Shown here: positions 1 to 64,000 of the stretch, in pieces
Numbering within the stretch: the first letter of the stretch is position 1
Layout: each line of letters starts with the position of its first letter
Origin: a virus
DNA length: 64,000 bases
Reading direction: 5' to 3' (one strand)
Virus record (IMG/VR): IMGVR_UViG_3300027736_000035
Location: 20,994-84,993 of that record
Position numbers and translations under genes: made by a program
The notes under the pieces: generated by a model
The model's input: only the letters and a program-made list of their open reading frames with translations
Databases searched by the model: none
What the model was told of the DNA's origin: nothing

Positions 1-741
1 AAAGCTGGCGGCAGTGCAAATGGTGCTGCAAGCGGAAGTGATACAAATATACTGGCACCACTGGCAACCACCAACGGAGTGGTATTTCCCTACACACCAT
101 CAGTGACCACCAGCTATCAAGCCAAATACAACACCTATGATTTAGTGCATTCAAACTATCGTGGAGTTTTTTATCAAGGCAGCGGTGTGAGTGAAATCAG
201 TGTGCGAGGAGTGTTCACTGCACAAAACACATTTGAAGCAGGCTACTTGTTGGCAGTGATACATTTTTTCCGATCAGTTACCAAGATGTTCTACGGCCAA
301 GACGAACAACGCGGAGCACCACCACCGCTGGTGTATCTCACAGGACTAGGCGACTATCAATTCAACGCACATCCTGCTGTGGTCACAAATTTTGAATACA
401 GCTTGCCCAGCGATGTAGACTACATACGAGCTAATAGCTTCAATAACTTTGGTACAGATCTAGCCAATCGACGAAACGGAGCATTTACTCCTTCCAACCC
501 ATTGAGTGCTATTGCCACTAGATTGGACCTGTCAGGATTGTTCCCCAATGCTGTGGCATCTAAACCAGACTATGGCCCTATTACCAATTCAGTGACCAAC
601 ACAGCCAAAGCCACATACGTTCCTACCAAAATAGATATCAGTGTGTCCTTGTTGCCGGTGCAAACAAGAGATCAGGTCAGCAAACAGTTTAGTCTTAAAA
701 AATTTGCCACCGGCAGCCTGTTACGTGGAGGATTCTGGTAA
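1..741 (+). CDS. Partial gp48-like baseplate tail-tube cap protein (5' end outside window)
   Basis: The frame is open from base 1, so the gene enters from the left and only the last 246 residues are here; the GTG at 79 is an internal codon, not a supported start. The C-terminus contains a stretch TRDQVSKQFSLKKFATGSLL and ends in RGGFW. This resembles the end of gp48-type tail-tube cap proteins of T4-like phages, which sit on the baseplate hub and start the tail tube. That assignment rests on remembered similarity and on position directly upstream of gp53. The stop codon overlaps the next start as TAATG, so the two are translationally coupled. An alternative is another baseplate hub or tube-cap protein of similar fold. 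The upstream residues are Gly/Ala/Asn rich, like a flexible linker. Confidence 0.5.
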   Translation, partial: KAGGSANGAASGSDTNILAPLATTNGVVFPYTPSVTTSYQAKYNTYDLVHSNYRGVFYQGSGVSEISVRGVFTAQNTFEAGYLLAVIHFFRSVTKMFYGQDEQRGAPPPLVYLTGLGDYQFNAHPAVVTNFEYSLPSDVDYIRANSFNNFGTDLANRRNGAFTPSNPLSAIATRLDLSGLFPNAVASKPDYGPITNSVTNTAKATYVPTKIDISVSLLPVQTRDQVSKQFSLKKFATGSLLRGGFW

Positions 742-1040
742 TGGCCACTTATGACGCAACCAGTCCCTATTACAACACGCCCTATGCCCAGTTCTATCTG
801 GACAAAATGGTCAACAGACCCATACCAGCAGGCAATGACGATTTGACTTTTACTATCAATCTTACCTATCAGTATCGTCCTGACCTATTGGCCTATGACT
901 TGTACGGCAATGCTGGACTGTGGTGGGTATTTTATCAGCGCAATCCAAACACACTGACAAAACCCCCATTTGACTTCGCAGCCAACACTTTTATATATTT
1001 GCCAAACGGTAACACATTGAAATCAGCGTTGGGGTACTAA
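741..1040 (+). CDS. 53: Baseplate wedge protein gp53-like
   Basis: A 99-residue protein with the segment YRPDLLAYDLYG followed by LWWVFYQRNP, the pattern seen in gp53 baseplate wedge subunits of T4-like phages (a small Arg-Pro-Asp-Leu-rich core followed by a Trp-Trp-x-Phe helix). gp53 joins neighbouring wedges during assembly of the hexagonal baseplate. T4 gp53 is longer (about 196 residues), so this is a short, core-only version, as is common in marine T4-like phages. The start overlaps the previous stop (TAATG) and the next gene begins three bases after its stop, all in one late operon. Confidence 0.8.
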   Translation: MATYDATSPYYNTPYAQFYLDKMVNRPIPAGNDDLTFTINLTYQYRPDLLAYDLYGNAGLWWVFYQRNPNTLTKPPFDFAANTFIYLPNGNTLKSALGY

Positions 1041-1043
1041 AAC

Positions 1044-3506
1044 ATGGCTGACAATCTAGCACCTGCTGACGCTGCACAAAAACAATCGTTTACTGACTCC
1101 ACGTTGTCTCAAGCACTGATTGAGCCGCAACCCAATGTGCTGGATAAATTTGCCAGCTACACATATCAAGCATCGGTATATCTCATGACTACAGATCAAT
1201 ATCGAAATTTGTTAAGCAGCGCCAACAAAACTATTCCTGACAGTCAATTGCTGTTTCAAAGCGGCGGCAAAACTGTTGGTAACAAATTTTTTGACAATGA
1301 CTTTTACATAGACAATATCACACTAGAAACTGCATTGGCCGGAAAACAGACTCAAGGAGCTCACATGGTCACTGATTTAAAATTCACTGTGACTGAGCCA
1401 ATGGGAATAACCTTGTTAGATCGACTGGCCAATGCAGTGGCAGATTCAATGCCGCTGGATACTGCAGGAAAAGTAAATTTCAGTGCAGTACAATATCTGA
1501 TGGCCATACGGTTTTTTGGATATGATCAACATGGCAATTTATCAGCGCCAGGGATACCTGCAGCAGTTGGAAGAACTGCCAACCCCAAAGCAGTGGTTAT
1601 AAAATATATTCCTTTCTGTATAAAATTTATCAAGTGGACTGTGGGTACCAAATTGGTCAGTTATGAAATTGAAGGAGCGCCAGTGGGTCAAATCACCGCC
1701 GGCAGCACTGCTCGTGGTACTGTGCCATTTGATATAGAACTCAGTGCAAAAAGTGTAGGAGAAATTTTGTCTGGGTCTGCTACCTATGCTGCACCCAAAG
1801 TTGATGATAAAGATAACAGATCTGCACGACAAGGAACTGCGGCCACCGGTGCAGCGGCACCAACTAGAACTGGTGGAGCAGCCAATGGAGGCAGTCCATC
1901 AGCACCACCAAATGCAGGAGCAGTACCTACTCCCAAAGCCAAAACAATTACATCAGGGTTGATGGATGCAATGAACAAGTTTCAACAAGAACTAGTTCAG
2001 AGAAAGGTTTACAACATTGCTGATGAATACGAACTTGTGTTTGTGGATGCGGATGAAATAAAACAAGCACAATTGCAAGGACCACAAAAAGAGGTTGATA
2101 AAAAAACTGGATCCATGGCTCCGAGTGCTAGTGCTGATCCAAAAAGTTTAGATTCCAGCAAAATACCAGCCAACACCACTCAACGAAACAAGCCTATTCC
2201 GGCTGGTCAATCAATCACACAAGTGATTGACCTTATTATTAGAAATAGTTCTTACATAACCAAACAAGAAAGAGTAATCAACAATCCAGATGGATCCGCA
2301 GAGGATGGATCTTCAGCAGTTCAAAAACCCATGTCATGGTTTTTGATCACATATTCGGCCACCCCCATCGGCGACAAAATTGATTCCCAACGCAACGATT
2401 TTGCTTACAAAATAAAATACACCATAACAAAATATGCAGTACCAAATTTTGATAGCAAGTATTTTCCAATTACTACTTTTCCCGGGCTGCACAAACAATA
2501 CAACTATTGGTTTACTGGGCAAAACACATCAGTATTGGATTATTCAGCAACTTATGATGCACTATACAACCTCACAGTGAATGGCAGCAAAGTTGGCGAC
2601 TCAGCATACGAACAACGCAAGAAATTACTGACCAGCAGCACCAATGACCTGCCCAAGTACTCTTACAATCCGCGAAGCACCCAAGCTGTTGGCTATGGCG
2701 ACGGCAAAAGCAACGAGGGCAGCGCCAATGCTGCTGAATATCTTTATAGTCCGGATACATTGAGCAGTTCCAGGCTGCGAATTGTTGGTGATCCTGCTTG
2801 GATACAACAAGGCAGTTTGTTCAAACCCATTGATGTTGAAACCTACAAAGCCGAAGCCAAGCTGGGGTTTTTGCCCGACGGTACTATTTCGTTTGACAGT
2901 GCTCAAGTGCTGTACGAAATTGCCTGGCAACGTCCTGAAGATTATGATCTCAAAAGTGGGCTGGCAGATCCTTATGCCAAAACTAAACTGAAATATGGCG
3001 AACGTTTGCCATTGCAAAGCAACATTTACAATGCTATGAAAGTCACGAGTGAATTCCGCGGTGGGCAATTTGAACAAACACTAGAAGGCACATTGTATTT
3101 TTACAACAAGCCCAAAGCAACAACTACCTCTGCTGCTGCCAATGCTGCCGATACTACCGACGGCAGCGACAGCAGATTTGCACGACAAGGAACTCCGGCA
3201 TTGACATCAGCTGCACAAGGTCAAACAGGCACAACGTTGGCACCCATCGGAGATCTTGCAAATCAAGCAGGAATCAGAGATCCACAACAGCTGAGTCAGC
3301 TGGCACAACAAGTGCCTAACATTGTACCATCACAACCAGCAAGCAACCCAACCAGCAGCGGACAACCGGTGGGAACTGCTGCCACTGATGGACAAACAGG
3401 ACCAAACAGCTCGCCGCCGGTGGCGGCCCCTGGGAGAACAACATTGGATTCTTTACAATCAAATCCAACCAACACTCCACCTTATTTGACAACTAGAGAC
3501 ACATAA
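1044..3506 (+). CDS. Large virion (baseplate-region) protein with two duplicated linkers, function unknown
   Basis: An 820-residue protein between gp53 and gp5. No enzymatic motif is visible. It alternates folded-looking blocks (about residues 1-245, 300-360, 395-690) with low-complexity Ala/Gly/Pro/Thr/Ser linkers (about 255-300, 355-395 and 700-820). Two linkers begin with almost the same peptide, D-x-R-S/F-ARQGT, and the underlying DNA (1818-1838 and 3174-3194) differs at one of 21 bases, so a linker element was duplicated. The place in the operon, TAATG coupling to gp5, and beta-rich sequence argue for a structural hub or wedge component, perhaps one that cradles the spike. No T4 equivalent is recognised. 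Confidence 0.6.
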   Translation: MADNLAPADAAQKQSFTDSTLSQALIEPQPNVLDKFASYTYQASVYLMTTDQYRNLLSSANKTIPDSQLLFQSGGKTVGNKFFDNDFYIDNITLETALAGKQTQGAHMVTDLKFTVTEPMGITLLDRLANAVADSMPLDTAGKVNFSAVQYLMAIRFFGYDQHGNLSAPGIPAAVGRTANPKAVVIKYIPFCIKFIKWTVGTKLVSYEIEGAPVGQITAGSTARGTVPFDIELSAKSVGEILSGSATYAAPKVDDKDNRSARQGTAATGAAAPTRTGGAANGGSPSAPPNAGAVPTPKAKTITSGLMDAMNKFQQELVQRKVYNIADEYELVFVDADEIKQAQLQGPQKEVDKKTGSMAPSASADPKSLDSSKIPANTTQRNKPIPAGQSITQVIDLIIRNSSYITKQERVINNPDGSAEDGSSAVQKPMSWFLITYSATPIGDKIDSQRNDFAYKIKYTITKYAVPNFDSKYFPITTFPGLHKQYNYWFTGQNTSVLDYSATYDALYNLTVNGSKVGDSAYEQRKKLLTSSTNDLPKYSYNPRSTQAVGYGDGKSNEGSANAAEYLYSPDTLSSSRLRIVGDPAWIQQGSLFKPIDVETYKAEAKLGFLPDGTISFDSAQVLYEIAWQRPEDYDLKSGLADPYAKTKLKYGERLPLQSNIYNAMKVTSEFRGGQFEQTLEGTLYFYNKPKATTTSAAANAADTTDGSDSRFARQGTPALTSAAQGQTGTTLAPIGDLANQAGIRDPQQLSQLAQQVPNIVPSQPASNPTSSGQPVGTAATDGQTGPNSSPPVAAPGRTTLDSLQSNPTNTPPYLTTRDT

Positions 3507-5026
3507 TGGCACAAAACAACGCACGCAGCAGGGGAAAACCACGCAATTATAAATTTGATCGCGGCGGTATGCCTGCAGAATTTGGTCCGTTTACCGGTAT
3601 AGTAAAATCCTCAGCAGACCCCACACGGTCGGGACGATTGAAAGTTTACATTGAAGCATTTAGTGATGGTGGACAATCAGGGGAAGATGATCCCAACAAG
3701 TGGACCACGGTCAGTTACATGCAACAATTTGGTGGATCTACTCCGCCGCAGCCTGCTGGCGGCACCACCAGTGCCATTGGCAATTATCCTGGTAATGAAA
3801 ACAGTTATGGCATGTGGTTTACTCCGCCCGATGTGGGTATCACTGTGCTGTGTGTGTTTGTTGATGGTCAGCGAGATCAAGGTTACTACATTGGAACTGT
3901 TCCTGAACAGGGCTTAGGCAGCATGTTGCCAGCCATTGGCGCCACTAGCAATTATTCTATTGACAAAACAAATGTTAATCAACAAAAATATTTTGCCAAA
4001 TCACCAATACTTCCAGTGACAGAAATCAATGTCAACAATAATGAAATTTTTAACAGTCCTACATTTTTCTCACAACGCAAACCAGTACATAGCTATGTGG
4101 CAGGAATCATGTTTCAACAAGGACTTATTGATGACACCCAACGTGGTCCCATAAACAGTACTAGCCAACGAGAAACTCCAAGCAGTGTGTTTGGTATAAG
4201 CACCCCAGGATCTCCTATCTATCAAGGCGGCATGAAGCCCAATGACATTCGTAAAAAAATCAATGATGGAAGTATCAAACCGGGACAGGCGCAGGTGATA
4301 GGGCGTGTGGGCGGCCACACGCTGGTCATGGATGATGGAGATCTTGAAGATAAAAATGCCTTGTTCCGTCTTAGAAGCAGCAAAGGTCATCAGATTACCA
4401 TGAGCGACAGCGGCAACTTTTTTTACATCACTCATGCCAATGGACAAACGTGGCTGGAATTTGGATCTGAAGGTACTGTGGATGTGTACTCCACCAACTC
4501 TATCAACATGCGTACAGCAGGAGATATAAATTTCCATGCCGACAGAGACATCAACATGTTTGCTGGTAGAAATGTACAGATCAAAAGCACCAAACGCATG
4601 CAGTTGGAAAGCATGGAAACCATGATTCTAGACGCTCAAAAAGACATAACAGTGTACAGCAAAAATACCATTGGCGTAAAAGCAGATGGTGCATTGACCA
4701 TCAACAGTGCATCTGGCAGCTGGGGCAGCGGCAGCGAATTAATAGTCAAAGCAACTCAGATTGAACTCAATGGACCAGCAGCCGGAAGTGTTTCTACACC
4801 CAACCCCATAACCAAAACACTGTTTGATGAAGTGAAATTCAACACCAGCGCAGGTTGGGAAATCAAAACTGACGGATTGACCAGTATCTGTAGTCGCACA
4901 ACCACTCACGAACCGTATCCCTATCACAACAAAGGTGTAGATGTACCGGTGGCATTTGAAAGTGGCTATGCAGTACCGCCAGGCGCTCCGGATGTACCTC
5001 CGGGTGTGGCAATCACGGCAAATTGA
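3506..5026 (+). CDS. 5: gp5-like baseplate hub / tail spike protein (no lysozyme domain)
   Basis: A 506-residue protein. Residues about 20-150 fit the OB-fold domain of gp5/VgrG-type spike proteins (FGPFTGIVKSSADPTRSGRLKV, split here as FGPFTGIV then SGRLKVYIEAF, then a W-x-x-VSYMQQFGG segment). Residues about 255-430 are a regular beta-helix-like repeat region with many short strands (for example DINFHADRDINMFAG, then VQIKSTKRMQLES, MILDAQKDITVYS), as expected for the triple-stranded spike needle. The T4 protein has a lysozyme domain between these parts; nothing here resembles it, so cell-wall cutting must lie elsewhere if it exists. It sits at the centre of the hub and punctures the outer membrane by family inference. 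Stop at 5026; the next start is 5028. Confidence 0.8.
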   Translation: MAQNNARSRGKPRNYKFDRGGMPAEFGPFTGIVKSSADPTRSGRLKVYIEAFSDGGQSGEDDPNKWTTVSYMQQFGGSTPPQPAGGTTSAIGNYPGNENSYGMWFTPPDVGITVLCVFVDGQRDQGYYIGTVPEQGLGSMLPAIGATSNYSIDKTNVNQQKYFAKSPILPVTEINVNNNEIFNSPTFFSQRKPVHSYVAGIMFQQGLIDDTQRGPINSTSQRETPSSVFGISTPGSPIYQGGMKPNDIRKKINDGSIKPGQAQVIGRVGGHTLVMDDGDLEDKNALFRLRSSKGHQITMSDSGNFFYITHANGQTWLEFGSEGTVDVYSTNSINMRTAGDINFHADRDINMFAGRNVQIKSTKRMQLESMETMILDAQKDITVYSKNTIGVKADGALTINSASGSWGSGSELIVKATQIELNGPAAGSVSTPNPITKTLFDEVKFNTSAGWEIKTDGLTSICSRTTTHEPYPYHNKGVDVPVAFESGYAVPPGAPDVPPGVAITAN

Positions 5027-5027
5027 T

Positions 5028-6599
5028 ATGGCAGCATTTACATTTTCATTGCCAACTGGAAAGTCATTCAAAGTTGACGGTCCTCCAGGATTCAGTGCTG
5101 ATCAAGCCAAAGCAATATTTGATCAACAATCCAGTGCAGGTTCACTGATTGGACTCAAACCTGGCGCCAGTTTGAGTGCAGCCACTCAGGCAGTCAGTGG
5201 ACTGCCCTCTGCACAAGGCGCAGTAAATCAAGCACTAAGCGGAATAACTGGCGCATTAGGAGCAGGAGTCCCAGGCGCTACTGGCATCTTGGGAAGTGTG
5301 TCAAAGAACCTAGCAACAGCTGGCGGAGCATTGGGCGGCAGTCTAGCCCCAGGCATATCGGGGTTGACAGGAGCAATAGGTCCAGCAGTTACCAACTCAT
5401 CGGGTGTAATAGCAAATAGATTATTAAATTCAGCACTATCAGCAGGCAGTGTGGGATCGGTGGCTACCACAGTCATTGGCACTATCAATAGAACCATTGG
5501 GTCTACCGCAGTAACATCTCCAATTAACACAGCCAATTTTGTCAAGCAGATTCCTGCATTGGGTCCCATTGGCAGCATGAGCGCCAGTGATGTCAGCGGG
5601 GTGCTGGCACAGTCTAAAAACATAGTAAATCAAGGTGCCGGAGTTCTCAGCAACACAACTGGTGCAGGATCATTTGGGTTGAATGTTTCCCAACTGGAAA
5701 CTGCAGGAATTCTAAAACCAGGCACCGCAGCATTGGCTGCTGCTTCAGGGGCTTCATTATCATCAGTACTCAAAAGCCCAGCAGTGTTTACCGGAGCCAA
5801 TGGCATCAAAAGCATAGATTCACTGTTGTCTAATCCTGCATTGCAATCTGGGGTACAACAAGATCTCATGGCCAAAGGCACCGCAGCATTGGGTGCAGCT
5901 GGCATTCCGGTGGCAAGCCTGAGCGCACAAGGTCTAGCAGGTGTGTCGTTAAGTGCGGCCAAAAGTGTGCCTGATACCGAAGCACTACTTAAAGGATTAC
6001 CATCATCAGCAGATGCCAAAGCAAAATTTAATACCCTGGTCAAAGACGGTTCTTTTGCTGTGAACCTTGCACAAAGCAAAGTGGAGCCGGTATTCAAAGC
6101 AGAAACTACTCCAGTTGCAGCGTCAGACACAGTGGATCGCAGTACCCTAACCGGTGCTACCAATCGAGTATTGGGCAATGACAAGATTCCTGCACCTGAT
6201 TTTGCTACTGCAACACCCGATGTTGGCACTATATCACAAACAATACAATCAGGATTCACTGACTATGATTCTGCTGTTCAAAGCATAATACCAACGTGGA
6301 ACACCATCAATGAAAAATTAAAAACATTAGAGAATCAACAAGTTATATCTCAACAAGAGTGGATGTCTATTGCTGGCCAACAGCAAGCAGCAAATCAATC
6401 TTACCTGGATATTTTATCAAAATACTATGTGCCTGCATCAGCTGTTTATGATAGTGCTCCTGCTGAAATACAAAAAGAATTTAAACCACTAAAAGACAAA
6501 ATATTTGAGTCTACCGGTGAATTAACAGACCTGGCATTTCCAATTATCAAACGTATCAAACAGTTGGCCAGCAAAATTTCCACCAACGTAAGTGCCTAA
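5028..6599 (+). CDS. Ala/Gly-rich baseplate-region virion protein, function unknown
   Basis: The frame opens upstream inside gp5, but the ATG at 5028, one base after the gp5 stop, gives a normal-looking start (MAAFTFSLPTGKSF). This yields 523 residues. About residues 50-380 are unusually rich in Ala, Gly, Ser and Val, with repeating patterns such as GITGALGAG and LAPGISGLTGAIGP that could form amphipathic or membrane-active helices. The last 110 residues are charged and helical (EKLKTLENQQVISQQEW). The position between gp5 and gp25 suggests a hub component or a protein loaded in the hub that acts on the host membrane when the spike is released; this role is inference only. No enzyme motif is seen. 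Confidence 0.6.
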   Translation: MAAFTFSLPTGKSFKVDGPPGFSADQAKAIFDQQSSAGSLIGLKPGASLSAATQAVSGLPSAQGAVNQALSGITGALGAGVPGATGILGSVSKNLATAGGALGGSLAPGISGLTGAIGPAVTNSSGVIANRLLNSALSAGSVGSVATTVIGTINRTIGSTAVTSPINTANFVKQIPALGPIGSMSASDVSGVLAQSKNIVNQGAGVLSNTTGAGSFGLNVSQLETAGILKPGTAALAAASGASLSSVLKSPAVFTGANGIKSIDSLLSNPALQSGVQQDLMAKGTAALGAAGIPVASLSAQGLAGVSLSAAKSVPDTEALLKGLPSSADAKAKFNTLVKDGSFAVNLAQSKVEPVFKAETTPVAASDTVDRSTLTGATNRVLGNDKIPAPDFATATPDVGTISQTIQSGFTDYDSAVQSIIPTWNTINEKLKTLENQQVISQQEWMSIAGQQQAANQSYLDILSKYYVPASAVYDSAPAEIQKEFKPLKDKIFESTGELTDLAFPIIKRIKQLASKISTNVSA

Positions 6600-6609
6600 T
6601 TTTTCTCGG

Positions 6610-6615
6610 TAAATA
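6610..6615 (+). promoter_or_regulatory. TAAATA late-promoter-like box directly before gp25
   Basis: The context CGGTAAATAC ends five bases before the ATG at 6620. It matches the 3' six bases of the T4 late promoter consensus TATAAATA. If used, initiation would fall about on the start codon, giving a leaderless message; there is no Shine-Dalgarno sequence before this ATG. The two upstream bases (GG instead of TA) make it a weak match. Confidence 0.35.
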
Positions 6616-6619
6616 CAGC

Positions 6620-6997
6620 ATGGCTCAAACATTCATAGGTTTCAACACTATCAATCAAGTTAAAAAATTTACCTTGACTGATTTTCCACTGATCAAACAA
6701 GATCTTCTGAATGCTTTCAATATCCGGCAAGGTGAATTGCCGGGCAGACCCGAATATGGCACCATATTGTGGAACTTCTTGTTTGAACCCCAACTTGAAG
6801 AATTGCAAAACAGCATGGTTGCAGAAATACAACGTGTGGCTGGAGGAGATCCTAGAGTTTATATTTCTGATATACAAATTTTTCCGCAAAACAACGGTAT
6901 ACTGATACAGTTGGAATTGACAATTACTCCATCAACCGACGCCCAACGACTGGCAATATTTTTTGATATTACATCCAGACGAGCCAGTTATATTTAG
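6620..6997 (+). CDS. 25: Baseplate wedge protein gp25-like
   Basis: A 125-residue protein of the gp25/IraD-like family. The family signature is clear: GRPEYGTILWNFLFEP at about residues 42-57, equivalent to the conserved R-x-x-x-G-T ... LFEP core, followed by a helix and a beta-rich C-terminus ending in the usual region before the stop. gp25 is part of the inner baseplate wedge core with gp6 and gp53 and starts sheath assembly. Length is normal for the family (T4 gp25 is 132). It is followed by a 62-base gap holding the promoter-like box for gp6. Confidence 0.92.
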   Translation: MAQTFIGFNTINQVKKFTLTDFPLIKQDLLNAFNIRQGELPGRPEYGTILWNFLFEPQLEELQNSMVAEIQRVAGGDPRVYISDIQIFPQNNGILIQLELTITPSTDAQRLAIFFDITSRRASYI

Positions 6998-7023
6998 GTA
7001 TAAACTACGCAGTTTTTTGTGTC

Positions 7024-7031
7024 CATAAATA
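7024..7031 (+). promoter_or_regulatory. CATAAATA late-promoter-like box inside an inverted repeat, upstream of gp6
   Basis: CATAAATA matches seven of eight bases of the T4 late consensus. It lies in the 20-base loop between TTTTGTG (7015-7021) and CACAAAA (7042-7048), a 7-bp inverted repeat. A Shine-Dalgarno-like AAGG at 7047-7050 is nine bases before the gp6 ATG, so here a normal leader of about 20 bases is predicted. Confidence 0.55.
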
Positions 7032-7059
7032 AACGATAAGGCACAAAAGGTCAAAATCA

Positions 7060-10000
7060 ATGGCAACAACCACTAGACAAACAGCAATATTCGGAGTTGA
7101 AGACTGGAAACAAATTTACCAGACTTACCGTGAAGCTGATTTTCAAAGCTACGACTTTGAAACTCTACGCAAAAGTTTTGTTGACTATCTACGCCTGTAC
7201 TATCCTGAAACATTCAACGACTACATTGAAAGCAGTGAATTTATTGCTTTACTAGATGTAATGGCATTCATGGGACAAGCACTGGCATTCCGTACAGATC
7301 TCAACACAAGAGAAAACTATATGGACACAGCTGAGCGCAGAGACTCAGTGGTTCAACTGGCAAATTTGGTCAGCTACACAGCCAAACGCAACACAGAATC
7401 ACAGGGTCTACTCAAAGTGTTTTCAGTTGTGACCACAGAAAATGTCACTGACTACAATGGTGTAAATCTCAGCAACGTCACAGTGGACTGGGCAGATCCT
7501 ACCAATCCTGCCTGGCAAGAACAATTCACGGCCATCATCAATGCCAGCTTGGTAGATTCACAACGCATTGGTCGCCCAGGCAATCGTCAGACCATCTTGG
7601 GTGTGCGTACAGATGAATATGGCATTAACTTGGTTCCAGGTTACTTGCCAGTAATCCCGTACAATGCTACAGTAGATGGCATCTCCATGCCATTTGAAGC
7701 AATGTCCAGTACTTCAATGGGTGAAAATTATCTTTATGAACCCAGTCCTAGAGTAAATCAAACATTTAATATATTGTTCCGCAATGATCAACTGGGATTC
7801 AACAGCAACAACACTGGATATTTTTTCATGTTCAAACAAGGTGTATTGCAGAATCAAGATTTTAATTTACCCGAGCGTATTGCCAACCGCACTGTGAATA
7901 TCAACATCGAAGGGGTCAATCAAGAAGACCGTTGGTTGTTCCAGCTTGACACAGTGGGCACAGTCAACAGAGAATGGCAATTCACAGAAAATGTATACTC
8001 GGCAGCAGCTGAACAAATTGGTACCAGTCTACGCCCTATATTTTCTGTGACCAGCAGAGCAAATGATCAAATAACCCTGGTGTTTGGAGACGGAGTGTTC
8101 AGCGAAATCCCAGTGGGAACTTTTCGTTGCTATGTTCGTGCATCCAATGGATTACAATACATCATCAATCCTGAAGAAATGCAAGCAGTCAGCCTGCCCA
8201 TCAGTTACATCAGTCGCACCGGGAATCTTGAAACCATAACATTCACATGTGGTATTACACAACCTGTGAGCAACAGTCAAACCCGCGAATCAATTGCAGA
8301 AATCAAACAACGTGCTCCAGCACAATATTACACACAAAACAGAATGGTCAATGGAGAAGACTACAATCTATTTCCATACACTCAGTACAACTCTATTCTC
8401 AAAAGCAAAGCCCTAAACCGTGCCAGCATTGGAACCAGTCGTTATCTTGACCTAGTGGACAACACTGGCAAATACAGCAGCACCAACACATTTGGCAGCG
8501 ACGGCGGCCTGTGGGAACAGAACATATTGCCTACAATATTGTTTACCTGGAATACCAGGAATGAAATTGCAGATGTCATAACAAATCAAGTTCAGCCGCA
8601 ATTGCTTGCGCCTATTGTGAAACAATTTTACTATGCAAATTTTCCAAGACAGTCAGTCAACACTGGTGCCACAGCAGCAAGCACCTGGCAACAAAGCACT
8701 ACACTGGCCAACCAGACCACAGGCTTCTTTCGCAATAGCACTGTGACCAGCGCCTGGCCCAGCGGCACTCCTATACCAGTGGGCAACGTTGTAGGCATTA
8801 CCAATCCTTTTTACTTTGTCACACCGGGTGCGTTGATCAAATTTGTTTCGCCCACTGGATACTACTTTGACCGCAACAATCGACTGGTGCAAGGATCTCC
8901 TTCGCGGTCGGATGAAAAACTAGAAATCTGGGCCAGTCCACTACAAGTGATTGGTGACGGGTACAGTGGTGGTCTGGGCAATTTGCCGTCAGGCGCAGGC
9001 CCTGTATCATTGAACAACTTTGTTCCCACAGGTGCTATTGTTGACACAATTATTCCGTTGTTTGTGACTGATTTGCCGCTGGATCTAGAAGCGGCCATCA
9101 GCGAGCAAATTGTTTTGTATCGAAATTTTGGACTGGGCTACGACAATGACGGCTCAGTAACAGGAACACCATATGCCTGGTACTTGATTACCAGCACCAA
9201 TTTGGACCAAAATTCTGCATGGAGCCAGACTGTTCCAGGTATTGCCGGCAACAAAGACGGAGTGAACTCAGACGCCAGTTGGCTAATACAATTTGTCACA
9301 GTGAATCAAAGCTACACTATCACATTCCGTGGGCTGCAATACAATTTTGGATCTGTGCTGCAAACAAGATTTTTCTTCTATGAAGGACAGCAAATTTACG
9401 ACAGCCGCACAGGCACGGTGATCAAAGACTACATCAACATGCTGGCAGTCAACACTCAGCCAGATTCTACTGATCATTTGCCCGGCGACGTTCCTGTCAC
9501 CATCATTGGACAACCTGTGGAAAGTGACGGGTATGTTGATGATTTCCAAGTGTTGGTCAGCTACAGAGATGCCGACAGTGACGGCATTCCAGACAATCCA
9601 GATTTTTTTACAGAAATTGTAGCACCCACGGTCAACGCCAACCAGAAATTTGTATTCCTACAACAAACTGTGGACTTTGATAATTTACAACGTTATCTAT
9701 TGGTAGAACAAGGTCGTGTGAATTCTGACTATGCAACCATAGACGACATTGAATTGGTCAAGAGCGAATGGAGTCCGGGCCAAGTATTTTATGCATACGA
9801 TCAAGCGGCATTTTATGAACTCAGCGTATCAGTGACCGGAGTACGTACTTTAGTATCTGTTTCTGGATGGATAGCTCGAGTTGGTCGACAAAGTTTGTAT
9901 TATCAATATCGACACAACTCCCCATTGACCAACAGAATAGATCCCGGAACTACCAACATCATTGATCTTTATGTGGTACCACAGTCCTACTATACTGCCT

Positions 10001-10527
10001 ATCAGAATTGGATTAGAGACACCACAGGTACTGTACCCAAACCAAATGTTCCTACTATCGATGAACTCAACACTGCATACCAAGGATTGCAAAACTACAA
10101 AATGATCAGCGACAATATTATTTTAAATCCTGTGACTTTCAAGCCATTATTTGGCATGAAAGCAGCGTCTGAATTACGTGCCACTATCAAAGTGATACGT
10201 GCAGCCAACTCCACAGCCAGTGTCAGCGAAATCAAAAGTTCTGTGGTGGCAGAAACAAACAACTATTTTAGCATTGACAAATGGAATTTTGGAGATACTT
10301 TTTACTTCTCTGAATTGGCAGCATATTTGCATCGCGTGCTAGGAACTATCATCAGTTCAGTGGTGTTGGTGCCATTGAACTCACAAAAATACTTTGGTGA
10401 CTTGTATGAAGTAAGATCAGCACCAAATGAATTATTTGTTAATGCAGCTACTATAGATAATATTGAAGTGATTGATGCACTCACCAGTACCAATCTACGT
10501 ACAGCTCCAGGCAGTGGAGTAATTTAA
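7060..10527 (+). CDS. 6: Baseplate wedge protein gp6-like
   Basis: An 1,155-residue protein. The N-terminus (YPETFNDYIESSEFIALLDV, then AFRTDLNTRENYMDTA and RRDSVVQLANLVSYT) is the strongly conserved opening of gp6-type baseplate wedge proteins in T4-like phages; the central part (about 190-450) has the baseplate-J-like beta structure with the typical PAQYYTQNRMVNGEDY segment. gp6 dimers form the inner ring that clamps gp7 and gp53. The protein is about twice as long as T4 gp6 (660), with the extra length in the middle and C-terminal half, a feature shared with aquatic T4-like phages as I remember them. The stop overlaps the next start (TAATG). Confidence 0.88.
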   Translation: MATTTRQTAIFGVEDWKQIYQTYREADFQSYDFETLRKSFVDYLRLYYPETFNDYIESSEFIALLDVMAFMGQALAFRTDLNTRENYMDTAERRDSVVQLANLVSYTAKRNTESQGLLKVFSVVTTENVTDYNGVNLSNVTVDWADPTNPAWQEQFTAIINASLVDSQRIGRPGNRQTILGVRTDEYGINLVPGYLPVIPYNATVDGISMPFEAMSSTSMGENYLYEPSPRVNQTFNILFRNDQLGFNSNNTGYFFMFKQGVLQNQDFNLPERIANRTVNINIEGVNQEDRWLFQLDTVGTVNREWQFTENVYSAAAEQIGTSLRPIFSVTSRANDQITLVFGDGVFSEIPVGTFRCYVRASNGLQYIINPEEMQAVSLPISYISRTGNLETITFTCGITQPVSNSQTRESIAEIKQRAPAQYYTQNRMVNGEDYNLFPYTQYNSILKSKALNRASIGTSRYLDLVDNTGKYSSTNTFGSDGGLWEQNILPTILFTWNTRNEIADVITNQVQPQLLAPIVKQFYYANFPRQSVNTGATAASTWQQSTTLANQTTGFFRNSTVTSAWPSGTPIPVGNVVGITNPFYFVTPGALIKFVSPTGYYFDRNNRLVQGSPSRSDEKLEIWASPLQVIGDGYSGGLGNLPSGAGPVSLNNFVPTGAIVDTIIPLFVTDLPLDLEAAISEQIVLYRNFGLGYDNDGSVTGTPYAWYLITSTNLDQNSAWSQTVPGIAGNKDGVNSDASWLIQFVTVNQSYTITFRGLQYNFGSVLQTRFFFYEGQQIYDSRTGTVIKDYINMLAVNTQPDSTDHLPGDVPVTIIGQPVESDGYVDDFQVLVSYRDADSDGIPDNPDFFTEIVAPTVNANQKFVFLQQTVDFDNLQRYLLVEQGRVNSDYATIDDIELVKSEWSPGQVFYAYDQAAFYELSVSVTGVRTLVSVSGWIARVGRQSLYYQYRHNSPLTNRIDPGTTNIIDLYVVPQSYYTAYQNWIRDTTGTVPKPNVPTIDELNTAYQGLQNYKMISDNIILNPVTFKPLFGMKAASELRATIKVIRAANSTASVSEIKSSVVAETNNYFSIDKWNFGDTFYFSELAAYLHRVLGTIISSVVLVPLNSQKYFGDLYEVRSAPNELFVNAATIDNIEVIDALTSTNLRTAPGSGVI

Positions 10528-13500
10528 TGGCAACCGCACGATCAGTAGATTTTCTCCCACAAATATTTCAAACTGAGACCAACAAACAGTTTTTGGCTGC
10601 CACACTGGATCAACTCACACAGGAACCCAAATTTAAAAAAACACAAGGATTTATTGGACGTACTGTGGGTCCGGGTGTCAACCCCAACGACAAGTATGTG
10701 GTAGAATCAACCGCAGTCAGAAGAGATTACCAACTGGAGCCCGGTGTGATCAGCCTGGTGCCTGACACCAACACCATTAAAAATGCCATCACTTATCCGG
10801 GAATCAATGATGCTGTGTCATTCAGTGGTGGAGATGGTGGTCGTCCAGATCGACTGTATCAAAGCGAATACTACAGCTGGGACCCGTTTGTAGATTTTGA
10901 TTCATTTGTAAATTTCAGTCAATATTTTTGGTTACCAGCAGGCCCAGACGCAGTTGATGTGGCAGCATCTACCATTCCCACCAGCGACAATTTTTTTGTC
11001 ACCCGAGAAAATGGAATTTATACATTCTCAGGAGTAGCAGGCACGGATCCTGTAATTGATCTAGTACGCGGCGGAAACTATACTTTTCAAATAGCGCAGA
11101 ACAACAAAGAAACTGCAAATTATCGTGTGACTAATTCAGGGATTTCTGCTTATCTATTAGATGGATTACGAAATCCAACTCTCACACTGGCACGTGGCAA
11201 CACTTATGTGTTTAATCTGGTTCTCAACGGCGACTTTCCTTTCTGGATCAAAACTGCACCAGTCACCGGACTTGAAGATGTGTACAGCACTGGCGTCACA
11301 AGAAACGGTGCTCGTACTGGCCTGGTTACATTTACTGTGCCCCAAGACGCCCCGGATATTTTATATTACGCCAGCCAAACTCAGCTCAATATGCAAGGCA
11401 CATTGAATATTGTCAATGGTACCCAAGGAACTGGTCCAGGATTTTGGATACAAGCATTTCCGGGAGTAAGTGGAAAAGATCCAAGCCAACCAAATATCAG
11501 TTCGAGAGATGTACTGGGCGTATCTAACAATGGTACTGATCTTGGCACAGTGACATTTAATGTTCCTCAAAAAACTGCACAAAGTTTTTATTATTCATTA
11601 ACACCATTTGGTGTAAATTCCAGCGGCGCATTGATTACTCCGGTTGATATAATATGCGATCTTTCATTCAATCAAGTTAACAATCAACTGGTGGACGTGT
11701 TCCTGGCCACATATGGCGGCATAGATGGTACAAAAAATCTCAATGGTCGAACTCTGGTATTCACACAATCGTTAACTGATGCTGAAGCAAGTCTGTGGCA
11801 AATCAAATATGTGACCATAGATCTACTGACCTACATCAGTCTATCCAAGCTGGCTGATATTCCGGTACTGAATAAATTCAAAGCAAGATACGGAATCAAC
11901 TACAGCAACACCGAATGGTACAAAAAAGCCAACGGAATATTCGAAAGAATTCCTTTGTTGACCGCTGCACAGGATACATTGTATTACCAGGATGGTACAG
12001 ATCCAGAAATTTTTGGCCGCATAAGATTGATAGAACAAACTGCTGATACCACGCTGTATATTGATGCTATATTAGGTAAAAAATCTTATACCAGTGCCAA
12101 TGGTGTGGTATTCAGCAATGGACTCAAAGTAAAATTTGTTGGCGATGTGTTTCCAACATCGTATGCATCAGGAACACTTGATCTGACCATCACTGCTGCA
12201 CAATCAGGCAGTAACTATCTAACTACTGAATCTACTGCAAATTTATATGTTGGTGAAAAAATCATATTCATTGACAGCATTGGCGGAGTATCGCCGGGAA
12301 CATATTATGTTCAAAGTTTAGCAGCCAACGGAACTCAATTCAGTATTAGCCTACAAAAAGGCGGCGGCGCATATCCATTGCAAGTAGGATCAGCCAATGC
12401 TCGTGCCATCGCAGTCAGCGATTTAGAATACTATGTGAGCGGTGTAGGAACTGCCATTGAATTATTGCCAGTTGAAATTTTTTCTACTCCCGAATTGTAC
12501 GTGGTTGATGCCAACGACAGCACCATCTATGTAGAACCTGGCCAAACTGATTATCTCACCATCAATCGCGCCAGTCGAGACCGCAATGCTTGGAGTCGAA
12601 GCAATCGCTGGTTTCACTCTGATGTTATCAATGCCACAGCAAAGTACAATAACACCACGGCAGTTTTTGACAACAATTATCGAGCCAAGCGTCCAATCAT
12701 ACAATTCCGTCCCAACATCAGATTGTGGAACATGGGCACTGACGGTAAAAATCCAGTTGATATCATTGATTTTTCACAGACTGATGCTTTTAGTAATGTG
12801 GAAGGATCTACAGGATATTCAGTTGACGGATACACATTGATTGATGGTAGCCGTGTGATATTTGCTGCCGATCAAGATCAAAATGTCAAAGATAAAATTT
12901 ATGTAGTGTCATTCATTGTTCCTGACACAGTAGCACCACTGATTGCACAACCTATAATTTCGTTGACACCGGCGCAAGATGGTGAAGTATTGGTTGATCA
13001 ATGTACAGTGTGTTTGTATGGCACAACATCGCCGGGAGTAACATTTTGGTTTGATGGTACCACTTGGACTGAAGCACAGCAAAAAACTGCTGTGCAGCAG
13101 GCTCCGTTGTTCAATATCTACGACACCAATGGATACAGCTTTGGTGATCAGTCAAAATATCAAAGTTCTACGTTTGTGGGTAGCAAGTTGTTCAGCTATG
13201 CAGTAGGCGACACCAGCATAATTGACCCAATATTGCAATTTCCGTTGCAGTACCTCAATATCAATAATGTAGGCGACATTGTGTTTGTCAACAACTTGTA
13301 CAAGGATACTTTTTTATACGTGGCAGATAATGCCAGTGTGACATTGGATATCAGTTCAGGATCAGTCAAAGAGTACACAACTCGTGCAAGCTATCGTCGA
13401 TTGATAGGCTGGCAAACTGCTGCTACACCAAGTCAATGTTACCAACAATTTAAATTTACCTATACCGGAACCACACTCAAATTAGATGTCAAAGTTGACG

Positions 13501-16500
13501 ATCCAGTCAACAATACTCCAGCAATCAAAATATATGTAGGATCGGTATTTCAAGCACCCAGCACATACAGTTATCTTACCACAGCAACTACCACAACAAT
13601 CACGTTGAATAAAACACATGTACCTGGTGATATCATTGAGGTATTGGCACTAAGCAGTCAGACCAGTAGCGCAGCATTTTATCAAGTGCCCATAAATTTG
13701 CAGAACAATCCATTGAATGGTAACAGTCCAGAGTTTACTCTTGGAACCATACGCACACACTATGAAAGTATTTGTGAAAATATTCTCACTGTTGTTGGGC
13801 CAGTTAACGGTTCCAACAACACTAGAGATCTTGGTAATTTAGTTCCGTATGGATTGACCATCTTACAACAAAGTTCGCCATTGACATTGGCAGGATATTT
13901 TTTAAGATCTCCTGACTATAATATTTTTGCATCATTGAGTTTTGCCGACAGAGAATACAACAAATACAAATATCAATTGTTAGATGCAGTAACAAATCAA
14001 ACCATTGGATTTGACACAATTAGTCAAGTGTTAGACACAGCTATTCAAAGTATTACTTTGGGCCGAGTTGAATCACAACCGTTCTACTGGTCAGACATGT
14101 TGCCATCCGGAGCAGTATATACAACTACCACATATACCATTGGCTATACCAGTACCAGCAGTTTTGATACTGTACAAGTTTACAATTATCGATCAGCCAA
14201 CTACTTGGGTATGAACGTGTATCTTGGAGAGGTATTATTGGTCAGAGATCGCGATTATGTTGTGGCCACAGACGGCCCTCGAATCACAGTGCTGATTGAT
14301 CTGGCCGTTGGCAGCACATTGGTGTTACAAGAATACAGCGCCACATACGGCAGCTTTGCCCCTAATACTCCTACCAAGTTGGGATTGTACCCAGCGTTTG
14401 TGCCTCAAGTGATTACTCAGCGAACCAGCAATGGCAACGTACAGGTCACACAAGGGCATGACGGATCAATTACTCCGTTGTTCAACGACATACGAGATCA
14501 AGTGCTGTTAGAATTTGAAACTAGAATTTATAACAATCTCAAACTAGATGGAAATCCAGTTCCGTTAACAATCGACGATGTGTTGCCTGGACAATTCCGC
14601 AGTACAGGATTCAGCTATTCAGAAATTACTGAAATATTAAATCAAGATTTTTTAAGATATGTAGGAGCAAACAAACTTGATTACCGAACACAAGATTTTC
14701 GTGCCACAAACGAATTCACCTGGAATTACAGTAGTACCAAGAACAAACTTGACAACAGTCAAAATCTATTGGGCGCCTGGCGCGGCATAAATCGATATTT
14801 TTATGACACCGAACAACCACAATACACTCCTTGGGAGATGTTGGGATTCAGTAAAAAACCATTATGGTGGGAAGATGCGTATGGCCCTGCTCCGTACACC
14901 GGCGATAACTTGGTGTTGTGGGATGATCTAGCAGCTGGCTATGTGGCTGATCCAGTGGCACCGTATTTTCGCCCCAAATATGCACGTCCGGCCAGCACTG
15001 GCTCGATCGCTGAACCCCAACGTGGCGGCATCTGGGGAGCAGGACCATACCCTTCGCTGTTCCCAATCATACCCACCGGAGACGAAGGACAATTACTCAG
15101 CCCGTTCAACAGTGTAATGGGCGTGTACAGCAATGCACAATTTCAGAAAAGTTGGGCACCCGGTGACGGAGGACCAGTAGAAGCTTCGTGGTGGAACAGC
15201 TCCAGTTATCCATTTGCAGTGATGCATGTGCTGGCAGTTACCAAACCAGCTAAATTTTTTGCATTGTTTGCTGACCGTGACCTGTATCGTTACAATGAAG
15301 AATTTGGTCAATACTTGTTGAATGATCGTTATCGTTTGGATGCCAATGGCATTGAAGTTTACGGGAATGGTGTCAGCAAAGCCAGTTACATTGATTGGAT
15401 AGTTGATTATAATCGTCAATCTGGCATTAACTCTACCGACGAACTCACTGCGGATCTGGCCAATCTTGACGTGAGATTGTGTTACAGAATGGCCAGTTTT
15501 TCTGACAAACAATACATCAAATTATATACTGAAAAATCCAGCCCCAATTCTACCAATACCACATTGATGATTCCTGACGAAAGTTACAATCTATTACTTT
15601 ACAAAAATCAACCATTTGATCGCACTGATTATTCTGCAGTGGTTGTACAAAATGTTCCAGGTGGATATGCAGTGTTTGGCTACAGTACATCTTTGCCTTA
15701 TTTCAAAGTGCTGGCCAGTAGATCCACCGGTCAGCTACGCACCATTTCATCTGGCGGTGCCACTGTACGGGTGCCTACTTTTTACACCAACACAGAGGTC
15801 CACGTACCATATGGATTTATATTTGCCAATGAAACCAGTGTGTGCGATTTTTTACTCAGCTACGGCGAATTGTCAAAACAACAAGGTATAACATTTACCA
15901 ATCGTGCCAATGGCTACGTATTGGATTGGAATCAAATGTGCCAGGAATTCTTGTACTGGAGCCAGCAAGGATGGGGGGAAAATGCTTTATTAAATTTGAA
16001 TCCATTGGCCGCTAAACTCACAGTCACCCGGGATCAAGCAGTGGTGGACAGCATAGTTGTACAAGCAGCAGATAATGTGTTGCTGGATCAAAACAATAGA
16101 GAATTGCCCACTCGCAATCTCAATATCACACGTATTGACAATACATTTACTTGTGAACCATTGACCACACAAACGCTGAGTTTCATTGATCTAAAATACA
16201 CCACCTACGAACACATGATTGTGTTGAATAACCAAAGTGTATTTGGAGATTTAATTTATCAACCTATCACCGGTGCTCGCCAAAATCGTTTGATCTTGAT
16301 AGCTTCTAACACAGCTGACTGGACTGGACAAATCAACACCCCAGGATTTATTCTCAATCTAAACAATGTAGAACAGTGGTCTGGCCTCAAAAGATACACC
16401 AAAGGTCAGATAGTAAAATACAAAAATGTGTATTGGAGCTCTCTAAATATTGTACAACCCAGCGAAAAATTCAATTTCAACGAATGGGTACAAAGCGATT

Positions 16501-19500
16501 ACACACAGATTGAATTGGGACTGTTGCCTAACTTGGCAAACAAAGCCAATCAGTTGTCCAACAGTTACAATATCAACTCTGCCAATCTTGAACAAGACAA
16601 TGACTTACTGAGCTACGGCCTGATCGGATTCCGTCCACGCCAATACATGGCTGCATTGAATCTTGACGACGTCAGCCAACTCAATGTGTACAGACAGTTC
16701 CTTGGATCCAAAGGCACAATCCTCAGTGCAGAATTATTCTCCAATGCCAACCTTGGCAAAGAAGCTGCTGATTACAGCATATATGAAAATTGGGCAGTGC
16801 TACGATCTGTCTATGGTGCCAATGCCAATCGCAGTTTTGTTGAATTAAGATTGGACCGTTCATATCTCAGCAGCAATCCTAGTCTAGTGCAAGTGGTGGT
16901 GCCGCAGCAAGTGAGTTCAGCAGATCAACAAATATTGCTCGGTGATGTGTGGAAACAAAGTTATAAATTAACTTCACCAGATTTTTTACCAACGACCACA
17001 ATCACACCCACTGACATAGCATTGCCCACGGCAGGATATGTAAATTTAAATGACGCTGATATCACGGTATTTGATATCAATGATTTGGCCAATATTGCTG
17101 CTAATCTTGATGCCATTGCAGTGGGAACATCAATCTGGATAGCAAAAATAAATGATTATGATTGGAATATATATCGTGCTCAATCAGTGCCCGGCGCTGT
17201 ACAACATGTATGCGACAATCTAGACGGAACCAGTCGGGTAATATTCAGTCAATCACATGGGTTGTCTGCTGGTGACACATTGATAATTAAATTCTTTGAT
17301 ACAGAAGTCAATGGAGTATATCAAGTATTGAGTGTGAGTAATTTAACCACAGTAAATATTGCATTTCAGTTTGTTCAGAAACGTACTGTGGCCAATGGAC
17401 TTGGACTGGGATTCACCTTGCAGACCATGCGTGTGGCACAAGCGTCAGACGTGATCAATTTGCCATATGCAAATGATGTTGTACCTGGCGCTAAAGTTTG
17501 GGTAGATAACAACGGTGATGATCTATGGGAAGTGATACAAAAACAACAAGTGTTTGTTGACTCATCACAAATTAGTCCGTTACTGCTGGATGCAGGTGAA
17601 CAATTTGGAGTTGCTGTCGCACAGGCCACAGCAAGATTGGCTTTGTTTGTCGGTAGCCCAAGATACGGGTTTGGCGGCAGCGCCCAAAAAGGTGCAGTGT
17701 ATGTTTATGTTAAAAACTCACAAGATCAATATGCTCCAGTGAGTCCGATCATCAACGCAGATGGCATACTCACACTGGATCGGACCGGAGTGCGCGGCTA
17801 CGGCAATGCTGTGGATTTTGGCAATCAAACTTGGGCAGTGGCAGGGGCCAGCCAGAGCCTAGGGCCCAGCAGCGAAACCAACAATGGGTACGCTTCAGTG
17901 ATCTATCGAGATCCAGCACTGGGTCAACCAGGTGTGAATCCGTTTATCAATTGGCAGTTGTTGACTCTACCAGGAACCACAACATCAACTACTCCGGGTG
18001 CAGGAGAGTTTGGATATTCTGTCACAATGAGTCTTGACGAACGTTGGATGTATATCAGTGCACCAGGCCTGAACACAGTGTATGCATACGGTCGTGTGGA
18101 CTGGCAAGATCAGTTTGTAACCATACTTGGCACCGGAACAACCACTCAATACACCATTGCTGGCACAATACAAATAAACAACAGCAGTCAACTGAAAGTG
18201 TTAATAGATGGACAACTGCAAACCACTGGTTATTCAATAGATGCAGCATTTGACAAAGTCACGTTCACCACAGCACCTGATTTGGGTGCCCTGATAAAAT
18301 TTCAACGCATCAATACTCAACAACTGGATGCACAAACTTATTATGATGTGTCACAAACATCTACCAGTGGCAGCGGAACAGGTGCCAAGTTTACCATAAC
18401 TCGTGTTCGCGGGGAAGTGGGACAGCCTGGCGCTAGTTTTGGTGGAGTAGGTGCTACTTCTGCCGGAACAGGTTACGCAGTAGGCAATACCATAACCATT
18501 GCCGGCGCCAGTTTTGGTGGCACAAACAATATTGTACTAACAATAACATCCATTGGCACAGGCGGCACACTTGGTGGTTTTAATATTGCATATACTCCTC
18601 CTACTTTGGCCACAGTATTTTCATTGAATGAATATTTCTTTACAGCCATCAATATCTATAGTTTTAGTATTGCAGTTGACGGTGTTCTTTATAGACCCAA
18701 TATTGACTATACGTTTGATACTGTCACACAAGATTTAACATTCACTGGCACTGGCCCAGCATCGGGTACTATAATTATTGCACGAGCACAAAGTTACTTT
18801 ACCTATGTGAATTCTATCACTGCTAGTGGACTTGGCGCAAGTGATAGATTTGGACATTCAATTGCGTGTACCACAGATGGCCGACAAGTTGTAATTGGAA
18901 CACCGTACAGCACACAAAATAGCAATGCCGAAGCAGGCTCTGTATACGTGATTGATCGCAATGTGCAACGATTTATCTACGGCAGCGACGGTTCAACTGT
19001 GACATTTACCTTGCTGGGAACTCCGGCAGCGCCAGTCAGTGTCATTGTGAACAATGTATTCTTGACCAATCAAACTGACAGCGTGATTGGTGCGCCAAAT
19101 ACTTTTTACTGGAACGGTGCCAACACGGTCACAGTCAATGCTGATTTGCAATACGGTGATGTGGTTGAAATTGAAACCAACCAATTTGCTCAGATACAAA
19201 AAATCACTCAGAACACAGTGGCTAATTTTTCAAACTTTGGACAAAGTGTAGACATCTGCAGTTACAATTGCAGTTTGTATGTGGGTGTACCTCAAAGCAG
19301 TGTGCAAATTTACAAAGGCGGTGTGGTTGAACGCGATGTAAATCAAAGCCGTATATATGGTACTATCACATCAACTGTGGTCAATGCAGCATTGACCGCT
19401 GGCAATACCGTGCGTGTGAACAACATGGATGTTGTGGTGCCTGCTGCATGGAATAGCCTAAGTGCATACTATAAAAATGATGTAGTTTACAATTTGTCAG

Positions 19501-22500
19501 GCAGCACTTACACTATCTATGTTGCATTACAAGATGTCCCGGCAGCCACAGCATTGACCAATGTTAGTTATTGGTCTCCAGTTACAACAACCACAGTAGC
19601 GGCCAGCGTCTATGTACGTGCATTGGCTGCACAGATAAACAGCACAGTGCCCAATGTGATTGCCACTGTTGATGTCAGTGGATATTTAACTGTGTCAGTT
19701 AAAAATAATAATTCAGCTCCGGCCTTTAACAAATTACAAGTGGCGCCAGGATCAATTGGTACAGCATTTGCCACACTGGCATTCACTACATTTGCATTTA
19801 CACAAACCATAGTCAGTCCTTATCCTGTAAAATATTCTGCTTTTGGTTCAAGTGTAAACATTGCAGATTCGGCCACTACCCTGGTAGTGGGTGCGCCAAA
19901 CGGCACCTTGTATCTGATAACTGTGTTTGATGATGGCAACACAGACTTTGATGCTGACAGTACTACATTTATTACCACGGTAATCAATAGTGGTGCAGTG
20001 TACACATATGACTATTTGCCAAGTGCAAGTATGAGTATATCAAATCCAGGCAAGTTCTTGTTTGGCCAACAGATCAACAACAGTGAAGTAAATGCATTAG
20101 ATACATTTGGATCAACTGTCAGCTATGTTGATGGGATTTTGGTTGCTGGTGCTCCAAACAATGATGTAGGCGATAGTACGGCAAATTATGGGCGAATTTT
20201 CTTGTTTGAAAATCCCACCCGCACTCCCGCCTGGACAGTGATACGACAACAGCAACCAGTGGTAGATGTCAGTTTACTCAATGGAGTATTCACCTACGAT
20301 CGTATTACCAGTGCTACCACACAGTTCTTTGACTTTTTTGATCCTCTTCAAGGCAAAATATTAGGTGCTGCACGGCAAAATATTGATTACATCAGCGGCA
20401 TAGATCCTGCCAACTACAACATTGGCCCCAGCGGTATCAATGGTGCCACCTGGTGGTCAGGGCATGTGGGTGAAGTATGGTGGAATACCAGCACAGTGCG
20501 TTTTATTGATCCCAATCAAGATGACATAACCTACGCCAGTCGACGATGGGGGCAAAATTTTCCTGGAAGTTCAATAGATGTATATCAATGGATTTTGAGC
20601 ACAGTGCCTCCAGCCAGTTATACTGGTCCGGGTGTGCCGTACAGCACTTCAAGTTACAGCATCAATACTAGACTCAACCGAGACGGTATATTTGCTACTG
20701 AATACTATTTCTGGGTGCGTGGAATCACAACCACTGCTGTGCAAGAAGGAAAAACACTCAGCGTGGCCACTGTGGCACAGTACATAGAAAATCCACGTGC
20801 CAGTGGGATAACTTACATGGCACCAATCAATGCCAGCACTGTTGCTCTTTACAATGCTGCTGAATACATAGTGGCATCGGACACAGTGATCAATATATCA
20901 TTTGACAGAGAAGCCACAGAAAGCAACGTACATACTGAATATGAACTGATTGCCGAAGGAAAACCAGACGCATTTTTGAGCACGAATCTCTATCGCAAAT
21001 TGCAAGACAGTTTCTGCGGAGTTGATACATTTGGTAACAATGTGCCAGACGCTAATCTCAGTCCAGCAGAACGTTATGGTGTGCAATTTAGACCACGGCA
21101 AAGCATGTTTGTGGATAGATTTGATGCTCTTAAAAATTATCTCACAAGAGTAAATGCTGTACTGGCAAGATTTACAATTTCTGAAAGTCGCAGTTTCAAT
21201 CTTCTCAACAGTGCAGAACCTGAACCAAGTGCAGCCACAGGTCTGTGGAATTTGCGTGTGGCAAATTTAGAGATATTGGGGTTCCAAAATATCTATACAG
21301 TACCATTGGGATATCGCTACTTGGTGGTGACTGACAGTAATAATCGTGGCCTGTGGACCATCTATACTGTGATAGCCAGCGATCAAGTGGCAGGCGAACG
21401 TCTACTACGATTGTCATTTGTTCAAGGATATAACACTGCTGATTATTGGAGTTATATTGATTGGTATCTCCCAGGATACAATTCCAGCACCAAGGTACTG
21501 GCAGAAGTTGCCAACCAAGCCGCGCTAAGAACTTTAGGGTTGTCAGTGGGCAGCAGTGTTCGAGTTACTGCAAATTCTCAAGGTAAATGGGAAATATACC
21601 TATTAACTAACACAGGGTGGGAACGTGTGGGATTACAAGATGGCACAATTGCATTCTCTGCAGAGTTGTGGGATTACCAATTGGGTAGATTTGGTTTTGA
21701 TATCGAAGTGTTTGATGCTCAATACTATGACCAAGAACCTGTAAAAGAAACACGAAAAATTATTCAAGCCATCAATGAAGAATTATTAATCAATGATCTG
21801 CTAATAGAACGTAATCTTGCTTTGACGTTGATGTTTAACTATGTGTTGAGCGAATTTGCTGCACCCGAATGGTTGGTTAAAACCAGTCTAATTGATGTGG
21901 ATCATAGAATACGTGATCTAGTACCATATCAAAACTATCGCCGTGACAATCAAGAATTTGTAATTGATTATATCAAAGAAGTCAAACCTTATCATGTGCA
22001 ACTACGTGAATTTAATCTACGTTATAACGGAGCAGATCAGTATCCGGGAAGTCTGACCGACTTTGATGTTCCAGCATATTATAATACTTCATTGACTGTG
22101 CCACAATACACCAGTCCTATATTGTTGCCGTATGAGCATGGCTCGTCAGACGTTGCTAATTTTTCAAGCGATTTATCATCCAACAGCACGGTATGGTCTG
22201 CATTCTCGTACAATCAATGGTATAACAATTATTTGTTAACATTGACTGCTGTAAATATTGTTAACAACGGCACAGGTTATACAGAACCGCCATTGGTGAT
22301 CGTTGGCAATGTGTGGACCGCCAACACAGCGGTGTCTATAAATCAACAACTGTTTTATGTTGATGGTAACATGAACAATTTGTATACTGTGGTAGCAAAT
22401 GGAACTACAGGTATAATACCTCCAACATTTACAACCGGCGGAACTCAGACTGATGGTACTGCTATGTTGGTGTATGCCGGTCCCGCCGCTACCGCAACAG

Positions 22501-25500
22501 CAGTAATCAACAGCTTGGGCCAGGTAGTAGCAATAAATGTAACCAGTTCAGACGCAGTATATCGGTCAACTCCTGCTATATCATTTGATGGCGGCGGGGG
22601 AGTTGGGCGTGATGCTAGAGCCTATGCAATTATAACACCAGGCCTTGCACGAAGTTTTAAAACTACTATCAAATATGATAGATTCCAATATTTCAGTGAT
22701 GTACAAGATTGGAGTTCCAGCGGAACTTATCAAGATGGCCAATTGGTAAGATACGATGATCGTGTATGGCAAGCTGCCAGTGCAGATTCTACCGCAGTGG
22801 TAGGTCCTGATTTTAGTCTTGAAGATTGGACACCAATTCCGGCTCGAGATTTAACTGGTGTAAATCGCACAATGGGATTGTATGTGCCTGGGGTAAATCA
22901 ACCAGGATTGGATTTGCCTTTGTTAATTGATGGGGTTGATTATCCAGGAGTTCAAGTATATGGCAATTATTTCTTAGGAACTGCTCTCACCGATGCCACT
23001 TATGCAAGCTCGTTTACAGATGCCACATTAGGCAACACTTTTTCTAGTATCAATGTTGATGGCGGCGAATTTGTAGGATTGTACGAAGGGCATGCTCCTG
23101 AAGAACTGGTCAATGGTGCAGAATTTGACACACTTGATCTGCGTGTATACACACGACCAGGCGCGGATTGGAACAGAGATGGTCATGGTTTCCAAATGAC
23201 AGATCAGCGTTATCTGTATGAAGCAGCAGTTACTGACACATTTAGTTGGGCAGGCCTAGTTGAAAATCCAGTAAACATTTCTGTAGTCAATACCACTACC
23301 AATTTACCATTGAGTTTGAACGTTGACTACACTGTGGATTGGGTATTACAGACGCTCACAGTGTTGACTGTGGCCAATGGGGATATCTTAAGCATCACTG
23401 CATACGAACTTGGCGGCGGCAGTCAATTGTATCGTGACAATTTTGCAGGCACAGGTTTGCAAACTGTGATAATTCCAGTGAATGCCGCTGAAATTATAAG
23501 TTTAGCAATATTTGTCAATGGAACATTAACAAGTGGCGCAACCTGGACGCCATATGTTGCAAGTGTGGACTGGAATCAGTTGTCTAGTTATTCGTTCAAA
23601 GATGTGGTCAATATCAATGATGGCAGCTCTGCAGAAACTTATTATCGAGCAATAAAAAATGTACCAGCCGGCATTGAAATTACCAATGTTCTTTATTGGT
23701 TAGAATATGTGCCTACATTTGAATCAATTGTTAATTTTGGGACAGTATACAACACCACTGACGAAATTGCACTGACTGCATTTGGCGTGTCAACCATTGA
23801 TGCTGGCTATTTTGTAATTGGTAGACAGTACACAATTACTCAAATTGGAACTACTAATTTTGTAGCCATTGGAGCCGGAGCAAACACAATAGGGACAGTG
23901 TTCACAGCCAGTGGGGTGGGATCGGGCACAGGTCAAGCATCTACAACATACAGTTGGAGTGCTCCACAAACTCAGTACATTGTGGCTGACGCAAATTTTG
24001 TCACATTCAAGACCACCACTTTGACCAATTCTGTTCAAGGCAGTAATCTTGCCAACATGATTGTCACACGCAATGGGCTGAGATTGCAGCCGCCCGAAGG
24101 AAGAGAATGGATCAGCGACGGAAGTTCATTGTCATTTGGTCTTCCGACTCGCGGCGGCTACAGCCAGAGTATTATAAATGCCACCACAGATGTCATAGTC
24201 TGGGTTGACGAAATATTACAACAACAAAGCATAGGTGGTGTTCCAGGCACATACAGCGTGACTCCATATGTGGCCGCTAATGACCGTGAGGTGGTGTTCA
24301 ATGTGGCACCACCAGCAGGAGCTAGAATATTGATCACAGTGACTACTCAAGCTGGATATGATTTAGTTGGCAACAGTCTACAAATTGTGGGAGGCGTGAA
24401 TCTCAACGATTTATTCGCAGTGACAACTTTCAATGACACTTCGCAACTGAATCCATTGACATTGGTGTTCAATGGGCCAGTGATTACAGGTGTGGAAGTT
24501 GTAGATCCGTTTGACCCGCTGCCAAACGATCCAGCGTATAATAGTCAACCGGGAAGTTTTGATTACGCTACAGTTAACAATACGCAATGGAGTTTTTCAT
24601 ACAGCAAAGGTGCGGCTGTGTACAACAATCAATTCTGGCTAGAACGTGCCAATGTCAGCCCATCTAGACTTTGGGTCACATTGGATGGATATGCATTGAC
24701 CAACAGCATAGACTACACAGTAGAAGGTGAATATCTAATACTGGCATCGGGTGCAATCAAACCCGATCAGATAATGGTCATAACAGAAATTACCAACAGC
24801 ATTGTGCCAGATGCAATAGCATTCCGTATATTTCAAGACATGCGCGGCGTGCAAGCCACATATCGTATGACCACTGCCACTACCACAGTATTGACACAGC
24901 CACTCAGTGCCACAGACAACATAATGTATGTAGAAAATGTATCAGCACTGGGTCACCCCAATCTTGAACTGGGTGTGTTTGGAGTATGCACGGTGGATGG
25001 TGAACGTATCATGTACAGAGATGTTGATGCAGCAACCAATACCATTATGGGACTCATGAGAGGTACTGCTGGTACAGCCGCAGCTGACCATTTGGTAAAT
25101 GCTGCTGTGTACAATCTCAGCCGCGGTAATTTATTACAAAGCAGCTATCAAGATTACATTGTGTCAGACACCAGCACTGGAGATGGGTCTACCACGGTGT
25201 TTTATGCACCAAGTATAAATGTCAATGATTTTGTTGATAGCAGTAGTGAAGCTCCTGCAATTGAAGTATATGTTGGCGGCACACGACAATATGCTTACAG
25301 TGACACAACTGCCACCAGCCAATATCGTTGGTTTGTGACAGATTTTGACCCATTGGCAGTGGATTTTGTTGTAGATAACACTGTGTATCCTCCACTATTT
25401 GCCCCGGCTCCCAATGTTGAAGTCACAATATTGGTACGCCAGGGAGTTACCTGGTATCAACGCGGAGTTACCACACCCAGTGACGGAGTTGCTCTGCAAG

Positions 25501-25541
25501 ATACCGACACTGTTGCTGCAAGGTTTTTACGTGGTTTATAA
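10527..25541 (+). CDS. Giant 5,004-residue baseplate/tail protein (gp7 position) with seven-bladed propeller
   Basis: One uninterrupted frame of 15 kb. The N-terminus (SVDFLPQIFQTETNKQFLAA; KKTQGFIGRTVGPGVNPND; NFSQYFWLPAGPD near residue 130) and a core with PWEMLGF near residue 1435 and EVKPYHVQLREFNLRYNG near 3818 match a large structural protein that follows gp6 in aquatic T4-like phages, where T4 has gp7. Residues about 2355-3240 hold seven FG-GAP-like blades. Other parts are beta-rich: repeated Ig-like units with the pattern V-x-V-N/D-G-x-x-L ... DY, two glycine-rich GTGY segments (near 2646 and 3915), and near 4430 a YTITQIGTTNFVAIGAG module common in phage tail proteins. It probably forms the outer baseplate wedge and carries receptor-binding parts. 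The gp7 equivalence is inferred from position, not from alignment. Confidence 0.75.
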   Translation: MATARSVDFLPQIFQTETNKQFLAATLDQLTQEPKFKKTQGFIGRTVGPGVNPNDKYVVESTAVRRDYQLEPGVISLVPDTNTIKNAITYPGINDAVSFSGGDGGRPDRLYQSEYYSWDPFVDFDSFVNFSQYFWLPAGPDAVDVAASTIPTSDNFFVTRENGIYTFSGVAGTDPVIDLVRGGNYTFQIAQNNKETANYRVTNSGISAYLLDGLRNPTLTLARGNTYVFNLVLNGDFPFWIKTAPVTGLEDVYSTGVTRNGARTGLVTFTVPQDAPDILYYASQTQLNMQGTLNIVNGTQGTGPGFWIQAFPGVSGKDPSQPNISSRDVLGVSNNGTDLGTVTFNVPQKTAQSFYYSLTPFGVNSSGALITPVDIICDLSFNQVNNQLVDVFLATYGGIDGTKNLNGRTLVFTQSLTDAEASLWQIKYVTIDLLTYISLSKLADIPVLNKFKARYGINYSNTEWYKKANGIFERIPLLTAAQDTLYYQDGTDPEIFGRIRLIEQTADTTLYIDAILGKKSYTSANGVVFSNGLKVKFVGDVFPTSYASGTLDLTITAAQSGSNYLTTESTANLYVGEKIIFIDSIGGVSPGTYYVQSLAANGTQFSISLQKGGGAYPLQVGSANARAIAVSDLEYYVSGVGTAIELLPVEIFSTPELYVVDANDSTIYVEPGQTDYLTINRASRDRNAWSRSNRWFHSDVINATAKYNNTTAVFDNNYRAKRPIIQFRPNIRLWNMGTDGKNPVDIIDFSQTDAFSNVEGSTGYSVDGYTLIDGSRVIFAADQDQNVKDKIYVVSFIVPDTVAPLIAQPIISLTPAQDGEVLVDQCTVCLYGTTSPGVTFWFDGTTWTEAQQKTAVQQAPLFNIYDTNGYSFGDQSKYQSSTFVGSKLFSYAVGDTSIIDPILQFPLQYLNINNVGDIVFVNNLYKDTFLYVADNASVTLDISSGSVKEYTTRASYRRLIGWQTAATPSQCYQQFKFTYTGTTLKLDVKVDDPVNNTPAIKIYVGSVFQAPSTYSYLTTATTTTITLNKTHVPGDIIEVLALSSQTSSAAFYQVPINLQNNPLNGNSPEFTLGTIRTHYESICENILTVVGPVNGSNNTRDLGNLVPYGLTILQQSSPLTLAGYFLRSPDYNIFASLSFADREYNKYKYQLLDAVTNQTIGFDTISQVLDTAIQSITLGRVESQPFYWSDMLPSGAVYTTTTYTIGYTSTSSFDTVQVYNYRSANYLGMNVYLGEVLLVRDRDYVVATDGPRITVLIDLAVGSTLVLQEYSATYGSFAPNTPTKLGLYPAFVPQVITQRTSNGNVQVTQGHDGSITPLFNDIRDQVLLEFETRIYNNLKLDGNPVPLTIDDVLPGQFRSTGFSYSEITEILNQDFLRYVGANKLDYRTQDFRATNEFTWNYSSTKNKLDNSQNLLGAWRGINRYFYDTEQPQYTPWEMLGFSKKPLWWEDAYGPAPYTGDNLVLWDDLAAGYVADPVAPYFRPKYARPASTGSIAEPQRGGIWGAGPYPSLFPIIPTGDEGQLLSPFNSVMGVYSNAQFQKSWAPGDGGPVEASWWNSSSYPFAVMHVLAVTKPAKFFALFADRDLYRYNEEFGQYLLNDRYRLDANGIEVYGNGVSKASYIDWIVDYNRQSGINSTDELTADLANLDVRLCYRMASFSDKQYIKLYTEKSSPNSTNTTLMIPDESYNLLLYKNQPFDRTDYSAVVVQNVPGGYAVFGYSTSLPYFKVLASRSTGQLRTISSGGATVRVPTFYTNTEVHVPYGFIFANETSVCDFLLSYGELSKQQGITFTNRANGYVLDWNQMCQEFLYWSQQGWGENALLNLNPLAAKLTVTRDQAVVDSIVVQAADNVLLDQNNRELPTRNLNITRIDNTFTCEPLTTQTLSFIDLKYTTYEHMIVLNNQSVFGDLIYQPITGARQNRLILIASNTADWTGQINTPGFILNLNNVEQWSGLKRYTKGQIVKYKNVYWSSLNIVQPSEKFNFNEWVQSDYTQIELGLLPNLANKANQLSNSYNINSANLEQDNDLLSYGLIGFRPRQYMAALNLDDVSQLNVYRQFLGSKGTILSAELFSNANLGKEAADYSIYENWAVLRSVYGANANRSFVELRLDRSYLSSNPSLVQVVVPQQVSSADQQILLGDVWKQSYKLTSPDFLPTTTITPTDIALPTAGYVNLNDADITVFDINDLANIAANLDAIAVGTSIWIAKINDYDWNIYRAQSVPGAVQHVCDNLDGTSRVIFSQSHGLSAGDTLIIKFFDTEVNGVYQVLSVSNLTTVNIAFQFVQKRTVANGLGLGFTLQTMRVAQASDVINLPYANDVVPGAKVWVDNNGDDLWEVIQKQQVFVDSSQISPLLLDAGEQFGVAVAQATARLALFVGSPRYGFGGSAQKGAVYVYVKNSQDQYAPVSPIINADGILTLDRTGVRGYGNAVDFGNQTWAVAGASQSLGPSSETNNGYASVIYRDPALGQPGVNPFINWQLLTLPGTTTSTTPGAGEFGYSVTMSLDERWMYISAPGLNTVYAYGRVDWQDQFVTILGTGTTTQYTIAGTIQINNSSQLKVLIDGQLQTTGYSIDAAFDKVTFTTAPDLGALIKFQRINTQQLDAQTYYDVSQTSTSGSGTGAKFTITRVRGEVGQPGASFGGVGATSAGTGYAVGNTITIAGASFGGTNNIVLTITSIGTGGTLGGFNIAYTPPTLATVFSLNEYFFTAINIYSFSIAVDGVLYRPNIDYTFDTVTQDLTFTGTGPASGTIIIARAQSYFTYVNSITASGLGASDRFGHSIACTTDGRQVVIGTPYSTQNSNAEAGSVYVIDRNVQRFIYGSDGSTVTFTLLGTPAAPVSVIVNNVFLTNQTDSVIGAPNTFYWNGANTVTVNADLQYGDVVEIETNQFAQIQKITQNTVANFSNFGQSVDICSYNCSLYVGVPQSSVQIYKGGVVERDVNQSRIYGTITSTVVNAALTAGNTVRVNNMDVVVPAAWNSLSAYYKNDVVYNLSGSTYTIYVALQDVPAATALTNVSYWSPVTTTTVAASVYVRALAAQINSTVPNVIATVDVSGYLTVSVKNNNSAPAFNKLQVAPGSIGTAFATLAFTTFAFTQTIVSPYPVKYSAFGSSVNIADSATTLVVGAPNGTLYLITVFDDGNTDFDADSTTFITTVINSGAVYTYDYLPSASMSISNPGKFLFGQQINNSEVNALDTFGSTVSYVDGILVAGAPNNDVGDSTANYGRIFLFENPTRTPAWTVIRQQQPVVDVSLLNGVFTYDRITSATTQFFDFFDPLQGKILGAARQNIDYISGIDPANYNIGPSGINGATWWSGHVGEVWWNTSTVRFIDPNQDDITYASRRWGQNFPGSSIDVYQWILSTVPPASYTGPGVPYSTSSYSINTRLNRDGIFATEYYFWVRGITTTAVQEGKTLSVATVAQYIENPRASGITYMAPINASTVALYNAAEYIVASDTVINISFDREATESNVHTEYELIAEGKPDAFLSTNLYRKLQDSFCGVDTFGNNVPDANLSPAERYGVQFRPRQSMFVDRFDALKNYLTRVNAVLARFTISESRSFNLLNSAEPEPSAATGLWNLRVANLEILGFQNIYTVPLGYRYLVVTDSNNRGLWTIYTVIASDQVAGERLLRLSFVQGYNTADYWSYIDWYLPGYNSSTKVLAEVANQAALRTLGLSVGSSVRVTANSQGKWEIYLLTNTGWERVGLQDGTIAFSAELWDYQLGRFGFDIEVFDAQYYDQEPVKETRKIIQAINEELLINDLLIERNLALTLMFNYVLSEFAAPEWLVKTSLIDVDHRIRDLVPYQNYRRDNQEFVIDYIKEVKPYHVQLREFNLRYNGADQYPGSLTDFDVPAYYNTSLTVPQYTSPILLPYEHGSSDVANFSSDLSSNSTVWSAFSYNQWYNNYLLTLTAVNIVNNGTGYTEPPLVIVGNVWTANTAVSINQQLFYVDGNMNNLYTVVANGTTGIIPPTFTTGGTQTDGTAMLVYAGPAATATAVINSLGQVVAINVTSSDAVYRSTPAISFDGGGGVGRDARAYAIITPGLARSFKTTIKYDRFQYFSDVQDWSSSGTYQDGQLVRYDDRVWQAASADSTAVVGPDFSLEDWTPIPARDLTGVNRTMGLYVPGVNQPGLDLPLLIDGVDYPGVQVYGNYFLGTALTDATYASSFTDATLGNTFSSINVDGGEFVGLYEGHAPEELVNGAEFDTLDLRVYTRPGADWNRDGHGFQMTDQRYLYEAAVTDTFSWAGLVENPVNISVVNTTTNLPLSLNVDYTVDWVLQTLTVLTVANGDILSITAYELGGGSQLYRDNFAGTGLQTVIIPVNAAEIISLAIFVNGTLTSGATWTPYVASVDWNQLSSYSFKDVVNINDGSSAETYYRAIKNVPAGIEITNVLYWLEYVPTFESIVNFGTVYNTTDEIALTAFGVSTIDAGYFVIGRQYTITQIGTTNFVAIGAGANTIGTVFTASGVGSGTGQASTTYSWSAPQTQYIVADANFVTFKTTTLTNSVQGSNLANMIVTRNGLRLQPPEGREWISDGSSLSFGLPTRGGYSQSIINATTDVIVWVDEILQQQSIGGVPGTYSVTPYVAANDREVVFNVAPPAGARILITVTTQAGYDLVGNSLQIVGGVNLNDLFAVTTFNDTSQLNPLTLVFNGPVITGVEVVDPFDPLPNDPAYNSQPGSFDYATVNNTQWSFSYSKGAAVYNNQFWLERANVSPSRLWVTLDGYALTNSIDYTVEGEYLILASGAIKPDQIMVITEITNSIVPDAIAFRIFQDMRGVQATYRMTTATTTVLTQPLSATDNIMYVENVSALGHPNLELGVFGVCTVDGERIMYRDVDAATNTIMGLMRGTAGTAAADHLVNAAVYNLSRGNLLQSSYQDYIVSDTSTGDGSTTVFYAPSINVNDFVDSSSEAPAIEVYVGGTRQYAYSDTTATSQYRWFVTDFDPLAVDFVVDNTVYPPLFAPAPNVEVTILVRQGVTWYQRGVTTPSDGVALQDTDTVAARFLRGL
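17593..20240 (+). repeat. Seven FG-GAP-like beta-propeller blades inside the giant protein
   Basis: Blade starts at about 17605 (FGVAVAQ), 17793 (YGNAVDF), 18008 (FGYSVTMS), 18850 (FGHSIACT), 19237 (FGQSVDIC), 19843 (FGSSVNIA) and 20107 (FGSTVSYV). Each continues with a strand ending in a G-x-P/G-A-P turn (VGSPRYG, AGASQS, ISAPGL, IGTPYS, VGVPQS, VGAPNG, AGAPNN) and a strand of the type VYVY or VYAY. Seven is the normal count for an integrin-alpha-type propeller. Blades 1-3 and 6-7 are tightly spaced; blades 3-4, 4-5 and 5-6 are separated by about 280, 130 and 200 residues of other beta modules, which would emerge as loop insertions. Confidence 0.7.
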
Positions 25542-25547
25542 ACAAGG

Positions 25548-25553
25548 TAAATA
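25548..25553 (+). promoter_or_regulatory. TAAATA box seven bases before the 49-aa gene
   Basis: AGGTAAATAA lies after the giant gene's stop and ends seven bases before the ATG at 25561. Same form as the boxes before 6620, 55988 and 61375. An AAGG at 25544-25547 could alternatively act as a distant ribosome site (13 bases). Confidence 0.35.
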
Positions 25554-25560
25554 AAATATC

Positions 25561-25710
25561 ATGCCAACTACAATGCCAAACAAACCAGCTGCACCAGTAC
25601 CAGCACCTAGAGTAAACAAACCCAACGAAAGTGGGTCAATTTCGGTACAAGCACACATGAGGATTTATGATCCCAAAACACAAAAAACCTATGTGGAGGG
25701 ACGAGCATGA
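25561..25710 (+). CDS. 49-residue conserved-looking phage protein
   Basis: A short gene easily missed: ATG at 25561, stop TGA at 25708-25710. The first 20 residues are Pro/Ala/Asn rich (PAAPVPAPRVNKP), and the end is MRIYDPKTQKTYVEGRA. The stop overlaps the next ATG as ATGA, so it is coupled to the 201-residue gene that follows, and a TAAATA box precedes it. The IYDP-x-T-x-x-x-Y/FVEGRA ending is familiar from small proteins near tail-fibre genes of aquatic T4-like phages, although I cannot name a function. A tail or baseplate accessory role is plausible from position only. Confidence 0.7.
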   Translation: MPTTMPNKPAAPVPAPRVNKPNESGSISVQAHMRIYDPKTQKTYVEGRA

Positions 25711-26312
25711 TCACTCCCGGACTGTGCAAAATTGAAGGGTTTGTCAAGATTCTTGACCCAAATTCGGGCGAAGTTCTAGTAGATAAAAAGAATGCCATCC
25801 ATTATGAAAACATTTCTATTGCCATGGCACAGACCTTGAGCAACAGAGACTTAGGTTATATCTATTTGATGGCATTTGGCAACGGTGGCAGTAGTGTTGA
25901 TCCCACTGGAGTGATCACGTACCTGCCCCCAAATACCACAGGACAAAATGCCGATCTTTACAACCAAACTTACCAAAAAGTAGTAGATGATAATTCCGCA
26001 GCAGACACCGATCCTGAAAACAACAAGATGACAGTGTTACACACATCTGGAAATCTATACACTGATATTTTGGTAAGTTGTTTGTTGGACTATGGCGAAC
26101 CTCCGACTCAGCAGGCCTTTGATAACTCAACTAACTTTAACGGTGAATATGTGTTTGATGAGTTGGGCCTCAAATCTTGGAACGGCTCAACAGACAATCT
26201 TCGACTGATTACCCATGTGATTTTTCATCCAGTGCAAAAAAGTCTAAATCGGCAAATTCAGATAGACTACACACTGAGAATTCAGACATTGAGTAATATC
26301 AATGCTGTATAA
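25707..26312 (+). CDS. Virion-region protein, 201 aa, function unknown
   Basis: A soluble 201-residue protein beginning MITPGLCKIEGFVKIL, with no signal peptide, membrane segment or catalytic motif. The middle contains a regular pattern of short strands (GYIYLMAFGNGG; YTDILVSCLLDYGEP) and the end VIFHPVQKSLNRQIQIDYT is typical of phage structural proteins of jelly-roll type. It is coupled by ATGA to the upstream 49-aa gene and followed by a perfect TATAAATA box and the first tail-fibre gene. In T4 this position would be gp8/gp9/gp10; I see no firm evidence for any of these, so it is left as an unassigned baseplate-to-fibre connector candidate. Confidence 0.6.
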   Translation: MITPGLCKIEGFVKILDPNSGEVLVDKKNAIHYENISIAMAQTLSNRDLGYIYLMAFGNGGSSVDPTGVITYLPPNTTGQNADLYNQTYQKVVDDNSAADTDPENNKMTVLHTSGNLYTDILVSCLLDYGEPPTQQAFDNSTNFNGEYVFDELGLKSWNGSTDNLRLITHVIFHPVQKSLNRQIQIDYTLRIQTLSNINAV

Positions 26313-26315
26313 ATA
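26308..26315 (+). promoter_or_regulatory. T4-type late promoter, perfect TATAAATA
   Basis: The box overlaps the stop codon region of the upstream gene and lies 25 bases before the ATG at 26341. With initiation about six bases after the box, the leader would be about 20 bases and carry AGGAACAGG as ribosome site. It is the best match in the window to the gp55-recognised late consensus of T4. Confidence 0.65.
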
Positions 26316-26340
26316 TTGATAACAGGAACAGGTAATTCAA

Positions 26341-28353
26341 ATGGCATATACAATTAATTTAACTAACGGTACAATTTTTGCTACTGTCAACGATGGCACC
26401 GTTAATAACGCTAGTAGCATGACGCTGGTGGGCAAAAACTATGCTGGGTATGGTGAATTTTTAGACGAAAACTTTATACACCTGCTGGAAAATAGCGCAA
26501 ACACCACAGCCCCAGCATCACCACTCACAGGACAATTATGGTGGGACAGCACCAATGCATTGATGAAAGTGTATAACGGCACTGCTTTCAAAGTCATGAC
26601 TGGATCTACCAGTTCGGCCAGCGCACCCAGCAATGTTATCACTGGCGATTTATGGTGGGACACAACCAATTCACAATTGAAAATTTACAACGGAGTATCT
26701 TGGACTGTTGTTGGCCCTGCTTACACATCCGCCGAAGGCACAGCCGGTGCCATTCCTGAAACAATCACTGACTCGGGAGCCACTCCGCACTATGTGACCA
26801 GTCTGTATGTGAACAACACCCGAGTGGCCATTGTGAGTAAAGACGCTAATTTTACTCCATCTGCTCCTACTGTTACCACATTCCCTACCATATACAATGG
26901 TATCACTTTGTACAATACCAGTTCTCCGGTTTATGCAGGAACAGCAACCAATGCACAATTGTTAGACAGCCTAGACAGTACTGATTTCATGCGCGCCACG
27001 GCCAACACATCAACCACTGGTACATTGGCAGTTTTAAACAATTTTGGATTTACTGTGGGCGCTGCCAATGTCTTTTCGGTAACTACAACTAGCACCGATG
27101 CCAACATTAGAAGCAACATTTCCAATGGTAATCTGGTAATGCAGGCCAACGTATCTGGTAATATATACAACGTAGCAAGAATAGTGGGCAGCACTGGTGT
27201 ATTTGCAGTGTCAAATGCCATGACTGCCGGTACCACTGTGTCGGCTGTGGGCAATGTGTCTGGTGGCAATGTTATCACAGCAGGGCAAGTTACTGCCACT
27301 GCCAACATCACTGGTGGCAACATTATTTCAGTTGCGGCGGTTTCTGGTGTTTCTTTGGTTTCTTCGGGCAACGTTGACAGTGGCAACTTGCGTACCGCCG
27401 GGCAAGTCAGTGCAACAGGTAATATTACCTCGGCAGCCAATGTAGCAGGTACATATTTCATTGGCAATGGTTCAGCGTTGACAGGATTGAGTCTGGGTGT
27501 AAGTGTCACCAAGTTTGTGAATGGTACCAGCGAAGGTAATGTTGGTGCCAGCGGCGGCAATATAAACTTCAATGTAGGTGGCGTGAGCAATGTGGTTGTT
27601 ATTGATACTAGTACCTTGTACGCCAATGTGCTCAGCGCACAGAGCATTACCAAATCAGGCAGCAATGCAGTTGGTAATATTGGATCCAGCTCTAGCTTTT
27701 TTAACACAGTGTTCGGTAATATCTACAATGGTACTGTGATCAGTGTGGCAGGCAACGTCACTGGTGCTAATATCAATACTGGTGGGTTGGTCAGTGCAGG
27801 AACAACCGTAAGTGCCACTGGCAACATCACTGGTGGCAACTTGATCACTGCTGGACTGGTCAGTACCGCCAGCATTACCAAAACTGGTAGCAATGCAGTG
27901 GGCAATATTGGCAGTTCCAGCAACTATTTTAATCAGGTGTTTGCCACAGCTACCACAGCACTGTATGCTGACGTTGCTGAACGTTTTGCAGCCGATGAAG
28001 TGTTAGAACCAGGAACTGTGGTTGAACTGGGTGGATCACAAGAAATTACTCGTGCTGTAACTGACCTAAGTGAAAATGTGTTTGGTGTTATCAGCACTAG
28101 ACCAGCTTACACAATGAATGGTGGCGCAGGCGAAGATTCAACTCATCCAAAAGTTGCCATGACAGGTCGCGTTCCGGTCAATGTTATTGGTATAATACGC
28201 AAAGGCGATCGATTGGTAGCCGCAGGAGCAGGCCTGGCAAGAGCAGCTCAGCTGGGCGAAGCCACTGCTTTCAATGTGATTGGGCGCAGCCTGGTAGACA
28301 AAACTACCACACAACAAGGTACAGTCGAAGCCATTGTGACCATTAAAAACTAA
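26341..28353 (+). CDS. Tail fibre protein with C-terminal YADVAERF-type domain
   Basis: A 670-residue protein. The N-terminus (NGTIFATVNDGTVN ... YGEFLDENFIHLLENFA-like helix) and two copies of LTGQLWWDST / ITGDLWWDTT followed by LKVYNG-type strands (about residues 60-125) are typical of tail fibres of aquatic T4-like phages. Residues about 270-530 are a long Gly/Asn/Val-rich repeat region (units like GNITGGNLITAGLVS) including two copies of a GSNAVGNIGSSS unit, expected to form a trimeric beta-helix shaft. The C-terminal 130 residues (YADVAERFAADEVLEPGTVV ... GRVPVNVIG) match a tip or self-processing domain found in many phage fibres. It probably contacts the host surface. Preceded by a perfect late promoter. 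Confidence 0.8.
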   Translation: MAYTINLTNGTIFATVNDGTVNNASSMTLVGKNYAGYGEFLDENFIHLLENSANTTAPASPLTGQLWWDSTNALMKVYNGTAFKVMTGSTSSASAPSNVITGDLWWDTTNSQLKIYNGVSWTVVGPAYTSAEGTAGAIPETITDSGATPHYVTSLYVNNTRVAIVSKDANFTPSAPTVTTFPTIYNGITLYNTSSPVYAGTATNAQLLDSLDSTDFMRATANTSTTGTLAVLNNFGFTVGAANVFSVTTTSTDANIRSNISNGNLVMQANVSGNIYNVARIVGSTGVFAVSNAMTAGTTVSAVGNVSGGNVITAGQVTATANITGGNIISVAAVSGVSLVSSGNVDSGNLRTAGQVSATGNITSAANVAGTYFIGNGSALTGLSLGVSVTKFVNGTSEGNVGASGGNINFNVGGVSNVVVIDTSTLYANVLSAQSITKSGSNAVGNIGSSSSFFNTVFGNIYNGTVISVAGNVTGANINTGGLVSAGTTVSATGNITGGNLITAGLVSTASITKTGSNAVGNIGSSSNYFNQVFATATTALYADVAERFAADEVLEPGTVVELGGSQEITRAVTDLSENVFGVISTRPAYTMNGGAGEDSTHPKVAMTGRVPVNVIGIIRKGDRLVAAGAGLARAAQLGEATAFNVIGRSLVDKTTTQQGTVEAIVTIKN

Positions 28354-28367
28354 AACAGGAATAGACA

Positions 28368-29333
28368 ATGACTTATTCATCAGGTGGATTAATTGAAGCA
28401 ACAGACTACAATGGGTTTGTTAGCACCACTGCCGGCGCAAATATCAACGATATCTGGGCCACCGGCTCAAGTGATAAAGGATATGGGCAAACTGCGGTGA
28501 GTACTGTTGCTGCTGCTGGCACAGTTTCTGCCACCCAATGGGCCAGTTTGGTCAACACATTGAGCAGTTTAGGCAGCCAGACCAACACAACTATTACTGC
28601 AAGATCGGCACCAACTGCAGGAACCACAATTGCTATCCTGGCAGCACTCAACACCGATCTCACTTCGGTTACCACCAACAGAAACAATGCAGTTGCACAA
28701 GGTACACAATACACAGGCTGGACCGGAACCAATAGTAAAACTGCTGCCACATCAGGGGCCACCTGGACCATCACATTCACAAACACTGTGACATTTGCTG
28801 ATTCAAATTCAGCTCGTTATTTTTTCAACGGCGGCGGCCTTATTTCTCTACTACCTTCTAAAACTAGTACAGGAGCGACAGGAGATCCACCATGGAATGC
28901 CATGGCCACAGCCGCTGGTACAATTGTGTTTAGCGGTGCAGCAGCAAGTAAAACAATTGCAGCAGTTGCATACACCGGAACTACCAAAATTGGCGGATCA
29001 GGTATAAACACCACACTGAGCACAGCCACAGGATATTACGCATTGACTGCCGGCGCAGCCGCTACAATTATTTTCAAACAATTTTCGGCAACTGCTCCTT
29101 ACACTTCCAATTTCATACAGCACAGCGTGGCATTAAATGCCGGCGCAAACATACTGACATTTACCACACTATGGTCAGCCAGTGACGGTGACCCAATCAC
29201 AGGAGGAACCGCAGCCGTGGCTGCTACCCCCGGTACTGCACCCTGTACTATTTGTACTTATAAACCTCCTAGTTCCACTTATCTAACCACCGCAAGTTGG
29301 GGAACCCCCACCGTGGCAGCTACCACAGTTTAA
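28368..29333 (+). CDS. Tail-fibre or fibre-associated structural protein
   Basis: A 321-residue protein, Ala/Thr/Gly/Ser rich, with a segment ARYFFNGGGLISL near residue 145 that recurs in structural proteins of many aquatic phages. The first 110 residues look helical (LVNTLSSLGSQTN, LAALNTDLTSVTTNRN), the rest is beta-rich. No enzymatic motif. It starts 14 bases after the fibre gene with AGGAATAGAC as ribosome site, and is the last gene before the terminator at 29337, so it closes the virion operon. It may be a second fibre, a fibre tip, or an adaptor. Confidence 0.65.
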   Translation: MTYSSGGLIEATDYNGFVSTTAGANINDIWATGSSDKGYGQTAVSTVAAAGTVSATQWASLVNTLSSLGSQTNTTITARSAPTAGTTIAILAALNTDLTSVTTNRNNAVAQGTQYTGWTGTNSKTAATSGATWTITFTNTVTFADSNSARYFFNGGGLISLLPSKTSTGATGDPPWNAMATAAGTIVFSGAAASKTIAAVAYTGTTKIGGSGINTTLSTATGYYALTAGAAATIIFKQFSATAPYTSNFIQHSVALNAGANILTFTTLWSASDGDPITGGTAAVAATPGTAPCTICTYKPPSSTYLTTASWGTPTVAATTV

Positions 29334-29336
29334 TCA

Positions 29337-29362
29337 AAAGGGCCAATTGGCCCTTTACTTTT
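29337..29362 (+). terminator. Rho-independent terminator closing the virion operon
   Basis: A perfect 20-base palindrome, AAAGGGCC-AATT-GGCCCTTT, lies three bases after the stop of the structural gene and runs into the T-rich stretch TTTACTTTT. The 8-bp stem and 4-base loop are typical of an intrinsic terminator. Confidence 0.85.
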
Positions 29363-29382
29363 GATTGCATATTGTGTATAAT
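29354..29382 (+). promoter_or_regulatory. Sigma70-like promoter for the accessory operon
   Basis: The -35 candidate TTTACT (29354-29359) and a perfect -10 TATAAT (29377-29382) are separated by 17 bases, directly downstream of the terminator hairpin. The -10 is only six bases from the ATG at 29389, which predicts a leaderless or nearly leaderless transcript. It would serve the long run of overlapped plus-strand genes to 48650. Confidence 0.7.
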
Positions 29383-29388
29383 ACATGT

Positions 29389-29694
29389 ATGGACACAGAA
29401 GATTTAATTGCTCACGCTCGCTCTAGATTCAATCACGAATCAGCCAAACGGTTACTCAGAGAAAAATATCAAGCTCGCATGCTGTTTGCTCACGCCGGAG
29501 GCATGTGGCGTGCTGGTCCTGAGCTGGCGGTATTGCTAGCCACAGTACCTCCGGGCAGTGTAGTAATACTGGACTTGTATGAAAATCCCATCCAGGTCAA
29601 TTCTGAACAACTACGCGACCTGGTCATGCAACGCTGGCAAGAACAGATGAATGCCTGGTTGATAGAACATGAACAAGTGAACAAGCAACGATGA
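29389..29694 (+). CDS. Conserved phage protein, 101 aa, function unknown
   Basis: The frame can be extended to a TTG at 29365, but that would place the start upstream of the -10 box, and MDTEDLIAHARSRFNHESAK from the ATG at 29389 looks like a natural N-terminus, so 29389 is preferred. The protein has helical ends (RLLREKYQAR; QRWQEQMNAWLIEHEQ) around a short beta part with GGMWRAGPELAVLL and VVILDLYENPIQVN. I recognise this as a family that recurs in aquatic T4-like phages, always of unknown function. It is the first gene after the promoter and is coupled by ATGA to a glycosyltransferase-like gene. Confidence 0.8.
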   Translation: MDTEDLIAHARSRFNHESAKRLLREKYQARMLFAHAGGMWRAGPELAVLLATVPPGSVVILDLYENPIQVNSEQLRDLVMQRWQEQMNAWLIEHEQVNKQR

Positions 29695-30536
29695 CGACCG
29701 GTGCATTGATATTTGCATTCAACAATGAAAAAACAGACTATGTGGCCTTGGCTGCATGGTCAGCTGCCAACATACATAGACATCTTGACATTCCGGTGGC
29801 TGTGGTCACAGATAACGAACATCATACTGCACTCGCAGCATTTGATCAGGTGATCTTTGCCGAACCTTCCGCAGGTGGAACCAGGAACTTTGAAGACTAT
29901 AAGGCTACTGTGACCTGGCACAACGCCGGTAGGCCCGATGCATACAATCTCACACCCTGGGATAATACTCTATTGTTAGACGCAGATTATGTGGTGGCCA
30001 GTGATCAATTGCGCCATGCTTGTACAAATGGCAGAGATTTACAAGCCCACTCAAGATCAACAGACGTGCATAACAATCAAAACTCTGATCAGTTTGGTAA
30101 TTTTGCCATGAGCATGCATTGGGCCACAGTAGTACAATTTCGTAAATGCACCCAGGCTCAATACACGTTTGAGTGCATGAATATGATCAAAGACAATTGG
30201 CAGCACTACAGAGATATCTATCATATTCACAGCAGCACATACCGCAACGACTACTCGCTAAGTATAGCAATAAACATTGTGAATGGTCATGTGCCGCACA
30301 CCAGCAACCACTCAATTCATGGGTCATTGTTAAATGTGTATCCTGGTGATACGCTAACACAACTACACGAAGATTGCTATCGTGTGGCCTGGACTGATTC
30401 AAACAGCAAAAAACATCATGTGGATTTGGCAAATCAGGATTTACATGCCATGGGCAAAAGAGATTTAGAGGTCATAGTTGAAAGTCATAGAAGAGCAAGG
30501 CTATTTGATAACAGCCTGGAACTCAGCCACAGTTGA
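29691..30536 (+). CDS. GT-A-type glycosyltransferase-like protein
   Basis: A 281-residue protein that opens with a Rossmann-like strand (GALIFAFNNEKTDYVALAAW), has a second strand IPVAVVTDN, and the metal/nucleotide-sugar motif D97-A-D99 in LLLDADYVV. This is the usual order in GT-A transferases. A later His-rich part (SMHWATVVQF; NHSIHGSLLNVYP) may hold the acceptor site. No signal peptide or membrane segment, so it acts in the cytoplasm. Sugar and acceptor cannot be told from the sequence. It overlaps the next gene by a reading-frame change of up to 59 bases. Confidence 0.7.
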   Translation: MTTGALIFAFNNEKTDYVALAAWSAANIHRHLDIPVAVVTDNEHHTALAAFDQVIFAEPSAGGTRNFEDYKATVTWHNAGRPDAYNLTPWDNTLLLDADYVVASDQLRHACTNGRDLQAHSRSTDVHNNQNSDQFGNFAMSMHWATVVQFRKCTQAQYTFECMNMIKDNWQHYRDIYHIHSSTYRNDYSLSIAINIVNGHVPHTSNHSIHGSLLNVYPGDTLTQLHEDCYRVAWTDSNSKKHHVDLANQDLHAMGKRDLEVIVESHRRARLFDNSLELSHS

Positions 30537-31239
30537 TTACGTCAACTGCGCGAGATCATTGGTTCAAACATTAAAACACTGGCATCCGGATGCCAAGGTG
30601 TGTTTGGTCACGGATACAGATGTCAATGACTCAATGTTTGATCATGTACGAGTGATCACACGTGCCAATCTTCATAATGCCTATGCTGATGACTGGCAAG
30701 TGTTTTATCAATCTCCGTTTCGTGAAACCATCAAACTGGAAGCAGACATGTGGATTACCAGTTCAATTGATCACTGGTGGAATATGTTTCGCAAACGTGA
30801 TCTGGTGATCAGCACAGGTTGCAGAAACTGGCAAGACCAATCTAGTACAGCAAGGCATTATCGTAAAATATTTGATGCCAATCATTTGCCTGACGTGTAC
30901 AATGCTGTCACGTACTGGAGATTGAGTATCACGGCAAAAGAATTTTTTGATCTGACACGCAACATATTTGAGCACTGGACCGAATACCGCAAGCTATTGA
31001 AATTTCCAGATGAGACAGCATCAACAGATTTGGTCTACGCCATGGCAGCACAGATCATCGGACCTGAACTGGTAACTTTACCATTTGCTACATATCCCAA
31101 AATAGTTCACATGAAACGGCATCATGCTGGTACACAAACAGAAAATTGGAAAAAAGAACTGATTTGGGAATGGGATAACAGCAGTTTACGTGTTCAGACT
31201 TTGACACAATCGGGAGCATTTCATTACCATGTCAAATGA
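30478..31239 (+). CDS. GT-A-type glycosyltransferase-like protein, second copy
   Basis: A 253-residue protein with the same layout as the preceding gene: GYLITAWNSATVDYVNCARS at the N-terminus, KVCLVTDTDVN, then KLEADMWIT, where E88-A-D90 takes the place of DxD. The start is uncertain: TTG at 30478 gives an overlap of 59 bases with the upstream gene, and another TTG at 30505 would reduce it to 32; no ATG precedes the conserved strand. The C-terminal part is Trp/His rich and ends in FHYHVK. It is probably a paralog of the upstream transferase with altered metal motif. Substrate unknown. Confidence 0.65.
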   Translation: MKVIEEQGYLITAWNSATVDYVNCARSLVQTLKHWHPDAKVCLVTDTDVNDSMFDHVRVITRANLHNAYADDWQVFYQSPFRETIKLEADMWITSSIDHWWNMFRKRDLVISTGCRNWQDQSSTARHYRKIFDANHLPDVYNAVTYWRLSITAKEFFDLTRNIFEHWTEYRKLLKFPDETASTDLVYAMAAQIIGPELVTLPFATYPKIVHMKRHHAGTQTENWKKELIWEWDNSSLRVQTLTQSGAFHYHVK

Positions 31240-31579
31240 ACCCGTAACTGAACAAGAGTTTTGGAGTATACTGGCAGCCATGCCCGAACCTCTACCAGTT
31301 TTCTTTAGACTGTATCATGATGATCGCGGGCGCGCATTATTCTACAGCATGGAGGATGTTCCAGGTACATACATTGAAATTGATGCAGAAACTTTTGCAC
31401 TACAGTCCACAAACGTCAGAGTACGAGATGGCTGTCTGGTTGAGGTGACCTGGGTCACTAGTGAAAAACTGCAACCAACGGAAACTGGTACATGTTGCCA
31501 CCCCACGGACATAACTGTAGTGGTTTCGCCTAACAATCCGCACATCAAATGGAGCAAACAAACACATGAACAAAATTGA
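31229..31579 (+). CDS. Conserved phage protein, 116 aa, function unknown
   Basis: A small soluble protein with FRLYHDDRGRALFYSMEDVPGTY, split as FRLYHDDRG then LFYSMED, followed by YIEIDAETFA and NVRVRDGCLVEV, and a C-terminal DITVVVSPN-x-H-x-KW segment. The family (short beta-rich protein with Y-D-D-x-G-R and VRVxDG motifs) is familiar to me from aquatic T4-like phages, without a known role. It sits between two glycosyltransferase-like genes, overlapping the former by 11 bases and the latter by 14, so it is probably co-expressed with them. Confidence 0.7.
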   Translation: MSNEPVTEQEFWSILAAMPEPLPVFFRLYHDDRGRALFYSMEDVPGTYIEIDAETFALQSTNVRVRDGCLVEVTWVTSEKLQPTETGTCCHPTDITVVVSPNNPHIKWSKQTHEQN

Positions 31580-32489
31580 CACAGCAGACTTGGACTGCAT
31601 TTATCTCACCTATGACGAACCACAACGAGAAGAATTTTGGGTAAAGATCAAAAACATGATTCCATGGGCCAAACGTGTGGATGGTGTCCGCGGGTCTGAT
31701 GCAGCACACAAAGCCGCTGCTGCTGCCAGTGACACAGAACGTTTTATTTTGATTGATGGCGACAACTTGCCTTCTGCAGATTTTTTCAACAAAACATTGG
31801 AATTGCCCACAGCTGACTACGAGCAAGCAGTGTTCCGCTGGCGCGCTAGGAATCATGTGAACGGACTCATGTATGGCAATGGTGGCATCAGTAGTTGGAC
31901 ACGTGAATTTGCAAATGCCATGCGTACACACGAAGCCACTGATGGACGTACAGAAACACAAGTTGAGTTTTGTTTTGATCCCTTGTACTGGGCCATGCAC
32001 GACTGCTACAGCACCACGTACCCAGCACAGTCGCCATTCCATGCTTGGCGTGCTGGCTTTCGTGAAGGGGTTAAGATGTGCTTGAACAAAGGTGCAAAAC
32101 CCACTGTAGAAGAATTTAAGAATCAAGTGCTAAGAAATCTTGATCACTTGACCATATGGCACAACATTGGTGCAGATGTTGAAAACGGAGAATGGTGTAT
32201 GGCCGGTGCCAGACAAGGCACATACATGACCATGCTGACCAACTGGGATTATAAGCTGGTTCAAGATTTTGATGCGTTAGCTAAAATTTGGGAAACCGTG
32301 AAAGATGTCCAACCACGCATACTAAGTAATCAGTTAGGTCCTGAGATTGGTACTCAATTGGACTTGCCAATGGCCATCTTAGAGGCTGAACAGAGTGCAT
32401 TTTTCAAATATCATTATCGCAGCAATTGGCACAACCGTGGTGCAATGGTCAGAGAGATAGATGTGATCCGACAACAAGAGGGCTGGTGA
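31566..32489 (+). CDS. GT-A-like transferase with intact DxD; parent-type domain of the 1,326-aa repeat protein
   Basis: A 307-residue protein: LDCIYLTYDEPQREEFW at the N-terminus, IPWAKRVDGVRG, a helix rich in Ala, then RFILIDGDNLPSADFF with D64-G-D66 as the likely metal motif, then YEQAVFRWRARNHVNGLMYG near residues 80-100 and HAWRAGFREGVKM near 165. The order EPxxExxxxR / DGD / NxVNGLxYG / WRxAFRE is shared with the C-terminal domain of the protein at 51953-55933, but there the DGD is missing. The fold and sugar-transfer activity are inferred from these motifs. It is coupled to the next gene as TGATG. Cytoplasmic; substrate unknown. Confidence 0.65.
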   Translation: MNKIDTADLDCIYLTYDEPQREEFWVKIKNMIPWAKRVDGVRGSDAAHKAAAAASDTERFILIDGDNLPSADFFNKTLELPTADYEQAVFRWRARNHVNGLMYGNGGISSWTREFANAMRTHEATDGRTETQVEFCFDPLYWAMHDCYSTTYPAQSPFHAWRAGFREGVKMCLNKGAKPTVEEFKNQVLRNLDHLTIWHNIGADVENGEWCMAGARQGTYMTMLTNWDYKLVQDFDALAKIWETVKDVQPRILSNQLGPEIGTQLDLPMAILEAEQSAFFKYHYRSNWHNRGAMVREIDVIRQQEGW

Positions 32490-33424
32490 TGTATCCCTTG
32501 GGGTGTACCAGTGATCGTCTTTGGGATGTGCCGGGGTTGATACAATATCTTGCACAAAATCAACATAAATCAATTTCCATTGATGTTCAACCAGAAGCTA
32601 TCTGTTTGTATAGTCTTGGTTTTTATAAAATATTAGATTGTTTTAATTTTGAATCAGTGACTATACATACCTGGAACCCTTTTGAAAAACATTTGCAATA
32701 TACGATCAAGTACAAAGGTGACAACTTTTGGTTTGATCGCCAGGCTGATATAACAGTCTCACAATGTGAATATACCGGAAACAAAACTTTTTTGTGTTTG
32801 TATCATCGTCCCACTGCTGGTCGCCTGGCATTGGCTGGATATTTGCACAAACACCATGCAGCATCTAGCCTGATCCATTTTAGCACAGATACAGATGATG
32901 ATAGTCTTATTCAATTTGAATTTGACAAGTTGTTGTCGTGGCATTTGCCCAGCTTGGAAAACGCATCCAAGCTACTGCCTACCTTGCCTATTTTATTATC
33001 CCCTCGAGATCAGTATACCGGATCATTGGGATATTTTTATACTGATCCGTTGACTGAACTGTATAGAGAAATATTAATTGACGTTGTGGTTGAGAGTCAT
33101 GTTGCTGGCAATACATTTTTCCCTACAGAAAAAACCGTGAGGCCCATGTTGTTGGGTAAACCATTTTTGGTATTCGCCAGTTGTAATTATTTGGTATATC
33201 TAAGACAGATGGGATTTAGAACATTTTCCGACTTCTGGTCCGAAGATTACGACGGGCATGAAGGCAAAGAAAGACTGATAAGAATGTTGTCGGTGCTGGA
33301 TACCATAGCCGCAATGACTGCATCACAGCGTGAAGCAATGTACTGGGATCTTCAATACACGTTGCAGCACAATCAAAATATATTGAAACAGCGCAAGTGG
33401 TCTAATAACATAAAATTAATATGA
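32489..33424 (+). CDS. EKTxKP-family transferase-like protein (copy 1)
   Basis: The frame is open from 32426, but the ATG at 32489 overlaps the upstream stop (TGATG), has AGAGGG just upstream and gives MYPLGCTSDRLWD, so it is chosen; 311 residues. The C-terminal half has IDVVVESHVAG ... FFPTEKTVRPMLLGKPFLVF ... LRQMGFRTFSDFW ... EDYD, the signature shared by seven genes in this window. The E-K-x(5)-G-x-P-F segment resembles the nucleotide-sugar-binding end of GT-B fucosyltransferases (GT10), which is the basis for calling it transferase-like. No membrane segment. Donor and acceptor unknown. Confidence 0.6.
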   Translation: MYPLGCTSDRLWDVPGLIQYLAQNQHKSISIDVQPEAICLYSLGFYKILDCFNFESVTIHTWNPFEKHLQYTIKYKGDNFWFDRQADITVSQCEYTGNKTFLCLYHRPTAGRLALAGYLHKHHAASSLIHFSTDTDDDSLIQFEFDKLLSWHLPSLENASKLLPTLPILLSPRDQYTGSLGYFYTDPLTELYREILIDVVVESHVAGNTFFPTEKTVRPMLLGKPFLVFASCNYLVYLRQMGFRTFSDFWSEDYDGHEGKERLIRMLSVLDTIAAMTASQREAMYWDLQYTLQHNQNILKQRKWSNNIKLI

Positions 33425-34797
33425 TTGAAAAAAGCAAATTCTTATTTTCGGCCGAGCAGATGCACAAAGATCTCGGTCCAGCACTGTGTTTGGCCAAGTG
33501 GAAACAGGTCAGCTTGCATCTCACTACAGGTCTAAACAACAGTTGCTATCATCCGCCATTGCATGCAATTGATCCTGCTGCGATAGAGATTAATCCTTCT
33601 GCTCTACATAATACTGCTCATAAAAAAGCACAGCGTAAAATAATGCTACAGCAAGAACGTCCCGACGAATGCTCTTACTGCTGGAACATGGAAGACCTGG
33701 GCAAACTGAGCGATCGACATTACCGATCAGGCGAGCCCTGGGCAGCCGTAGATTTTGAAAAGATAAAAAACTCAACCGGAGAAGAAGATGTCGTACCGTC
33801 ATATGTGGAAGTCAATTTTAACAATGCCTGCAACCTTAAATGCAGCTATTGCAGTCCGCAGTTCAGCTCTAGTTGGCAGCAAGAAGTGGAACGTCATGGG
33901 GCATTTCCTACTTTGGTTCCTCATAACGCTCCTGAGCATTTTAGCGGCCATCGCAGGCCTATCCCTGCCCGTGATCACAACCCTTATGTAGAAGCATTCT
34001 GGGCATGGTGGCCCTCATTGTATCCTGAACTCAAACACTTCCGCATGACCGGCGGTGAACCACTCATGGATCGCAACACCTATCGAGTGTTTGACTATGT
34101 GTTGGAGCATCCTAAAAATGATCTGCACTTGGCTGTGACATCAAACTTCAGTGTGGAACCTGAACTGTCAAAAAAATACTTTGATTATGTTCAACGCTTA
34201 TGCGACACTGACATCGAACATTTCATGCAGTATGTGAGCCTTGACTCGGGCATAGGTCCGCAAGCAGAATACATTCGACATGGATTAGATTTTGATCGTT
34301 TAGCACACAATGTAGAAACATATCTAAGAGATATTCCATATCGTAACAGTCTTACATTTATTGTGACAATGAACAATTTATCAGTCACTGGATTCCTGCC
34401 ATTGATGAAGTGGATTTTAGAACTACGACGCCAACATAGTAAAACATATCAGCGTGTATGGTTTGATACACCTGTGCTAAGACAACCTGCCTGGCAAAGC
34501 CTACAAATTCTGCCTGAGAGCTATGCAGCAAATCTAGAACAGGCACGAGACTTTATGTTGGCCAATCTAGAAACTGAATTGGATCCGTTCCATGGATTTA
34601 AAGACTATGAAGTGCAACGACTAGAACGTGATATAGCATGGATGCGATCAGATTCAAATACAAGTTCCAAACGGCATTTAGCAGATTTCTATAGATTTTT
34701 CACGGAGCATGATCGACGTCGCGGAACAGACTTCTCGAAGGCATTTCCTGAAATGCGAGTCTGGTGGGATGAGTGCAAGTATTGGGGCAAGCAGTAG
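33421..34797 (+). CDS. Radical SAM protein with N-terminal SPASM-like cysteines (copy 1)
   Basis: A 458-residue protein. The radical SAM cluster motif is C137-NLK-C141-SY-C144 and the S-adenosylmethionine-binding GGEP lies in FRMTGGEPLMD. Before it, C23, C42, C84 and C87 (ALCLAKW ... SCYHPP ... CSYCW) form a set like the auxiliary-cluster ligands of SPASM/twitch domains, but at the N-terminal side. Closest relative in the window is the protein at 38639: both have ALHNT, CxYCW, SDR and end with a D-x-RRG-x-DF-x-x-AFP pattern. It would cleave SAM to a radical and modify a peptide, sugar or small molecule; the substrate is unknown. ATGA overlap with the upstream transferase-like gene. Confidence 0.85.
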   Translation: MIEKSKFLFSAEQMHKDLGPALCLAKWKQVSLHLTTGLNNSCYHPPLHAIDPAAIEINPSALHNTAHKKAQRKIMLQQERPDECSYCWNMEDLGKLSDRHYRSGEPWAAVDFEKIKNSTGEEDVVPSYVEVNFNNACNLKCSYCSPQFSSSWQQEVERHGAFPTLVPHNAPEHFSGHRRPIPARDHNPYVEAFWAWWPSLYPELKHFRMTGGEPLMDRNTYRVFDYVLEHPKNDLHLAVTSNFSVEPELSKKYFDYVQRLCDTDIEHFMQYVSLDSGIGPQAEYIRHGLDFDRLAHNVETYLRDIPYRNSLTFIVTMNNLSVTGFLPLMKWILELRRQHSKTYQRVWFDTPVLRQPAWQSLQILPESYAANLEQARDFMLANLETELDPFHGFKDYEVQRLERDIAWMRSDSNTSSKRHLADFYRFFTEHDRRRGTDFSKAFPEMRVWWDECKYWGKQ

Positions 34798-34798
34798 C

Positions 34799-35839
34799 AT
34801 GACAACTGAGTTTGTTGGGACTACCTTTCCGCCCTCTAGCGATTGGCACACTGATGAAAAAAATCTAATAAAAAATATACACGATCAAATTGATTGTGCA
34901 TTTCCTAACAGTCAAAATTTGTTTATAAACACCACATGGTTTGGTCCACAATTTGGCAATGCACTATGGCACAGGTATCAACACACTATATCGCAGAAAC
35001 AATTTGATCGAGTGTTCATGTTGGCAGCAGTTGACCCGGTGTTTTTAAATAGTGATCAGATTTCTCACATGCAGGTAGAAACCAGAGCCAAGATATATCT
35101 GTTGGGAAATTTTGACACTGAGTACTACTTTAATTTTTTTTCACAGGTGATACCTAAATATTTTGTATCCTACACGGAGCAACAGTTGCATCTTAGAAAA
35201 TCAAAATACTTGTATATAAATTACAATCGTAAACCAAGAGACCACAGGTCGGCACTGGTAAATCAATTGATTGATGAAGATTTACTCAAATACGGAGTTG
35301 TCACACTAGGCAAACCAAATAGCATATACAGTAAAGAAACATTGCCAAAACAGCATTTAAATCTAAATGAAACACCCCAAGATGCTGTTGGTAATTGGGG
35401 AATGAATATGGAGTTTGGTATTCCTCACGACATACATAGCCTGGGCAATTTAACCATATGGCAACAGCATTTTTTAAACATAGTAGGGGAGACTGAATTC
35501 TTTCCCTGGGACAACATGTTTATCAGTGAAAAAACATGGAAACCCATCCTGGGACTCAGACCATTTGTGATCAATGGACAGACAAAGATATATAAATATT
35601 TGCGTGATCAAGGATTCCAGACATTCAACCATTATTGGCCGCAGGTTGATGTAGAAGGTGCTACCGAGCTTGAAGTACATGACACCATAGTACAAGTGAT
35701 TAAATATTTGCAAGAGCTCAACCCCGCTGATTTACAAAATATGTATCAACGCATGTGGCCAGCATTGACACACAATCGCAACAGATTTTGGGAATTTGCA
35801 AAAGAACAAAAATACAAAATAGAAAATCTATTTAAATGA
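34799..35839 (+). CDS. EKTxKP-family transferase-like protein (copy 2)
   Basis: The open frame begins at 34709 inside the radical SAM gene, but the ATG at 34799, two bases after its stop, aligns with the start of the paralog at 37587: both place T-F-P at residues 9-11, then a helix and FINTTWFGP / LNFTWHGP. So the protein has 346 residues. The C-terminal half has FISEKTWKPILGLRPFVING and YLRDQGFQTFNHYWP. The central YLYINYNRKPRDHRSALVNQL is also shared with the 37587 protein (FVSYNRKPYPHRLEFV). It probably forms a functional pair with the radical SAM protein upstream. GT-B-like transferase by motif only. Confidence 0.6.
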   Translation: MTTEFVGTTFPPSSDWHTDEKNLIKNIHDQIDCAFPNSQNLFINTTWFGPQFGNALWHRYQHTISQKQFDRVFMLAAVDPVFLNSDQISHMQVETRAKIYLLGNFDTEYYFNFFSQVIPKYFVSYTEQQLHLRKSKYLYINYNRKPRDHRSALVNQLIDEDLLKYGVVTLGKPNSIYSKETLPKQHLNLNETPQDAVGNWGMNMEFGIPHDIHSLGNLTIWQQHFLNIVGETEFFPWDNMFISEKTWKPILGLRPFVINGQTKIYKYLRDQGFQTFNHYWPQVDVEGATELEVHDTIVQVIKYLQELNPADLQNMYQRMWPALTHNRNRFWEFAKEQKYKIENLFK

Positions 35840-36507
35840 AACAGTACATGATCATATGCTGCGCCGGTGACGGTGGATCATTTCTGACCACCGTAGTTGC
35901 ACAACTGCTCGGCTATCAAATCAAAGCAAAATTTAGCAACACCGGACATGCCCATGACATGGGCCGGGGAAATTGGCGCGGCGCCGAATCTTTATGCTTA
36001 ATCGGCGATAACTGGGAAATGAATTATCGTCCAGGTGCCAGGCTGTATACTTCGCATGTGATGCCATACAATTACATACAGCAAAACCCAGATGTTAAAA
36101 TAATAAAGATCGACACTGCTCCTAAGGATTATAGAAAAGTCACCGAGTTATGTGTTTCCAAAGCCTGGCCAGACATGTGGACACCAGAAGAATATGCTAA
36201 ATGGGTTGGACCCGACTATCCTCCATACCACAAAAGCAATGTAGAGCAAAGCAAATTAATTCGCAATGATTTGATCAATGATCTGGTAATAAACTACACA
36301 AAAAAATGGCAAGATCACCATAGGTTTGTGCCGGTCCATCATGTAATTAATTTTAGAACTATCATGGGCATTGACAATATAGATTTAGTAGACAGCATTT
36401 GTGAGATTGTGTCACAACCTGCCACATTAATCATAAGACAATATGTTGCCGAATATCAAAAAGTGAATCAATCATTGTATTTTAAAAATTATGTTAGGCA
36501 ATCATAA
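35836..36507 (+). CDS. Possible P-loop/sulfotransferase-like protein (223 aa)
   Basis: A soluble protein opening with MIICCAGDGGSFLTTVVAQL, a hydrophobic strand followed by a Gly-rich loop and helix, as in P-loop folds that bind a nucleotide or PAPS. The rest (KIIKIDTAPKDYRKV; VHHVINFRTIMGID) is consistent with an alpha/beta fold but has no decisive motif: the Walker-A lysine is absent. The protein at 41216 has a related opening (THGTGGHWLGHLL). A sulfotransferase-type role would fit the neighbourhood of sugar-modifying genes but is a guess. It is coupled to the upstream gene by ATGA and overlaps the next by 17 bases. Confidence 0.5.
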   Translation: MKQYMIICCAGDGGSFLTTVVAQLLGYQIKAKFSNTGHAHDMGRGNWRGAESLCLIGDNWEMNYRPGARLYTSHVMPYNYIQQNPDVKIIKIDTAPKDYRKVTELCVSKAWPDMWTPEEYAKWVGPDYPPYHKSNVEQSKLIRNDLINDLVINYTKKWQDHHRFVPVHHVINFRTIMGIDNIDLVDSICEIVSQPATLIIRQYVAEYQKVNQSLYFKNYVRQS

Positions 36508-37639
36508 AATCATTGTGGATGAATGGGCTGAAGTTTGGGATCTTCTCAAACCCTATGCCGACGGCAGCTTCTGGCGCTGGAGTGATTTAACTCTTGACCC
36601 GTCAACTGTGTATATTGTTGGGCGAGTGGTGCTCAAAGAGAACTGGCAATCCATAACCGAATGGGCACACCAACATCCAGGAAAAATAGTGTTTTGCAAC
36701 CCTGCTGAAGGATCCCAGACTATATTACTGCAACTGAAAAGATTAATGATTTCTGAGCAAATCAAATCAGGAGAAATATTGCTGTTGACATCAGGAGATC
36801 TTGAATCTGGATGGAATTATTGCAAGACTGATTGTTATTTTTCCAACATTGTTGAATATCTTGAAAATATCGGCGCACACGAATCGTGGCCACAGGTGTA
36901 TCACAAAACAAACAAGCCATACGACTTCTTGTTTTTGAACGGAAGATTGCGCCCACATCGAAAATATCTAATAGACCAACTACGCCAACAACAGTTGCTG
37001 GACCGAGCCTTGTGGACCAATCTTGGAGATCAAGTTGAAATGTCATGGACCAGCACACTAATAACCAATCAGACCGAGCCAGTTAGACTATTGCCCAAAC
37101 AATATGAGATACCACGTGCATTGCCTAACATGGATTTGCTGCCAGTAGGATTTGTCAAACACCACTTGTTTGCAAACACCTGGGGCGATGCCATAGTTAA
37201 TCCTGCGGCTTATGTGGATACATCGTTTTCATTGGTAACAGAAACCATATTTGACTATCCGCACACATTCCGCACAGAAAAAATCTGGAAACCCATGATC
37301 ATGTGTCATCCATTTGTGGTGGCTGCCAATCCGGGCTACTATCGCGACCTGCATAACGCAGGGTTTGAAACATTTGGCCACTTGATTGACGAATCGTTTG
37401 ACCAGATTGACGATCCTACAGATCGTGCCAATAGAGTGGTTGCAGTTGTGAAAGATATATGCTATAATGGTACTGAGTCTTTCTTAGAAGCTGCCAGAAA
37501 CGCATGTAAATACAACTATCAGCAGCTTCGAGATCACAACACGCAACAACGTGCTGTTCTGCCAGATTCACTTGAGATTTATATAAATGCCAACACACAC
37601 TATAGCCAGAACTTTTCCCACCAAGTGGGTGTACGGTGA
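36491..37639 (+). CDS. EKTxKP-family transferase-like protein (copy 3)
   Basis: A 382-residue protein. The N-terminal part (residues 1-130) is divergent, with a VDEWAEVWDLL opening and Rossmann-like strands such as STVYIVGRVV and GKIVFCNP. The middle has YDFLFLNGRLRPHRKYLID, the family's N-G/N-R-x-R/K-x-HR pattern, and the C-terminal half has FSLVTETIFDYP, then FRTEKIWKPMIMCHPFVVA and LHNAGFETFGHLIDESFD. This is the full signature of the EKTxKP family, with I for T in the EKT triplet. It is likely a GT-B-like sugar transferase. The start overlaps the preceding gene by 17 bases and the next gene overlaps its end by 53. Confidence 0.6.
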   Translation: MLGNHKIIVDEWAEVWDLLKPYADGSFWRWSDLTLDPSTVYIVGRVVLKENWQSITEWAHQHPGKIVFCNPAEGSQTILLQLKRLMISEQIKSGEILLLTSGDLESGWNYCKTDCYFSNIVEYLENIGAHESWPQVYHKTNKPYDFLFLNGRLRPHRKYLIDQLRQQQLLDRALWTNLGDQVEMSWTSTLITNQTEPVRLLPKQYEIPRALPNMDLLPVGFVKHHLFANTWGDAIVNPAAYVDTSFSLVTETIFDYPHTFRTEKIWKPMIMCHPFVVAANPGYYRDLHNAGFETFGHLIDESFDQIDDPTDRANRVVAVVKDICYNGTESFLEAARNACKYNYQQLRDHNTQQRAVLPDSLEIYINANTHYSQNFSHQVGVR

Positions 37640-38642
37640 GTACGAAGAAAAAATACTACACAGTCTTTCAGCACAGATCGACAGTCGATTTCCTGATCAA
37701 AACAATTTAATTTTAAATTTTACCTGGCACGGGCCGTGGACTGATACCGAAGTTGACGACTATATCTCAACTGGCAAGAAGATTGATCAGTTGTTTATCG
37801 TGTGTACTGTGGATGGATACCTAGGCACATTGGATCATTACATAAAACGTTTAAAAGACACTGTTGGAGTTTCCACTGTGCATTGGATAGGAAATTTTGA
37901 AAATAGTCCTTTTGAATTTAATTTTTTTGCTATAGTATGTAGAGATCATTTCAAGAAGTACAACACACAAGATCTAATACTGACTGATGTGAAACATGCG
38001 TTTGTGAGCTACAATCGCAAACCTTACCCACACCGATTAGAGTTTGTTCGAGAACTAGTGAATACCGGTTTAAACAATCATGGTGTGATAACAATGGGTC
38101 AAAGTTTTCCTGGAGAAGATCATGGATTATTCATGAGCATAGGAGAGCGTGAAGAAGACTATGTAAAATATGGGCATTGGTACGAGCCAGGAACAGAGTC
38201 AACCCCTCATGTGATTCCGCATGATCTTTTTAGCCTGCACAATTGGCCAGTGTGGCAACATCATTTTTTACATGTGACAGGAGCAACTATATTTCCTGAT
38301 TATTTGCCAGTGTTTGTTAATCAGATACATTTCAAACCCATTATTGGACTGCGTCCATTCATAATAAATGGACAGAGCAAGCAAAGTGCGTATCTTAGAA
38401 AACACGGATTCCGAACTTTTGAAAATTGGTTTCCTGACACAGAAGTCAATACCTCACCGCCTGAGGCAGCAGAACAAAGTAAAAATCAATTGGTCAAGAC
38501 CTTGCAAAACTTAGTAAAATTGTCGCCTGCACAGATGCTAGACATGTATCAAAGCATGCTGCCTGATTTGTTACACAACCGTCAGCGTTGGTTTGAGTGG
38601 GCAGATGAGCAGGCGGCATTGGTAGAAAATATATTTCAATGA
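37587..38642 (+). CDS. EKTxKP-family transferase-like protein with degenerate motif (copy 4)
   Basis: A 351-residue paralog of the protein at 34799, aligned over its full length (T-F-P at residues 9-11, FTWHGPW, FVSYNRKPYPHR, FPDYLPVFVNQIHFKPIIGLRPF, YLRKHGFRTFENWFPDTEV). The central E-K-T is replaced by N-Q-I-H, so if Glu and Lys matter for donor binding this copy may be altered or inactive. The ATG lies 53 bases inside the upstream gene in another frame; the match to the paralog's N-terminus supports it. It is coupled by ATGA to the radical SAM gene 38639, giving a gene pair like 33421-34799 in opposite order. Confidence 0.6.
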   Translation: MPTHTIARTFPTKWVYGEYEEKILHSLSAQIDSRFPDQNNLILNFTWHGPWTDTEVDDYISTGKKIDQLFIVCTVDGYLGTLDHYIKRLKDTVGVSTVHWIGNFENSPFEFNFFAIVCRDHFKKYNTQDLILTDVKHAFVSYNRKPYPHRLEFVRELVNTGLNNHGVITMGQSFPGEDHGLFMSIGEREEDYVKYGHWYEPGTESTPHVIPHDLFSLHNWPVWQHHFLHVTGATIFPDYLPVFVNQIHFKPIIGLRPFIINGQSKQSAYLRKHGFRTFENWFPDTEVNTSPPEAAEQSKNQLVKTLQNLVKLSPAQMLDMYQSMLPDLLHNRQRWFEWADEQAALVENIFQ

Positions 38643-39985
38643 ACGATCTTAAATTTCGGCAACAGGTGTTGGACAACAAAAGCAAGAGTTTTTGTGCGGC
38701 CAAATGGTACAATGCCACCATTTGGTTGGGCAGCGGAATGACCACAAGTTGTCATCATCCACCAGCACATGCCATCGATATAGATGATATCAAACACAAT
38801 CCTGCAGCATTGCATAACACTACTAAAAAGAAATTTGAACGTGATCAAATGCAACATGGTGATCGGCCGCCAGGCTGTGAATATTGTTGGAAGATTGAAG
38901 ATATGGGCAGCGATGCCATAAGTGATCGTGTGTATAAAAGTCGAATTTATCCTATAGAGGCATTGAATGAAGCATTTGAAACTCCTGCAGCTGATGACGT
39001 TAGCTTACGTACCCTTGAAATTGCATTTGACCGTACTTGTCAATTTGCTTGTAGCTATTGTAACCCTGCTTTTAGTAGCACTTGGGTTAACGATATACGA
39101 AAGAATGGACCTTATAACGGACTTGTTAGTGACGGTCGGAACCATTTTACTCACACTCACGATAGCAGCCAACTTTATAAATTCGGTCAAACTAATCCGT
39201 ATGTGGAAGCATTCTTCCAATGGTGGGAAACAGACCTCCATCGGACACTACAAGAACTAAGGATCACCGGCGGCGAACCATTGATGTCGGGAGAAACTTG
39301 GAAACTGATTGACTGGTTCCAAAACAATCCTGGACGCAGCAACACTCGTTTGGCTATCAATTCAAATTTAGGCACAGCAGTAGACTTGGATCGATTGTTA
39401 GACAGCATCACAGGATTGGAAGTGGACATATACACATCAAACGAAAGCATAGGCTTACAAGCTGAATACATCAGAGACGGACTAGTATGGGACGACTGGG
39501 CCAACAATGTAGAACGCCTGTTGGACTCAAGAAAGTTACGTGGTATACATGTGATGAACACCATCAATGCCTTGTGCCTGGATACATTGGATCAGTTCTT
39601 GGAATGCATAATGAACTGGAAGTTAGAATATGGTCGTGATGCTGTGAGTTTTACATTGAATATTTTACGATTCCCCAGTTTCCAATCGCCACTGGTGCTG
39701 CCTGACAATCTGCGTATGATATATCGTCAGCGATTGATCACATGGTTAGAACATTGGGCCGGCAGTGAATTTTTGCATGAACATGAACTCAATCATGTAC
39801 AACGTCTAATAGATTACCTGGATGTGGTCAAGACTCCTCATTCAGAAGCATTTGAAATGCCCAAGTTGTTGAACGACTTCAAACAGTTCTATACACAATA
39901 CGATCAGCGCCGCGGCAAAGACTTTGGTCTGGCGTTCCCCACATTAAAACACTGGTATGACTCAATACAAATACAACAGCAGTGA
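38639..39985 (+). CDS. Radical SAM protein with N-terminal SPASM-like cysteines (copy 2)
   Basis: A 448-residue protein closely related to the one at 33421. The radical SAM motif is C134-QFA-C138-SY-C141, and GGEP occurs in LRITGGEPLMSGE. The N-terminal ligand set is C19, C38, C80 and C83 (SFCAAKW ... SCHHPP ... CEYCW). The C-terminus again ends with YDQRRGKDFGLAFPTLKHW. Spacing between the CxYC pair and the radical SAM cluster is 50 residues, as in copy 1. The pair of copies probably acts on similar substrates. It overlaps the upstream transferase by ATGA and the next radical SAM gene by 29 bases. Confidence 0.85.
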   Translation: MNDLKFRQQVLDNKSKSFCAAKWYNATIWLGSGMTTSCHHPPAHAIDIDDIKHNPAALHNTTKKKFERDQMQHGDRPPGCEYCWKIEDMGSDAISDRVYKSRIYPIEALNEAFETPAADDVSLRTLEIAFDRTCQFACSYCNPAFSSTWVNDIRKNGPYNGLVSDGRNHFTHTHDSSQLYKFGQTNPYVEAFFQWWETDLHRTLQELRITGGEPLMSGETWKLIDWFQNNPGRSNTRLAINSNLGTAVDLDRLLDSITGLEVDIYTSNESIGLQAEYIRDGLVWDDWANNVERLLDSRKLRGIHVMNTINALCLDTLDQFLECIMNWKLEYGRDAVSFTLNILRFPSFQSPLVLPDNLRMIYRQRLITWLEHWAGSEFLHEHELNHVQRLIDYLDVVKTPHSEAFEMPKLLNDFKQFYTQYDQRRGKDFGLAFPTLKHWYDSIQIQQQ

Positions 39986-41216
39986 TTTGGTACGTGCTAC
40001 TGAACTTACAAACCGCGAGCAATTTTTACTTGCCGAATCAAAAACTTTTTGTATCTATCCTTGGATACATCTGCATGCTTACCCCACCGGAGAAGCATAT
40101 CCTTGTTGCCATGCAGAAATGAAATATCCAGTGGGCAATTGCAGAACCAATACTTTAAGTGAAATTTGGCAAGATAAACCCATGCAAAAACTACGGTCAG
40201 ACATGCTGAATGAAACTGCCAATCCTGCGTGCGGACGCTGTTATGAACAAGAACAATCAGGATTTTTTAGTGGCCGTAAAAGTGCCAACAAGCATCACGG
40301 ACACCATGTTAAAAAATTAGAACAAAATCCTTTTGAAATGACATATTGGGATATACGATTCTCAAATCTTTGCAATTTAAAATGCCGTAGTTGTGGCCAC
40401 ATATTTTCAAGCCAATGGTATCAAGATCAAGCCAAACTAGCAGGCGGCGACTGGAAAGCTCGTAATCCTGTGTTGAACTATGCAGGCCGTACAGAAACTG
40501 ACATGTGGGAACAATTGTTACCTCATATAGATTATGTTGAACAGATCTATTTTGCCGGCGGCGAGCCATTGCTGATGGAAGAACATTATCGCATCTTAGA
40601 TGAATTGGTTCGCAGAAAGAGATTTGATGTGCGGTTGATATACAACACCAATTTTACTCATACTGATTTAAAAGGTCAGAGTGTATTCAATTATTGGAAA
40701 CAATTTGACAGTGTGGCAGTGGGTGCCAGCCTGGATGGATCTGCACATTACGGTGAATACATACGCAAAGGCACAGACTGGCAGAAGGTTGAACAAAATA
40801 GAATTGAAATGTTAAATATCTGTCCAGACGTGGATTTTTACATCAGCCCCACACTCAGCATAATGAATGCATGGCATCTGCCTGACTTTCATAGAGATTG
40901 GGTAGAACGTGGATTTATCAAACCGCAAGATCTCAATGTAAACATCCTACAAGATCCTGCTCATTTAAGAATTGATATTGCTCCAATAAAATACAAACAA
41001 CGGCTACGGGTAAAGTATGAAGAACATTTAGATTGGCTGCGCGATCAAGATATATTACAACGCGCCAGCGTGGGGTTTGAATCGGCTATCAATTTTATGA
41101 TGGCCACAGATAACACACATCTCATTGATACATTCTGGCGCAAAACACACGAACTTGATGCCATAAGAAATGAATCAATCTTGGATGTAATTCCGGAATT
41201 AACAGCACTTAGGTAA
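39957..41216 (+). CDS. Radical SAM protein with N-terminal SPASM-like domain (copy 3)
   Basis: A 419-residue protein. N-terminal cysteines: C32 in FCIYPWIHLHAYPTG, C50-C51 in YPCCHAE, C62 in VGNC, and C92/C95 in ACGRCYEQE, with a TLSEIWQ segment between them; this is the order and spacing of a SPASM domain, here placed before the catalytic domain. The radical SAM motif is C139-NLK-C143-RS-C146, followed by IYFAGGEPLLMEEHY. Copies 3, 4 and 5 share the W-x-x-x-x-x-x-P-x-G ... CC variant and differ from copies 1-2. Product of catalysis unknown. It is coupled to the P-loop-like gene 41216 by a one-base overlap. Confidence 0.87.
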   Translation: MTQYKYNSSDLVRATELTNREQFLLAESKTFCIYPWIHLHAYPTGEAYPCCHAEMKYPVGNCRTNTLSEIWQDKPMQKLRSDMLNETANPACGRCYEQEQSGFFSGRKSANKHHGHHVKKLEQNPFEMTYWDIRFSNLCNLKCRSCGHIFSSQWYQDQAKLAGGDWKARNPVLNYAGRTETDMWEQLLPHIDYVEQIYFAGGEPLLMEEHYRILDELVRRKRFDVRLIYNTNFTHTDLKGQSVFNYWKQFDSVAVGASLDGSAHYGEYIRKGTDWQKVEQNRIEMLNICPDVDFYISPTLSIMNAWHLPDFHRDWVERGFIKPQDLNVNILQDPAHLRIDIAPIKYKQRLRVKYEEHLDWLRDQDILQRASVGFESAINFMMATDNTHLIDTFWRKTHELDAIRNESILDVIPELTALR

Positions 41217-41881
41217 TGACTAAGTTAAATGTTGTATACACACATGGTACCGGGGGGCATTGGCTGGGACATTTGTTATGGTTAGCACAATACAGAAAAG
41301 TTCCGGTTGACCCTGCTGCTCCTAATTTTCATAATCACAAACAAACAGACCTAGTCAAGCTAAGCCACACACCTGTTGCTGATGACTGTTGGTATTTTAC
41401 CGGAAGATCTGGGTTTAATTTTTATCTGAATTTTTGGCGCAAGCACAGAAAGTTATATCAAAAGCCTTTATCATTTGTTGAGGACGTATATACACTCAGC
41501 GATGAAGCCACATGGCGCCAATCTGCAGATTATCACAAAAACTTTGTGTTGCAAATTGATATTGATTACACAAACATATTTCTTGACCCTGTAAAATTTA
41601 GGTCACAGTTCAATTGGTTATGTGAGCATGTGAAACTAGCACCGGTATCGCAGTCTTTTGTAGACGCAGCCATAATGCTATTTCAAAACAGTTGCGAGCC
41701 TCCAACTGATCATATAAGTAATTACGATAGTAGGCCTTGGCTTGCCTGGTGTCACAGCGTTTGCCTGTTAAATCAAATTGACTGCCCGGTACTGGTTGAT
41801 AATTGGCAAATTCGTAATTTTTTTCAGGCACGCGATCGTTATTTTGTCGACGCTCTACAACCATTTGTATTAAATCATTAA
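41216..41881 (+). CDS. Possible P-loop/sulfotransferase-like protein (221 aa)
   Basis: A soluble protein that starts with a hydrophobic strand and Gly-rich turn, VVYTHGTGGHWLGHLLWL, as in the protein at 35836, and continues with Trp/His/Asp-rich alpha/beta sequence (WYFTGRSGFNFYLNFW; VLQIDIDYTNIFLDP). Neither protein has a classical Walker A lysine, and the rest of the two sequences shares little. A sulfotransferase-like or kinase-like fold is possible. It lies between two radical SAM genes without spacing (the stop TAA is followed at once by ATG), so it is part of the same translational unit. Confidence 0.5.
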   Translation: MTKLNVVYTHGTGGHWLGHLLWLAQYRKVPVDPAAPNFHNHKQTDLVKLSHTPVADDCWYFTGRSGFNFYLNFWRKHRKLYQKPLSFVEDVYTLSDEATWRQSADYHKNFVLQIDIDYTNIFLDPVKFRSQFNWLCEHVKLAPVSQSFVDAAIMLFQNSCEPPTDHISNYDSRPWLAWCHSVCLLNQIDCPVLVDNWQIRNFFQARDRYFVDALQPFVLNH

Positions 41882-43093
41882 ATGAATAAACCACACGATA
41901 AATTTTGTGTACTGCCTTGGATCAGCATTGAAGCCAGTCCTGTTGGAACAGTGCGGCCCTGTTGCTTAGCCGATGACGAAATAGTAGACAACACTGGTGA
42001 AAAATTTCAATTGGCCACAGCAGACTTTGCTGACATACAAAACAGCCGTCACATGCGTGATTTACGTGAAGATTTTTTAGCAGAAAAGAAACCGCAGACA
42101 TGCCGTAAGTGTTGGAATGAAGAACGATCTGGCCGTACCAGCAAACGTATGCACACATTGGATCGTCTCAAACATGTTCTCAAAGATCAAGAATGGACCA
42201 CGGATGCTAAACCGTTAATGTTTTTGGATTTAAAATTGGGTAATATCTGCAATCTCAAATGCAGAATATGCGGATCATGGTCGAGTTCTCAATTTGCCAG
42301 TGAAGAAATCTCTTTCTTACCACGTGAAGAACAAAAAAGCAGTCATGCTTATCTGATGCTGCGTGCCGGTGCCTGGCCCAAAGAAAACACGCAGTTTTGG
42401 ACTCAGATTGATAGTGTGTTGTCCGACATACGTTATATTGAATTCACTGGCGGCGAACCTTTCATGATTGAACAACATTTTGACATGTTGCAAGGCATAG
42501 TAGATCGTGGCATTGCTGATCAAGTAGAGATACACTACAACACCAACGGCACACAATGGCCCGAGCGCGGTCCAGACATTTGGAAACATTTTAAAACAGT
42601 AGAAGTGGCATTTAGTATAGACGATGTGGGTGCTAGATTTGATTATCAACGCACCAACGCAGACTGGGCAGTGGTGTTAGACAATATCACAAGTTTTCAA
42701 TACTTGCAAGATCAAATGCCCAACTTGCGGTTACAATGTTGTTCAACAGTGAATGTGTTCAATGTGCGTTACCTTGATGAACTAGCACATTGGATAGCTC
42801 TGCAACGCTTTGACTTTGTGTACTGGAACATGATGCATGACGCCTGGTATTTTAGCATAGCCACTTTGCCCGACACTGCAAAAACACAAATTATTGCACA
42901 CTTAGAATTGGCCGATGTGCCCGATCAATACCAAGACGAATTTGAGCGCATAATAGATTTTATGCGTAACGGAGCATCCACCGACGGATTTATGACACGT
43001 ATGAAGATAGCCGATCTAGATAGAAAACGCAATCAAGATCTACGAACAGTGGCTCCTGAATTTGCACAGATAATAGAATACACAGGTCCATGA
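41882..43093 (+). CDS. Radical SAM protein with N-terminal SPASM-like domain (copy 4)
   Basis: A 403-residue protein. N-terminal cysteines C9 (FCVLPWISIEASPVG), C27-C28 (RPCCLAD) and C74/C77 (TCRKCWNEE) precede the radical SAM motif C123-NLK-C127-RI-C130. The SAM-binding segment is IEFTGGEPFMIEQHF. Later strands (VEIHYNTNGTQWP, VEVAFSIDDVGARFDYQR) match the usual radical SAM barrel: N-T-N-G after strand 4 and S-x-D/D-x-x-G after strand 5. It begins with no spacer after 41881 and overlaps the next transferase-like gene by ATGA. Probably modifies a peptide or sugar-linked substrate. Confidence 0.88.
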   Translation: MNKPHDKFCVLPWISIEASPVGTVRPCCLADDEIVDNTGEKFQLATADFADIQNSRHMRDLREDFLAEKKPQTCRKCWNEERSGRTSKRMHTLDRLKHVLKDQEWTTDAKPLMFLDLKLGNICNLKCRICGSWSSSQFASEEISFLPREEQKSSHAYLMLRAGAWPKENTQFWTQIDSVLSDIRYIEFTGGEPFMIEQHFDMLQGIVDRGIADQVEIHYNTNGTQWPERGPDIWKHFKTVEVAFSIDDVGARFDYQRTNADWAVVLDNITSFQYLQDQMPNLRLQCCSTVNVFNVRYLDELAHWIALQRFDFVYWNMMHDAWYFSIATLPDTAKTQIIAHLELADVPDQYQDEFERIIDFMRNGASTDGFMTRMKIADLDRKRNQDLRTVAPEFAQIIEYTGP

Positions 43094-44097
43094 CGGTTGT
43101 ATTAATGTTTCCGGACAATCTGATGCCTTGGCACACTCAGGTCATGCTGCAAGGATGTCCATTTGAGATTTTTGATCCAGGTATCAAGTATTCAACACCA
43201 ACTGTGTTTTTGTACAACATGTATGGCCCTTACCAGGAATATATCAAGCAACATCTTGATCAAGGACACCGAGTCATATATGATGCCAAAAATGAACACT
43301 ATGTGAATCCTGACAAACATTGGGTGCTGGACGAATTTGTGGCACATCCAGGTCAAGGAATGATTTTGATATCTGGACATGAGCCACAAACAATTGCCGG
43401 AGTAGCAATAGCAGCCACGCCTTATTGGTATTGGATAATTGACCAAACAGAGTTTAAAAAATTTGGATACGACCAGTATCGGTGGAACCCCACATACAAA
43501 TTTGATTTTTTCATGCAGATAAGCCTGCCCAGGGTTGACAGAGACGTGCTGTATGATATAATGGCACCTGTGCTGCATCGCGGATTACACAGTTATCGCA
43601 GTCGTGGAATATTTTTGCCCAATGATGTTGACACAACCGCAGTACCAGATTGGCAACGATATACTAATTTTGATTGGATTGATCAATGCAATCTCACAGT
43701 GATAGTGGAGACTAACATTGACGATGCTACCATAACTGGAACCAGTATAACAAAAAATGATCAGTGGTTCTTGTGCGAAAAGACTTATAAGCCCATTGCG
43801 TATGGCCACCCTTTTTTACAAGCAGGCACCTGCGGCAATTTAAATTATGTACGGCAGCAAGGATTTGAAACCTTTCCCGAACTATGGGATGAAAGCTACA
43901 GCAATTTGCCACACTACACTGATCGCGTGCGAGCCATACTGAGTATCCTCCAATCATTTGACCCTGCTGCATTGTCAATGCCCATTGTTCGAGAAAAATT
44001 GCAGCATAATCAAGCGAGATTTTTTGACAAAGATCTAACTGCAAAATTTCTAGCAGACACCATCACAAATCCTATCATTGAGTTTGCCAATGACTAA
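43090..44097 (+). CDS. EKTxKP-family transferase-like protein (copy 5)
   Basis: A 335-residue protein. The N-terminal half has Rossmann-like strands (TVFLYNMYGP; HRVIYDAKNEHYV; GMILISGHEP). The C-terminal half holds the complete family signature: VIVETNIDDA, then FLCEKTYKPIAYGHPFLQAG, then VRQQGFETFPELWDESYS and a helical end with QHNQARFF. The family's final element, N/H-N-Q/R-x-R/x-F, is therefore also present, as in 34799 and 37587. It lies between two radical SAM genes and overlaps both. GT-B-like transferase by motif; substrate unknown. Confidence 0.62.
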   Translation: MTVVLMFPDNLMPWHTQVMLQGCPFEIFDPGIKYSTPTVFLYNMYGPYQEYIKQHLDQGHRVIYDAKNEHYVNPDKHWVLDEFVAHPGQGMILISGHEPQTIAGVAIAATPYWYWIIDQTEFKKFGYDQYRWNPTYKFDFFMQISLPRVDRDVLYDIMAPVLHRGLHSYRSRGIFLPNDVDTTAVPDWQRYTNFDWIDQCNLTVIVETNIDDATITGTSITKNDQWFLCEKTYKPIAYGHPFLQAGTCGNLNYVRQQGFETFPELWDESYSNLPHYTDRVRAILSILQSFDPAALSMPIVREKLQHNQARFFDKDLTAKFLADTITNPIIEFAND

Positions 44098-45379
44098 ACC
44101 AGACACATTGTGCATGGCTCCATGGGTACATACGTACCTTTCGCCACAGACCGAAAGACGCATGTGCTGTGCATCAAGAGAACCTGCACAAAATTTTGAA
44201 CAATACATTGATACTGCATCAGGCTCAGGTACTTACATACCAATCACACTAGAACAGCACTGGAACAGTGATCACATGCGATCAGTCCGTCGCCGTATGA
44301 TGGCCGGAGAACAATTGTCTGAATGTGAAGTTTGCAATGATCAACTGCTGAACACCGACGTTTATCGCACATATTTTTGGCAACTTTTTAAACATAAATA
44401 TTCAGACGCAATGGCAGCCACTGGTAAAGATGGATTTTATGAACCATTGCCGGTGAGTTGGGATTATAGATTCAGTAACCTTTGCAATTTCAAATGTAGA
44501 ACCTGCGGAGATATGTTGAGCAGTGCTTGGGAGTCAGAACAAAAGACACACCGCATGGTGGACTGGAGCAATTCCAAAAACAACTGGATGCGCTCCGAAG
44601 TGCGAGAACAAATCTCTCAGTTCCAGGACAGTCAAATTGAGCAAGAGTTTAGCGATGCCGTAGAACAGCACAGAGTAGAAGAAGTGTACTGGGTGGGTGG
44701 CGAACCCTTGATGTACGAACAGCACTGGCGATACATGCAGCGCATAATAGAATTAGGGGACGGGCCACGAGTATATGCTAGATACAATACAAATTTATCA
44801 AGAGTGGATTATCGCGGGATCAACTTGTATCGCGATATTTTGTCTGGGCTTAGGGATTGGCAGATATGTGCAAGTCTCGACGGCACAGGCCCAATTGGAG
44901 AATACATTAGAACAGGCCTTGACTATGATCAATGGCTTGAAAACTTCCGTGGAGCAATTGCAATCCAACGTCACCCACGTCAAGTCAGAATTGACTTTAC
45001 GCTCACTCTGCCCGGAATGTTTGAAGTTGGCCCAATTACAGAACTCGCTGGACAACTTGACGTCGATGTCTTGGCCAAAGTAATTTTCTCATTCAGCCCT
45101 GACATTATGATGAGTCCATTAGCCTTGCCCAGGCATTTGTTGCATCCGTGGTTGGATGAATTGATTGCCAAAACATCAGGTGCCATGCAGGCAGTATTGA
45201 TGCAGTTAAAAAATCGACCCACTTTTGAAGAACAATGGCCAGATACCTATCAACAAAGTCTTGCCCAGGGCCGCGCTCGTGTGTTACAATTGGAACAGAT
45301 AAGAACACAATCTGTCACTATGACTGATATCCTATCGGCCAGACCTGCGGTATTAAAATGGTGGATGAACATTGCTTAA
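44090..45379 (+). CDS. Radical SAM protein with N-terminal SPASM-like domain (copy 5)
   Basis: The frame can begin at a TTG at 44078, but the ATG at 44090 overlaps the upstream stop by eight bases (ATGACTAA) and gives MTKPDTLCMAPWVH, comparable with copy 4, so it is preferred; 429 residues. N-terminal cysteines are C8, C26-C27 (RMCCAS) and C79/C82 (CEVCND). The radical SAM motif is C132-NFK-C136-RT-C139, with VYWVGGEPLMYEQHW as the SAM-binding segment and YARYNTNLSR and ICASLDGTGPIGEYI as later barrel strands. It is the last of five such genes within 12 kb. An internal out-of-frame reading frame at 44775 looks membrane-like but is judged a shadow. Confidence 0.87.
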   Translation: MTKPDTLCMAPWVHTYLSPQTERRMCCASREPAQNFEQYIDTASGSGTYIPITLEQHWNSDHMRSVRRRMMAGEQLSECEVCNDQLLNTDVYRTYFWQLFKHKYSDAMAATGKDGFYEPLPVSWDYRFSNLCNFKCRTCGDMLSSAWESEQKTHRMVDWSNSKNNWMRSEVREQISQFQDSQIEQEFSDAVEQHRVEEVYWVGGEPLMYEQHWRYMQRIIELGDGPRVYARYNTNLSRVDYRGINLYRDILSGLRDWQICASLDGTGPIGEYIRTGLDYDQWLENFRGAIAIQRHPRQVRIDFTLTLPGMFEVGPITELAGQLDVDVLAKVIFSFSPDIMMSPLALPRHLLHPWLDELIAKTSGAMQAVLMQLKNRPTFEEQWPDTYQQSLAQGRARVLQLEQIRTQSVTMTDILSARPAVLKWWMNIA

Positions 45380-46409
45380 TTCAATTGAACTAGATTTACG
45401 AAGTGCAGACAACAAACTGCTGACTGTGTACGTTGATGTGTACGACAATAGCCTTGCACGCAAATGGCTTGCAGCATTGACTCATCTGATTGATAACAAA
45501 TATCATTTGGAAAAAAATTATTGTTGGCTAGGCTGGGTCGAAAGTGCTCGCTCCGTGCAATATATTTGTACTCAAATCAATCGCAGCATACATGCAATCA
45601 ATGCAGCAGGCGTGGGTTATGTGATACAAGATTTTTTTACACCATCCAATACCACAACACCCGATGGAAAAATTGATCATGCACACATGAATCAACTACA
45701 TAGCTATTTTGAAGATCTGCAAGGAGTGTCCGGGGCAATGAGTCCGTATTACGACATTGCTGACAATACCACAAGATGGCACATACGTCAATTGAACTTG
45801 CTGTGTCATGAACTAGAAAGTCTGGTGTTGAGTATTCGTAAATCAAAAACAGCTCCCGAATGGCGCCGGCCATCACAGTTGATGTGTTGGTTACAATCTC
45901 CAAGATTTCTACTGGAACCAGAAGACTATGAACTGTTTGGTATTGACACAATCAATCGAGAATTAGGCGGTGTATATGCAGGAGTAAATAAAGCAGTGGG
46001 AAAACATCATTGGGAAGTTTTCAATGATGAAGGACGAGACAGTCGCGTAGGTGAACTCGCTACCAGCACACTCAGATCTCAGACTGAAGCAGCTGGCGAT
46101 TTTGATATTGAGTGGGCAAATAATCCAGGAGACTTTTCGTGGCAAATCGAGCGGCTTGGAGAATTCCGCACCTGGTTGGTAAAAAACGGATTTGATCCTG
46201 ATGATAAAACGCTGACCATCGGACACCCTAAAATCGCACAAGTGGACTTGGTTCGCAGTTTTGGTACTACAGATTACAATAAAATTTGGGAAAAAATATC
46301 AACACATCTGGATGTGTATAAAATACGAACCGGAGCAGTCGAAGCTACATACGAATATCGCTGGAGCGATGAGAATTACGATCAACAACAAATAAAGGAA
46401 TTGTCATGA
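45372..46409 (+). CDS. Unrecognised 345-aa soluble protein
   Basis: It starts with TTG at 45372, overlapping the upstream stop by eight bases; no ATG occurs before the first well-folded segment (SIELDLRSADNKLLTVYVDV). The sequence is rich in Trp, His and Asn, mostly helical in the first half (RKWLAALTHLIDNKY; MNQLHSYFEDLQ; LNLLCHELESLVLSIRKS) and mixed later (EWANNPGDFSWQIERLGEF; LTIGHPKIAQVDLV). I recall similar proteins in aquatic phages but no function. Its position between the radical SAM cluster and the carbamoyltransferase suggests it belongs to the same pathway. No membrane segment or metal motif is obvious. Confidence 0.6.
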   Translation: MLNSIELDLRSADNKLLTVYVDVYDNSLARKWLAALTHLIDNKYHLEKNYCWLGWVESARSVQYICTQINRSIHAINAAGVGYVIQDFFTPSNTTTPDGKIDHAHMNQLHSYFEDLQGVSGAMSPYYDIADNTTRWHIRQLNLLCHELESLVLSIRKSKTAPEWRRPSQLMCWLQSPRFLLEPEDYELFGIDTINRELGGVYAGVNKAVGKHHWEVFNDEGRDSRVGELATSTLRSQTEAAGDFDIEWANNPGDFSWQIERLGEFRTWLVKNGFDPDDKTLTIGHPKIAQVDLVRSFGTTDYNKIWEKISTHLDVYKIRTGAVEATYEYRWSDENYDQQQIKELS

Positions 46410-46507
46410 ACTGGATTAAAAATTTATGGAACAGAATCACATTAGAAATTCGCTACCGTAAAAAACTACGAGAACTTCGCAAGCGCGACCCATTCATCTA
46501 CAAATGA
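46406..46507 (+). CDS. 33-residue basic small protein
   Basis: ATG at 46406 overlaps the upstream stop (ATGA) and its own TGA at 46505-46507 overlaps the carbamoyltransferase ATG at 46504 in the same way. The predicted product starts MNWIKNLWNRI, continues IRYRKKLRELRKRDPFIYK and is highly basic with an amphipathic Trp-rich first helix. The double ATGA coupling and the DPFIY ending, which recurs in small phage proteins as I remember them, argue that it is real. It could bind membranes, nucleic acid or a partner enzyme; nothing decides between these. Confidence 0.65.
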   Translation: MNWIKNLWNRITLEIRYRKKLRELRKRDPFIYK

Positions 46508-47985
46508 ACTATTTGGGAATATCTGCTGGGTTTCACGATGCAGCCGTCAGTGTAGTCAGTCATGACGGCAACATCTTGTTTGCTGCTCACAGCGAGCGAT
46601 ACAGCAAAACTAAACATGATAAAGATCTCTGTAGAGATCTATTATTGGATGCAATGGACTATGTAGATCCTAGCCAGATTGAGTATCACTATTACGAACG
46701 TCCCTGGGTCAAGGCCATGCGTCAATTACGCAGTGGTGAGGGTTTCAGATGGCCCACCTGGAATCGATTGCTGGGAAACTCTTACAATTTCTTAGACCAA
46801 CCTCAAATACACACTCACGCTCATCACTTGTGTCATGCAGCGGCGGGATTTCAAACAAGTCCTTTTGAAGATGCCACTGTGGTAGTGATTGATGCCATTG
46901 GAGAGTTTGACACTATCACTATCTGGGATGCCTGGTATGATTTCTCAACGGGTAAAGCTGAATACAAAAAGTTGTGGAGCATGAAGTATCCAAACAGTAT
47001 TGGCTTGTTCTATTCAGCAATGACCAAAAGAGTTGGTCTACGACCGCTTGATGAAGAATATATTCTGATGGGTATGGCAGCATATGGAAAACCCATACAT
47101 CTAAAGGATATGATAAATCAGTTGGTGGACAGCAAAGATATATTCACTTTCAAACAGAATCTACATATAGGTGTTGATGAAACTTTCTTAAAAGATGCTG
47201 ATGATTACAACATTGCCAGTACTTCTCAAGAGTTGGTAGAACACATGATCTCTAGAGTAATGGCTAAAGCTAGAATGCTAGGCTCTAGTAAAAATCTAGT
47301 ATACGGCGGTGGGGTAGCATTGAATTGTTTGGCCAACAGATTGTTAGGAAACTTTTATGAAAAAATTTGGATCATGCCCAACCCCGGTGACGCCGGCAAC
47401 AGCCTTGGCGCAGCGTGTCTGGGGTACGGTGCGAAAGTCAATTGGCGTGACTGTTTCCTGGGTCATAATATTCCTGGTGATTATCCTGTCAATTCCATTC
47501 TTGATATATTACTCACTGACAAAATTGTTGGTGTGGCTAGTGGCCGAGCGGAGTTTGGGCCGAGAGCACTAGGCAGTCGCAGCCTGCTGGCAGACCCGAG
47601 AGGCACAGAAATTAAGGATCAAGTTAATGAAATCAAACGCAGACAAAAATTTAGACCCTTTGCTCCAGTTATTTTGGAAGAGTATGTTGATCAATATTTT
47701 GATATGCCTCGCCATTGGCACAACAGTAGGTATATGCAAGTGGTCGGTCGTTGCAGGAATCCTGAGTTGTTTCCTGCTATTGTTCATCACGACGGCACTA
47801 GTCGTATACAAACTGTACCCAAGGATGGAAGCGGAATTCGACAGTTATTGGAAAAGTGGCATTTTATGACCGACTGCCCTATGCTGTTGAATACCAGTCT
47901 GAACATACGTGGCGAGCCCATGGTCAATGACCGAGCAGATGCAGATAGATTTGAACGCATGTACGGCGTCCAAGTTTGTTCATGA
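46504..47985 (+). CDS. Carbamoyltransferase of the NodU/CmcH family
   Basis: A 493-residue protein that would transfer a carbamoyl group from carbamoyl phosphate to a hydroxyl of a sugar or natural-product acceptor. The N-terminal ASKHA-like domain begins MNYLGISAGFHDAAVSVV; HAHHLCHAAAGF at about residues 105-116 holds the conserved His residues of the metal site, followed by VVVIDAIGEFDT. The C-terminal YrdC-like part has GVASGRAEFGPRALGSRS, RRQKFRPFAPVI and the LNTSLNIRGEPMV motif, all family hallmarks. It looks complete and active, slightly shorter than bacterial members (about 560-600). Coupled to the 33-aa gene and to the methyltransferase by ATGA overlaps. Acceptor unknown; a glycan made by the surrounding genes is the simplest idea. 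Confidence 0.92.
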   Translation: MNYLGISAGFHDAAVSVVSHDGNILFAAHSERYSKTKHDKDLCRDLLLDAMDYVDPSQIEYHYYERPWVKAMRQLRSGEGFRWPTWNRLLGNSYNFLDQPQIHTHAHHLCHAAAGFQTSPFEDATVVVIDAIGEFDTITIWDAWYDFSTGKAEYKKLWSMKYPNSIGLFYSAMTKRVGLRPLDEEYILMGMAAYGKPIHLKDMINQLVDSKDIFTFKQNLHIGVDETFLKDADDYNIASTSQELVEHMISRVMAKARMLGSSKNLVYGGGVALNCLANRLLGNFYEKIWIMPNPGDAGNSLGAACLGYGAKVNWRDCFLGHNIPGDYPVNSILDILLTDKIVGVASGRAEFGPRALGSRSLLADPRGTEIKDQVNEIKRRQKFRPFAPVILEEYVDQYFDMPRHWHNSRYMQVVGRCRNPELFPAIVHHDGTSRIQTVPKDGSGIRQLLEKWHFMTDCPMLLNTSLNIRGEPMVNDRADADRFERMYGVQVCS

Positions 47986-48650
47986 TTCACGAAATCAAAC
48001 AGCTCTGGTGCGACGAGCGATTGCTCCGGCCCTTTGCTGGTTCAAACACAATCACTCATAACTACAGTCAAGCTGATCAAGATATCTGGGTGCTGAGCAT
48101 GTTGGATGGGCTACACAACGGTACTTATCTTGACATAGGAGCTGGCTGGCCCGAGTACATAAACAACACAGCATTGTTAGAACTACAATTTGGTTGGTGT
48201 GGTGTCAGCTTGGATTACCAAGATGTTTATCCTGACATGTGGGCAGCCGCCGGCCGCAAATCATTTGTAAAAGGCAATGGACAGACAGTAGATTTTGATC
48301 AGCTGTTATCCAACATGCCATCGGTGATTGATTATCTTTCTATTGATTGTGATCCTGGATTCCGCACATTTGACATTTTACAACGTGTGCCATGGGACCG
48401 GTATAAATTTCGTTTGATCACATTTGAACATGAATGCTATGCAGAAGGGCCAGAAATCAAACATGCAAGTAGAGATTTTTTATGGTCACACGGATACGAG
48501 CTAGTGGCAAACAATATCAGTGATCAAGGCATTGCATGTGACTACGAAGATTGGTGGGCACACCCTGATCTAGTAGATTCAGATCGGCTGAGACTGTATC
48601 AATCAGTGGATGATACAGTTAAAGACTATCAACGGTATCTTTATAAGTAA
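47982..48650 (+). CDS. FkbM-type SAM-dependent methyltransferase
   Basis: The ATG at 47982 overlaps the carbamoyltransferase stop (ATGA) and is preferred to the TTG at 47976; 222 residues. SQADQDIWVLSML at about 29-41 and GTYLDIGAG at 47-55 are the FkbM-family opening and SAM-binding glycine loop; WCGVSLDYQDVYPD supplies the acidic residue after strand 2, and VIDYLSIDCDPG the typical post-II motif. The family mostly O-methylates sugars or polyketides. It ends in a convergent 10-base overlap with the amidinotransferase on the other strand, so it is the last gene of the plus-strand accessory operon. Confidence 0.85.
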   Translation: MIHEIKQLWCDERLLRPFAGSNTITHNYSQADQDIWVLSMLDGLHNGTYLDIGAGWPEYINNTALLELQFGWCGVSLDYQDVYPDMWAAAGRKSFVKGNGQTVDFDQLLSNMPSVIDYLSIDCDPGFRTFDILQRVPWDRYKFRLITFEHECYAEGPEIKHASRDFLWSHGYELVANNISDQGIACDYEDWWAHPDLVDSDRLRLYQSVDDTVKDYQRYLYK

Positions 48651-49678
48651 GTCTCTAATCCACCGCGCCGACGAATATCTTGTGTGCAACAACTGATGCC
48701 GCCGTCCCAGAAATAGCTATGTCGTAGCTCACTAATAATTGGTTCAATCTGGTGTTTACGACAGTAGTCAAATACTTCCTTGTTGTATGCACTAAAGATA
48801 ACATGATTTTCGTCCAGCACAAGACAGTTGACATCAAACACAGTTTCAGCCACAAAGCCAGTCCACTTGGTCAGGTAGGTGTTCACAAACTCTGTAAATT
48901 CAGCAGTAGGTGTTTGTCCTTGCACATACCATGCGCCGGGTGATTGTTCGTACTTGAACTTGCCCACTTCCATAGCAGCCCAGATACTGCTGTCCCAGAT
49001 CTTGCATACATCCCACCCAGGAAAGTCTGCGGCCAGGTTTAAATTTACATCATGCTTGCTGCTCAACAATACTCCTGGTTTGAGAATAGCAAACACAGCA
49101 TCTCCATGACCGTCGGTGATTGCTTCATGCACTCGATACTCAGTGCCCAACACATTGTCTATGATCCAGCGCGATTGTTCTGGTTTGAGAAAATCACTGT
49201 TGTCAAAGAACACATCACGACCCACACGCACAATACACGATGCTGATGCTTGATTCAATATGCAGTCTGGATCCCAATGACTGCCGTGTGGATTGATCAC
49301 GCTGCCCGGTTGTGCAGTTTCGTACTCTTGGCATAAGCCATCCAATTCTTGCATTGGCAGTACACGCAGCAATCGATCGCCCAGAGTGATCTGCCAATCT
49401 CTTGGAGTCAGCGGAGGCAATGGAGCACCACCACCTTCGGTTTGATGCCATACAAAATTGTCTTTGTTGGGCAAGTCAGGCCGGCGCACACAAGCACCAA
49501 ATTGTTCTATGGTCTTGGAGAGATTGGCTAAATCTTCTTCCGTTTCGGATAAGATTTGTTGTAGTTGATTTCGAACTTGTGCGTTTTCGATAAAATCAAA
49601 ATAGTCTGGGGTGTATGCACGGCCGACGATTACTTCTTCAAGTGGTTGCCAGCTGGTATAAGAATTAATAATGTTCAT
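48641..49678 (-). CDS. Amidinotransferase-like protein (GATM/ArgDI superfamily)
   Basis: A 345-residue protein of the guanidino-group-modifying enzyme superfamily. The expected catalytic residues are visible: H201 in ITDGHGDAVF with D203, an acidic D159/D162 in FFDNSDFL, and the C-terminal Cys in ISCCTQDIRRRGG (C330 or C331). The N-terminus SYTSWQPLEEVIVGRAYTP is typical of glycine or inosamine amidinotransferases, which move the amidino group of arginine to an amine. Cyanophage-type relatives are known to me. It overlaps the upstream minus-strand gene by 14 bases. Possible products are guanidinoacetate or an amidinated amino-sugar; the latter suits the neighbourhood. Confidence 0.88.
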   Translation of the reverse strand: MNIINSYTSWQPLEEVIVGRAYTPDYFDFIENAQVRNQLQQILSETEEDLANLSKTIEQFGACVRRPDLPNKDNFVWHQTEGGGAPLPPLTPRDWQITLGDRLLRVLPMQELDGLCQEYETAQPGSVINPHGSHWDPDCILNQASASCIVRVGRDVFFDNSDFLKPEQSRWIIDNVLGTEYRVHEAITDGHGDAVFAILKPGVLLSSKHDVNLNLAADFPGWDVCKIWDSSIWAAMEVGKFKYEQSPGAWYVQGQTPTAEFTEFVNTYLTKWTGFVAETVFDVNCLVLDENHVIFSAYNKEVFDYCRKHQIEPIISELRHSYFWDGGISCCTQDIRRRGGLETYL

Positions 49679-50843
49679 AAAGTTGAGTGAGTAAAGTATT
49701 TAATCTATCCGTTTTTTTGCTTAAAAATAACTGTTGATTGTGCTCAATGTCAGCTCGACATTGTTCAAACATTTGGGCCAAGCAAGGCCTTGCCTGTTGT
49801 ATTGATGCCAATAATTTTTGCCATCTTGCAGTGGAATTGGTTTCCAAATCATATGAGTTGTCCAACACATGGTCAAATGTTTTGTAACCCAACTGTCGTA
49901 AGGTTTGCAAACTACCTGCACACCCTGCTATAAAAAACATTTGGCCATGTTTGACAGGTTTAAAAGTTTTTTCAGTTAGGAAAACACCACCACTTTGATC
50001 AGCATCAAAATGTGTCTCCACTACGATATTACAATAGCTGTTGGTATGATAGTCGGGCTCAGTTTGGCTGTGATCATTGCGTTGTTGATTGGTTAATGCA
50101 TCGGCCAAGTAAGGTGCCTGTTCTAAAAATTGTTCAGTGGCTGACCGTAACCCAGTTAGCGAATCAATCTCAATGGGATTATCGTTGTCAAGACCGCCGG
50201 GTTCGCAATAACTCCAGAGGCTGTTGTTCAACAGTGATTGCCGATGCAAGTCAGCCATTATAGTAGCCCGCCAACTCTTATGCAATCTATTCAACACTGT
50301 AAAATCATATTGTCTTTTGTTACCATGCACCGCTAGTGCTGCAATATCTGAATTGCGTTGGTAATACCACAGTTCAAAATCGGTGAAATAAACAAATCCA
50401 GGAAGTTTTGCAGCAGCAGTATTGGCACTTACAAAACGATAGCAGTCAGCAGGCATAAGGTGATCTTCGGCCAATTGATCCAGTCGGTGTTTTATACGTT
50501 CAGGGTTGTCGCCTTCGTGATAGCAAAACAAAATTTGTAACCGATCTTCACGAAGTTTTTTACGAATTTCTGGAGTCAGCAGTGAAAAATAATCAATGGC
50601 AAAATCAAAAAAACCCAGTGCTATTGGATAGTAAGTGTTGACAGGCAGCGGATCGTCGATGTTGTAGATATTGATCTTGACACCATGATAATCGCAGTAT
50701 TCCTGCAATCTCAAAGGAATTGTGCAAGGATAATGCGATTCAAATTCTCGCCATTCTTGGGTGTACGGTTGTGCCTGCCATGTTGCCAATGCAGGATATA
50801 TTTTACCGTGAATTGTCAGGTCCGCAACTAGGTTCAATTCCAT
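49665..50843 (-). CDS. EKTxKP-family transferase-like protein (copy 6)
   Basis: The frame opens at 50939, but an ATG at 50843 has AGGAGATGTTGG as ribosome site and gives MELNLVADLTIHGKIYP, so 392 residues are predicted, overlapping the upstream gene by 41 bases. The N-terminal half has NIYNIDDPLPVNTYYPIALGF and LQILFCYHEGDNP; the central QYDFTVLNRLHKSWRATIMADL fits the family's N-R-x-x-K-x-x-R pattern; the C-terminal half has NIVVETHFDADQ, VFLTEKTFKPVKHGQMFFIAG and LRQLGYKTFDHVLDNSYD. It is transcribed opposite to copies 1-5. GT-B-like transferase by motif. Confidence 0.62.
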   Translation of the reverse strand: MELNLVADLTIHGKIYPALATWQAQPYTQEWREFESHYPCTIPLRLQEYCDYHGVKINIYNIDDPLPVNTYYPIALGFFDFAIDYFSLLTPEIRKKLREDRLQILFCYHEGDNPERIKHRLDQLAEDHLMPADCYRFVSANTAAAKLPGFVYFTDFELWYYQRNSDIAALAVHGNKRQYDFTVLNRLHKSWRATIMADLHRQSLLNNSLWSYCEPGGLDNDNPIEIDSLTGLRSATEQFLEQAPYLADALTNQQRNDHSQTEPDYHTNSYCNIVVETHFDADQSGGVFLTEKTFKPVKHGQMFFIAGCAGSLQTLRQLGYKTFDHVLDNSYDLETNSTARWQKLLASIQQARPCLAQMFEQCRADIEHNQQLFLSKKTDRLNTLLTQLYEHY

Positions 50844-51954
50844 CCAACATCTCCTGTAGCTCTTGCCATAACACAGCTTCAAATCCGCCATTGTAAAAAT
50901 GATTCCAATTGTGTTCAATGACTTCTTGTGCCATGTCAAATAGATCTTGTTTGCCCGAAGTTGGCAATTCGTCTAGGCTGCGTAACAAGCTGGCGATACG
51001 AGCAATACGATCTTGGTCCTCAGCTTGATCGTAACTTTCGTCCCATATGTGCCCAAACGTACGAAATCCATAACTACGCAAATATTCAAGACTGCCTCGG
51101 GTGCCTACTATAACAAAAGGCATGCCTAATGCAATAGGTTTGAATGTTTTTTCAGTTAAATGCCATCGTCGTCCAGTGGCAACAGTTTCGGTCACTAGAT
51201 ATAACAAACTTTCAGCAGACTCGTCAAACAGACTTAACCAACAACTGTGCATGGGATGGTCAGTTTCGTTAGCAAAGTTAATTGGTAATGCTTGTTCTGC
51301 AAATACTGATTCAATATCTGGATATTTGTATTTCAACAGTTTAATAGCGTCATGTATACTAATATTTTCTGCCGGACACACACTAGGACAACTAATATGA
51401 TTGTGTGTCATGTTGTTTTTAAATATATGATACAGCATCTCTAATCTGTGCTGCCGCTTGCCAGCCACAATTCTATTAGGAGCAATAAACGTTTGTTTTA
51501 TTGTGCGATTTTTAATTGGTTTAATCAAAAACGTTTTATCGTATCCTCGGTACCAATCCAATGCTGCCCAGCCATGGAAAAAATAGTACGCACTTTTCCA
51601 TTTGAATTTTTCACATACAGCCTCAACATTTTCACTGTTATATTCACTAGTCAGCAAAATACCTGCGCTATAATGGTGTTGAAATTTAAGAAAACTAGTG
51701 GCACCATCATGCGTGATATCTAAATTGTAGTCGCGCACCTTGAAAAAAGTTTCCATGTGTATGTCCAAATGTATTGGCTCTTGGTCAAAAAAGAATATAT
51801 AATTGTATTCTTGTATATCATTTCTACCATAATTAATCACACTGTCTGGGTCGCTACGACCAAACGGGTCACACATGAACATTCGGAATCCGGGCCGATT
51901 GTCGCGCAACCATGGCCAAAAAGTATTATTATAAATCTCGTCTATTCTTATCAT
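50803..51954 (-). CDS. EKTxKP-family transferase-like protein (copy 7)
   Basis: A 383-residue protein. NYIFFFDQEPIHLDIH near residue 50, AGILLTSEYNSEN and AYYFFHGWAALDWY form the N-terminal half; KQTFIAPNRIVAGKRQHRLEML fits the middle motif; and the end has YLVTETVATGRRW, HLTEKTFKPIALGMPFVIVG and LRSYGFRTFGHIWDESYD, the cleanest family signature in the window. Its ATG (51952-51954) shares two bases with the ATG of the divergent 1,326-aa gene (51953-51955), leaving no intergenic space, so its promoter must lie within the opposite gene. GT-B-like transferase by motif. Confidence 0.62.
   Translation of the reverse strand: MIRIDEIYNNTFWPWLRDNRPGFRMFMCDPFGRSDPDSVINYGRNDIQEYNYIFFFDQEPIHLDIHMETFFKVRDYNLDITHDGATSFLKFQHHYSAGILLTSEYNSENVEAVCEKFKWKSAYYFFHGWAALDWYRGYDKTFLIKPIKNRTIKQTFIAPNRIVAGKRQHRLEMLYHIFKNNMTHNHISCPSVCPAENISIHDAIKLLKYKYPDIESVFAEQALPINFANETDHPMHSCWLSLFDESAESLLYLVTETVATGRRWHLTEKTFKPIALGMPFVIVGTRGSLEYLRSYGFRTFGHIWDESYDQAEDQDRIARIASLLRSLDELPTSGKQDLFDMAQEVIEHNWNHFYNGGFEAVLWQELQEMLDGIEPSCGPDNSR
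51930..51937 (+). promoter_or_regulatory. TATAAATC late-promoter-like box for the 1,326-aa gene
   Basis: It matches seven of eight bases of the T4 late consensus and lies 15 bases before the ATG at 51953, inside the coding sequence of the divergent transferase gene. It is the only promoter-like sequence seen for this gene and could place it in the late class with the virion genes. Confidence 0.35.
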
Positions 51955-54900
51955 GTTTGATGTTTTTTATTCCGGAATCCGGCCCAATTTGTTTGCACAC
52001 GAGCAGGCAGTGGAGTCTATTGAGCAAGCACAGCAGCTGAGCCGCACTCGTTTTTTCTGGTTTGTAAATTACTTATCTGACTGTACTGGTTTTGATTTTC
52101 TTTGGGAACCTGTATCCTGGCAAGCACATCAACGACATGCCTGGCATGACCAATATGAGATTGATGCGGGGGTGTACCTTGTGCCCAAAGATGGATACAC
52201 AGATACAAATTATCATACTGATCATGTGATACACAGACTGCCCAACGTTGATTTTTGGCACATACCCAAATGGATTGATCCTGCCAGTATAAACTATAGA
52301 TGGGCACCTAACCCTACAGATCCTCCTTATATATATGAGTTTCCTGTAGAATGGGATTGGGATAGGGCAGGTGGTCCTGAATATAGAATTCCGGGAGCAA
52401 CAGAACGCAAGTACATGACGGTGTTTGTTACTAGTACACAGTCAGATCGACAAGACTGGCAAGTACACGACAATGTAGACTGCAACGACCCGGTATTCAA
52501 CTGGCACCCAAATCCATTTGATCCGCCGATGATATATGTTTTTGGCAACCAACACTGGCCTGCAGAAGCACGTGCCAGTGTAGAATATCATGTGCCTGGC
52601 GCCACCGTAAAAAAATACATGGATAACATTCGAACTGTGCGATTGCCCAGCAAGGATCAGTTCACTTGTTTATATCCTTGTAATTTTGATTGGTCATGGG
52701 AACCAGACCCAGGCAGCCCGCCCTATATCTATGTGTTTGGCAATCAATGGTGGTCAGCTGAAAAAATGCCCACGGTAGAATATCACATGCCTGGCGCAAC
52801 AGAACGCAAGTACATGACTCAGCCTGCACGTTTATTGCCTGCATACGAAAATTGGGTCATTCCCAGCACAGTGGACTACAACAGTGTGGATTTTTCTTGG
52901 CAACCTGATCCAGGAGACACACCATACATCTATGAGTTTGCCACACAATGGCAACCCAATGGAGGTGCTGTGTACACTGTGCTGGGTGCAACAGAACGCA
53001 AGTATGTGAACATACAGCATTGTAGATTGTCTGACACAACAAACTGGACAGTATCTGACTATGTCGACCCCGACAGTGTTGATTGCTCTTGGCACCCGGA
53101 CAACACAGAACAACCATACATCTATGAGTTTGCCACACAATGGCAATCCAACGGTGGTGCTGTGTACACTGTACCCGGTGCAACAGAACGCAAGTATGTG
53201 GACATACAGCATTGTAGATTGCCCAATAAATCTGCTTTTAGATTGCTGGAATACATTGGCAAATTTGATTATTCGTGGCATCCGGACAACACAGAGCCAG
53301 CCTACAACTATGTGTTTGGCAATCAGCATTGGCCTGGCACAGACATGCCCACGGTCATGTATGAAATGCCTGGCAGCACTCATGAAAAATTTGTGGATAG
53401 TCCGGTTGCTCGGCTGGGCAGTTGTATGGGCAACTGGAGACTGTTTGAAGACATTGACGACAGTGTCTGGGATTGGACCTGGCAGCCAAACCCCCAGGAT
53501 CCTCCTTACATCTATGTGTTTGGCAATCAATGGAATCCGCCAGAATACAAGGTCAGCATACAGTATGAAGTAGAGGGTGCAACAGAGATCAAGTACATGG
53601 ATCAACGCACACGCAGACTTCCGCAGCCGCAATTGTTTGGACATAATTTAGCAGTAAGTGAGTTTGATTATTCTTGGGAACCAAATCCGTTTGATCCACC
53701 AATGATGTATGTGTTTGGCAATCAATGGAACTCGGCTGTGCTAGAACCCACAATAGTGTACAATGCTGGCGGTACTGAGATCAAGTACGTTGATGACATC
53801 ATAGCCAAAGTAGCACAAGATATGAGTGTGTGGGAATCATTGGATGACATTGAAGAATTTGATTACTCTTGGAGACCTGATCCTACGGATCCTCCTTATA
53901 TCTATGTGTTTGGTAATCAATGGCTTACCCCAGAACAACGTCCTGCACTAAGATATTGTGTAGCAAACGCAACAGAAATCAAATACATGGATCATCCGCG
54001 AGCAAAACGTCGTGGTGATCACACACGCTTTGTTCAACATTATCCTGTGGCATTTGATTGGTCGTGGGAACCCGAACCTGGTAGCCCACCTTATAATTAT
54101 GTGTTTGGTAATCAGTACTACAGTGCAGAAGTCATGCCCACGGTTGAATACCGCATGAGCACAGCCACCGAACGCAAGTACATGGATATCCCTGCACAGT
54201 TATTACCCAATCATAGCGATCATTGGCATACGCTTGTTGACTGTGAGTGGGACTATACTTGGAGACCTGAACCGGGCAGCCCGCCTTACATGTATGTGTG
54301 GGGCAATCAATGGTGGTCAGCTGAAAAGATGCCCACTGTGGAGTATCACATGCCTGGCGCCACAGAACGCAAGTACATGTCCGCGCCCTCGGCAAACTTG
54401 TTAATTGACATGACCAATTGGCATGTGCCTGAACATGTCAACGTAACTGACATGGATTTTTCTTGGGTTCCGGACCCAGGCGAACCTCCTTACATATACC
54501 AGTTTGCCACACAACATCAAAAGACTGGTGGACCGCAGTATCGAATGCCCAATGCAATTGAATTCAAGTATGTGGACATGATGCGAGCCGAAGTTAAAAA
54601 GGAAGCCGCACCTGTGTTTGAAATTGATCACCTAGATAACAATGCAGGCCAAATTCCCAATGTGATCAAGAAGATTCGTTATTTTGACAACTACCGCGAT
54701 ACTCTGATACGCCTGGCCCGAAGTCTAGTAGGTGAATACGAGCATGTATGGGTATGTTCCAGCATCTGTGACTATACCAACTTTGACTTTTCATGGCACC
54801 CGGAAATCTGGCAGAGCACCATGCTGCATGTGTTTGCCAGCAATGAACAAAAATTTGGTGACACGTTCTACATGCATGTGCCTAGCTTTGCTGAACGCGC

Positions 54901-55933
54901 CGAGAAGAAACAGTTATTAGAGTGGTACAGTGTAAACTATGTGTCACGTTGTCCGGTACCACGCAGACGCATGCCTGTTATAGAACACAATCATGACAGT
55001 CAAATTGAAGCAGTTGAGTCAACTGAATGGGCAGGGCCACTGGCATTGTTCACTACCAATGGTGAACCTATGACTGTTCCAGCTGTGAATTTATGGCGCT
55101 CAGAAACCAAAACAATAATACCACTGAGTTTAGGAGCAAGTACAGTGGTGGTACCACGTGTGGCTGTGCCGCACATTAAGACACAACTATACGATTATTT
55201 GCACATTGACAAAACGCAACAAAAGCGACACAGCGATGCCAACTTGGATATAGTGTTCATCTCCAATGGAGAACCCAATGCTGAGCAGAATTTCAAACGA
55301 TTAAATTTACTACCTAACGCTAAAGCAAATCGACTTGTACGAGTAGACAACATCAACGGTCGTGCATCAGCATATCATGCAGCAGCTCGAGCCAGTACCA
55401 CGCCATGGTTCTTTGCTGTGTTTGCTAAACTACAAGTAGATATTGATTTTGATTGGACTTGGCAACCTGATCGCATGCAACAGGCCAAGCACTATATCTT
55501 TCATGCCCAGAATCCTGTAAATGGGTTGGAGTATGGTCATCAGGCCATGATTGCTTACAACCGACAATTGGTGTTGGACAATCCGGGTGTTGGATTGGAC
55601 TTCACACTAGATTCACCACATGAAGTGGTTCCTATCTTGAGTGGGATAGCACACTACAACACCTCACCGTGGTCAAGCTGGCGAACAGCATTCCGTGAAT
55701 GTATCAAATTGAAAGCCAGTTTACCTGATGTGGAAAATGAATACCGTCTAAATAAATGGCTTGATGTCAACAGTGACGAAGCAGATCCGCAGTGGAGTCG
55801 ACTTGGTGCCGAAGATGCCGTAGAGTACTATGATCAAGTCAATGGTGACTTTGATCAACTAAAGAAAAGTTATGAGTGGGATTGGTTGGCCAGTTATGCA
55901 TTTTTCAAACGCAATCTAACAACCAATCAATAG
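51953..55933 (+). CDS. 1,326-residue repeat protein: tandem half-GT-A modules with a DxD-less C-terminal GT-A-like domain
   Basis: One uninterrupted frame. Residues about 1-100 (FFWFVNYLSDCTGFDFLWEP) and about 920-1000 (HVWVCSSICDYTNFDFSWHP) look like degenerate GT-A halves. Between them lie about twelve modules of 63-68 residues with the pattern DFSWxPDPxxPPYIYVFGNQW ... PTVEYxxPGATERKYMD. Residues about 1095-1326 resemble the transferase at 31566 (EPNAEQNFKRL, NPVNGLEYGHQ, WRTAFRECIKL), but the segment equivalent to its D-G-D reads AVFAKLQ, so metal-dependent transfer is unlikely. The role could be scaffold, glycan-binding array or virion fibre. No signal peptide or membrane segment. The neighbours are an EKTxKP gene on the other strand and an SGNH hydrolase downstream. 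Confidence 0.7.
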   Translation: MFDVFYSGIRPNLFAHEQAVESIEQAQQLSRTRFFWFVNYLSDCTGFDFLWEPVSWQAHQRHAWHDQYEIDAGVYLVPKDGYTDTNYHTDHVIHRLPNVDFWHIPKWIDPASINYRWAPNPTDPPYIYEFPVEWDWDRAGGPEYRIPGATERKYMTVFVTSTQSDRQDWQVHDNVDCNDPVFNWHPNPFDPPMIYVFGNQHWPAEARASVEYHVPGATVKKYMDNIRTVRLPSKDQFTCLYPCNFDWSWEPDPGSPPYIYVFGNQWWSAEKMPTVEYHMPGATERKYMTQPARLLPAYENWVIPSTVDYNSVDFSWQPDPGDTPYIYEFATQWQPNGGAVYTVLGATERKYVNIQHCRLSDTTNWTVSDYVDPDSVDCSWHPDNTEQPYIYEFATQWQSNGGAVYTVPGATERKYVDIQHCRLPNKSAFRLLEYIGKFDYSWHPDNTEPAYNYVFGNQHWPGTDMPTVMYEMPGSTHEKFVDSPVARLGSCMGNWRLFEDIDDSVWDWTWQPNPQDPPYIYVFGNQWNPPEYKVSIQYEVEGATEIKYMDQRTRRLPQPQLFGHNLAVSEFDYSWEPNPFDPPMMYVFGNQWNSAVLEPTIVYNAGGTEIKYVDDIIAKVAQDMSVWESLDDIEEFDYSWRPDPTDPPYIYVFGNQWLTPEQRPALRYCVANATEIKYMDHPRAKRRGDHTRFVQHYPVAFDWSWEPEPGSPPYNYVFGNQYYSAEVMPTVEYRMSTATERKYMDIPAQLLPNHSDHWHTLVDCEWDYTWRPEPGSPPYMYVWGNQWWSAEKMPTVEYHMPGATERKYMSAPSANLLIDMTNWHVPEHVNVTDMDFSWVPDPGEPPYIYQFATQHQKTGGPQYRMPNAIEFKYVDMMRAEVKKEAAPVFEIDHLDNNAGQIPNVIKKIRYFDNYRDTLIRLARSLVGEYEHVWVCSSICDYTNFDFSWHPEIWQSTMLHVFASNEQKFGDTFYMHVPSFAERAEKKQLLEWYSVNYVSRCPVPRRRMPVIEHNHDSQIEAVESTEWAGPLALFTTNGEPMTVPAVNLWRSETKTIIPLSLGASTVVVPRVAVPHIKTQLYDYLHIDKTQQKRHSDANLDIVFISNGEPNAEQNFKRLNLLPNAKANRLVRVDNINGRASAYHAAARASTTPWFFAVFAKLQVDIDFDWTWQPDRMQQAKHYIFHAQNPVNGLEYGHQAMIAYNRQLVLDNPGVGLDFTLDSPHEVVPILSGIAHYNTSPWSSWRTAFRECIKLKASLPDVENEYRLNKWLDVNSDEADPQWSRLGAEDAVEYYDQVNGDFDQLKKSYEWDWLASYAFFKRNLTTNQ
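52280..54600 (+). repeat. About twelve tandem 188-204-base coding repeats
   Basis: The codons for the YIYVF/YIYEF motif begin near 52327, 52529, 52723, 52924, 53116, 53304, 53508, 53704, 53899, 54094, 54288 and 54492, giving a period of 188-204 bases, always a whole number of codons. Repeats near 52924 and 53116 are nearly identical over about 100 bases, and repeats near 52723 and 54288 are nearly identical although far apart, so duplication is recent and has involved non-neighbouring units. Confidence 0.85.
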
Positions 55934-55975
55934 TGTTATCTAAGTGACTTATTTGATCTGACGTTTGATATCCAG

Positions 55976-55981
55976 TAAATA
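55976..55981 (+). promoter_or_regulatory. TAAATA box six bases before the SGNH hydrolase gene
   Basis: CAGTAAATATCTGAT lies in the 54-base gap after the repeat-protein gene and ends six bases before ATG 55988. No Shine-Dalgarno sequence is seen. Initiation six bases after the box would fall one base before the ATG. Confidence 0.4.
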
Positions 55982-55987
55982 TCTGAT

Positions 55988-56842
55988 ATGACATGTTCTA
56001 GACTTTTTACTTTTGGGTGCAGTTTGACTAGATATCACTACCCAACCTGGGCCGATATTATAGGTAGAAATTTTTCTGAATTCCAAAATTGGGGCAAAGC
56101 TGGAGCAGGAAATAATTTCATATCAAATTCTTTGAATGAGTGCAATCTAAGAAATAAACTAGGATCAGACGATACTGTGATAATCATGTGGACCGGACTG
56201 TCTCGGATTGATTACTATCAAATCGACCACTGGTGTCATGTACATAATCAGTACTATGATTTGGAATCAACGGAACGTCCATATTCATGCCCGCTGGGTT
56301 ATGAAATGTTGTCCTATGCATGGATGGCATCGGTCGTGCATATCCTGAATCACACAGGCTGCCGATGGAAAATGTTCCAGTGGAATCAACCTGAATTATA
56401 TTCGGATGCGGTTGCTTTGTACCAACCACTGCTGAACAACATAGTTTATGCTCCGTTTGACAACAATCCTCGCCCTTATACATTGAGTCCAAAATTCAAG
56501 ATAGAAGTAGATAATTTGTTCCGTCGTCTTAGAGGTGAAGATTGGCCTGCGTTAGAATCTATAATAGATGAATCTTTTGAATCGTTGCCGTTGACCGACT
56601 TTATTAAAAATGAATGCAGAGAGTTTCTAACAACAGTAAAAAAAGATCGAAGTATTTCTTCAAACCTGTTTGATAAAATTGATACACATCCTAGTCCTAA
56701 CACACATCTGCAATGGGTTGAAAAAAATCTCTCTGAATATCTAATCAACGAAACAACCAAACAATGGATCAATCATATAGACGATTGTCTACGTGACAAG
56801 AAAATCTATGTGTTTGATGCCAATAATCCTATTAGATTTTAA
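55988..56842 (+). CDS. SGNH/GDSL-type hydrolase or acyltransferase-like protein
   Basis: A 284-residue protein with the SGNH blocks in order: FTFGCSLTRYHYPTW with S12 as nucleophile, NWGKAGAGNNF with G/N42 for blocks II-III, MWTGLSRIDYY after strand 3, and DTHPSPNTHLQW (D232, H234, H240) near the C-terminus as the catalytic Asp/His block. There is no signal peptide, so it acts in the cytoplasm or virion. Members remove or add acetyl groups on sugars. Proteins of this type occur in aquatic T4-like phages. It ends in a four-base convergent overlap with the aminotransferase gene. A role in glycan O-acetylation or deacetylation fits the region, but the substrate is not visible. Confidence 0.8.
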   Translation: MTCSRLFTFGCSLTRYHYPTWADIIGRNFSEFQNWGKAGAGNNFISNSLNECNLRNKLGSDDTVIIMWTGLSRIDYYQIDHWCHVHNQYYDLESTERPYSCPLGYEMLSYAWMASVVHILNHTGCRWKMFQWNQPELYSDAVALYQPLLNNIVYAPFDNNPRPYTLSPKFKIEVDNLFRRLRGEDWPALESIIDESFESLPLTDFIKNECREFLTTVKKDRSISSNLFDKIDTHPSPNTHLQWVEKNLSEYLINETTKQWINHIDDCLRDKKIYVFDANNPIRF

Positions 56843-57936
56843 CCTTCTTGGGTGCAATCGAGCACTTGGTCGATCACATATTCAACTTCCAGATCTGTAA
56901 GTTCAGGATACAAAGGCAGTGTGAGGCATCGACGAGCCAGGCTACTGGCCACACTCAGCAGGCCTGGCCCAGGCAGATCTTCGTATGCAGCCAATTCGTG
57001 CAATGGATTCTGATAGTGTATCTTTGTTTTAATACCCAGGTCAGCCAGTTTCTGCTGTAATGTATCACGGTCATCAACATCAATCACAAATTTGTGGAAG
57101 CTGTGGGTGTCAAAGTTGGTATAGTCGATCAAGCATCGCACTCGTGTATCATCTGCAAGTTGAGACCACCAGTGTGCGGCTATGTTTTTTCTACGCAGTT
57201 GCCATTCATCGATGTAGCGTGTTTTGACCATCATTTGAGCACAGTCTACTTCACTCATGCGTGAGTTAGTGCCTGTGTGTGCATGATTAGATCTTTTACC
57301 GTTGTCACACCAGTTACGTGCATAGTCACTTAGATTGCGATCGTTGGTAACAACAGCACCACCGTTGCCGTAGTTGTTTAGATTTTTCATAGGATCAAAA
57401 CTAATGGCACTAGCTTCACCCACCCGATGGCAACGGTCTGATAACCAGTGCTGTGCTGCATCTTCGATGATACAGAGGCCACTACGACGTAGACTGTTGG
57501 ACAATGCTGCGCCATACAATCCAATGCCAAGTATAGCTTGATAATTCAGATCCGGTGGTATATCTCTAAATTGCATGTTGCCATATGCATCAGTATCAAT
57601 CAAGTGTATGTTCCATCCTGCTCGTACAAATGCATTTGCACTGGCAGGAAATGTCATAGCAGGGATCAATACTGTGGGCGGTGTTGGCTGGGGATGCAGG
57701 CCATGCTCCGTGCGGTAATAGCCAGCCAGTATCTCTAGGGCCTGTGTACCTGAGTGACACAGTACTGCATAATTTGTATGATTCTTTGCTGCCAACCATT
57801 CCTCAAACTGTTGAGTGAATTGGCCGTTCATGAGATTACCAGATGTCAGAACCTGGTCCGTAACATCCAGTATCTCTTCTCGTAGGTTGTTATATTGTCT
57901 TGGGAGCCCAGTAAAGGCTATTTTTAAACCATGCAT
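56839..57936 (-). CDS. DegT/DnrJ/EryC1-family PLP sugar aminotransferase
   Basis: The frame opens at 57966, but MHGLKIAFTGLPRQYNNLRE from the ATG at 57936 is the normal family N-terminus; 365 residues, overlapping the epimerase gene by 47 bases. The PLP-binding lysine is K184 in SFDPMKNLNNYGNGGA; the cofactor-ring residues are in IIEDAAQHW (D159, Q162); HSGTQALEIL near 61-70 binds the phosphate. The C-terminal part has KTKIHYQNPLHELAAY and ARRCLTLPLYPELTD, both typical. The enzyme would transfer an amino group from glutamate to a keto-sugar nucleotide. With the epimerase upstream it forms a two-step route to an amino-sugar donor. Confidence 0.92.
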   Translation of the reverse strand: MHGLKIAFTGLPRQYNNLREEILDVTDQVLTSGNLMNGQFTQQFEEWLAAKNHTNYAVLCHSGTQALEILAGYYRTEHGLHPQPTPPTVLIPAMTFPASANAFVRAGWNIHLIDTDAYGNMQFRDIPPDLNYQAILGIGLYGAALSNSLRRSGLCIIEDAAQHWLSDRCHRVGEASAISFDPMKNLNNYGNGGAVVTNDRNLSDYARNWCDNGKRSNHAHTGTNSRMSEVDCAQMMVKTRYIDEWQLRRKNIAAHWWSQLADDTRVRCLIDYTNFDTHSFHKFVIDVDDRDTLQQKLADLGIKTKIHYQNPLHELAAYEDLPGPGLLSVASSLARRCLTLPLYPELTDLEVEYVIDQVLDCTQEG

Positions 57937-58864
57937 GATAATTATCAAAACCTTCTGCCACATCAATCTGGGGATCGTATCCTAACACAGCTCTAGCACG
58001 ATCTATGTTTAATGCACCACGTGACGGAAAGTCTGCGTCTTTGTCACGCAATTCAATACTGCCATTGGCTACAATTTTAACAATCATTTCAGCAGCCTGT
58101 AACAAGCTCACACTGTGACTTTTTGTGATGTTGAATGTTTGATTGGCAGCAGCCGGCACAAGTGCGGCAGCCACAATACCATCAGCAGCATCATCCACAT
58201 AAGTGAAGTCTAGTGTTTCGCCTGCTCCATTAACTCGGAGCACTCCGCCGCGCATTGCTGTGAGCATGAATTTTGATACGACTCGGTCTTCAACATCAAG
58301 TGGCCCATAAACAGCACTGGGGCGGATAATAGCGTGATCAAAACAACCACGGCGAGTATAATCTTTAACAAGGTCTTCTCCTGCAAGTTTCATTATGCCG
58401 TACTGCCCTTGCGGCCTACATACAGCGTCTTCGGTCACATCATTCGTAAAGTTACCGTACACCATACTGCTGCTGATATAAACAACTCGTTTCACATGGT
58501 GTTTTTTGGCACTCTCGAGCACATTGATCAATCCCTCCATCATGACTCTAGCACCCCACGCAGGGTTGGCATTTACAACTTTCTGTCGGGGAAAGCTAGC
58601 CATATGTATCATGACCTCAGGCTGTTCCATCTCAAATATATCGTCAATGGAGTCTTTATTACAGATGTCTCGATTGTACAAGTGCGATGGTGATAGCTGG
58701 ATTTTTTTCAATCTCTCGACGATCAAGTAATCAAGTTCTGCTGGTGGAATCATTCCATACGTGGTGCGGTTGTCAATCACGCTTGCTGTATGGCCTTGCT
58801 GTTGTAGTCGTGTGACCACATTGTGCCCGATCAGCCCAAGACCGCCTGTGACCAGTATATTCAT
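57890..58864 (-). CDS. NAD-dependent epimerase/dehydratase (short-chain, sugar-nucleotide type)
   Basis: The ATG at 58864 overlaps the upstream stop (ATGA) and gives MNILVTGGLGLIGHNVV, so it is preferred to 58876; 324 residues. GGLGLIG is the NAD-binding glycine motif, VIDNRTTYG the strand-2 acidic turn, MIHMASFPRQ the conserved strand-4 motif, and YISSSMVYG with QYGIMKLAGED supplies the Ser and Y-x-x-x-K catalytic residues. RPSAVYGP is also present. It would epimerise or dehydrate an NDP-sugar. The next gene is the aminotransferase, so the product is probably its substrate or a related donor. Confidence 0.92.
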   Translation of the reverse strand: MNILVTGGLGLIGHNVVTRLQQQGHTASVIDNRTTYGMIPPAELDYLIVERLKKIQLSPSHLYNRDICNKDSIDDIFEMEQPEVMIHMASFPRQKVVNANPAWGARVMMEGLINVLESAKKHHVKRVVYISSSMVYGNFTNDVTEDAVCRPQGQYGIMKLAGEDLVKDYTRRGCFDHAIIRPSAVYGPLDVEDRVVSKFMLTAMRGGVLRVNGAGETLDFTYVDDAADGIVAAALVPAAANQTFNITKSHSVSLLQAAEMIVKIVANGSIELRDKDADFPSRGALNIDRARAVLGYDPQIDVAEGFDNYHAWFKNSLYWAPKTI

Positions 58865-59136
58865 TTTCCTGCCCATTTCAATTTATAAAACATGTAGACC
58901 TTTTCATCCATCACAGTAAACTTACCATGTAAACGATCCCAATAGCAACCATCTACAAATTTTCCCGGCGCCCCGTATGTTTTTTCTAACCACTGACACT
59001 CTTCGTCCTTGAGTTTTTCGTCTGACCTATACAAATACACAGGCACAAATTCTGTGCCATTCCAGATTTGTTTTTTCACAGGAGGACGAGGAACTGCGTC
59101 GCGCTCGTCTAGGAATTCAATTCGTGGTGATAACAT
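58861..59136 (-). CDS. Small phage protein with C-terminal FYKLKW motif (91 aa)
   Basis: A soluble protein, RIEFLDERDAVPRPPVKKQI at the start, LKDEECQWLEKTYGAPGK in the middle and VYMFYKLKWAGK at the end. The end motif recurs in the neighbour at 59117 (TFYKLKY) and in the pair 62811/63089 (SWFQLKY and AWFQLSH), all minus-strand small genes. It is coupled to the epimerase by ATGA and overlaps the upstream gene by 20 bases. It is not recognisable as an enzyme; it could be a nucleic-acid or partner-binding small protein. Confidence 0.6.
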   Translation of the reverse strand: MLSPRIEFLDERDAVPRPPVKKQIWNGTEFVPVYLYRSDEKLKDEECQWLEKTYGAPGKFVDGCYWDRLHGKFTVMDEKVYMFYKLKWAGK

Positions 59137-59455
59137 ATTTCAGTTTGTAAAAAGTTTGATCTGACTCTTTCATGCGTGCCATGATAGCAAATTCAAATCC
59201 GTATGTGGCATGATCAACTATGCGTACCCACCAAGGAGGTTCCACAGCATGCTCCATCACAAATTGACCGGCTTCAGTCTGTTGCCATTCGTATATGGGT
59301 TGAGCTGCGTACAGCACAGGATCTTCAACATCGCCCATGCGGAATCGATGCACCAGCAAGTCAGAAATTGCCACAGGCCGGCCGTTGACTATCTTGGTCT
59401 GTCGTGGTTTTTTGTGTCGGTTATGTTCTTGATCTAGATCGCGTAAAATGGCCAT
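59117..59455 (-). CDS. Small phage protein with C-terminal FYKLKY motif (112 aa)
   Basis: Starts MAILRDLDQEHNRHKKPRQTK and contains HRFRMGDVEDPVLYAAQPIYEW, then VEPPWWVRIVDHATYGFEFAIM, and ends QTFYKLKYVITTN. It is probably related to 58861 and to the 62811/63089 pair, which share the beta hairpin before a [FW]-x-x-L-x-[KS] end. A sigma70-like promoter within the 3' end of thyX serves it; the -10 box lies five bases before the ATG, predicting a leaderless transcript. No function recognised. Confidence 0.6.
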   Translation of the reverse strand: MAILRDLDQEHNRHKKPRQTKIVNGRPVAISDLLVHRFRMGDVEDPVLYAAQPIYEWQQTEAGQFVMEHAVEPPWWVRIVDHATYGFEFAIMARMKESDQTFYKLKYVITTN

Positions 59456-59460
59456 GTGCT

Positions 59461-59489
59461 AGTATAGCATGCCATTTAGTTTTTTGCAA
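59461..59489 (-). promoter_or_regulatory. Sigma70-like promoter at the end of thyX
   Basis: On the minus strand, TTGCAA (59489-59484) is followed after 17 bases by TATACT (59466-59461), five bases before the ATG at 59455. It would start the operon 59455-56839 (two small genes, epimerase, aminotransferase) independently of the upstream genes. Confidence 0.5.
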
Positions 59490-60147
59490 CCAACTTGGTT
59501 GCCATAGGAAAGATTTTGGCAATCACTTGAGCACATGCCACAGCCACTTGTTGATGTTCTTGTTGTGTGCCATTGGCACTGCGTAACTGAACAAAGTGTA
59601 TCCAACTGCGTAGTGTACCGTTCATGTACAGTCTGCTGACTGTGTTGCCTTCGGGCAATATGGCTCTGGCTTGTTCTTTGGCTATGCCTAATTCTATAGC
59701 TCTGGCATAGTGTTTTTGTGCCAACATTATTACTTCTTGTTGAGCACTATCCCACCACAGTGCTAGATCTTCGTTGTTGGTTTCTATACTGTTTTGTCTG
59801 TTTCGAGTGTCTTGTAGTCTAGCGGCTCGCCGTACAAAGCTGAGATCCTGCGTTGGATCAGCATAACGTTGGCTAAACTCTTGGAAACTGAAACTTCTGT
59901 GTCTAAGGATCTGTCTTGCAATATCTCTTGTGGTGGTAATTTCAATGCAGGCCGAGACCATTTCAAGTGGACTCCAGTGTTGGTGCTGGATGAGGTATTG
60001 AATAAGTCTCTCTGAAGTTTCTGTGTTGAATTGATTGGAGGGATTGCTAACACGGGCACAGTATGCAATGAGGTCTTGTGCATCTTCAATTCCCATGCTA
60101 GCAAATTCTTCAGTTGGCTGGCTGTGACTGAGCAGTCGTACATTCAT
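59476..60147 (-). CDS. thyX: Flavin-dependent thymidylate synthase ThyX
   Basis: A 223-residue enzyme that methylates dUMP to dTMP with methylenetetrahydrofolate, FAD and NADPH. The defining motif RHRx7S is R82-H-R84 ... S92 followed by QRY, in LRHRSFSFQEFSQRYADP. Other conserved parts are TSERLIQYLIQHQHWSPLEM (read as HWSPLEM near 57) and ARAILPEGNTVSRLYMNGTL, SWIHFVQLRSAN near 185-196, which matches the ThyX C-terminal motif. Length is typical (200-250). It is coupled by ATGA to the gene before and followed by a promoter for the next group. Phages use it to raise thymidylate supply during DNA replication. Confidence 0.95.
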   Translation of the reverse strand: MNVRLLSHSQPTEEFASMGIEDAQDLIAYCARVSNPSNQFNTETSERLIQYLIQHQHWSPLEMVSACIEITTTRDIARQILRHRSFSFQEFSQRYADPTQDLSFVRRAARLQDTRNRQNSIETNNEDLALWWDSAQQEVIMLAQKHYARAIELGIAKEQARAILPEGNTVSRLYMNGTLRSWIHFVQLRSANGTQQEHQQVAVACAQVIAKIFPMATKLVAKN

Positions 60148-60446
60148 AGGTCTTTTAATAGCTTGTCTGTTTCTGGCTGCACCATGTTGGCCACAGCACT
60201 GACGTCGACCACAAAGTCAACGTCACGAACCGAGTCACCTAGATCGGTCAACGTGCGGTTGAGAGCAATTTCAATTTGGTCTGTGTCCAGTCCCTGACGC
60301 CGTAGTGTTTGTAAGTTGATGGTTTTTTGTTTACGACCATCAATTTTTATAACAACCTTCTTGATACACTCAAGTGGCACTTCGGTCATGGACACTTCAT
60401 TGATAATATGTTCCCATCGTTCAAGAAATTCATCACTGAACGGCAT
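60144..60446 (-). CDS. Conserved phage protein, 100 aa, function unknown
   Basis: An acidic helical protein, MPFSDEFLERWEHIINEV at the start, VPLECIKKVVIKIDG and KQKTINLQTLRRQGL in the middle and FVVDVSAVANMVQPETDKLL at the end. I recall the family from aquatic T4-like phages next to the two genes that precede it here, with no known function. Overlaps: 14 bases with the upstream gene and ATGA with thyX. The gene order is thus 61375, 61179, 60446, thyX in one operon. It might regulate or bind DNA, but no motif proves it. Confidence 0.75.
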   Translation of the reverse strand: MPFSDEFLERWEHIINEVSMTEVPLECIKKVVIKIDGRKQKTINLQTLRRQGLDTDQIEIALNRTLTDLGDSVRDVDFVVDVSAVANMVQPETDKLLKDL

Positions 60447-61179
60447 CTGAAGTCACTGGCTTGGCTTTTGCAGGACGACCTTTTTTGGGTGCAACAGGTG
60501 CAGCAGGTACAGCGACAGGTGCAGCAACAATCATTTCAGGGCCATTTCTCACACCAGGATACATGCGTTGAGCATCTTTCTTCATGCGAGCAGCTTCTGA
60601 GATCATGCTCTTGGCTTCAACCTCCATGCGTTTGGCCTGAGCCAACATGTTGTGAGCCAGGGTTTTGTCATCCAACGCACCATCCGAGCTGGCCATCAAT
60701 GGAGCCACAGGCGGCGTTACTGTGCCACGTTCTTGACTGCGTTTGTATTCAGCTTCAGCCTTGCGTTTCTGTGCAGGATCCACAAACCCAGTGTTTTTGT
60801 CAATGTCTTGTAGACGCTTGAGAGCAGCATCTCCGGATTCCATCTCACGGATGATTTTGTTCATTTCATCCAGCTTGACTGAGCTTTGGCTGGTGGGTGT
60901 GACAATGATCTGTGCTGTGGGTACTTTCTTGATCATACCTTCTTTGTGCAATGCTTCCAATTGTCCACGTCCATCGGGCAACAAGTTTCTATGCAGCACT
61001 TCGCTCAGCTGTGTTGCTGCCTGCCCAGGTGCGCTTTCCAGTGTGGTCATAATGCTGTTATGAATATGAGTGGGCAATGTGTCTGGATAAATCACCAGGC
61101 ACATGTGTTCCTCATTTGGCACTTCTCTGAATAATATAGCAACCTTGCGATCACCGTGACGTCCGATATGTTTAAGCAT
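60433..61179 (-). CDS. Conserved phage protein, 248 aa, with Lys/Pro/Ala tail
   Basis: The frame is open to 61227, but the ATG at 61179 has AAGGAGAG eight bases upstream, overlaps the upstream stop by eight bases and gives MLKHIGRHGDRKVAILFREV. The first 110 residues are an ordered domain (MCLVIYPDTLPTHIHNSIM; EVLHRNLLPDGRGQLEALH), followed by coiled-coil-like helices (LDEMNKIIREMESGDAALKR; KAEAEYKRSQER; MLAQAKRMEVEAKSMISEAA) and an Ala/Pro/Lys-rich tail with KKGRPAKAKP, an AT-hook-like GRP core. Familiar from aquatic T4-like phages as a conserved protein of unknown function. The tail suggests DNA or partner binding. Confidence 0.75.
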   Translation of the reverse strand: MLKHIGRHGDRKVAILFREVPNEEHMCLVIYPDTLPTHIHNSIMTTLESAPGQAATQLSEVLHRNLLPDGRGQLEALHKEGMIKKVPTAQIIVTPTSQSSVKLDEMNKIIREMESGDAALKRLQDIDKNTGFVDPAQKRKAEAEYKRSQERGTVTPPVAPLMASSDGALDDKTLAHNMLAQAKRMEVEAKSMISEAARMKKDAQRMYPGVRNGPEMIVAAPVAVPAAPVAPKKGRPAKAKPVTSDAVQ

Positions 61180-61375
61180 TAGGCTCTCCTTGTGGATTTG
61201 GTTGCTCGGGAACAGGAGCAGGGGCACTGGATACTGCTAAGAAAGCAGAGAGTTTTTCATATATTCCTCCTACCAGTGTCATTTCATTGCCACGTATGGC
61301 TCCGCGAGTGATCACTGTATCCAGTATAACTTTGATTGACGCTAGGTCAGCAATGGTTAGTTGTTTGTCGTTCAT
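61172..61375 (-). CDS. Conserved small phage protein, 67 aa
   Basis: MNDKQLTIADLASIKVILDT, then a short helix (MTLVGGIYEKLSAFLAV) and a Pro-rich tail. The LTIADL ... GG-x-x-x-x-L-x-x-F pattern occurs in small genes upstream of the 248-aa family in other aquatic T4-like phages, as far as I remember. It is the first gene of its operon: a terminator hairpin and a TAAATA box lie directly upstream, and its end overlaps the 248-aa gene by eight bases. Function unknown. Confidence 0.7.
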   Translation of the reverse strand: MNDKQLTIADLASIKVILDTVITRGAIRGNEMTLVGGIYEKLSAFLAVSSAPAPVPEQPNPQGEPNA

Positions 61376-61380
61376 ATAGA

Positions 61381-61386
61381 TATTTA
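61381..61386 (-). promoter_or_regulatory. TAAATA box five bases before the 67-aa gene (minus strand)
   Basis: Minus-strand sequence TGTAAATATCTATATG places the box five bases before the ATG at 61375, just after the terminator hairpin. Initiation six bases after the box would fall exactly on the ATG. Same geometry as 6620, 25561 and 55988, but in an operon that is not structural. Confidence 0.4.
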
Positions 61387-61426
61387 CAAAAGAAAACCTC
61401 CTAAGATAAATTTCTTAGGAGGTTTT
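61387..61426 (-). terminator. Rho-independent terminator after the VWA gene
   Basis: A perfect 13-bp stem, AAAACCTCCTAAG (61393-61405) with CTTAGGAGGTTTT (61414-61426), with an 8-base loop. On the minus strand it is followed by CTTTTGT. It lies 17 bases after the stop of the VWA-protein gene. Confidence 0.85.
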
Positions 61427-61443
61427 GGCTAAATTTGTTTTGC

Positions 61444-62748
61444 TTATTCGGCGTCGTCGTAGTAGGCATATTGCCCCCAGGGCGGAACAATGGTTGTGGT
61501 ACCATGCAAGATCCAAACTGTATCTGCATAGTTCTCATCGCCCCAGCTGCCCCAGGGATAACCGTCAGTGAACACAACCAGGCGCTTGGGTTCGATCTCG
61601 TTGTCTTTTAGGTATCTAAAAATTGCATCAAAATCAGTACCGCCGCCGCCCTTTACTTCGTAATCACGGATGTCATCCAGGTTCTCCGAATCGTACTGTT
61701 GCGGATTGTAGCATTCGGTATCAAATGTCACCACATGGATTTTGTAAGCAGGGAACGACTCCATGATATTGGCAGTCTCACTCAAGATGTCTTTGAGCAT
61801 GTTTTCATTCATTGAGCCTGAAGCGTCAATAAACAGTGCAATATCAATCATGGGATCCAACTTCATGCCAGGCATCACAGCGTCCATGTGCCAACCTTTA
61901 CGGCTGGCTCGCATCCAGGTGTAATCACTCTTGATTGTGCTCTCCAATTGCATACGCAACAGTTCGCGCCAGTTCATCTTGGGCTCAGTGAGATCTTGGA
62001 TTATGCGCCTGACACCAGCAGGAATATTGCCAGCACCATCCACAGTAGCCGCAGCCGCCAGCATGGCTTCTTTGATTTCGTCGCGGATGGCTCTGCGTTC
62101 TTCTTCGCTCAGTTTAGGACGGCCTTTGCCGTTGCCTTCACCGTCGCCTTCACCGTCAGCATCGCCTTCGCCATCCAAGTGCTCGTCGATCATCTTGTCA
62201 ATGAGATCACTCATGTTGAGTTTCTTGGCATTTTTCATCAAGTCGTCAAACACTTCTTCCGAGCTCATGCCATCATACTTGGTGTCGTACAAGGCAGGCA
62301 CTGTGGTGATCAACTCGCCCACCTTGTGTTTGACCAAATCGCCATTCACACAAAAGTCATTGGCAATATTCCAAATCTGCGGATCACGATCTCCACGACG
62401 TCCAAAGTGATCATAAACACAATGCAGTACCTCATGCCCAAACAAGAATTCAATCTCTTTGGTCTTGAGCATTTTGATGAAGCGACTATTGTAATAAAAA
62501 TTACGACCATCTGTTGCCGCAGTACCGCACCATTCATCAGCATTGACCAATTTCAAACGTGTGGCAAGATTGCCAAAGAAACTGGCCTTAAGCAACAGGC
62601 CCACACGGGCTGTGACCAATTTTTCGCGTACCTCGTTGTCTATCTTGGGGTCAGTGGGCCCAAGTAGATTTTTATACTTGTCGGATTCTTTTTTGTTGTT
62701 GGTGGTGCCAGCTGTGGCATACAGTACATTGGGATTGAAAAATTGCAT
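61444..62748 (-). CDS. VWA-domain protein with N-terminal HExxH metallopeptidase-like domain (DUF2201 type)
   Basis: The ATG at 62748 is preferred over upstream starts because AAAAGGAG lies five bases before it and the promoter is directly upstream; 434 residues. H105-E-V-L-H109 in FLFGHEVLHCVYDH is an HExxH zinc motif with the DUF2201 surroundings (NIANDFCVN downstream). An acidic linker (DGEGDADGEGDGEG, about 192-208) separates it from a von Willebrand A domain with the metal-ion-dependent motif D308-A-S310-G-S312 and GGGGTDFDAIF and VVFTDGYPWG later. Such proteins work with a MoxR-type ATPase as a chaperone or co-factor-inserting pair, and a MoxR-like gene lies two genes upstream. Own promoter and terminator. 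Target unknown. Confidence 0.88.
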   Translation of the reverse strand: MQFFNPNVLYATAGTTNNKKESDKYKNLLGPTDPKIDNEVREKLVTARVGLLLKASFFGNLATRLKLVNADEWCGTAATDGRNFYYNSRFIKMLKTKEIEFLFGHEVLHCVYDHFGRRGDRDPQIWNIANDFCVNGDLVKHKVGELITTVPALYDTKYDGMSSEEVFDDLMKNAKKLNMSDLIDKMIDEHLDGEGDADGEGDGEGNGKGRPKLSEEERRAIRDEIKEAMLAAAATVDGAGNIPAGVRRIIQDLTEPKMNWRELLRMQLESTIKSDYTWMRASRKGWHMDAVMPGMKLDPMIDIALFIDASGSMNENMLKDILSETANIMESFPAYKIHVVTFDTECYNPQQYDSENLDDIRDYEVKGGGGTDFDAIFRYLKDNEIEPKRLVVFTDGYPWGSWGDENYADTVWILHGTTTIVPPWGQYAYYDDAE

Positions 62749-62775
62749 GACTACTCCTTTTTTGGACATACGTGT

Positions 62776-62804
62776 ATTATAGCATTGGTGCCAATACTGG
62801 TCAA
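62776..62804 (-). promoter_or_regulatory. Strong sigma70-like promoter for the VWA gene
   Basis: Minus strand: TTGACC (62804-62799), 17-base spacer, TATAAT (62781-62776). The predicted start is near 62769, giving a leader of about 20 bases with AAAAGGAG before the ATG at 62748. It is the best host-type promoter in the window. Confidence 0.8.
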
Positions 62805-62810
62805 CCAGCA

Positions 62811-63092
62811 CTAGAGATATTTAAGTTGAAACCAAGATAATGCTGACTCATTATAAAAGTCCAGATGAATTTGGTCTTGATAATAACCTCCAACTTTGGC
62901 ACCATCTGCAAAAAAGTTAATCCAATGAGTATGACGGCGGGTTGTGAATCCCAATTCTCTTTTCAATACCCAGGATATGGCAATTGTAGATCCATGCTCA
63001 GATAATATCTTTTGCCATATGTTGTCCCAATGATTAGTATCTTTAAAAATAACAAGATTGGGTTTGACAATAATTTTTTGTTCGGCGGTCAT
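62811..63092 (-). CDS. Small phage protein with C-terminal WFQLKY motif (93 aa)
   Basis: A small soluble protein: VKPNLVIFKDTNHWDNIWQK, then STIAISWVLKRELGFTTRRH, WINFFADGAKVGG and the end ALSWFQLKYL. The last 20 residues align with the neighbour at 63089 (I-x-V-x-S-x-x-x-L-A-WFQL) and more loosely with 58861 and 59117. It overlaps the upstream gene by ATGA. Start MTAEQKIIVKP. I recall similar tiny genes in aquatic T4-like phages. No function known. Confidence 0.65.
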   Translation of the reverse strand: MTAEQKIIVKPNLVIFKDTNHWDNIWQKILSEHGSTIAISWVLKRELGFTTRRHTHWINFFADGAKVGGYYQDQIHLDFYNESALSWFQLKYL

Positions 63093-63412
63093 ACATCACA
63101 GATATGGCTCAATTGAAACCAAGCCAGTTCTTTGTCAGAGCTGACATAGATTCGATAATTTCGATATTGAGTTGTAAATGCCCAGTGAAAGTTTATACCA
63201 TCAGCTTGGTCCATTTCACGTGCCTGACCGGCCATCTTTTGCTGCACATCTACTTCTTGACTCCACCCAAAGTTGTTATTGAACCAACGACGGGCACGAT
63301 CAAAGTCCAACGCGCCAGTGCCTTTCCAACCTGCTTTACTGAACTCAATTGAGTATTTGTAAATCTTGCAATAACTATGGCGACGATCTAGTTTGATTAC
63401 TTCGTATTTCAT
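63089..63412 (-). CDS. Small phage protein with C-terminal WFQL motif (107 aa)
   Basis: Starts MKYEVIKLDRRHSYCKIYKY. The middle contains DFDRARRWFNNNFGWSQEVD, and the end YRIYVSSDKELAWFQLSHI matches the end of 62811. The gene lies just after a terminator hairpin; no promoter box was seen in the 29-base gap, so expression may come from read-through. The Trp/Phe-rich amphipathic end could be an interaction surface common to all four small paralogs. Function unknown. Confidence 0.65.
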   Translation of the reverse strand: MKYEVIKLDRRHSYCKIYKYSIEFSKAGWKGTGALDFDRARRWFNNNFGWSQEVDVQQKMAGQAREMDQADGINFHWAFTTQYRNYRIYVSSDKELAWFQLSHICDV

Positions 63413-63417
63413 AATTG

Positions 63418-63441
63418 AAAACGGGCCCTAGGGCCCGTTTT
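63418..63441 (-). terminator. Rho-independent terminator after the MoxR-like gene
   Basis: Perfect inverted repeat AAAACGGGCCC (63418-63428) / GGGCCCGTTTT (63431-63441) with a two-base loop centre, directly adjoining the stop of the minus-strand gene ending at 63442. On the minus strand it ends in TTTTCAATT. Confidence 0.8.
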
Positions 63442-64000
63442 TTAGTTGCTGCTTTGCAGGATGTACTTGCCGAAACGTTTGTGAAACTCATCAAAGTGTT
63501 TCATCTTGGTTGGCAAGAATGGCAAGTCGTATGTGGTCAACGCAATACGAGCACCCATCACCGTCAGCTCAGTCTCGAAGTTATTCATCATGTAGCTGAG
63601 GAAGTTATCAGCCATCTCGTGGAACTTCTTCTGCTCCACTTTTTTCTCTACTGCATCTTTCAGCTCGTAGCACATGGAAATAACTAGACTGTACATGGCA
63701 CTGACTTCTTTGACATTCAAGTCTTTGACTTTGCCACTCAAGATATCTTCAGGCTTGGGCATGCGTCCTGCCACCTTGCGGTGTGCCATAAACTTCACAG
63801 CAAGTCCTTCACCAACTGTACCTGCTACCAAGTTGGTAATGGTGTCGTCATCGCCGTCGTCATCTTCCAACAGTTCGCTAACGAATGTCCAGGTACGCGG
63901 AGTAGCGAATGCACGGCTTGAGCTTTTGGCATCAAAATCGTACAGGTCTTGCTTGGCAAAACTCAAGTAACCCACAACGTCTTTGTGGATGTTGTTGAGC
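63442..64000 (-). CDS. Partial MoxR-like AAA+ ATPase, C-terminal part (5' end outside window)
   Basis: The frame is open to the end of the window (residues LNNIHKDVVGYLSFAKQD), so only the last 186 residues are seen; the GTG at 63975 is internal. SSSRAFATPRTWTFVSELL is the sensor-2/arginine region of MoxR-type ATPases (A-x-R-A-F-x-T-P-R-x-W). The rest is helical (VSAMYSLVISMCYELKDAVE; KFHEMADNFLSYMMNN). The Walker motifs would be upstream and cannot be checked. With the VWA protein at 61444 it would form a MoxR-VWA pair. It ends at a terminator hairpin. Confidence 0.75.
   Translation of the reverse strand, partial: LNNIHKDVVGYLSFAKQDLYDFDAKSSSRAFATPRTWTFVSELLEDDDGDDDTITNLVAGTVGEGLAVKFMAHRKVAGRMPKPEDILSGKVKDLNVKEVSAMYSLVISMCYELKDAVEKKVEQKKFHEMADNFLSYMMNNFETELTVMGARIALTTYDLPFLPTKMKHFDEFHKRFGKYILQSSN

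Follow-up and report, generated by a model that had tools for sequence, protein, structure and literature searches.

In the CbbQ-CbbO and NorQ-NorD systems, an ATPase acts with a VWA partner to remodel or activate an enzyme. RavA-ViaA and CoxD-CoxE work in an analogous manner, as described in the available part of PMC7159879. A pair of this type has also been reported from jumbo phages; in the group 2.2 MoxR-vWA pair the vWA domain is fused to an N-terminal metallopeptidase, and a role in virion assembly is proposed in the accessible part of the 2021 paper (PMC7824862). The same portion of that paper describes a MoxR-VWA tail-assembly pair in the Acidianus two-tailed virus (Scheele 2011, as cited in the available part of PMC7159879), which likewise combines an AAA+ protein and a VWA protein in a virus but is described as having no peptidase domain; this comparison was by description only. 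A further pair is N4 gp24/gp25 of the Schitoviridae, whose PhAPEC5 homologues, annotated as N4 gp24/gp25-like, correspond to phrog_1297 and phrog_1314.

Here, we describe such a pair in the window, the whole 64,000-nucleotide stretch of viral DNA that was analysed (Table 1). The pair belongs to a kind already described in other giant phages, and its reading as a MoxR-VWA pair is supported; the domain order of the jumbo-phage metallopeptidase-vWA protein is found here, with the ATPase upstream in the same direction. The zincin domain sets the phage pair apart from RavA-ViaA, CoxD-CoxE, CbbQ-CbbO and NorQ-NorD, to which the likeness is functional only. Compared with the group 2.2 pair, we add a further large set of contigs, gp248 as a third conserved gene, separate promoters, links to virion proteomes and small variable proteins with a C-terminal motif.

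Table 1. Features of the ATPase-VWA locus in the window
Feature	Coordinates	Strand	Basis
MoxR-type AAA+ ATPase, C-terminal 185 codons	63442..63999	-	phrog_1297 (6.3e-32); conserved PRxW
GC hairpin 3' of ATPase stop, terminator-like	63421..63438	-	read by eye; absent from computed hairpin list
Small protein 1, 107 aa	63089..63412	-	C-terminal ELAWFQLSH; FxL(K/R)(W/Y/F) family
Small protein 2, 93 aa	62811..63092	-	C-terminal ALSWFQLKYL; FxL(K/R)(W/Y/F) family
VWA promoter, extended -10, sigma70-like	62776..62804	-	TTGACC-17-TATAAT, TG before -10 box, 11/12
VWA protein with N-terminal zincin-like domain, probably 434 aa	61444..62748	-	PF13203, PF09967, phrog_1314; conserved H105, E106, H109, D131 and MIDAS
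Intrinsic terminator 3' of VWA gene	61393..61426	-	14-pair stem, T-rich tail
67-aa protein	61172..61375	-	phrog_13789 (9e-07); conserved in block, 56 loci including window
gp248, 248 aa, third conserved block member	60433..61179	-	phrog_15894; 64/66 loci with at least 2 kb downstream
100-aa block protein	60144..60446	-	57 loci including window
ThyX, flavin-dependent thymidylate synthase	59476..60147	-	PF02511 (2.1e-42)
orf39, 112-aa FxLKY protein	59117..59455	-	conserved downstream
orf38, 91-aa FxLKW protein	58861..59136	-	

Distribution of the pair

In a search of 50,697 phage records, the VWA query hit 752 records and a full-length ATPase query 809, relatives of N4 gp24/gp25 included. About 750-800 of these records carry the pair; they include relatives of N4 as well as jumbo coliphages for which E. 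coli K-12 is given as the host. The two distributions are similar as judged by totals and genus words, not record by record: nine genus words among the listed top tens have near-equal counts, and Rhizobium (20) is listed among the top ten for VWA but not for the ATPase. The genome-collection loci were retrieved through their VWA gene. The ATPase lies within the fetched stretch in 62 of 73 of them (33 by a strict adjacency rule), and 6 of the 11 loci lacking it have too little upstream sequence.

Domain organization of the VWA protein

The earlier note had read the locus as a MoxR-type ATPase with a VWA partner bearing an HExxH motif, and the domain assignments support this. Pfam places a zincin-like domain (PF13203) at the N-terminus and a VWA domain (PF09967) after it in a single protein (DUF2201_N, 9.6e-37; DUF2201, 7.5e-17) that matches phrog_1314 at 5.1e-104. 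The HExxH motif reads HEVLH (residues 105-109, positions 62436-62422), and the MIDAS set is complete (D308, S310, S312, T371 and D395). None of these MIDAS residues varies in an alignment of 31 sequences, for which a selection from the 80 loci was combined with the window. H105, E106, H109 and D131 are conserved in the family alignment, where the invariance of D131 suggests that it serves as a third metal ligand. Because HExxH is kept in 80/80 fetched loci, a chance origin of the motif is excluded. In Agrobacterium phage Atu_ph07 the catalytic glutamate is replaced by glutamine (HQILH), so proteolysis may not be essential and activity is not guaranteed family-wide.

A profile from alignment A1 matched integrin I domains at 1.4e-5, with one wrong row in that alignment (L125:6661-8169, not a VWA gene); this row was removed from later profile searches, and alignment A3 contains no such row. 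The clean clade profile from A3 matched MJ1213 (4QHF), which we take to be a mini-zincin, across the HExxH motif at 1.8e-3. In many phage records the VWA protein is annotated as an HNH endonuclease.

The open reading frame begins at GTG 62811, upstream of the VWA promoter, and ATG 62748 is preceded by AAAGGAG. ATG 62748 is the likely start, which would make the protein 434 aa rather than 455.

The ATPase

The ATPase gene is truncated at the window edge, where the record also stops, and the part retained aligns to phrog_1297 positions 183-354. Walker motifs were therefore read from relatives rather than from the window fragment: of the 76 ATPases from related contigs, 74 have Walker A (GxxxxGK[ST]) and two are truncated where the retrieved sequence stops, and Walker B reads LFLDE in alignment A2. 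In this alignment N143 and R161 are near-invariant and R214 is invariant; we take these to be the sensor-1 asparagine, the arginine finger and the sensor-2 arginine. The window covers only the PRxW part, presumably the sensor-2 position. Pfam AAA_3 (PF07726) gave no match in the phage's own record; none was expected, since this record does not reach the N-terminal part of the ATPase. The homologue from locus L001 scored 25.9 bits against AAA_3 (cut-off 27) and exceeded the cut-offs for AAA and AAA_5.

The closest PDB matches to the ATPase profile were midasin AAA modules (2.9e-31). We also considered that the ATPase might be a cyanophage CobS. This was rejected, since the PhAPEC5 ATPase matched phrog_249 ('porphyrin biosynthesis'), presumably phage CobS, at only 9.2e-4, compared with 6e-133 for phrog_1297; CobS is a distant AAA+ relative. 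A literature search combining cobS, cyanophage and MoxR returned nothing.

Promoters and terminators

A promoter and terminator belonging to the VWA gene itself, with the ATPase and two small genes upstream, had been claimed earlier, and each of these was recovered (Table 1). The full VWA promoter string is found once in the window, and, of the 69 distinct regions upstream of VWA genes, 61 contain a site matching at 10/12 or better. Strong sigma70-like promoters precede VWA (61/69) and ATPase (59/64) genes far more often than other ORFs (64/631). From these patterns, the two genes are predicted to be transcribed separately, each from a host-type promoter. Because of these separate promoters, the machine would probably be made early or in the middle of infection. 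Terminator-like hairpins follow the ATPase gene in 43/66 loci, compared with 34/624 other ORFs, and the VWA gene in 25/66.

A scan for T4-type late promoters (TATAAATAC) gave no signal (19 matches at up to one mismatch versus 16.0 +/- 4.3 expected). A relaxed version of the window's own promoter pattern matched 34 sites across 11 records, of which 26 precede an ORF, whereas the same sequences reversed gave none; this pattern did not cover the VWA promoters and tells little about them.

The early-type promoters would also suit host takeover or counter-defence, in which the ATPase and the zinc protein would take apart some host complex soon after infection begins, and bacterial conflict systems include MoxR-VWA modules according to the available part of PMC7159879. 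However, PADLOC matched neither the VWA protein nor gp248 nor any of three small proteins, and the related ATPase from L001 matched only at the AAA level (1.9e-4). Most counter-defence genes are not so uniformly kept within a clade as this pair, which is retained in nearly all fetched clade members, a weak argument since the loci were found through VWA. We consider such a role improbable.

The conserved downstream block

Homologues of gp248 are present in 121Q, RaK2 and XaC1 in the same gene order. The 121Q-type phage Sharanji, recorded with K12 MG1655 as host, has a block that matches the 121Q block at 100.0%. The N-domain of its AF2 model has a pLDDT of about 97, and the fold retrieved no PDB match at E <= 0.001 (best 0.092). 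The 100-aa block protein had no relative in phage records at E <= 0.01. In PhAPEC5, the ATPase gene is followed directly by the VWA gene and a dCTP deaminase, and no gene in the inspected stretch is annotated like gp248 (by annotation only, not by profile).

The presence of a thymidylate synthase in this block raises the question of whether the machine serves replication or nucleotide metabolism, remodelling not the virion but an enzyme, from phage or host, that supplies dNTPs or replicates DNA. Among the 56 loci whose downstream sequence extends for at least 5 kb, 48 have ThyX or ThyA there, and a thymidylate synthase also follows the pair in N4-like PhAPEC5, 121Q, RaK2 and XaC1. One or the other occurs in 12 of 13 phage records, all 13 of which carry the pair. 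The strong host-type promoters of the pair genes fit this reading, as does the description of N4 gp24/gp25 as middle transcripts (cited in the accessible part of PMC4193335). However, ThyX and ThyA substitute for each other at one position, ThyX in 39 loci and ThyA (a label given by eye from the cluster's sequence) in 9, and no locus has both, so neither fold is obligatory as a client. Pair-carrying Planktothrix phage Pra-JY27 has neither synthase, ribonucleotide reductase is absent from both PhAPEC5 and Pra-JY27, and several of the 13 (PA5oct-like 30-2, phage G, SCTP-2, slur16 and a Moorella phage) encode the synthase a long way from the pair. This exchange and these absences weaken the case for thymidylate synthase or ribonucleotide reductase as an obligate client, and we regard a role in replication or nucleotide supply as possible but rather unlikely.

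Small proteins with a C-terminal motif

Two small ORFs separate the ATPase gene from the VWA gene in the window. The motif FxL(K/R)(W/Y/F), which was defined after inspecting the proteins that carry it, is found in 68/104 small ORFs between the two genes versus 63/788 elsewhere. In 27 further distinct loci, with the VWA piece outside the first set, the counts were 38/54 and 8/270. An iterated orf38 profile extends to proteins lying between ATPase and VWA (inclusion at E 1e-3, drift possible). The AF2 model of small protein 1 (pLDDT 88, pTM 0.79) had no PDB match at E <= 0.001 (best 0.24).

This enrichment would be consistent with small proteins that supply the machine, either as adaptors or as clients. 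However, some fetched loci that lack the pair carry arrays of 5-11 such proteins, one array record has its VWA gene about 190-200 kb distant, and the ATPase-VWA gap is free of ORFs in 22 of 76 loci. Local tandem duplication accounts for the clustering without invoking function, and we think it very unlikely that these proteins are adaptors or clients. Given the arrays in loci without the pair, we rejected the idea that FxLKW proteins are obligately tied to it.

Virion association and proposed function

The ATPase is listed in the published virion proteomes of two jumbo phages. Table 1 of the phAPEC6 proteome gives the ATPase (gp265c, 49.52 kDa, 6 peptides), gp262c (25.02 kDa, 1 peptide) and thymidylate synthase (gp259c, 35.51 kDa, 3 peptides). 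The corresponding 121Q proteins, in order, are the ATPase (49.51 kDa), the gp248 homologue (25.03 kDa) and td (35.51 kDa), an equivalence that rests on masses and order. The DC4 virion proteome also lists an ATPase, which matches phrog_1297 at 1.5e-41; it is represented, like gp262c, by one peptide. The VWA partner is absent from both virion lists. Both lists also include non-structural proteins (RecA-like or UvsX-like, SSB, topoisomerase, PhoH, GroEL), so the ATPase may have co-purified.

In 121Q the pair comes after genes annotated as structural, and the RaK2 ATPase is encoded by ORF053, two ORFs after ORF051, whose product was identified as a virion protein by mass spectrometry. In the window's phage, the pair is on the strand opposite the structural module, beside thymidylate synthase, with host-type promoters. 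The main text of the RaK2 paper does not name gp053, gp054 or gp056, the available part of the MIJ3 paper names four virion proteins and gives none as a pair member, and a 2026 jumbo-phage review mentions neither MoxR nor vWA.

We propose that the pair is an ATP-driven protein-remodelling machine consisting of a MoxR-clade AAA+ ring and a VWA partner, most likely for maturation or loading of a virion component (probability roughly 0.45). The ATPase would be a hexamer, the MIDAS-containing VWA domain would dock the client or the ring, and the zincin-like domain may clip the client. The ATPase, and perhaps gp248, would stay with the particle and the VWA partner would not. Our search found no known client of a MoxR-VWA phage pair; virion maturation is our best guess. 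There is only a slim chance that gp248 is a phage-specific third subunit, in the virion with the ATPase, and that the rapidly diversifying inter-gene proteins sharing a C-terminal FxL(K/R)(W/Y/F) helix are exchangeable target adaptors. Taken together, promoters, gene order and virion proteomes leave a small number of testable candidates in tractable phages, gp248 foremost among them.

The earlier note had suggested a virion or radical SAM protein as client. The virion half of that suggestion is plausible given the ATPase in the phAPEC6 and DC4 lists, and the radical SAM half is not supported: both radical SAM genes of the window lie 16-20 kb from the pair on the other strand, and across 80 related loci other families are the best conserved near the pair. 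Of these two genes, 44090-45379 scores above the Pfam cut-off and 41882-43093 scores below it, with SPASM above its cut-off. Separately, one family near the pair in 6 loci appeared QueE-type radical SAM-like by eye.

Organization and distribution of the pair

The window runs to the end of a virus record 84,993 bases long (bases 20994-84993). Its minus-strand gene order (see table) bears out the earlier note, which had placed the ATPase gene and two small genes upstream of the VWA gene. The VWA protein matched PF13203, PF09967 and phrog_1314, and the 185-codon ATPase fragment at the window edge matched the C-terminal half of phrog_1297. PHROGs and many of the phage records listed label phrog_1314 'HNH endonuclease', and a domain search found no HNH domain in the window VWA protein. 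The 121Q homologue is annotated 'T4-gp25-like', where N4 gp25 was probably meant.

Features of the window
Feature	Position	Strand
Single 5004-aa ORF, tail region	10527-25541	plus
Baseplate and tail genes, then radical SAM/carbamoyltransferase block		plus
Biosynthetic-looking block: carbamoyltransferase, two radical SAM-like proteins (one under the Pfam cut-off)	41882-47985	plus
ATPase fragment, 2 small ORFs, VWA gene, 3 small/medium genes, ThyX, 2 further small ORFs	63999 down to ~58861	minus
FxLKW-family ORF (orf38)	58861-59136	minus
FxLKW-family ORF (orf39)	59117-59455	minus
Region of ThyX/ThyA interchange, 3' of the pair	59476-60147	minus
gp248	60433-61179	minus
VWA gene	61444-62748	minus
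FxLKW-family ORF	62811-63092	minus
FxLKW-family ORF	63089-63412	minus

In an alignment of 12 VWA sequences (one non-VWA row of 13 left out), HExxH was present in 11; the exception, Atu_ph07, reads HQILH. In that protein (L121:8016-9305) the catalytic Glu is lost and the metal ligands are kept. D131, invariant in all 12 rows, is a candidate third metal ligand. A 31-sequence VWA profile matched MJ1213 over a span that includes HExxH (1.8e-3).

Of 50,697 phage records searched by tblastn, 752 matched the VWA protein and 279 the C-terminal piece of the ATPase; a full-length ATPase, taken from a related contig (L001), matched 809. Organism counts for the two proteins were near-equal for nine genus words, and Rhizobium (20) was listed with the VWA protein only. 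IMG/VR holds at least 80 VWA loci; among the 80 kept, 77 had a same-strand ATPase match, which in one locus was a remnant of only 17 residues. Two of the other three begin at or near a contig end. The third, L041, is preceded by 3.6 kb of sequence before its contig stops, and its record of 49 kb gave no match to phrog_1297. Walker A was found in 74 of 76 ATPases of relatives, the remaining two being cut, and the gap between the two genes ranged from 26 to 5057 bases. A GTDB scan gave 73 loci, with gp248 in none; because 62 of them hold the ATPase (33 strictly adjacent upstream), the cassette occurs outside known phage records too, although phage contigs may be among them. In our view the pair truly belongs to a phage machine already known, for which this analysis adds some new context.

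One VWA frame (G017:C1:51241-52443, the record of L030) has one TGA within the match, which may reflect a sequencing error, recoding or decay. Staphylococcus phage DC4, a jumbo phage with AR9-like genes, carries a distant pair (L290:2103-5649) whose VWA protein matched DUF2201 and left DUF2201_N unmatched.

Transcription of the pair

The longest VWA ORF starts at GTG 62811, upstream of a strong extended -10 promoter (62804-62776). Because this GTG precedes the promoter and AAAGGAG precedes ATG 62748, the ATG is the better start. That the VWA gene has its own strong promoter, as claimed earlier, is upheld by this site and by sites scoring at least 10/12 in 61 of 69 distinct VWA upstream regions from 80 related loci. 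Such sites preceded 59 of 64 ATPase genes and 64 of 631 other plus-strand ORFs that were 100 aa or longer. Terminator-like hairpins lay 3' of the ATPase gene in 43/66 cases, of the VWA gene in 25/66 and of other ORFs in 34/624; the contigs are kin, and therefore neither the promoter nor the hairpin counts are independent events. In nine of nine large records (ten fetched, G027 left out) the VWA promoter site scored at least 11/12, and in the plus-strand structural block of the window no site reached 11/12, or 10/12 with TG. Given this pattern of promoters and terminators, the ATPase and VWA genes would each form their own host-type transcription unit, probably early or middle.

A promoter-like form, TTGAC(C/A/T)NNAA(A/T)..TATAAT, recurs in eleven related phage records (34 sites, 26 preceding an ORF; none in reversed sequences). 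One ORF-preceding site belongs to the ATPase gene of G008; the VWA promoters in these records did not match the form.

Conserved downstream genes

The conserved order 3' of the VWA gene is a 67-aa protein, gp248, a 100-aa protein and then often thymidylate synthase. On the question of co-occurring genes raised in the earlier note, gp248 emerged as a third conserved member: where 2 kb or more of downstream sequence was available, 64 of 66 loci had it. Among the 56 loci that extend 5 kb or more downstream, ThyX was found in 39 and ThyA, labelled from sequence by eye, in 9, never together. The gp248 homologue (phrog_15894) stands in the same order in 121Q, RaK2 and XaC1, with the VWA gene identified by profile in 121Q and by annotation in the other two. 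Relatives occurred in 37 phage records (E <= 0.01); in phage 30-2 the homologue lies on the opposite strand to the VWA gene. The N-terminal domain of gp248 has a predicted structure with pLDDT of about 97, which gave no PDB match at E <= 0.001.

Virion proteomes and possible role

The phAPEC6 report lists 62 virion proteins, including the ATPase gp265c, gp262c (25.02 kDa) and the thymidylate synthase gp259c. In the relative 121Q the block encodes an ATPase of 49.51 kDa, a VWA protein of 54.06, a gp248 homologue of 25.03 and a td product of 35.51; entries of 49.52, 25.02 and 35.51 kDa in the phAPEC6 list match these masses, with none for the VWA protein. The DC4 account assigns 26 virion peptides to 15 proteins, the ATPase by one peptide, and the ATPase's neighbour does not appear in its virion list; these two proteins are phrog_1297 and phrog_1314. 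Both lists hold the ATPase. Speaking against a virion role, neither holds the VWA protein, and contamination is possible because both also hold replication or chaperone proteins.

The pair has been reported from group 2.2 jumbo phages, where the proposed role is virion assembly involving proteolysis (PMC7824862). We found no functional test of the pair in the literature searched, the scope of which lay outside preprints and most subscription journals. Virion maturation or loading is our best guess for its role, at a probability of roughly 45%. A role in a replication or nucleotide phase is considered less likely. In PMC4193335, N4 gp24/gp25 are cited as middle transcripts, and roseophage RPP1 is reported to have a second structural module near the gp24/gp25 homologues.

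Small proteins with a C-terminal FxL(K/R)(W/Y/F) motif

The motif FxL(K/R)(W/Y/F/H) ended 68 of 104 small ORFs in the ATPase-VWA gap versus 63 of 788 elsewhere (the window's own ORFs included). Among large ORFs it ended 2 of 711, and among shuffled sequences 5 of 892. It was written after inspection of the gap proteins, and the first count is therefore not a blind test. At 37 distinct loci reached via orf39, with orf39 itself excluded, the motif occurred in 48/67 versus 13/388, and in 38/54 versus 8/270 at the 27 loci left after removing 10 that share a VWA piece with the first set. A scan of eleven whole or nearly whole records put the motif at 31 of 157 within 8 kb of the pair and at 12 of 875 beyond that distance; by eye, about five of those 12 look genuine. 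Profile iteration from orf38 reached gap proteins. For ten proteins of this type, no Pfam family scored above its cut-off, and the PHROG search gave at most a single match, at chance level. The literature covered, by a search not specific to either, yielded no description of this family or of the gp248 link.

Members are 65-140 aa long, with divergent N-termini and a shared C-terminal helix that carries the motif, and arrays of up to 11 lie within ~10 kb.

The link to the pair is strong, not obligatory. The VWA gene was present in 56 of 67 orf39-derived loci with at least 6.2 kb upstream. The loci that lacked it came from 11 records; nine of these, several being short contigs, had no phrog_1314 match. 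Some of the loci fetched have arrays of 5-11 members but not the pair (L264, identical to L265 and L267; L271; L280; L285; L288; L209). In L287 the VWA gene lies just beyond the fetched stretch, and in L264 it is about 190-200 kb away.
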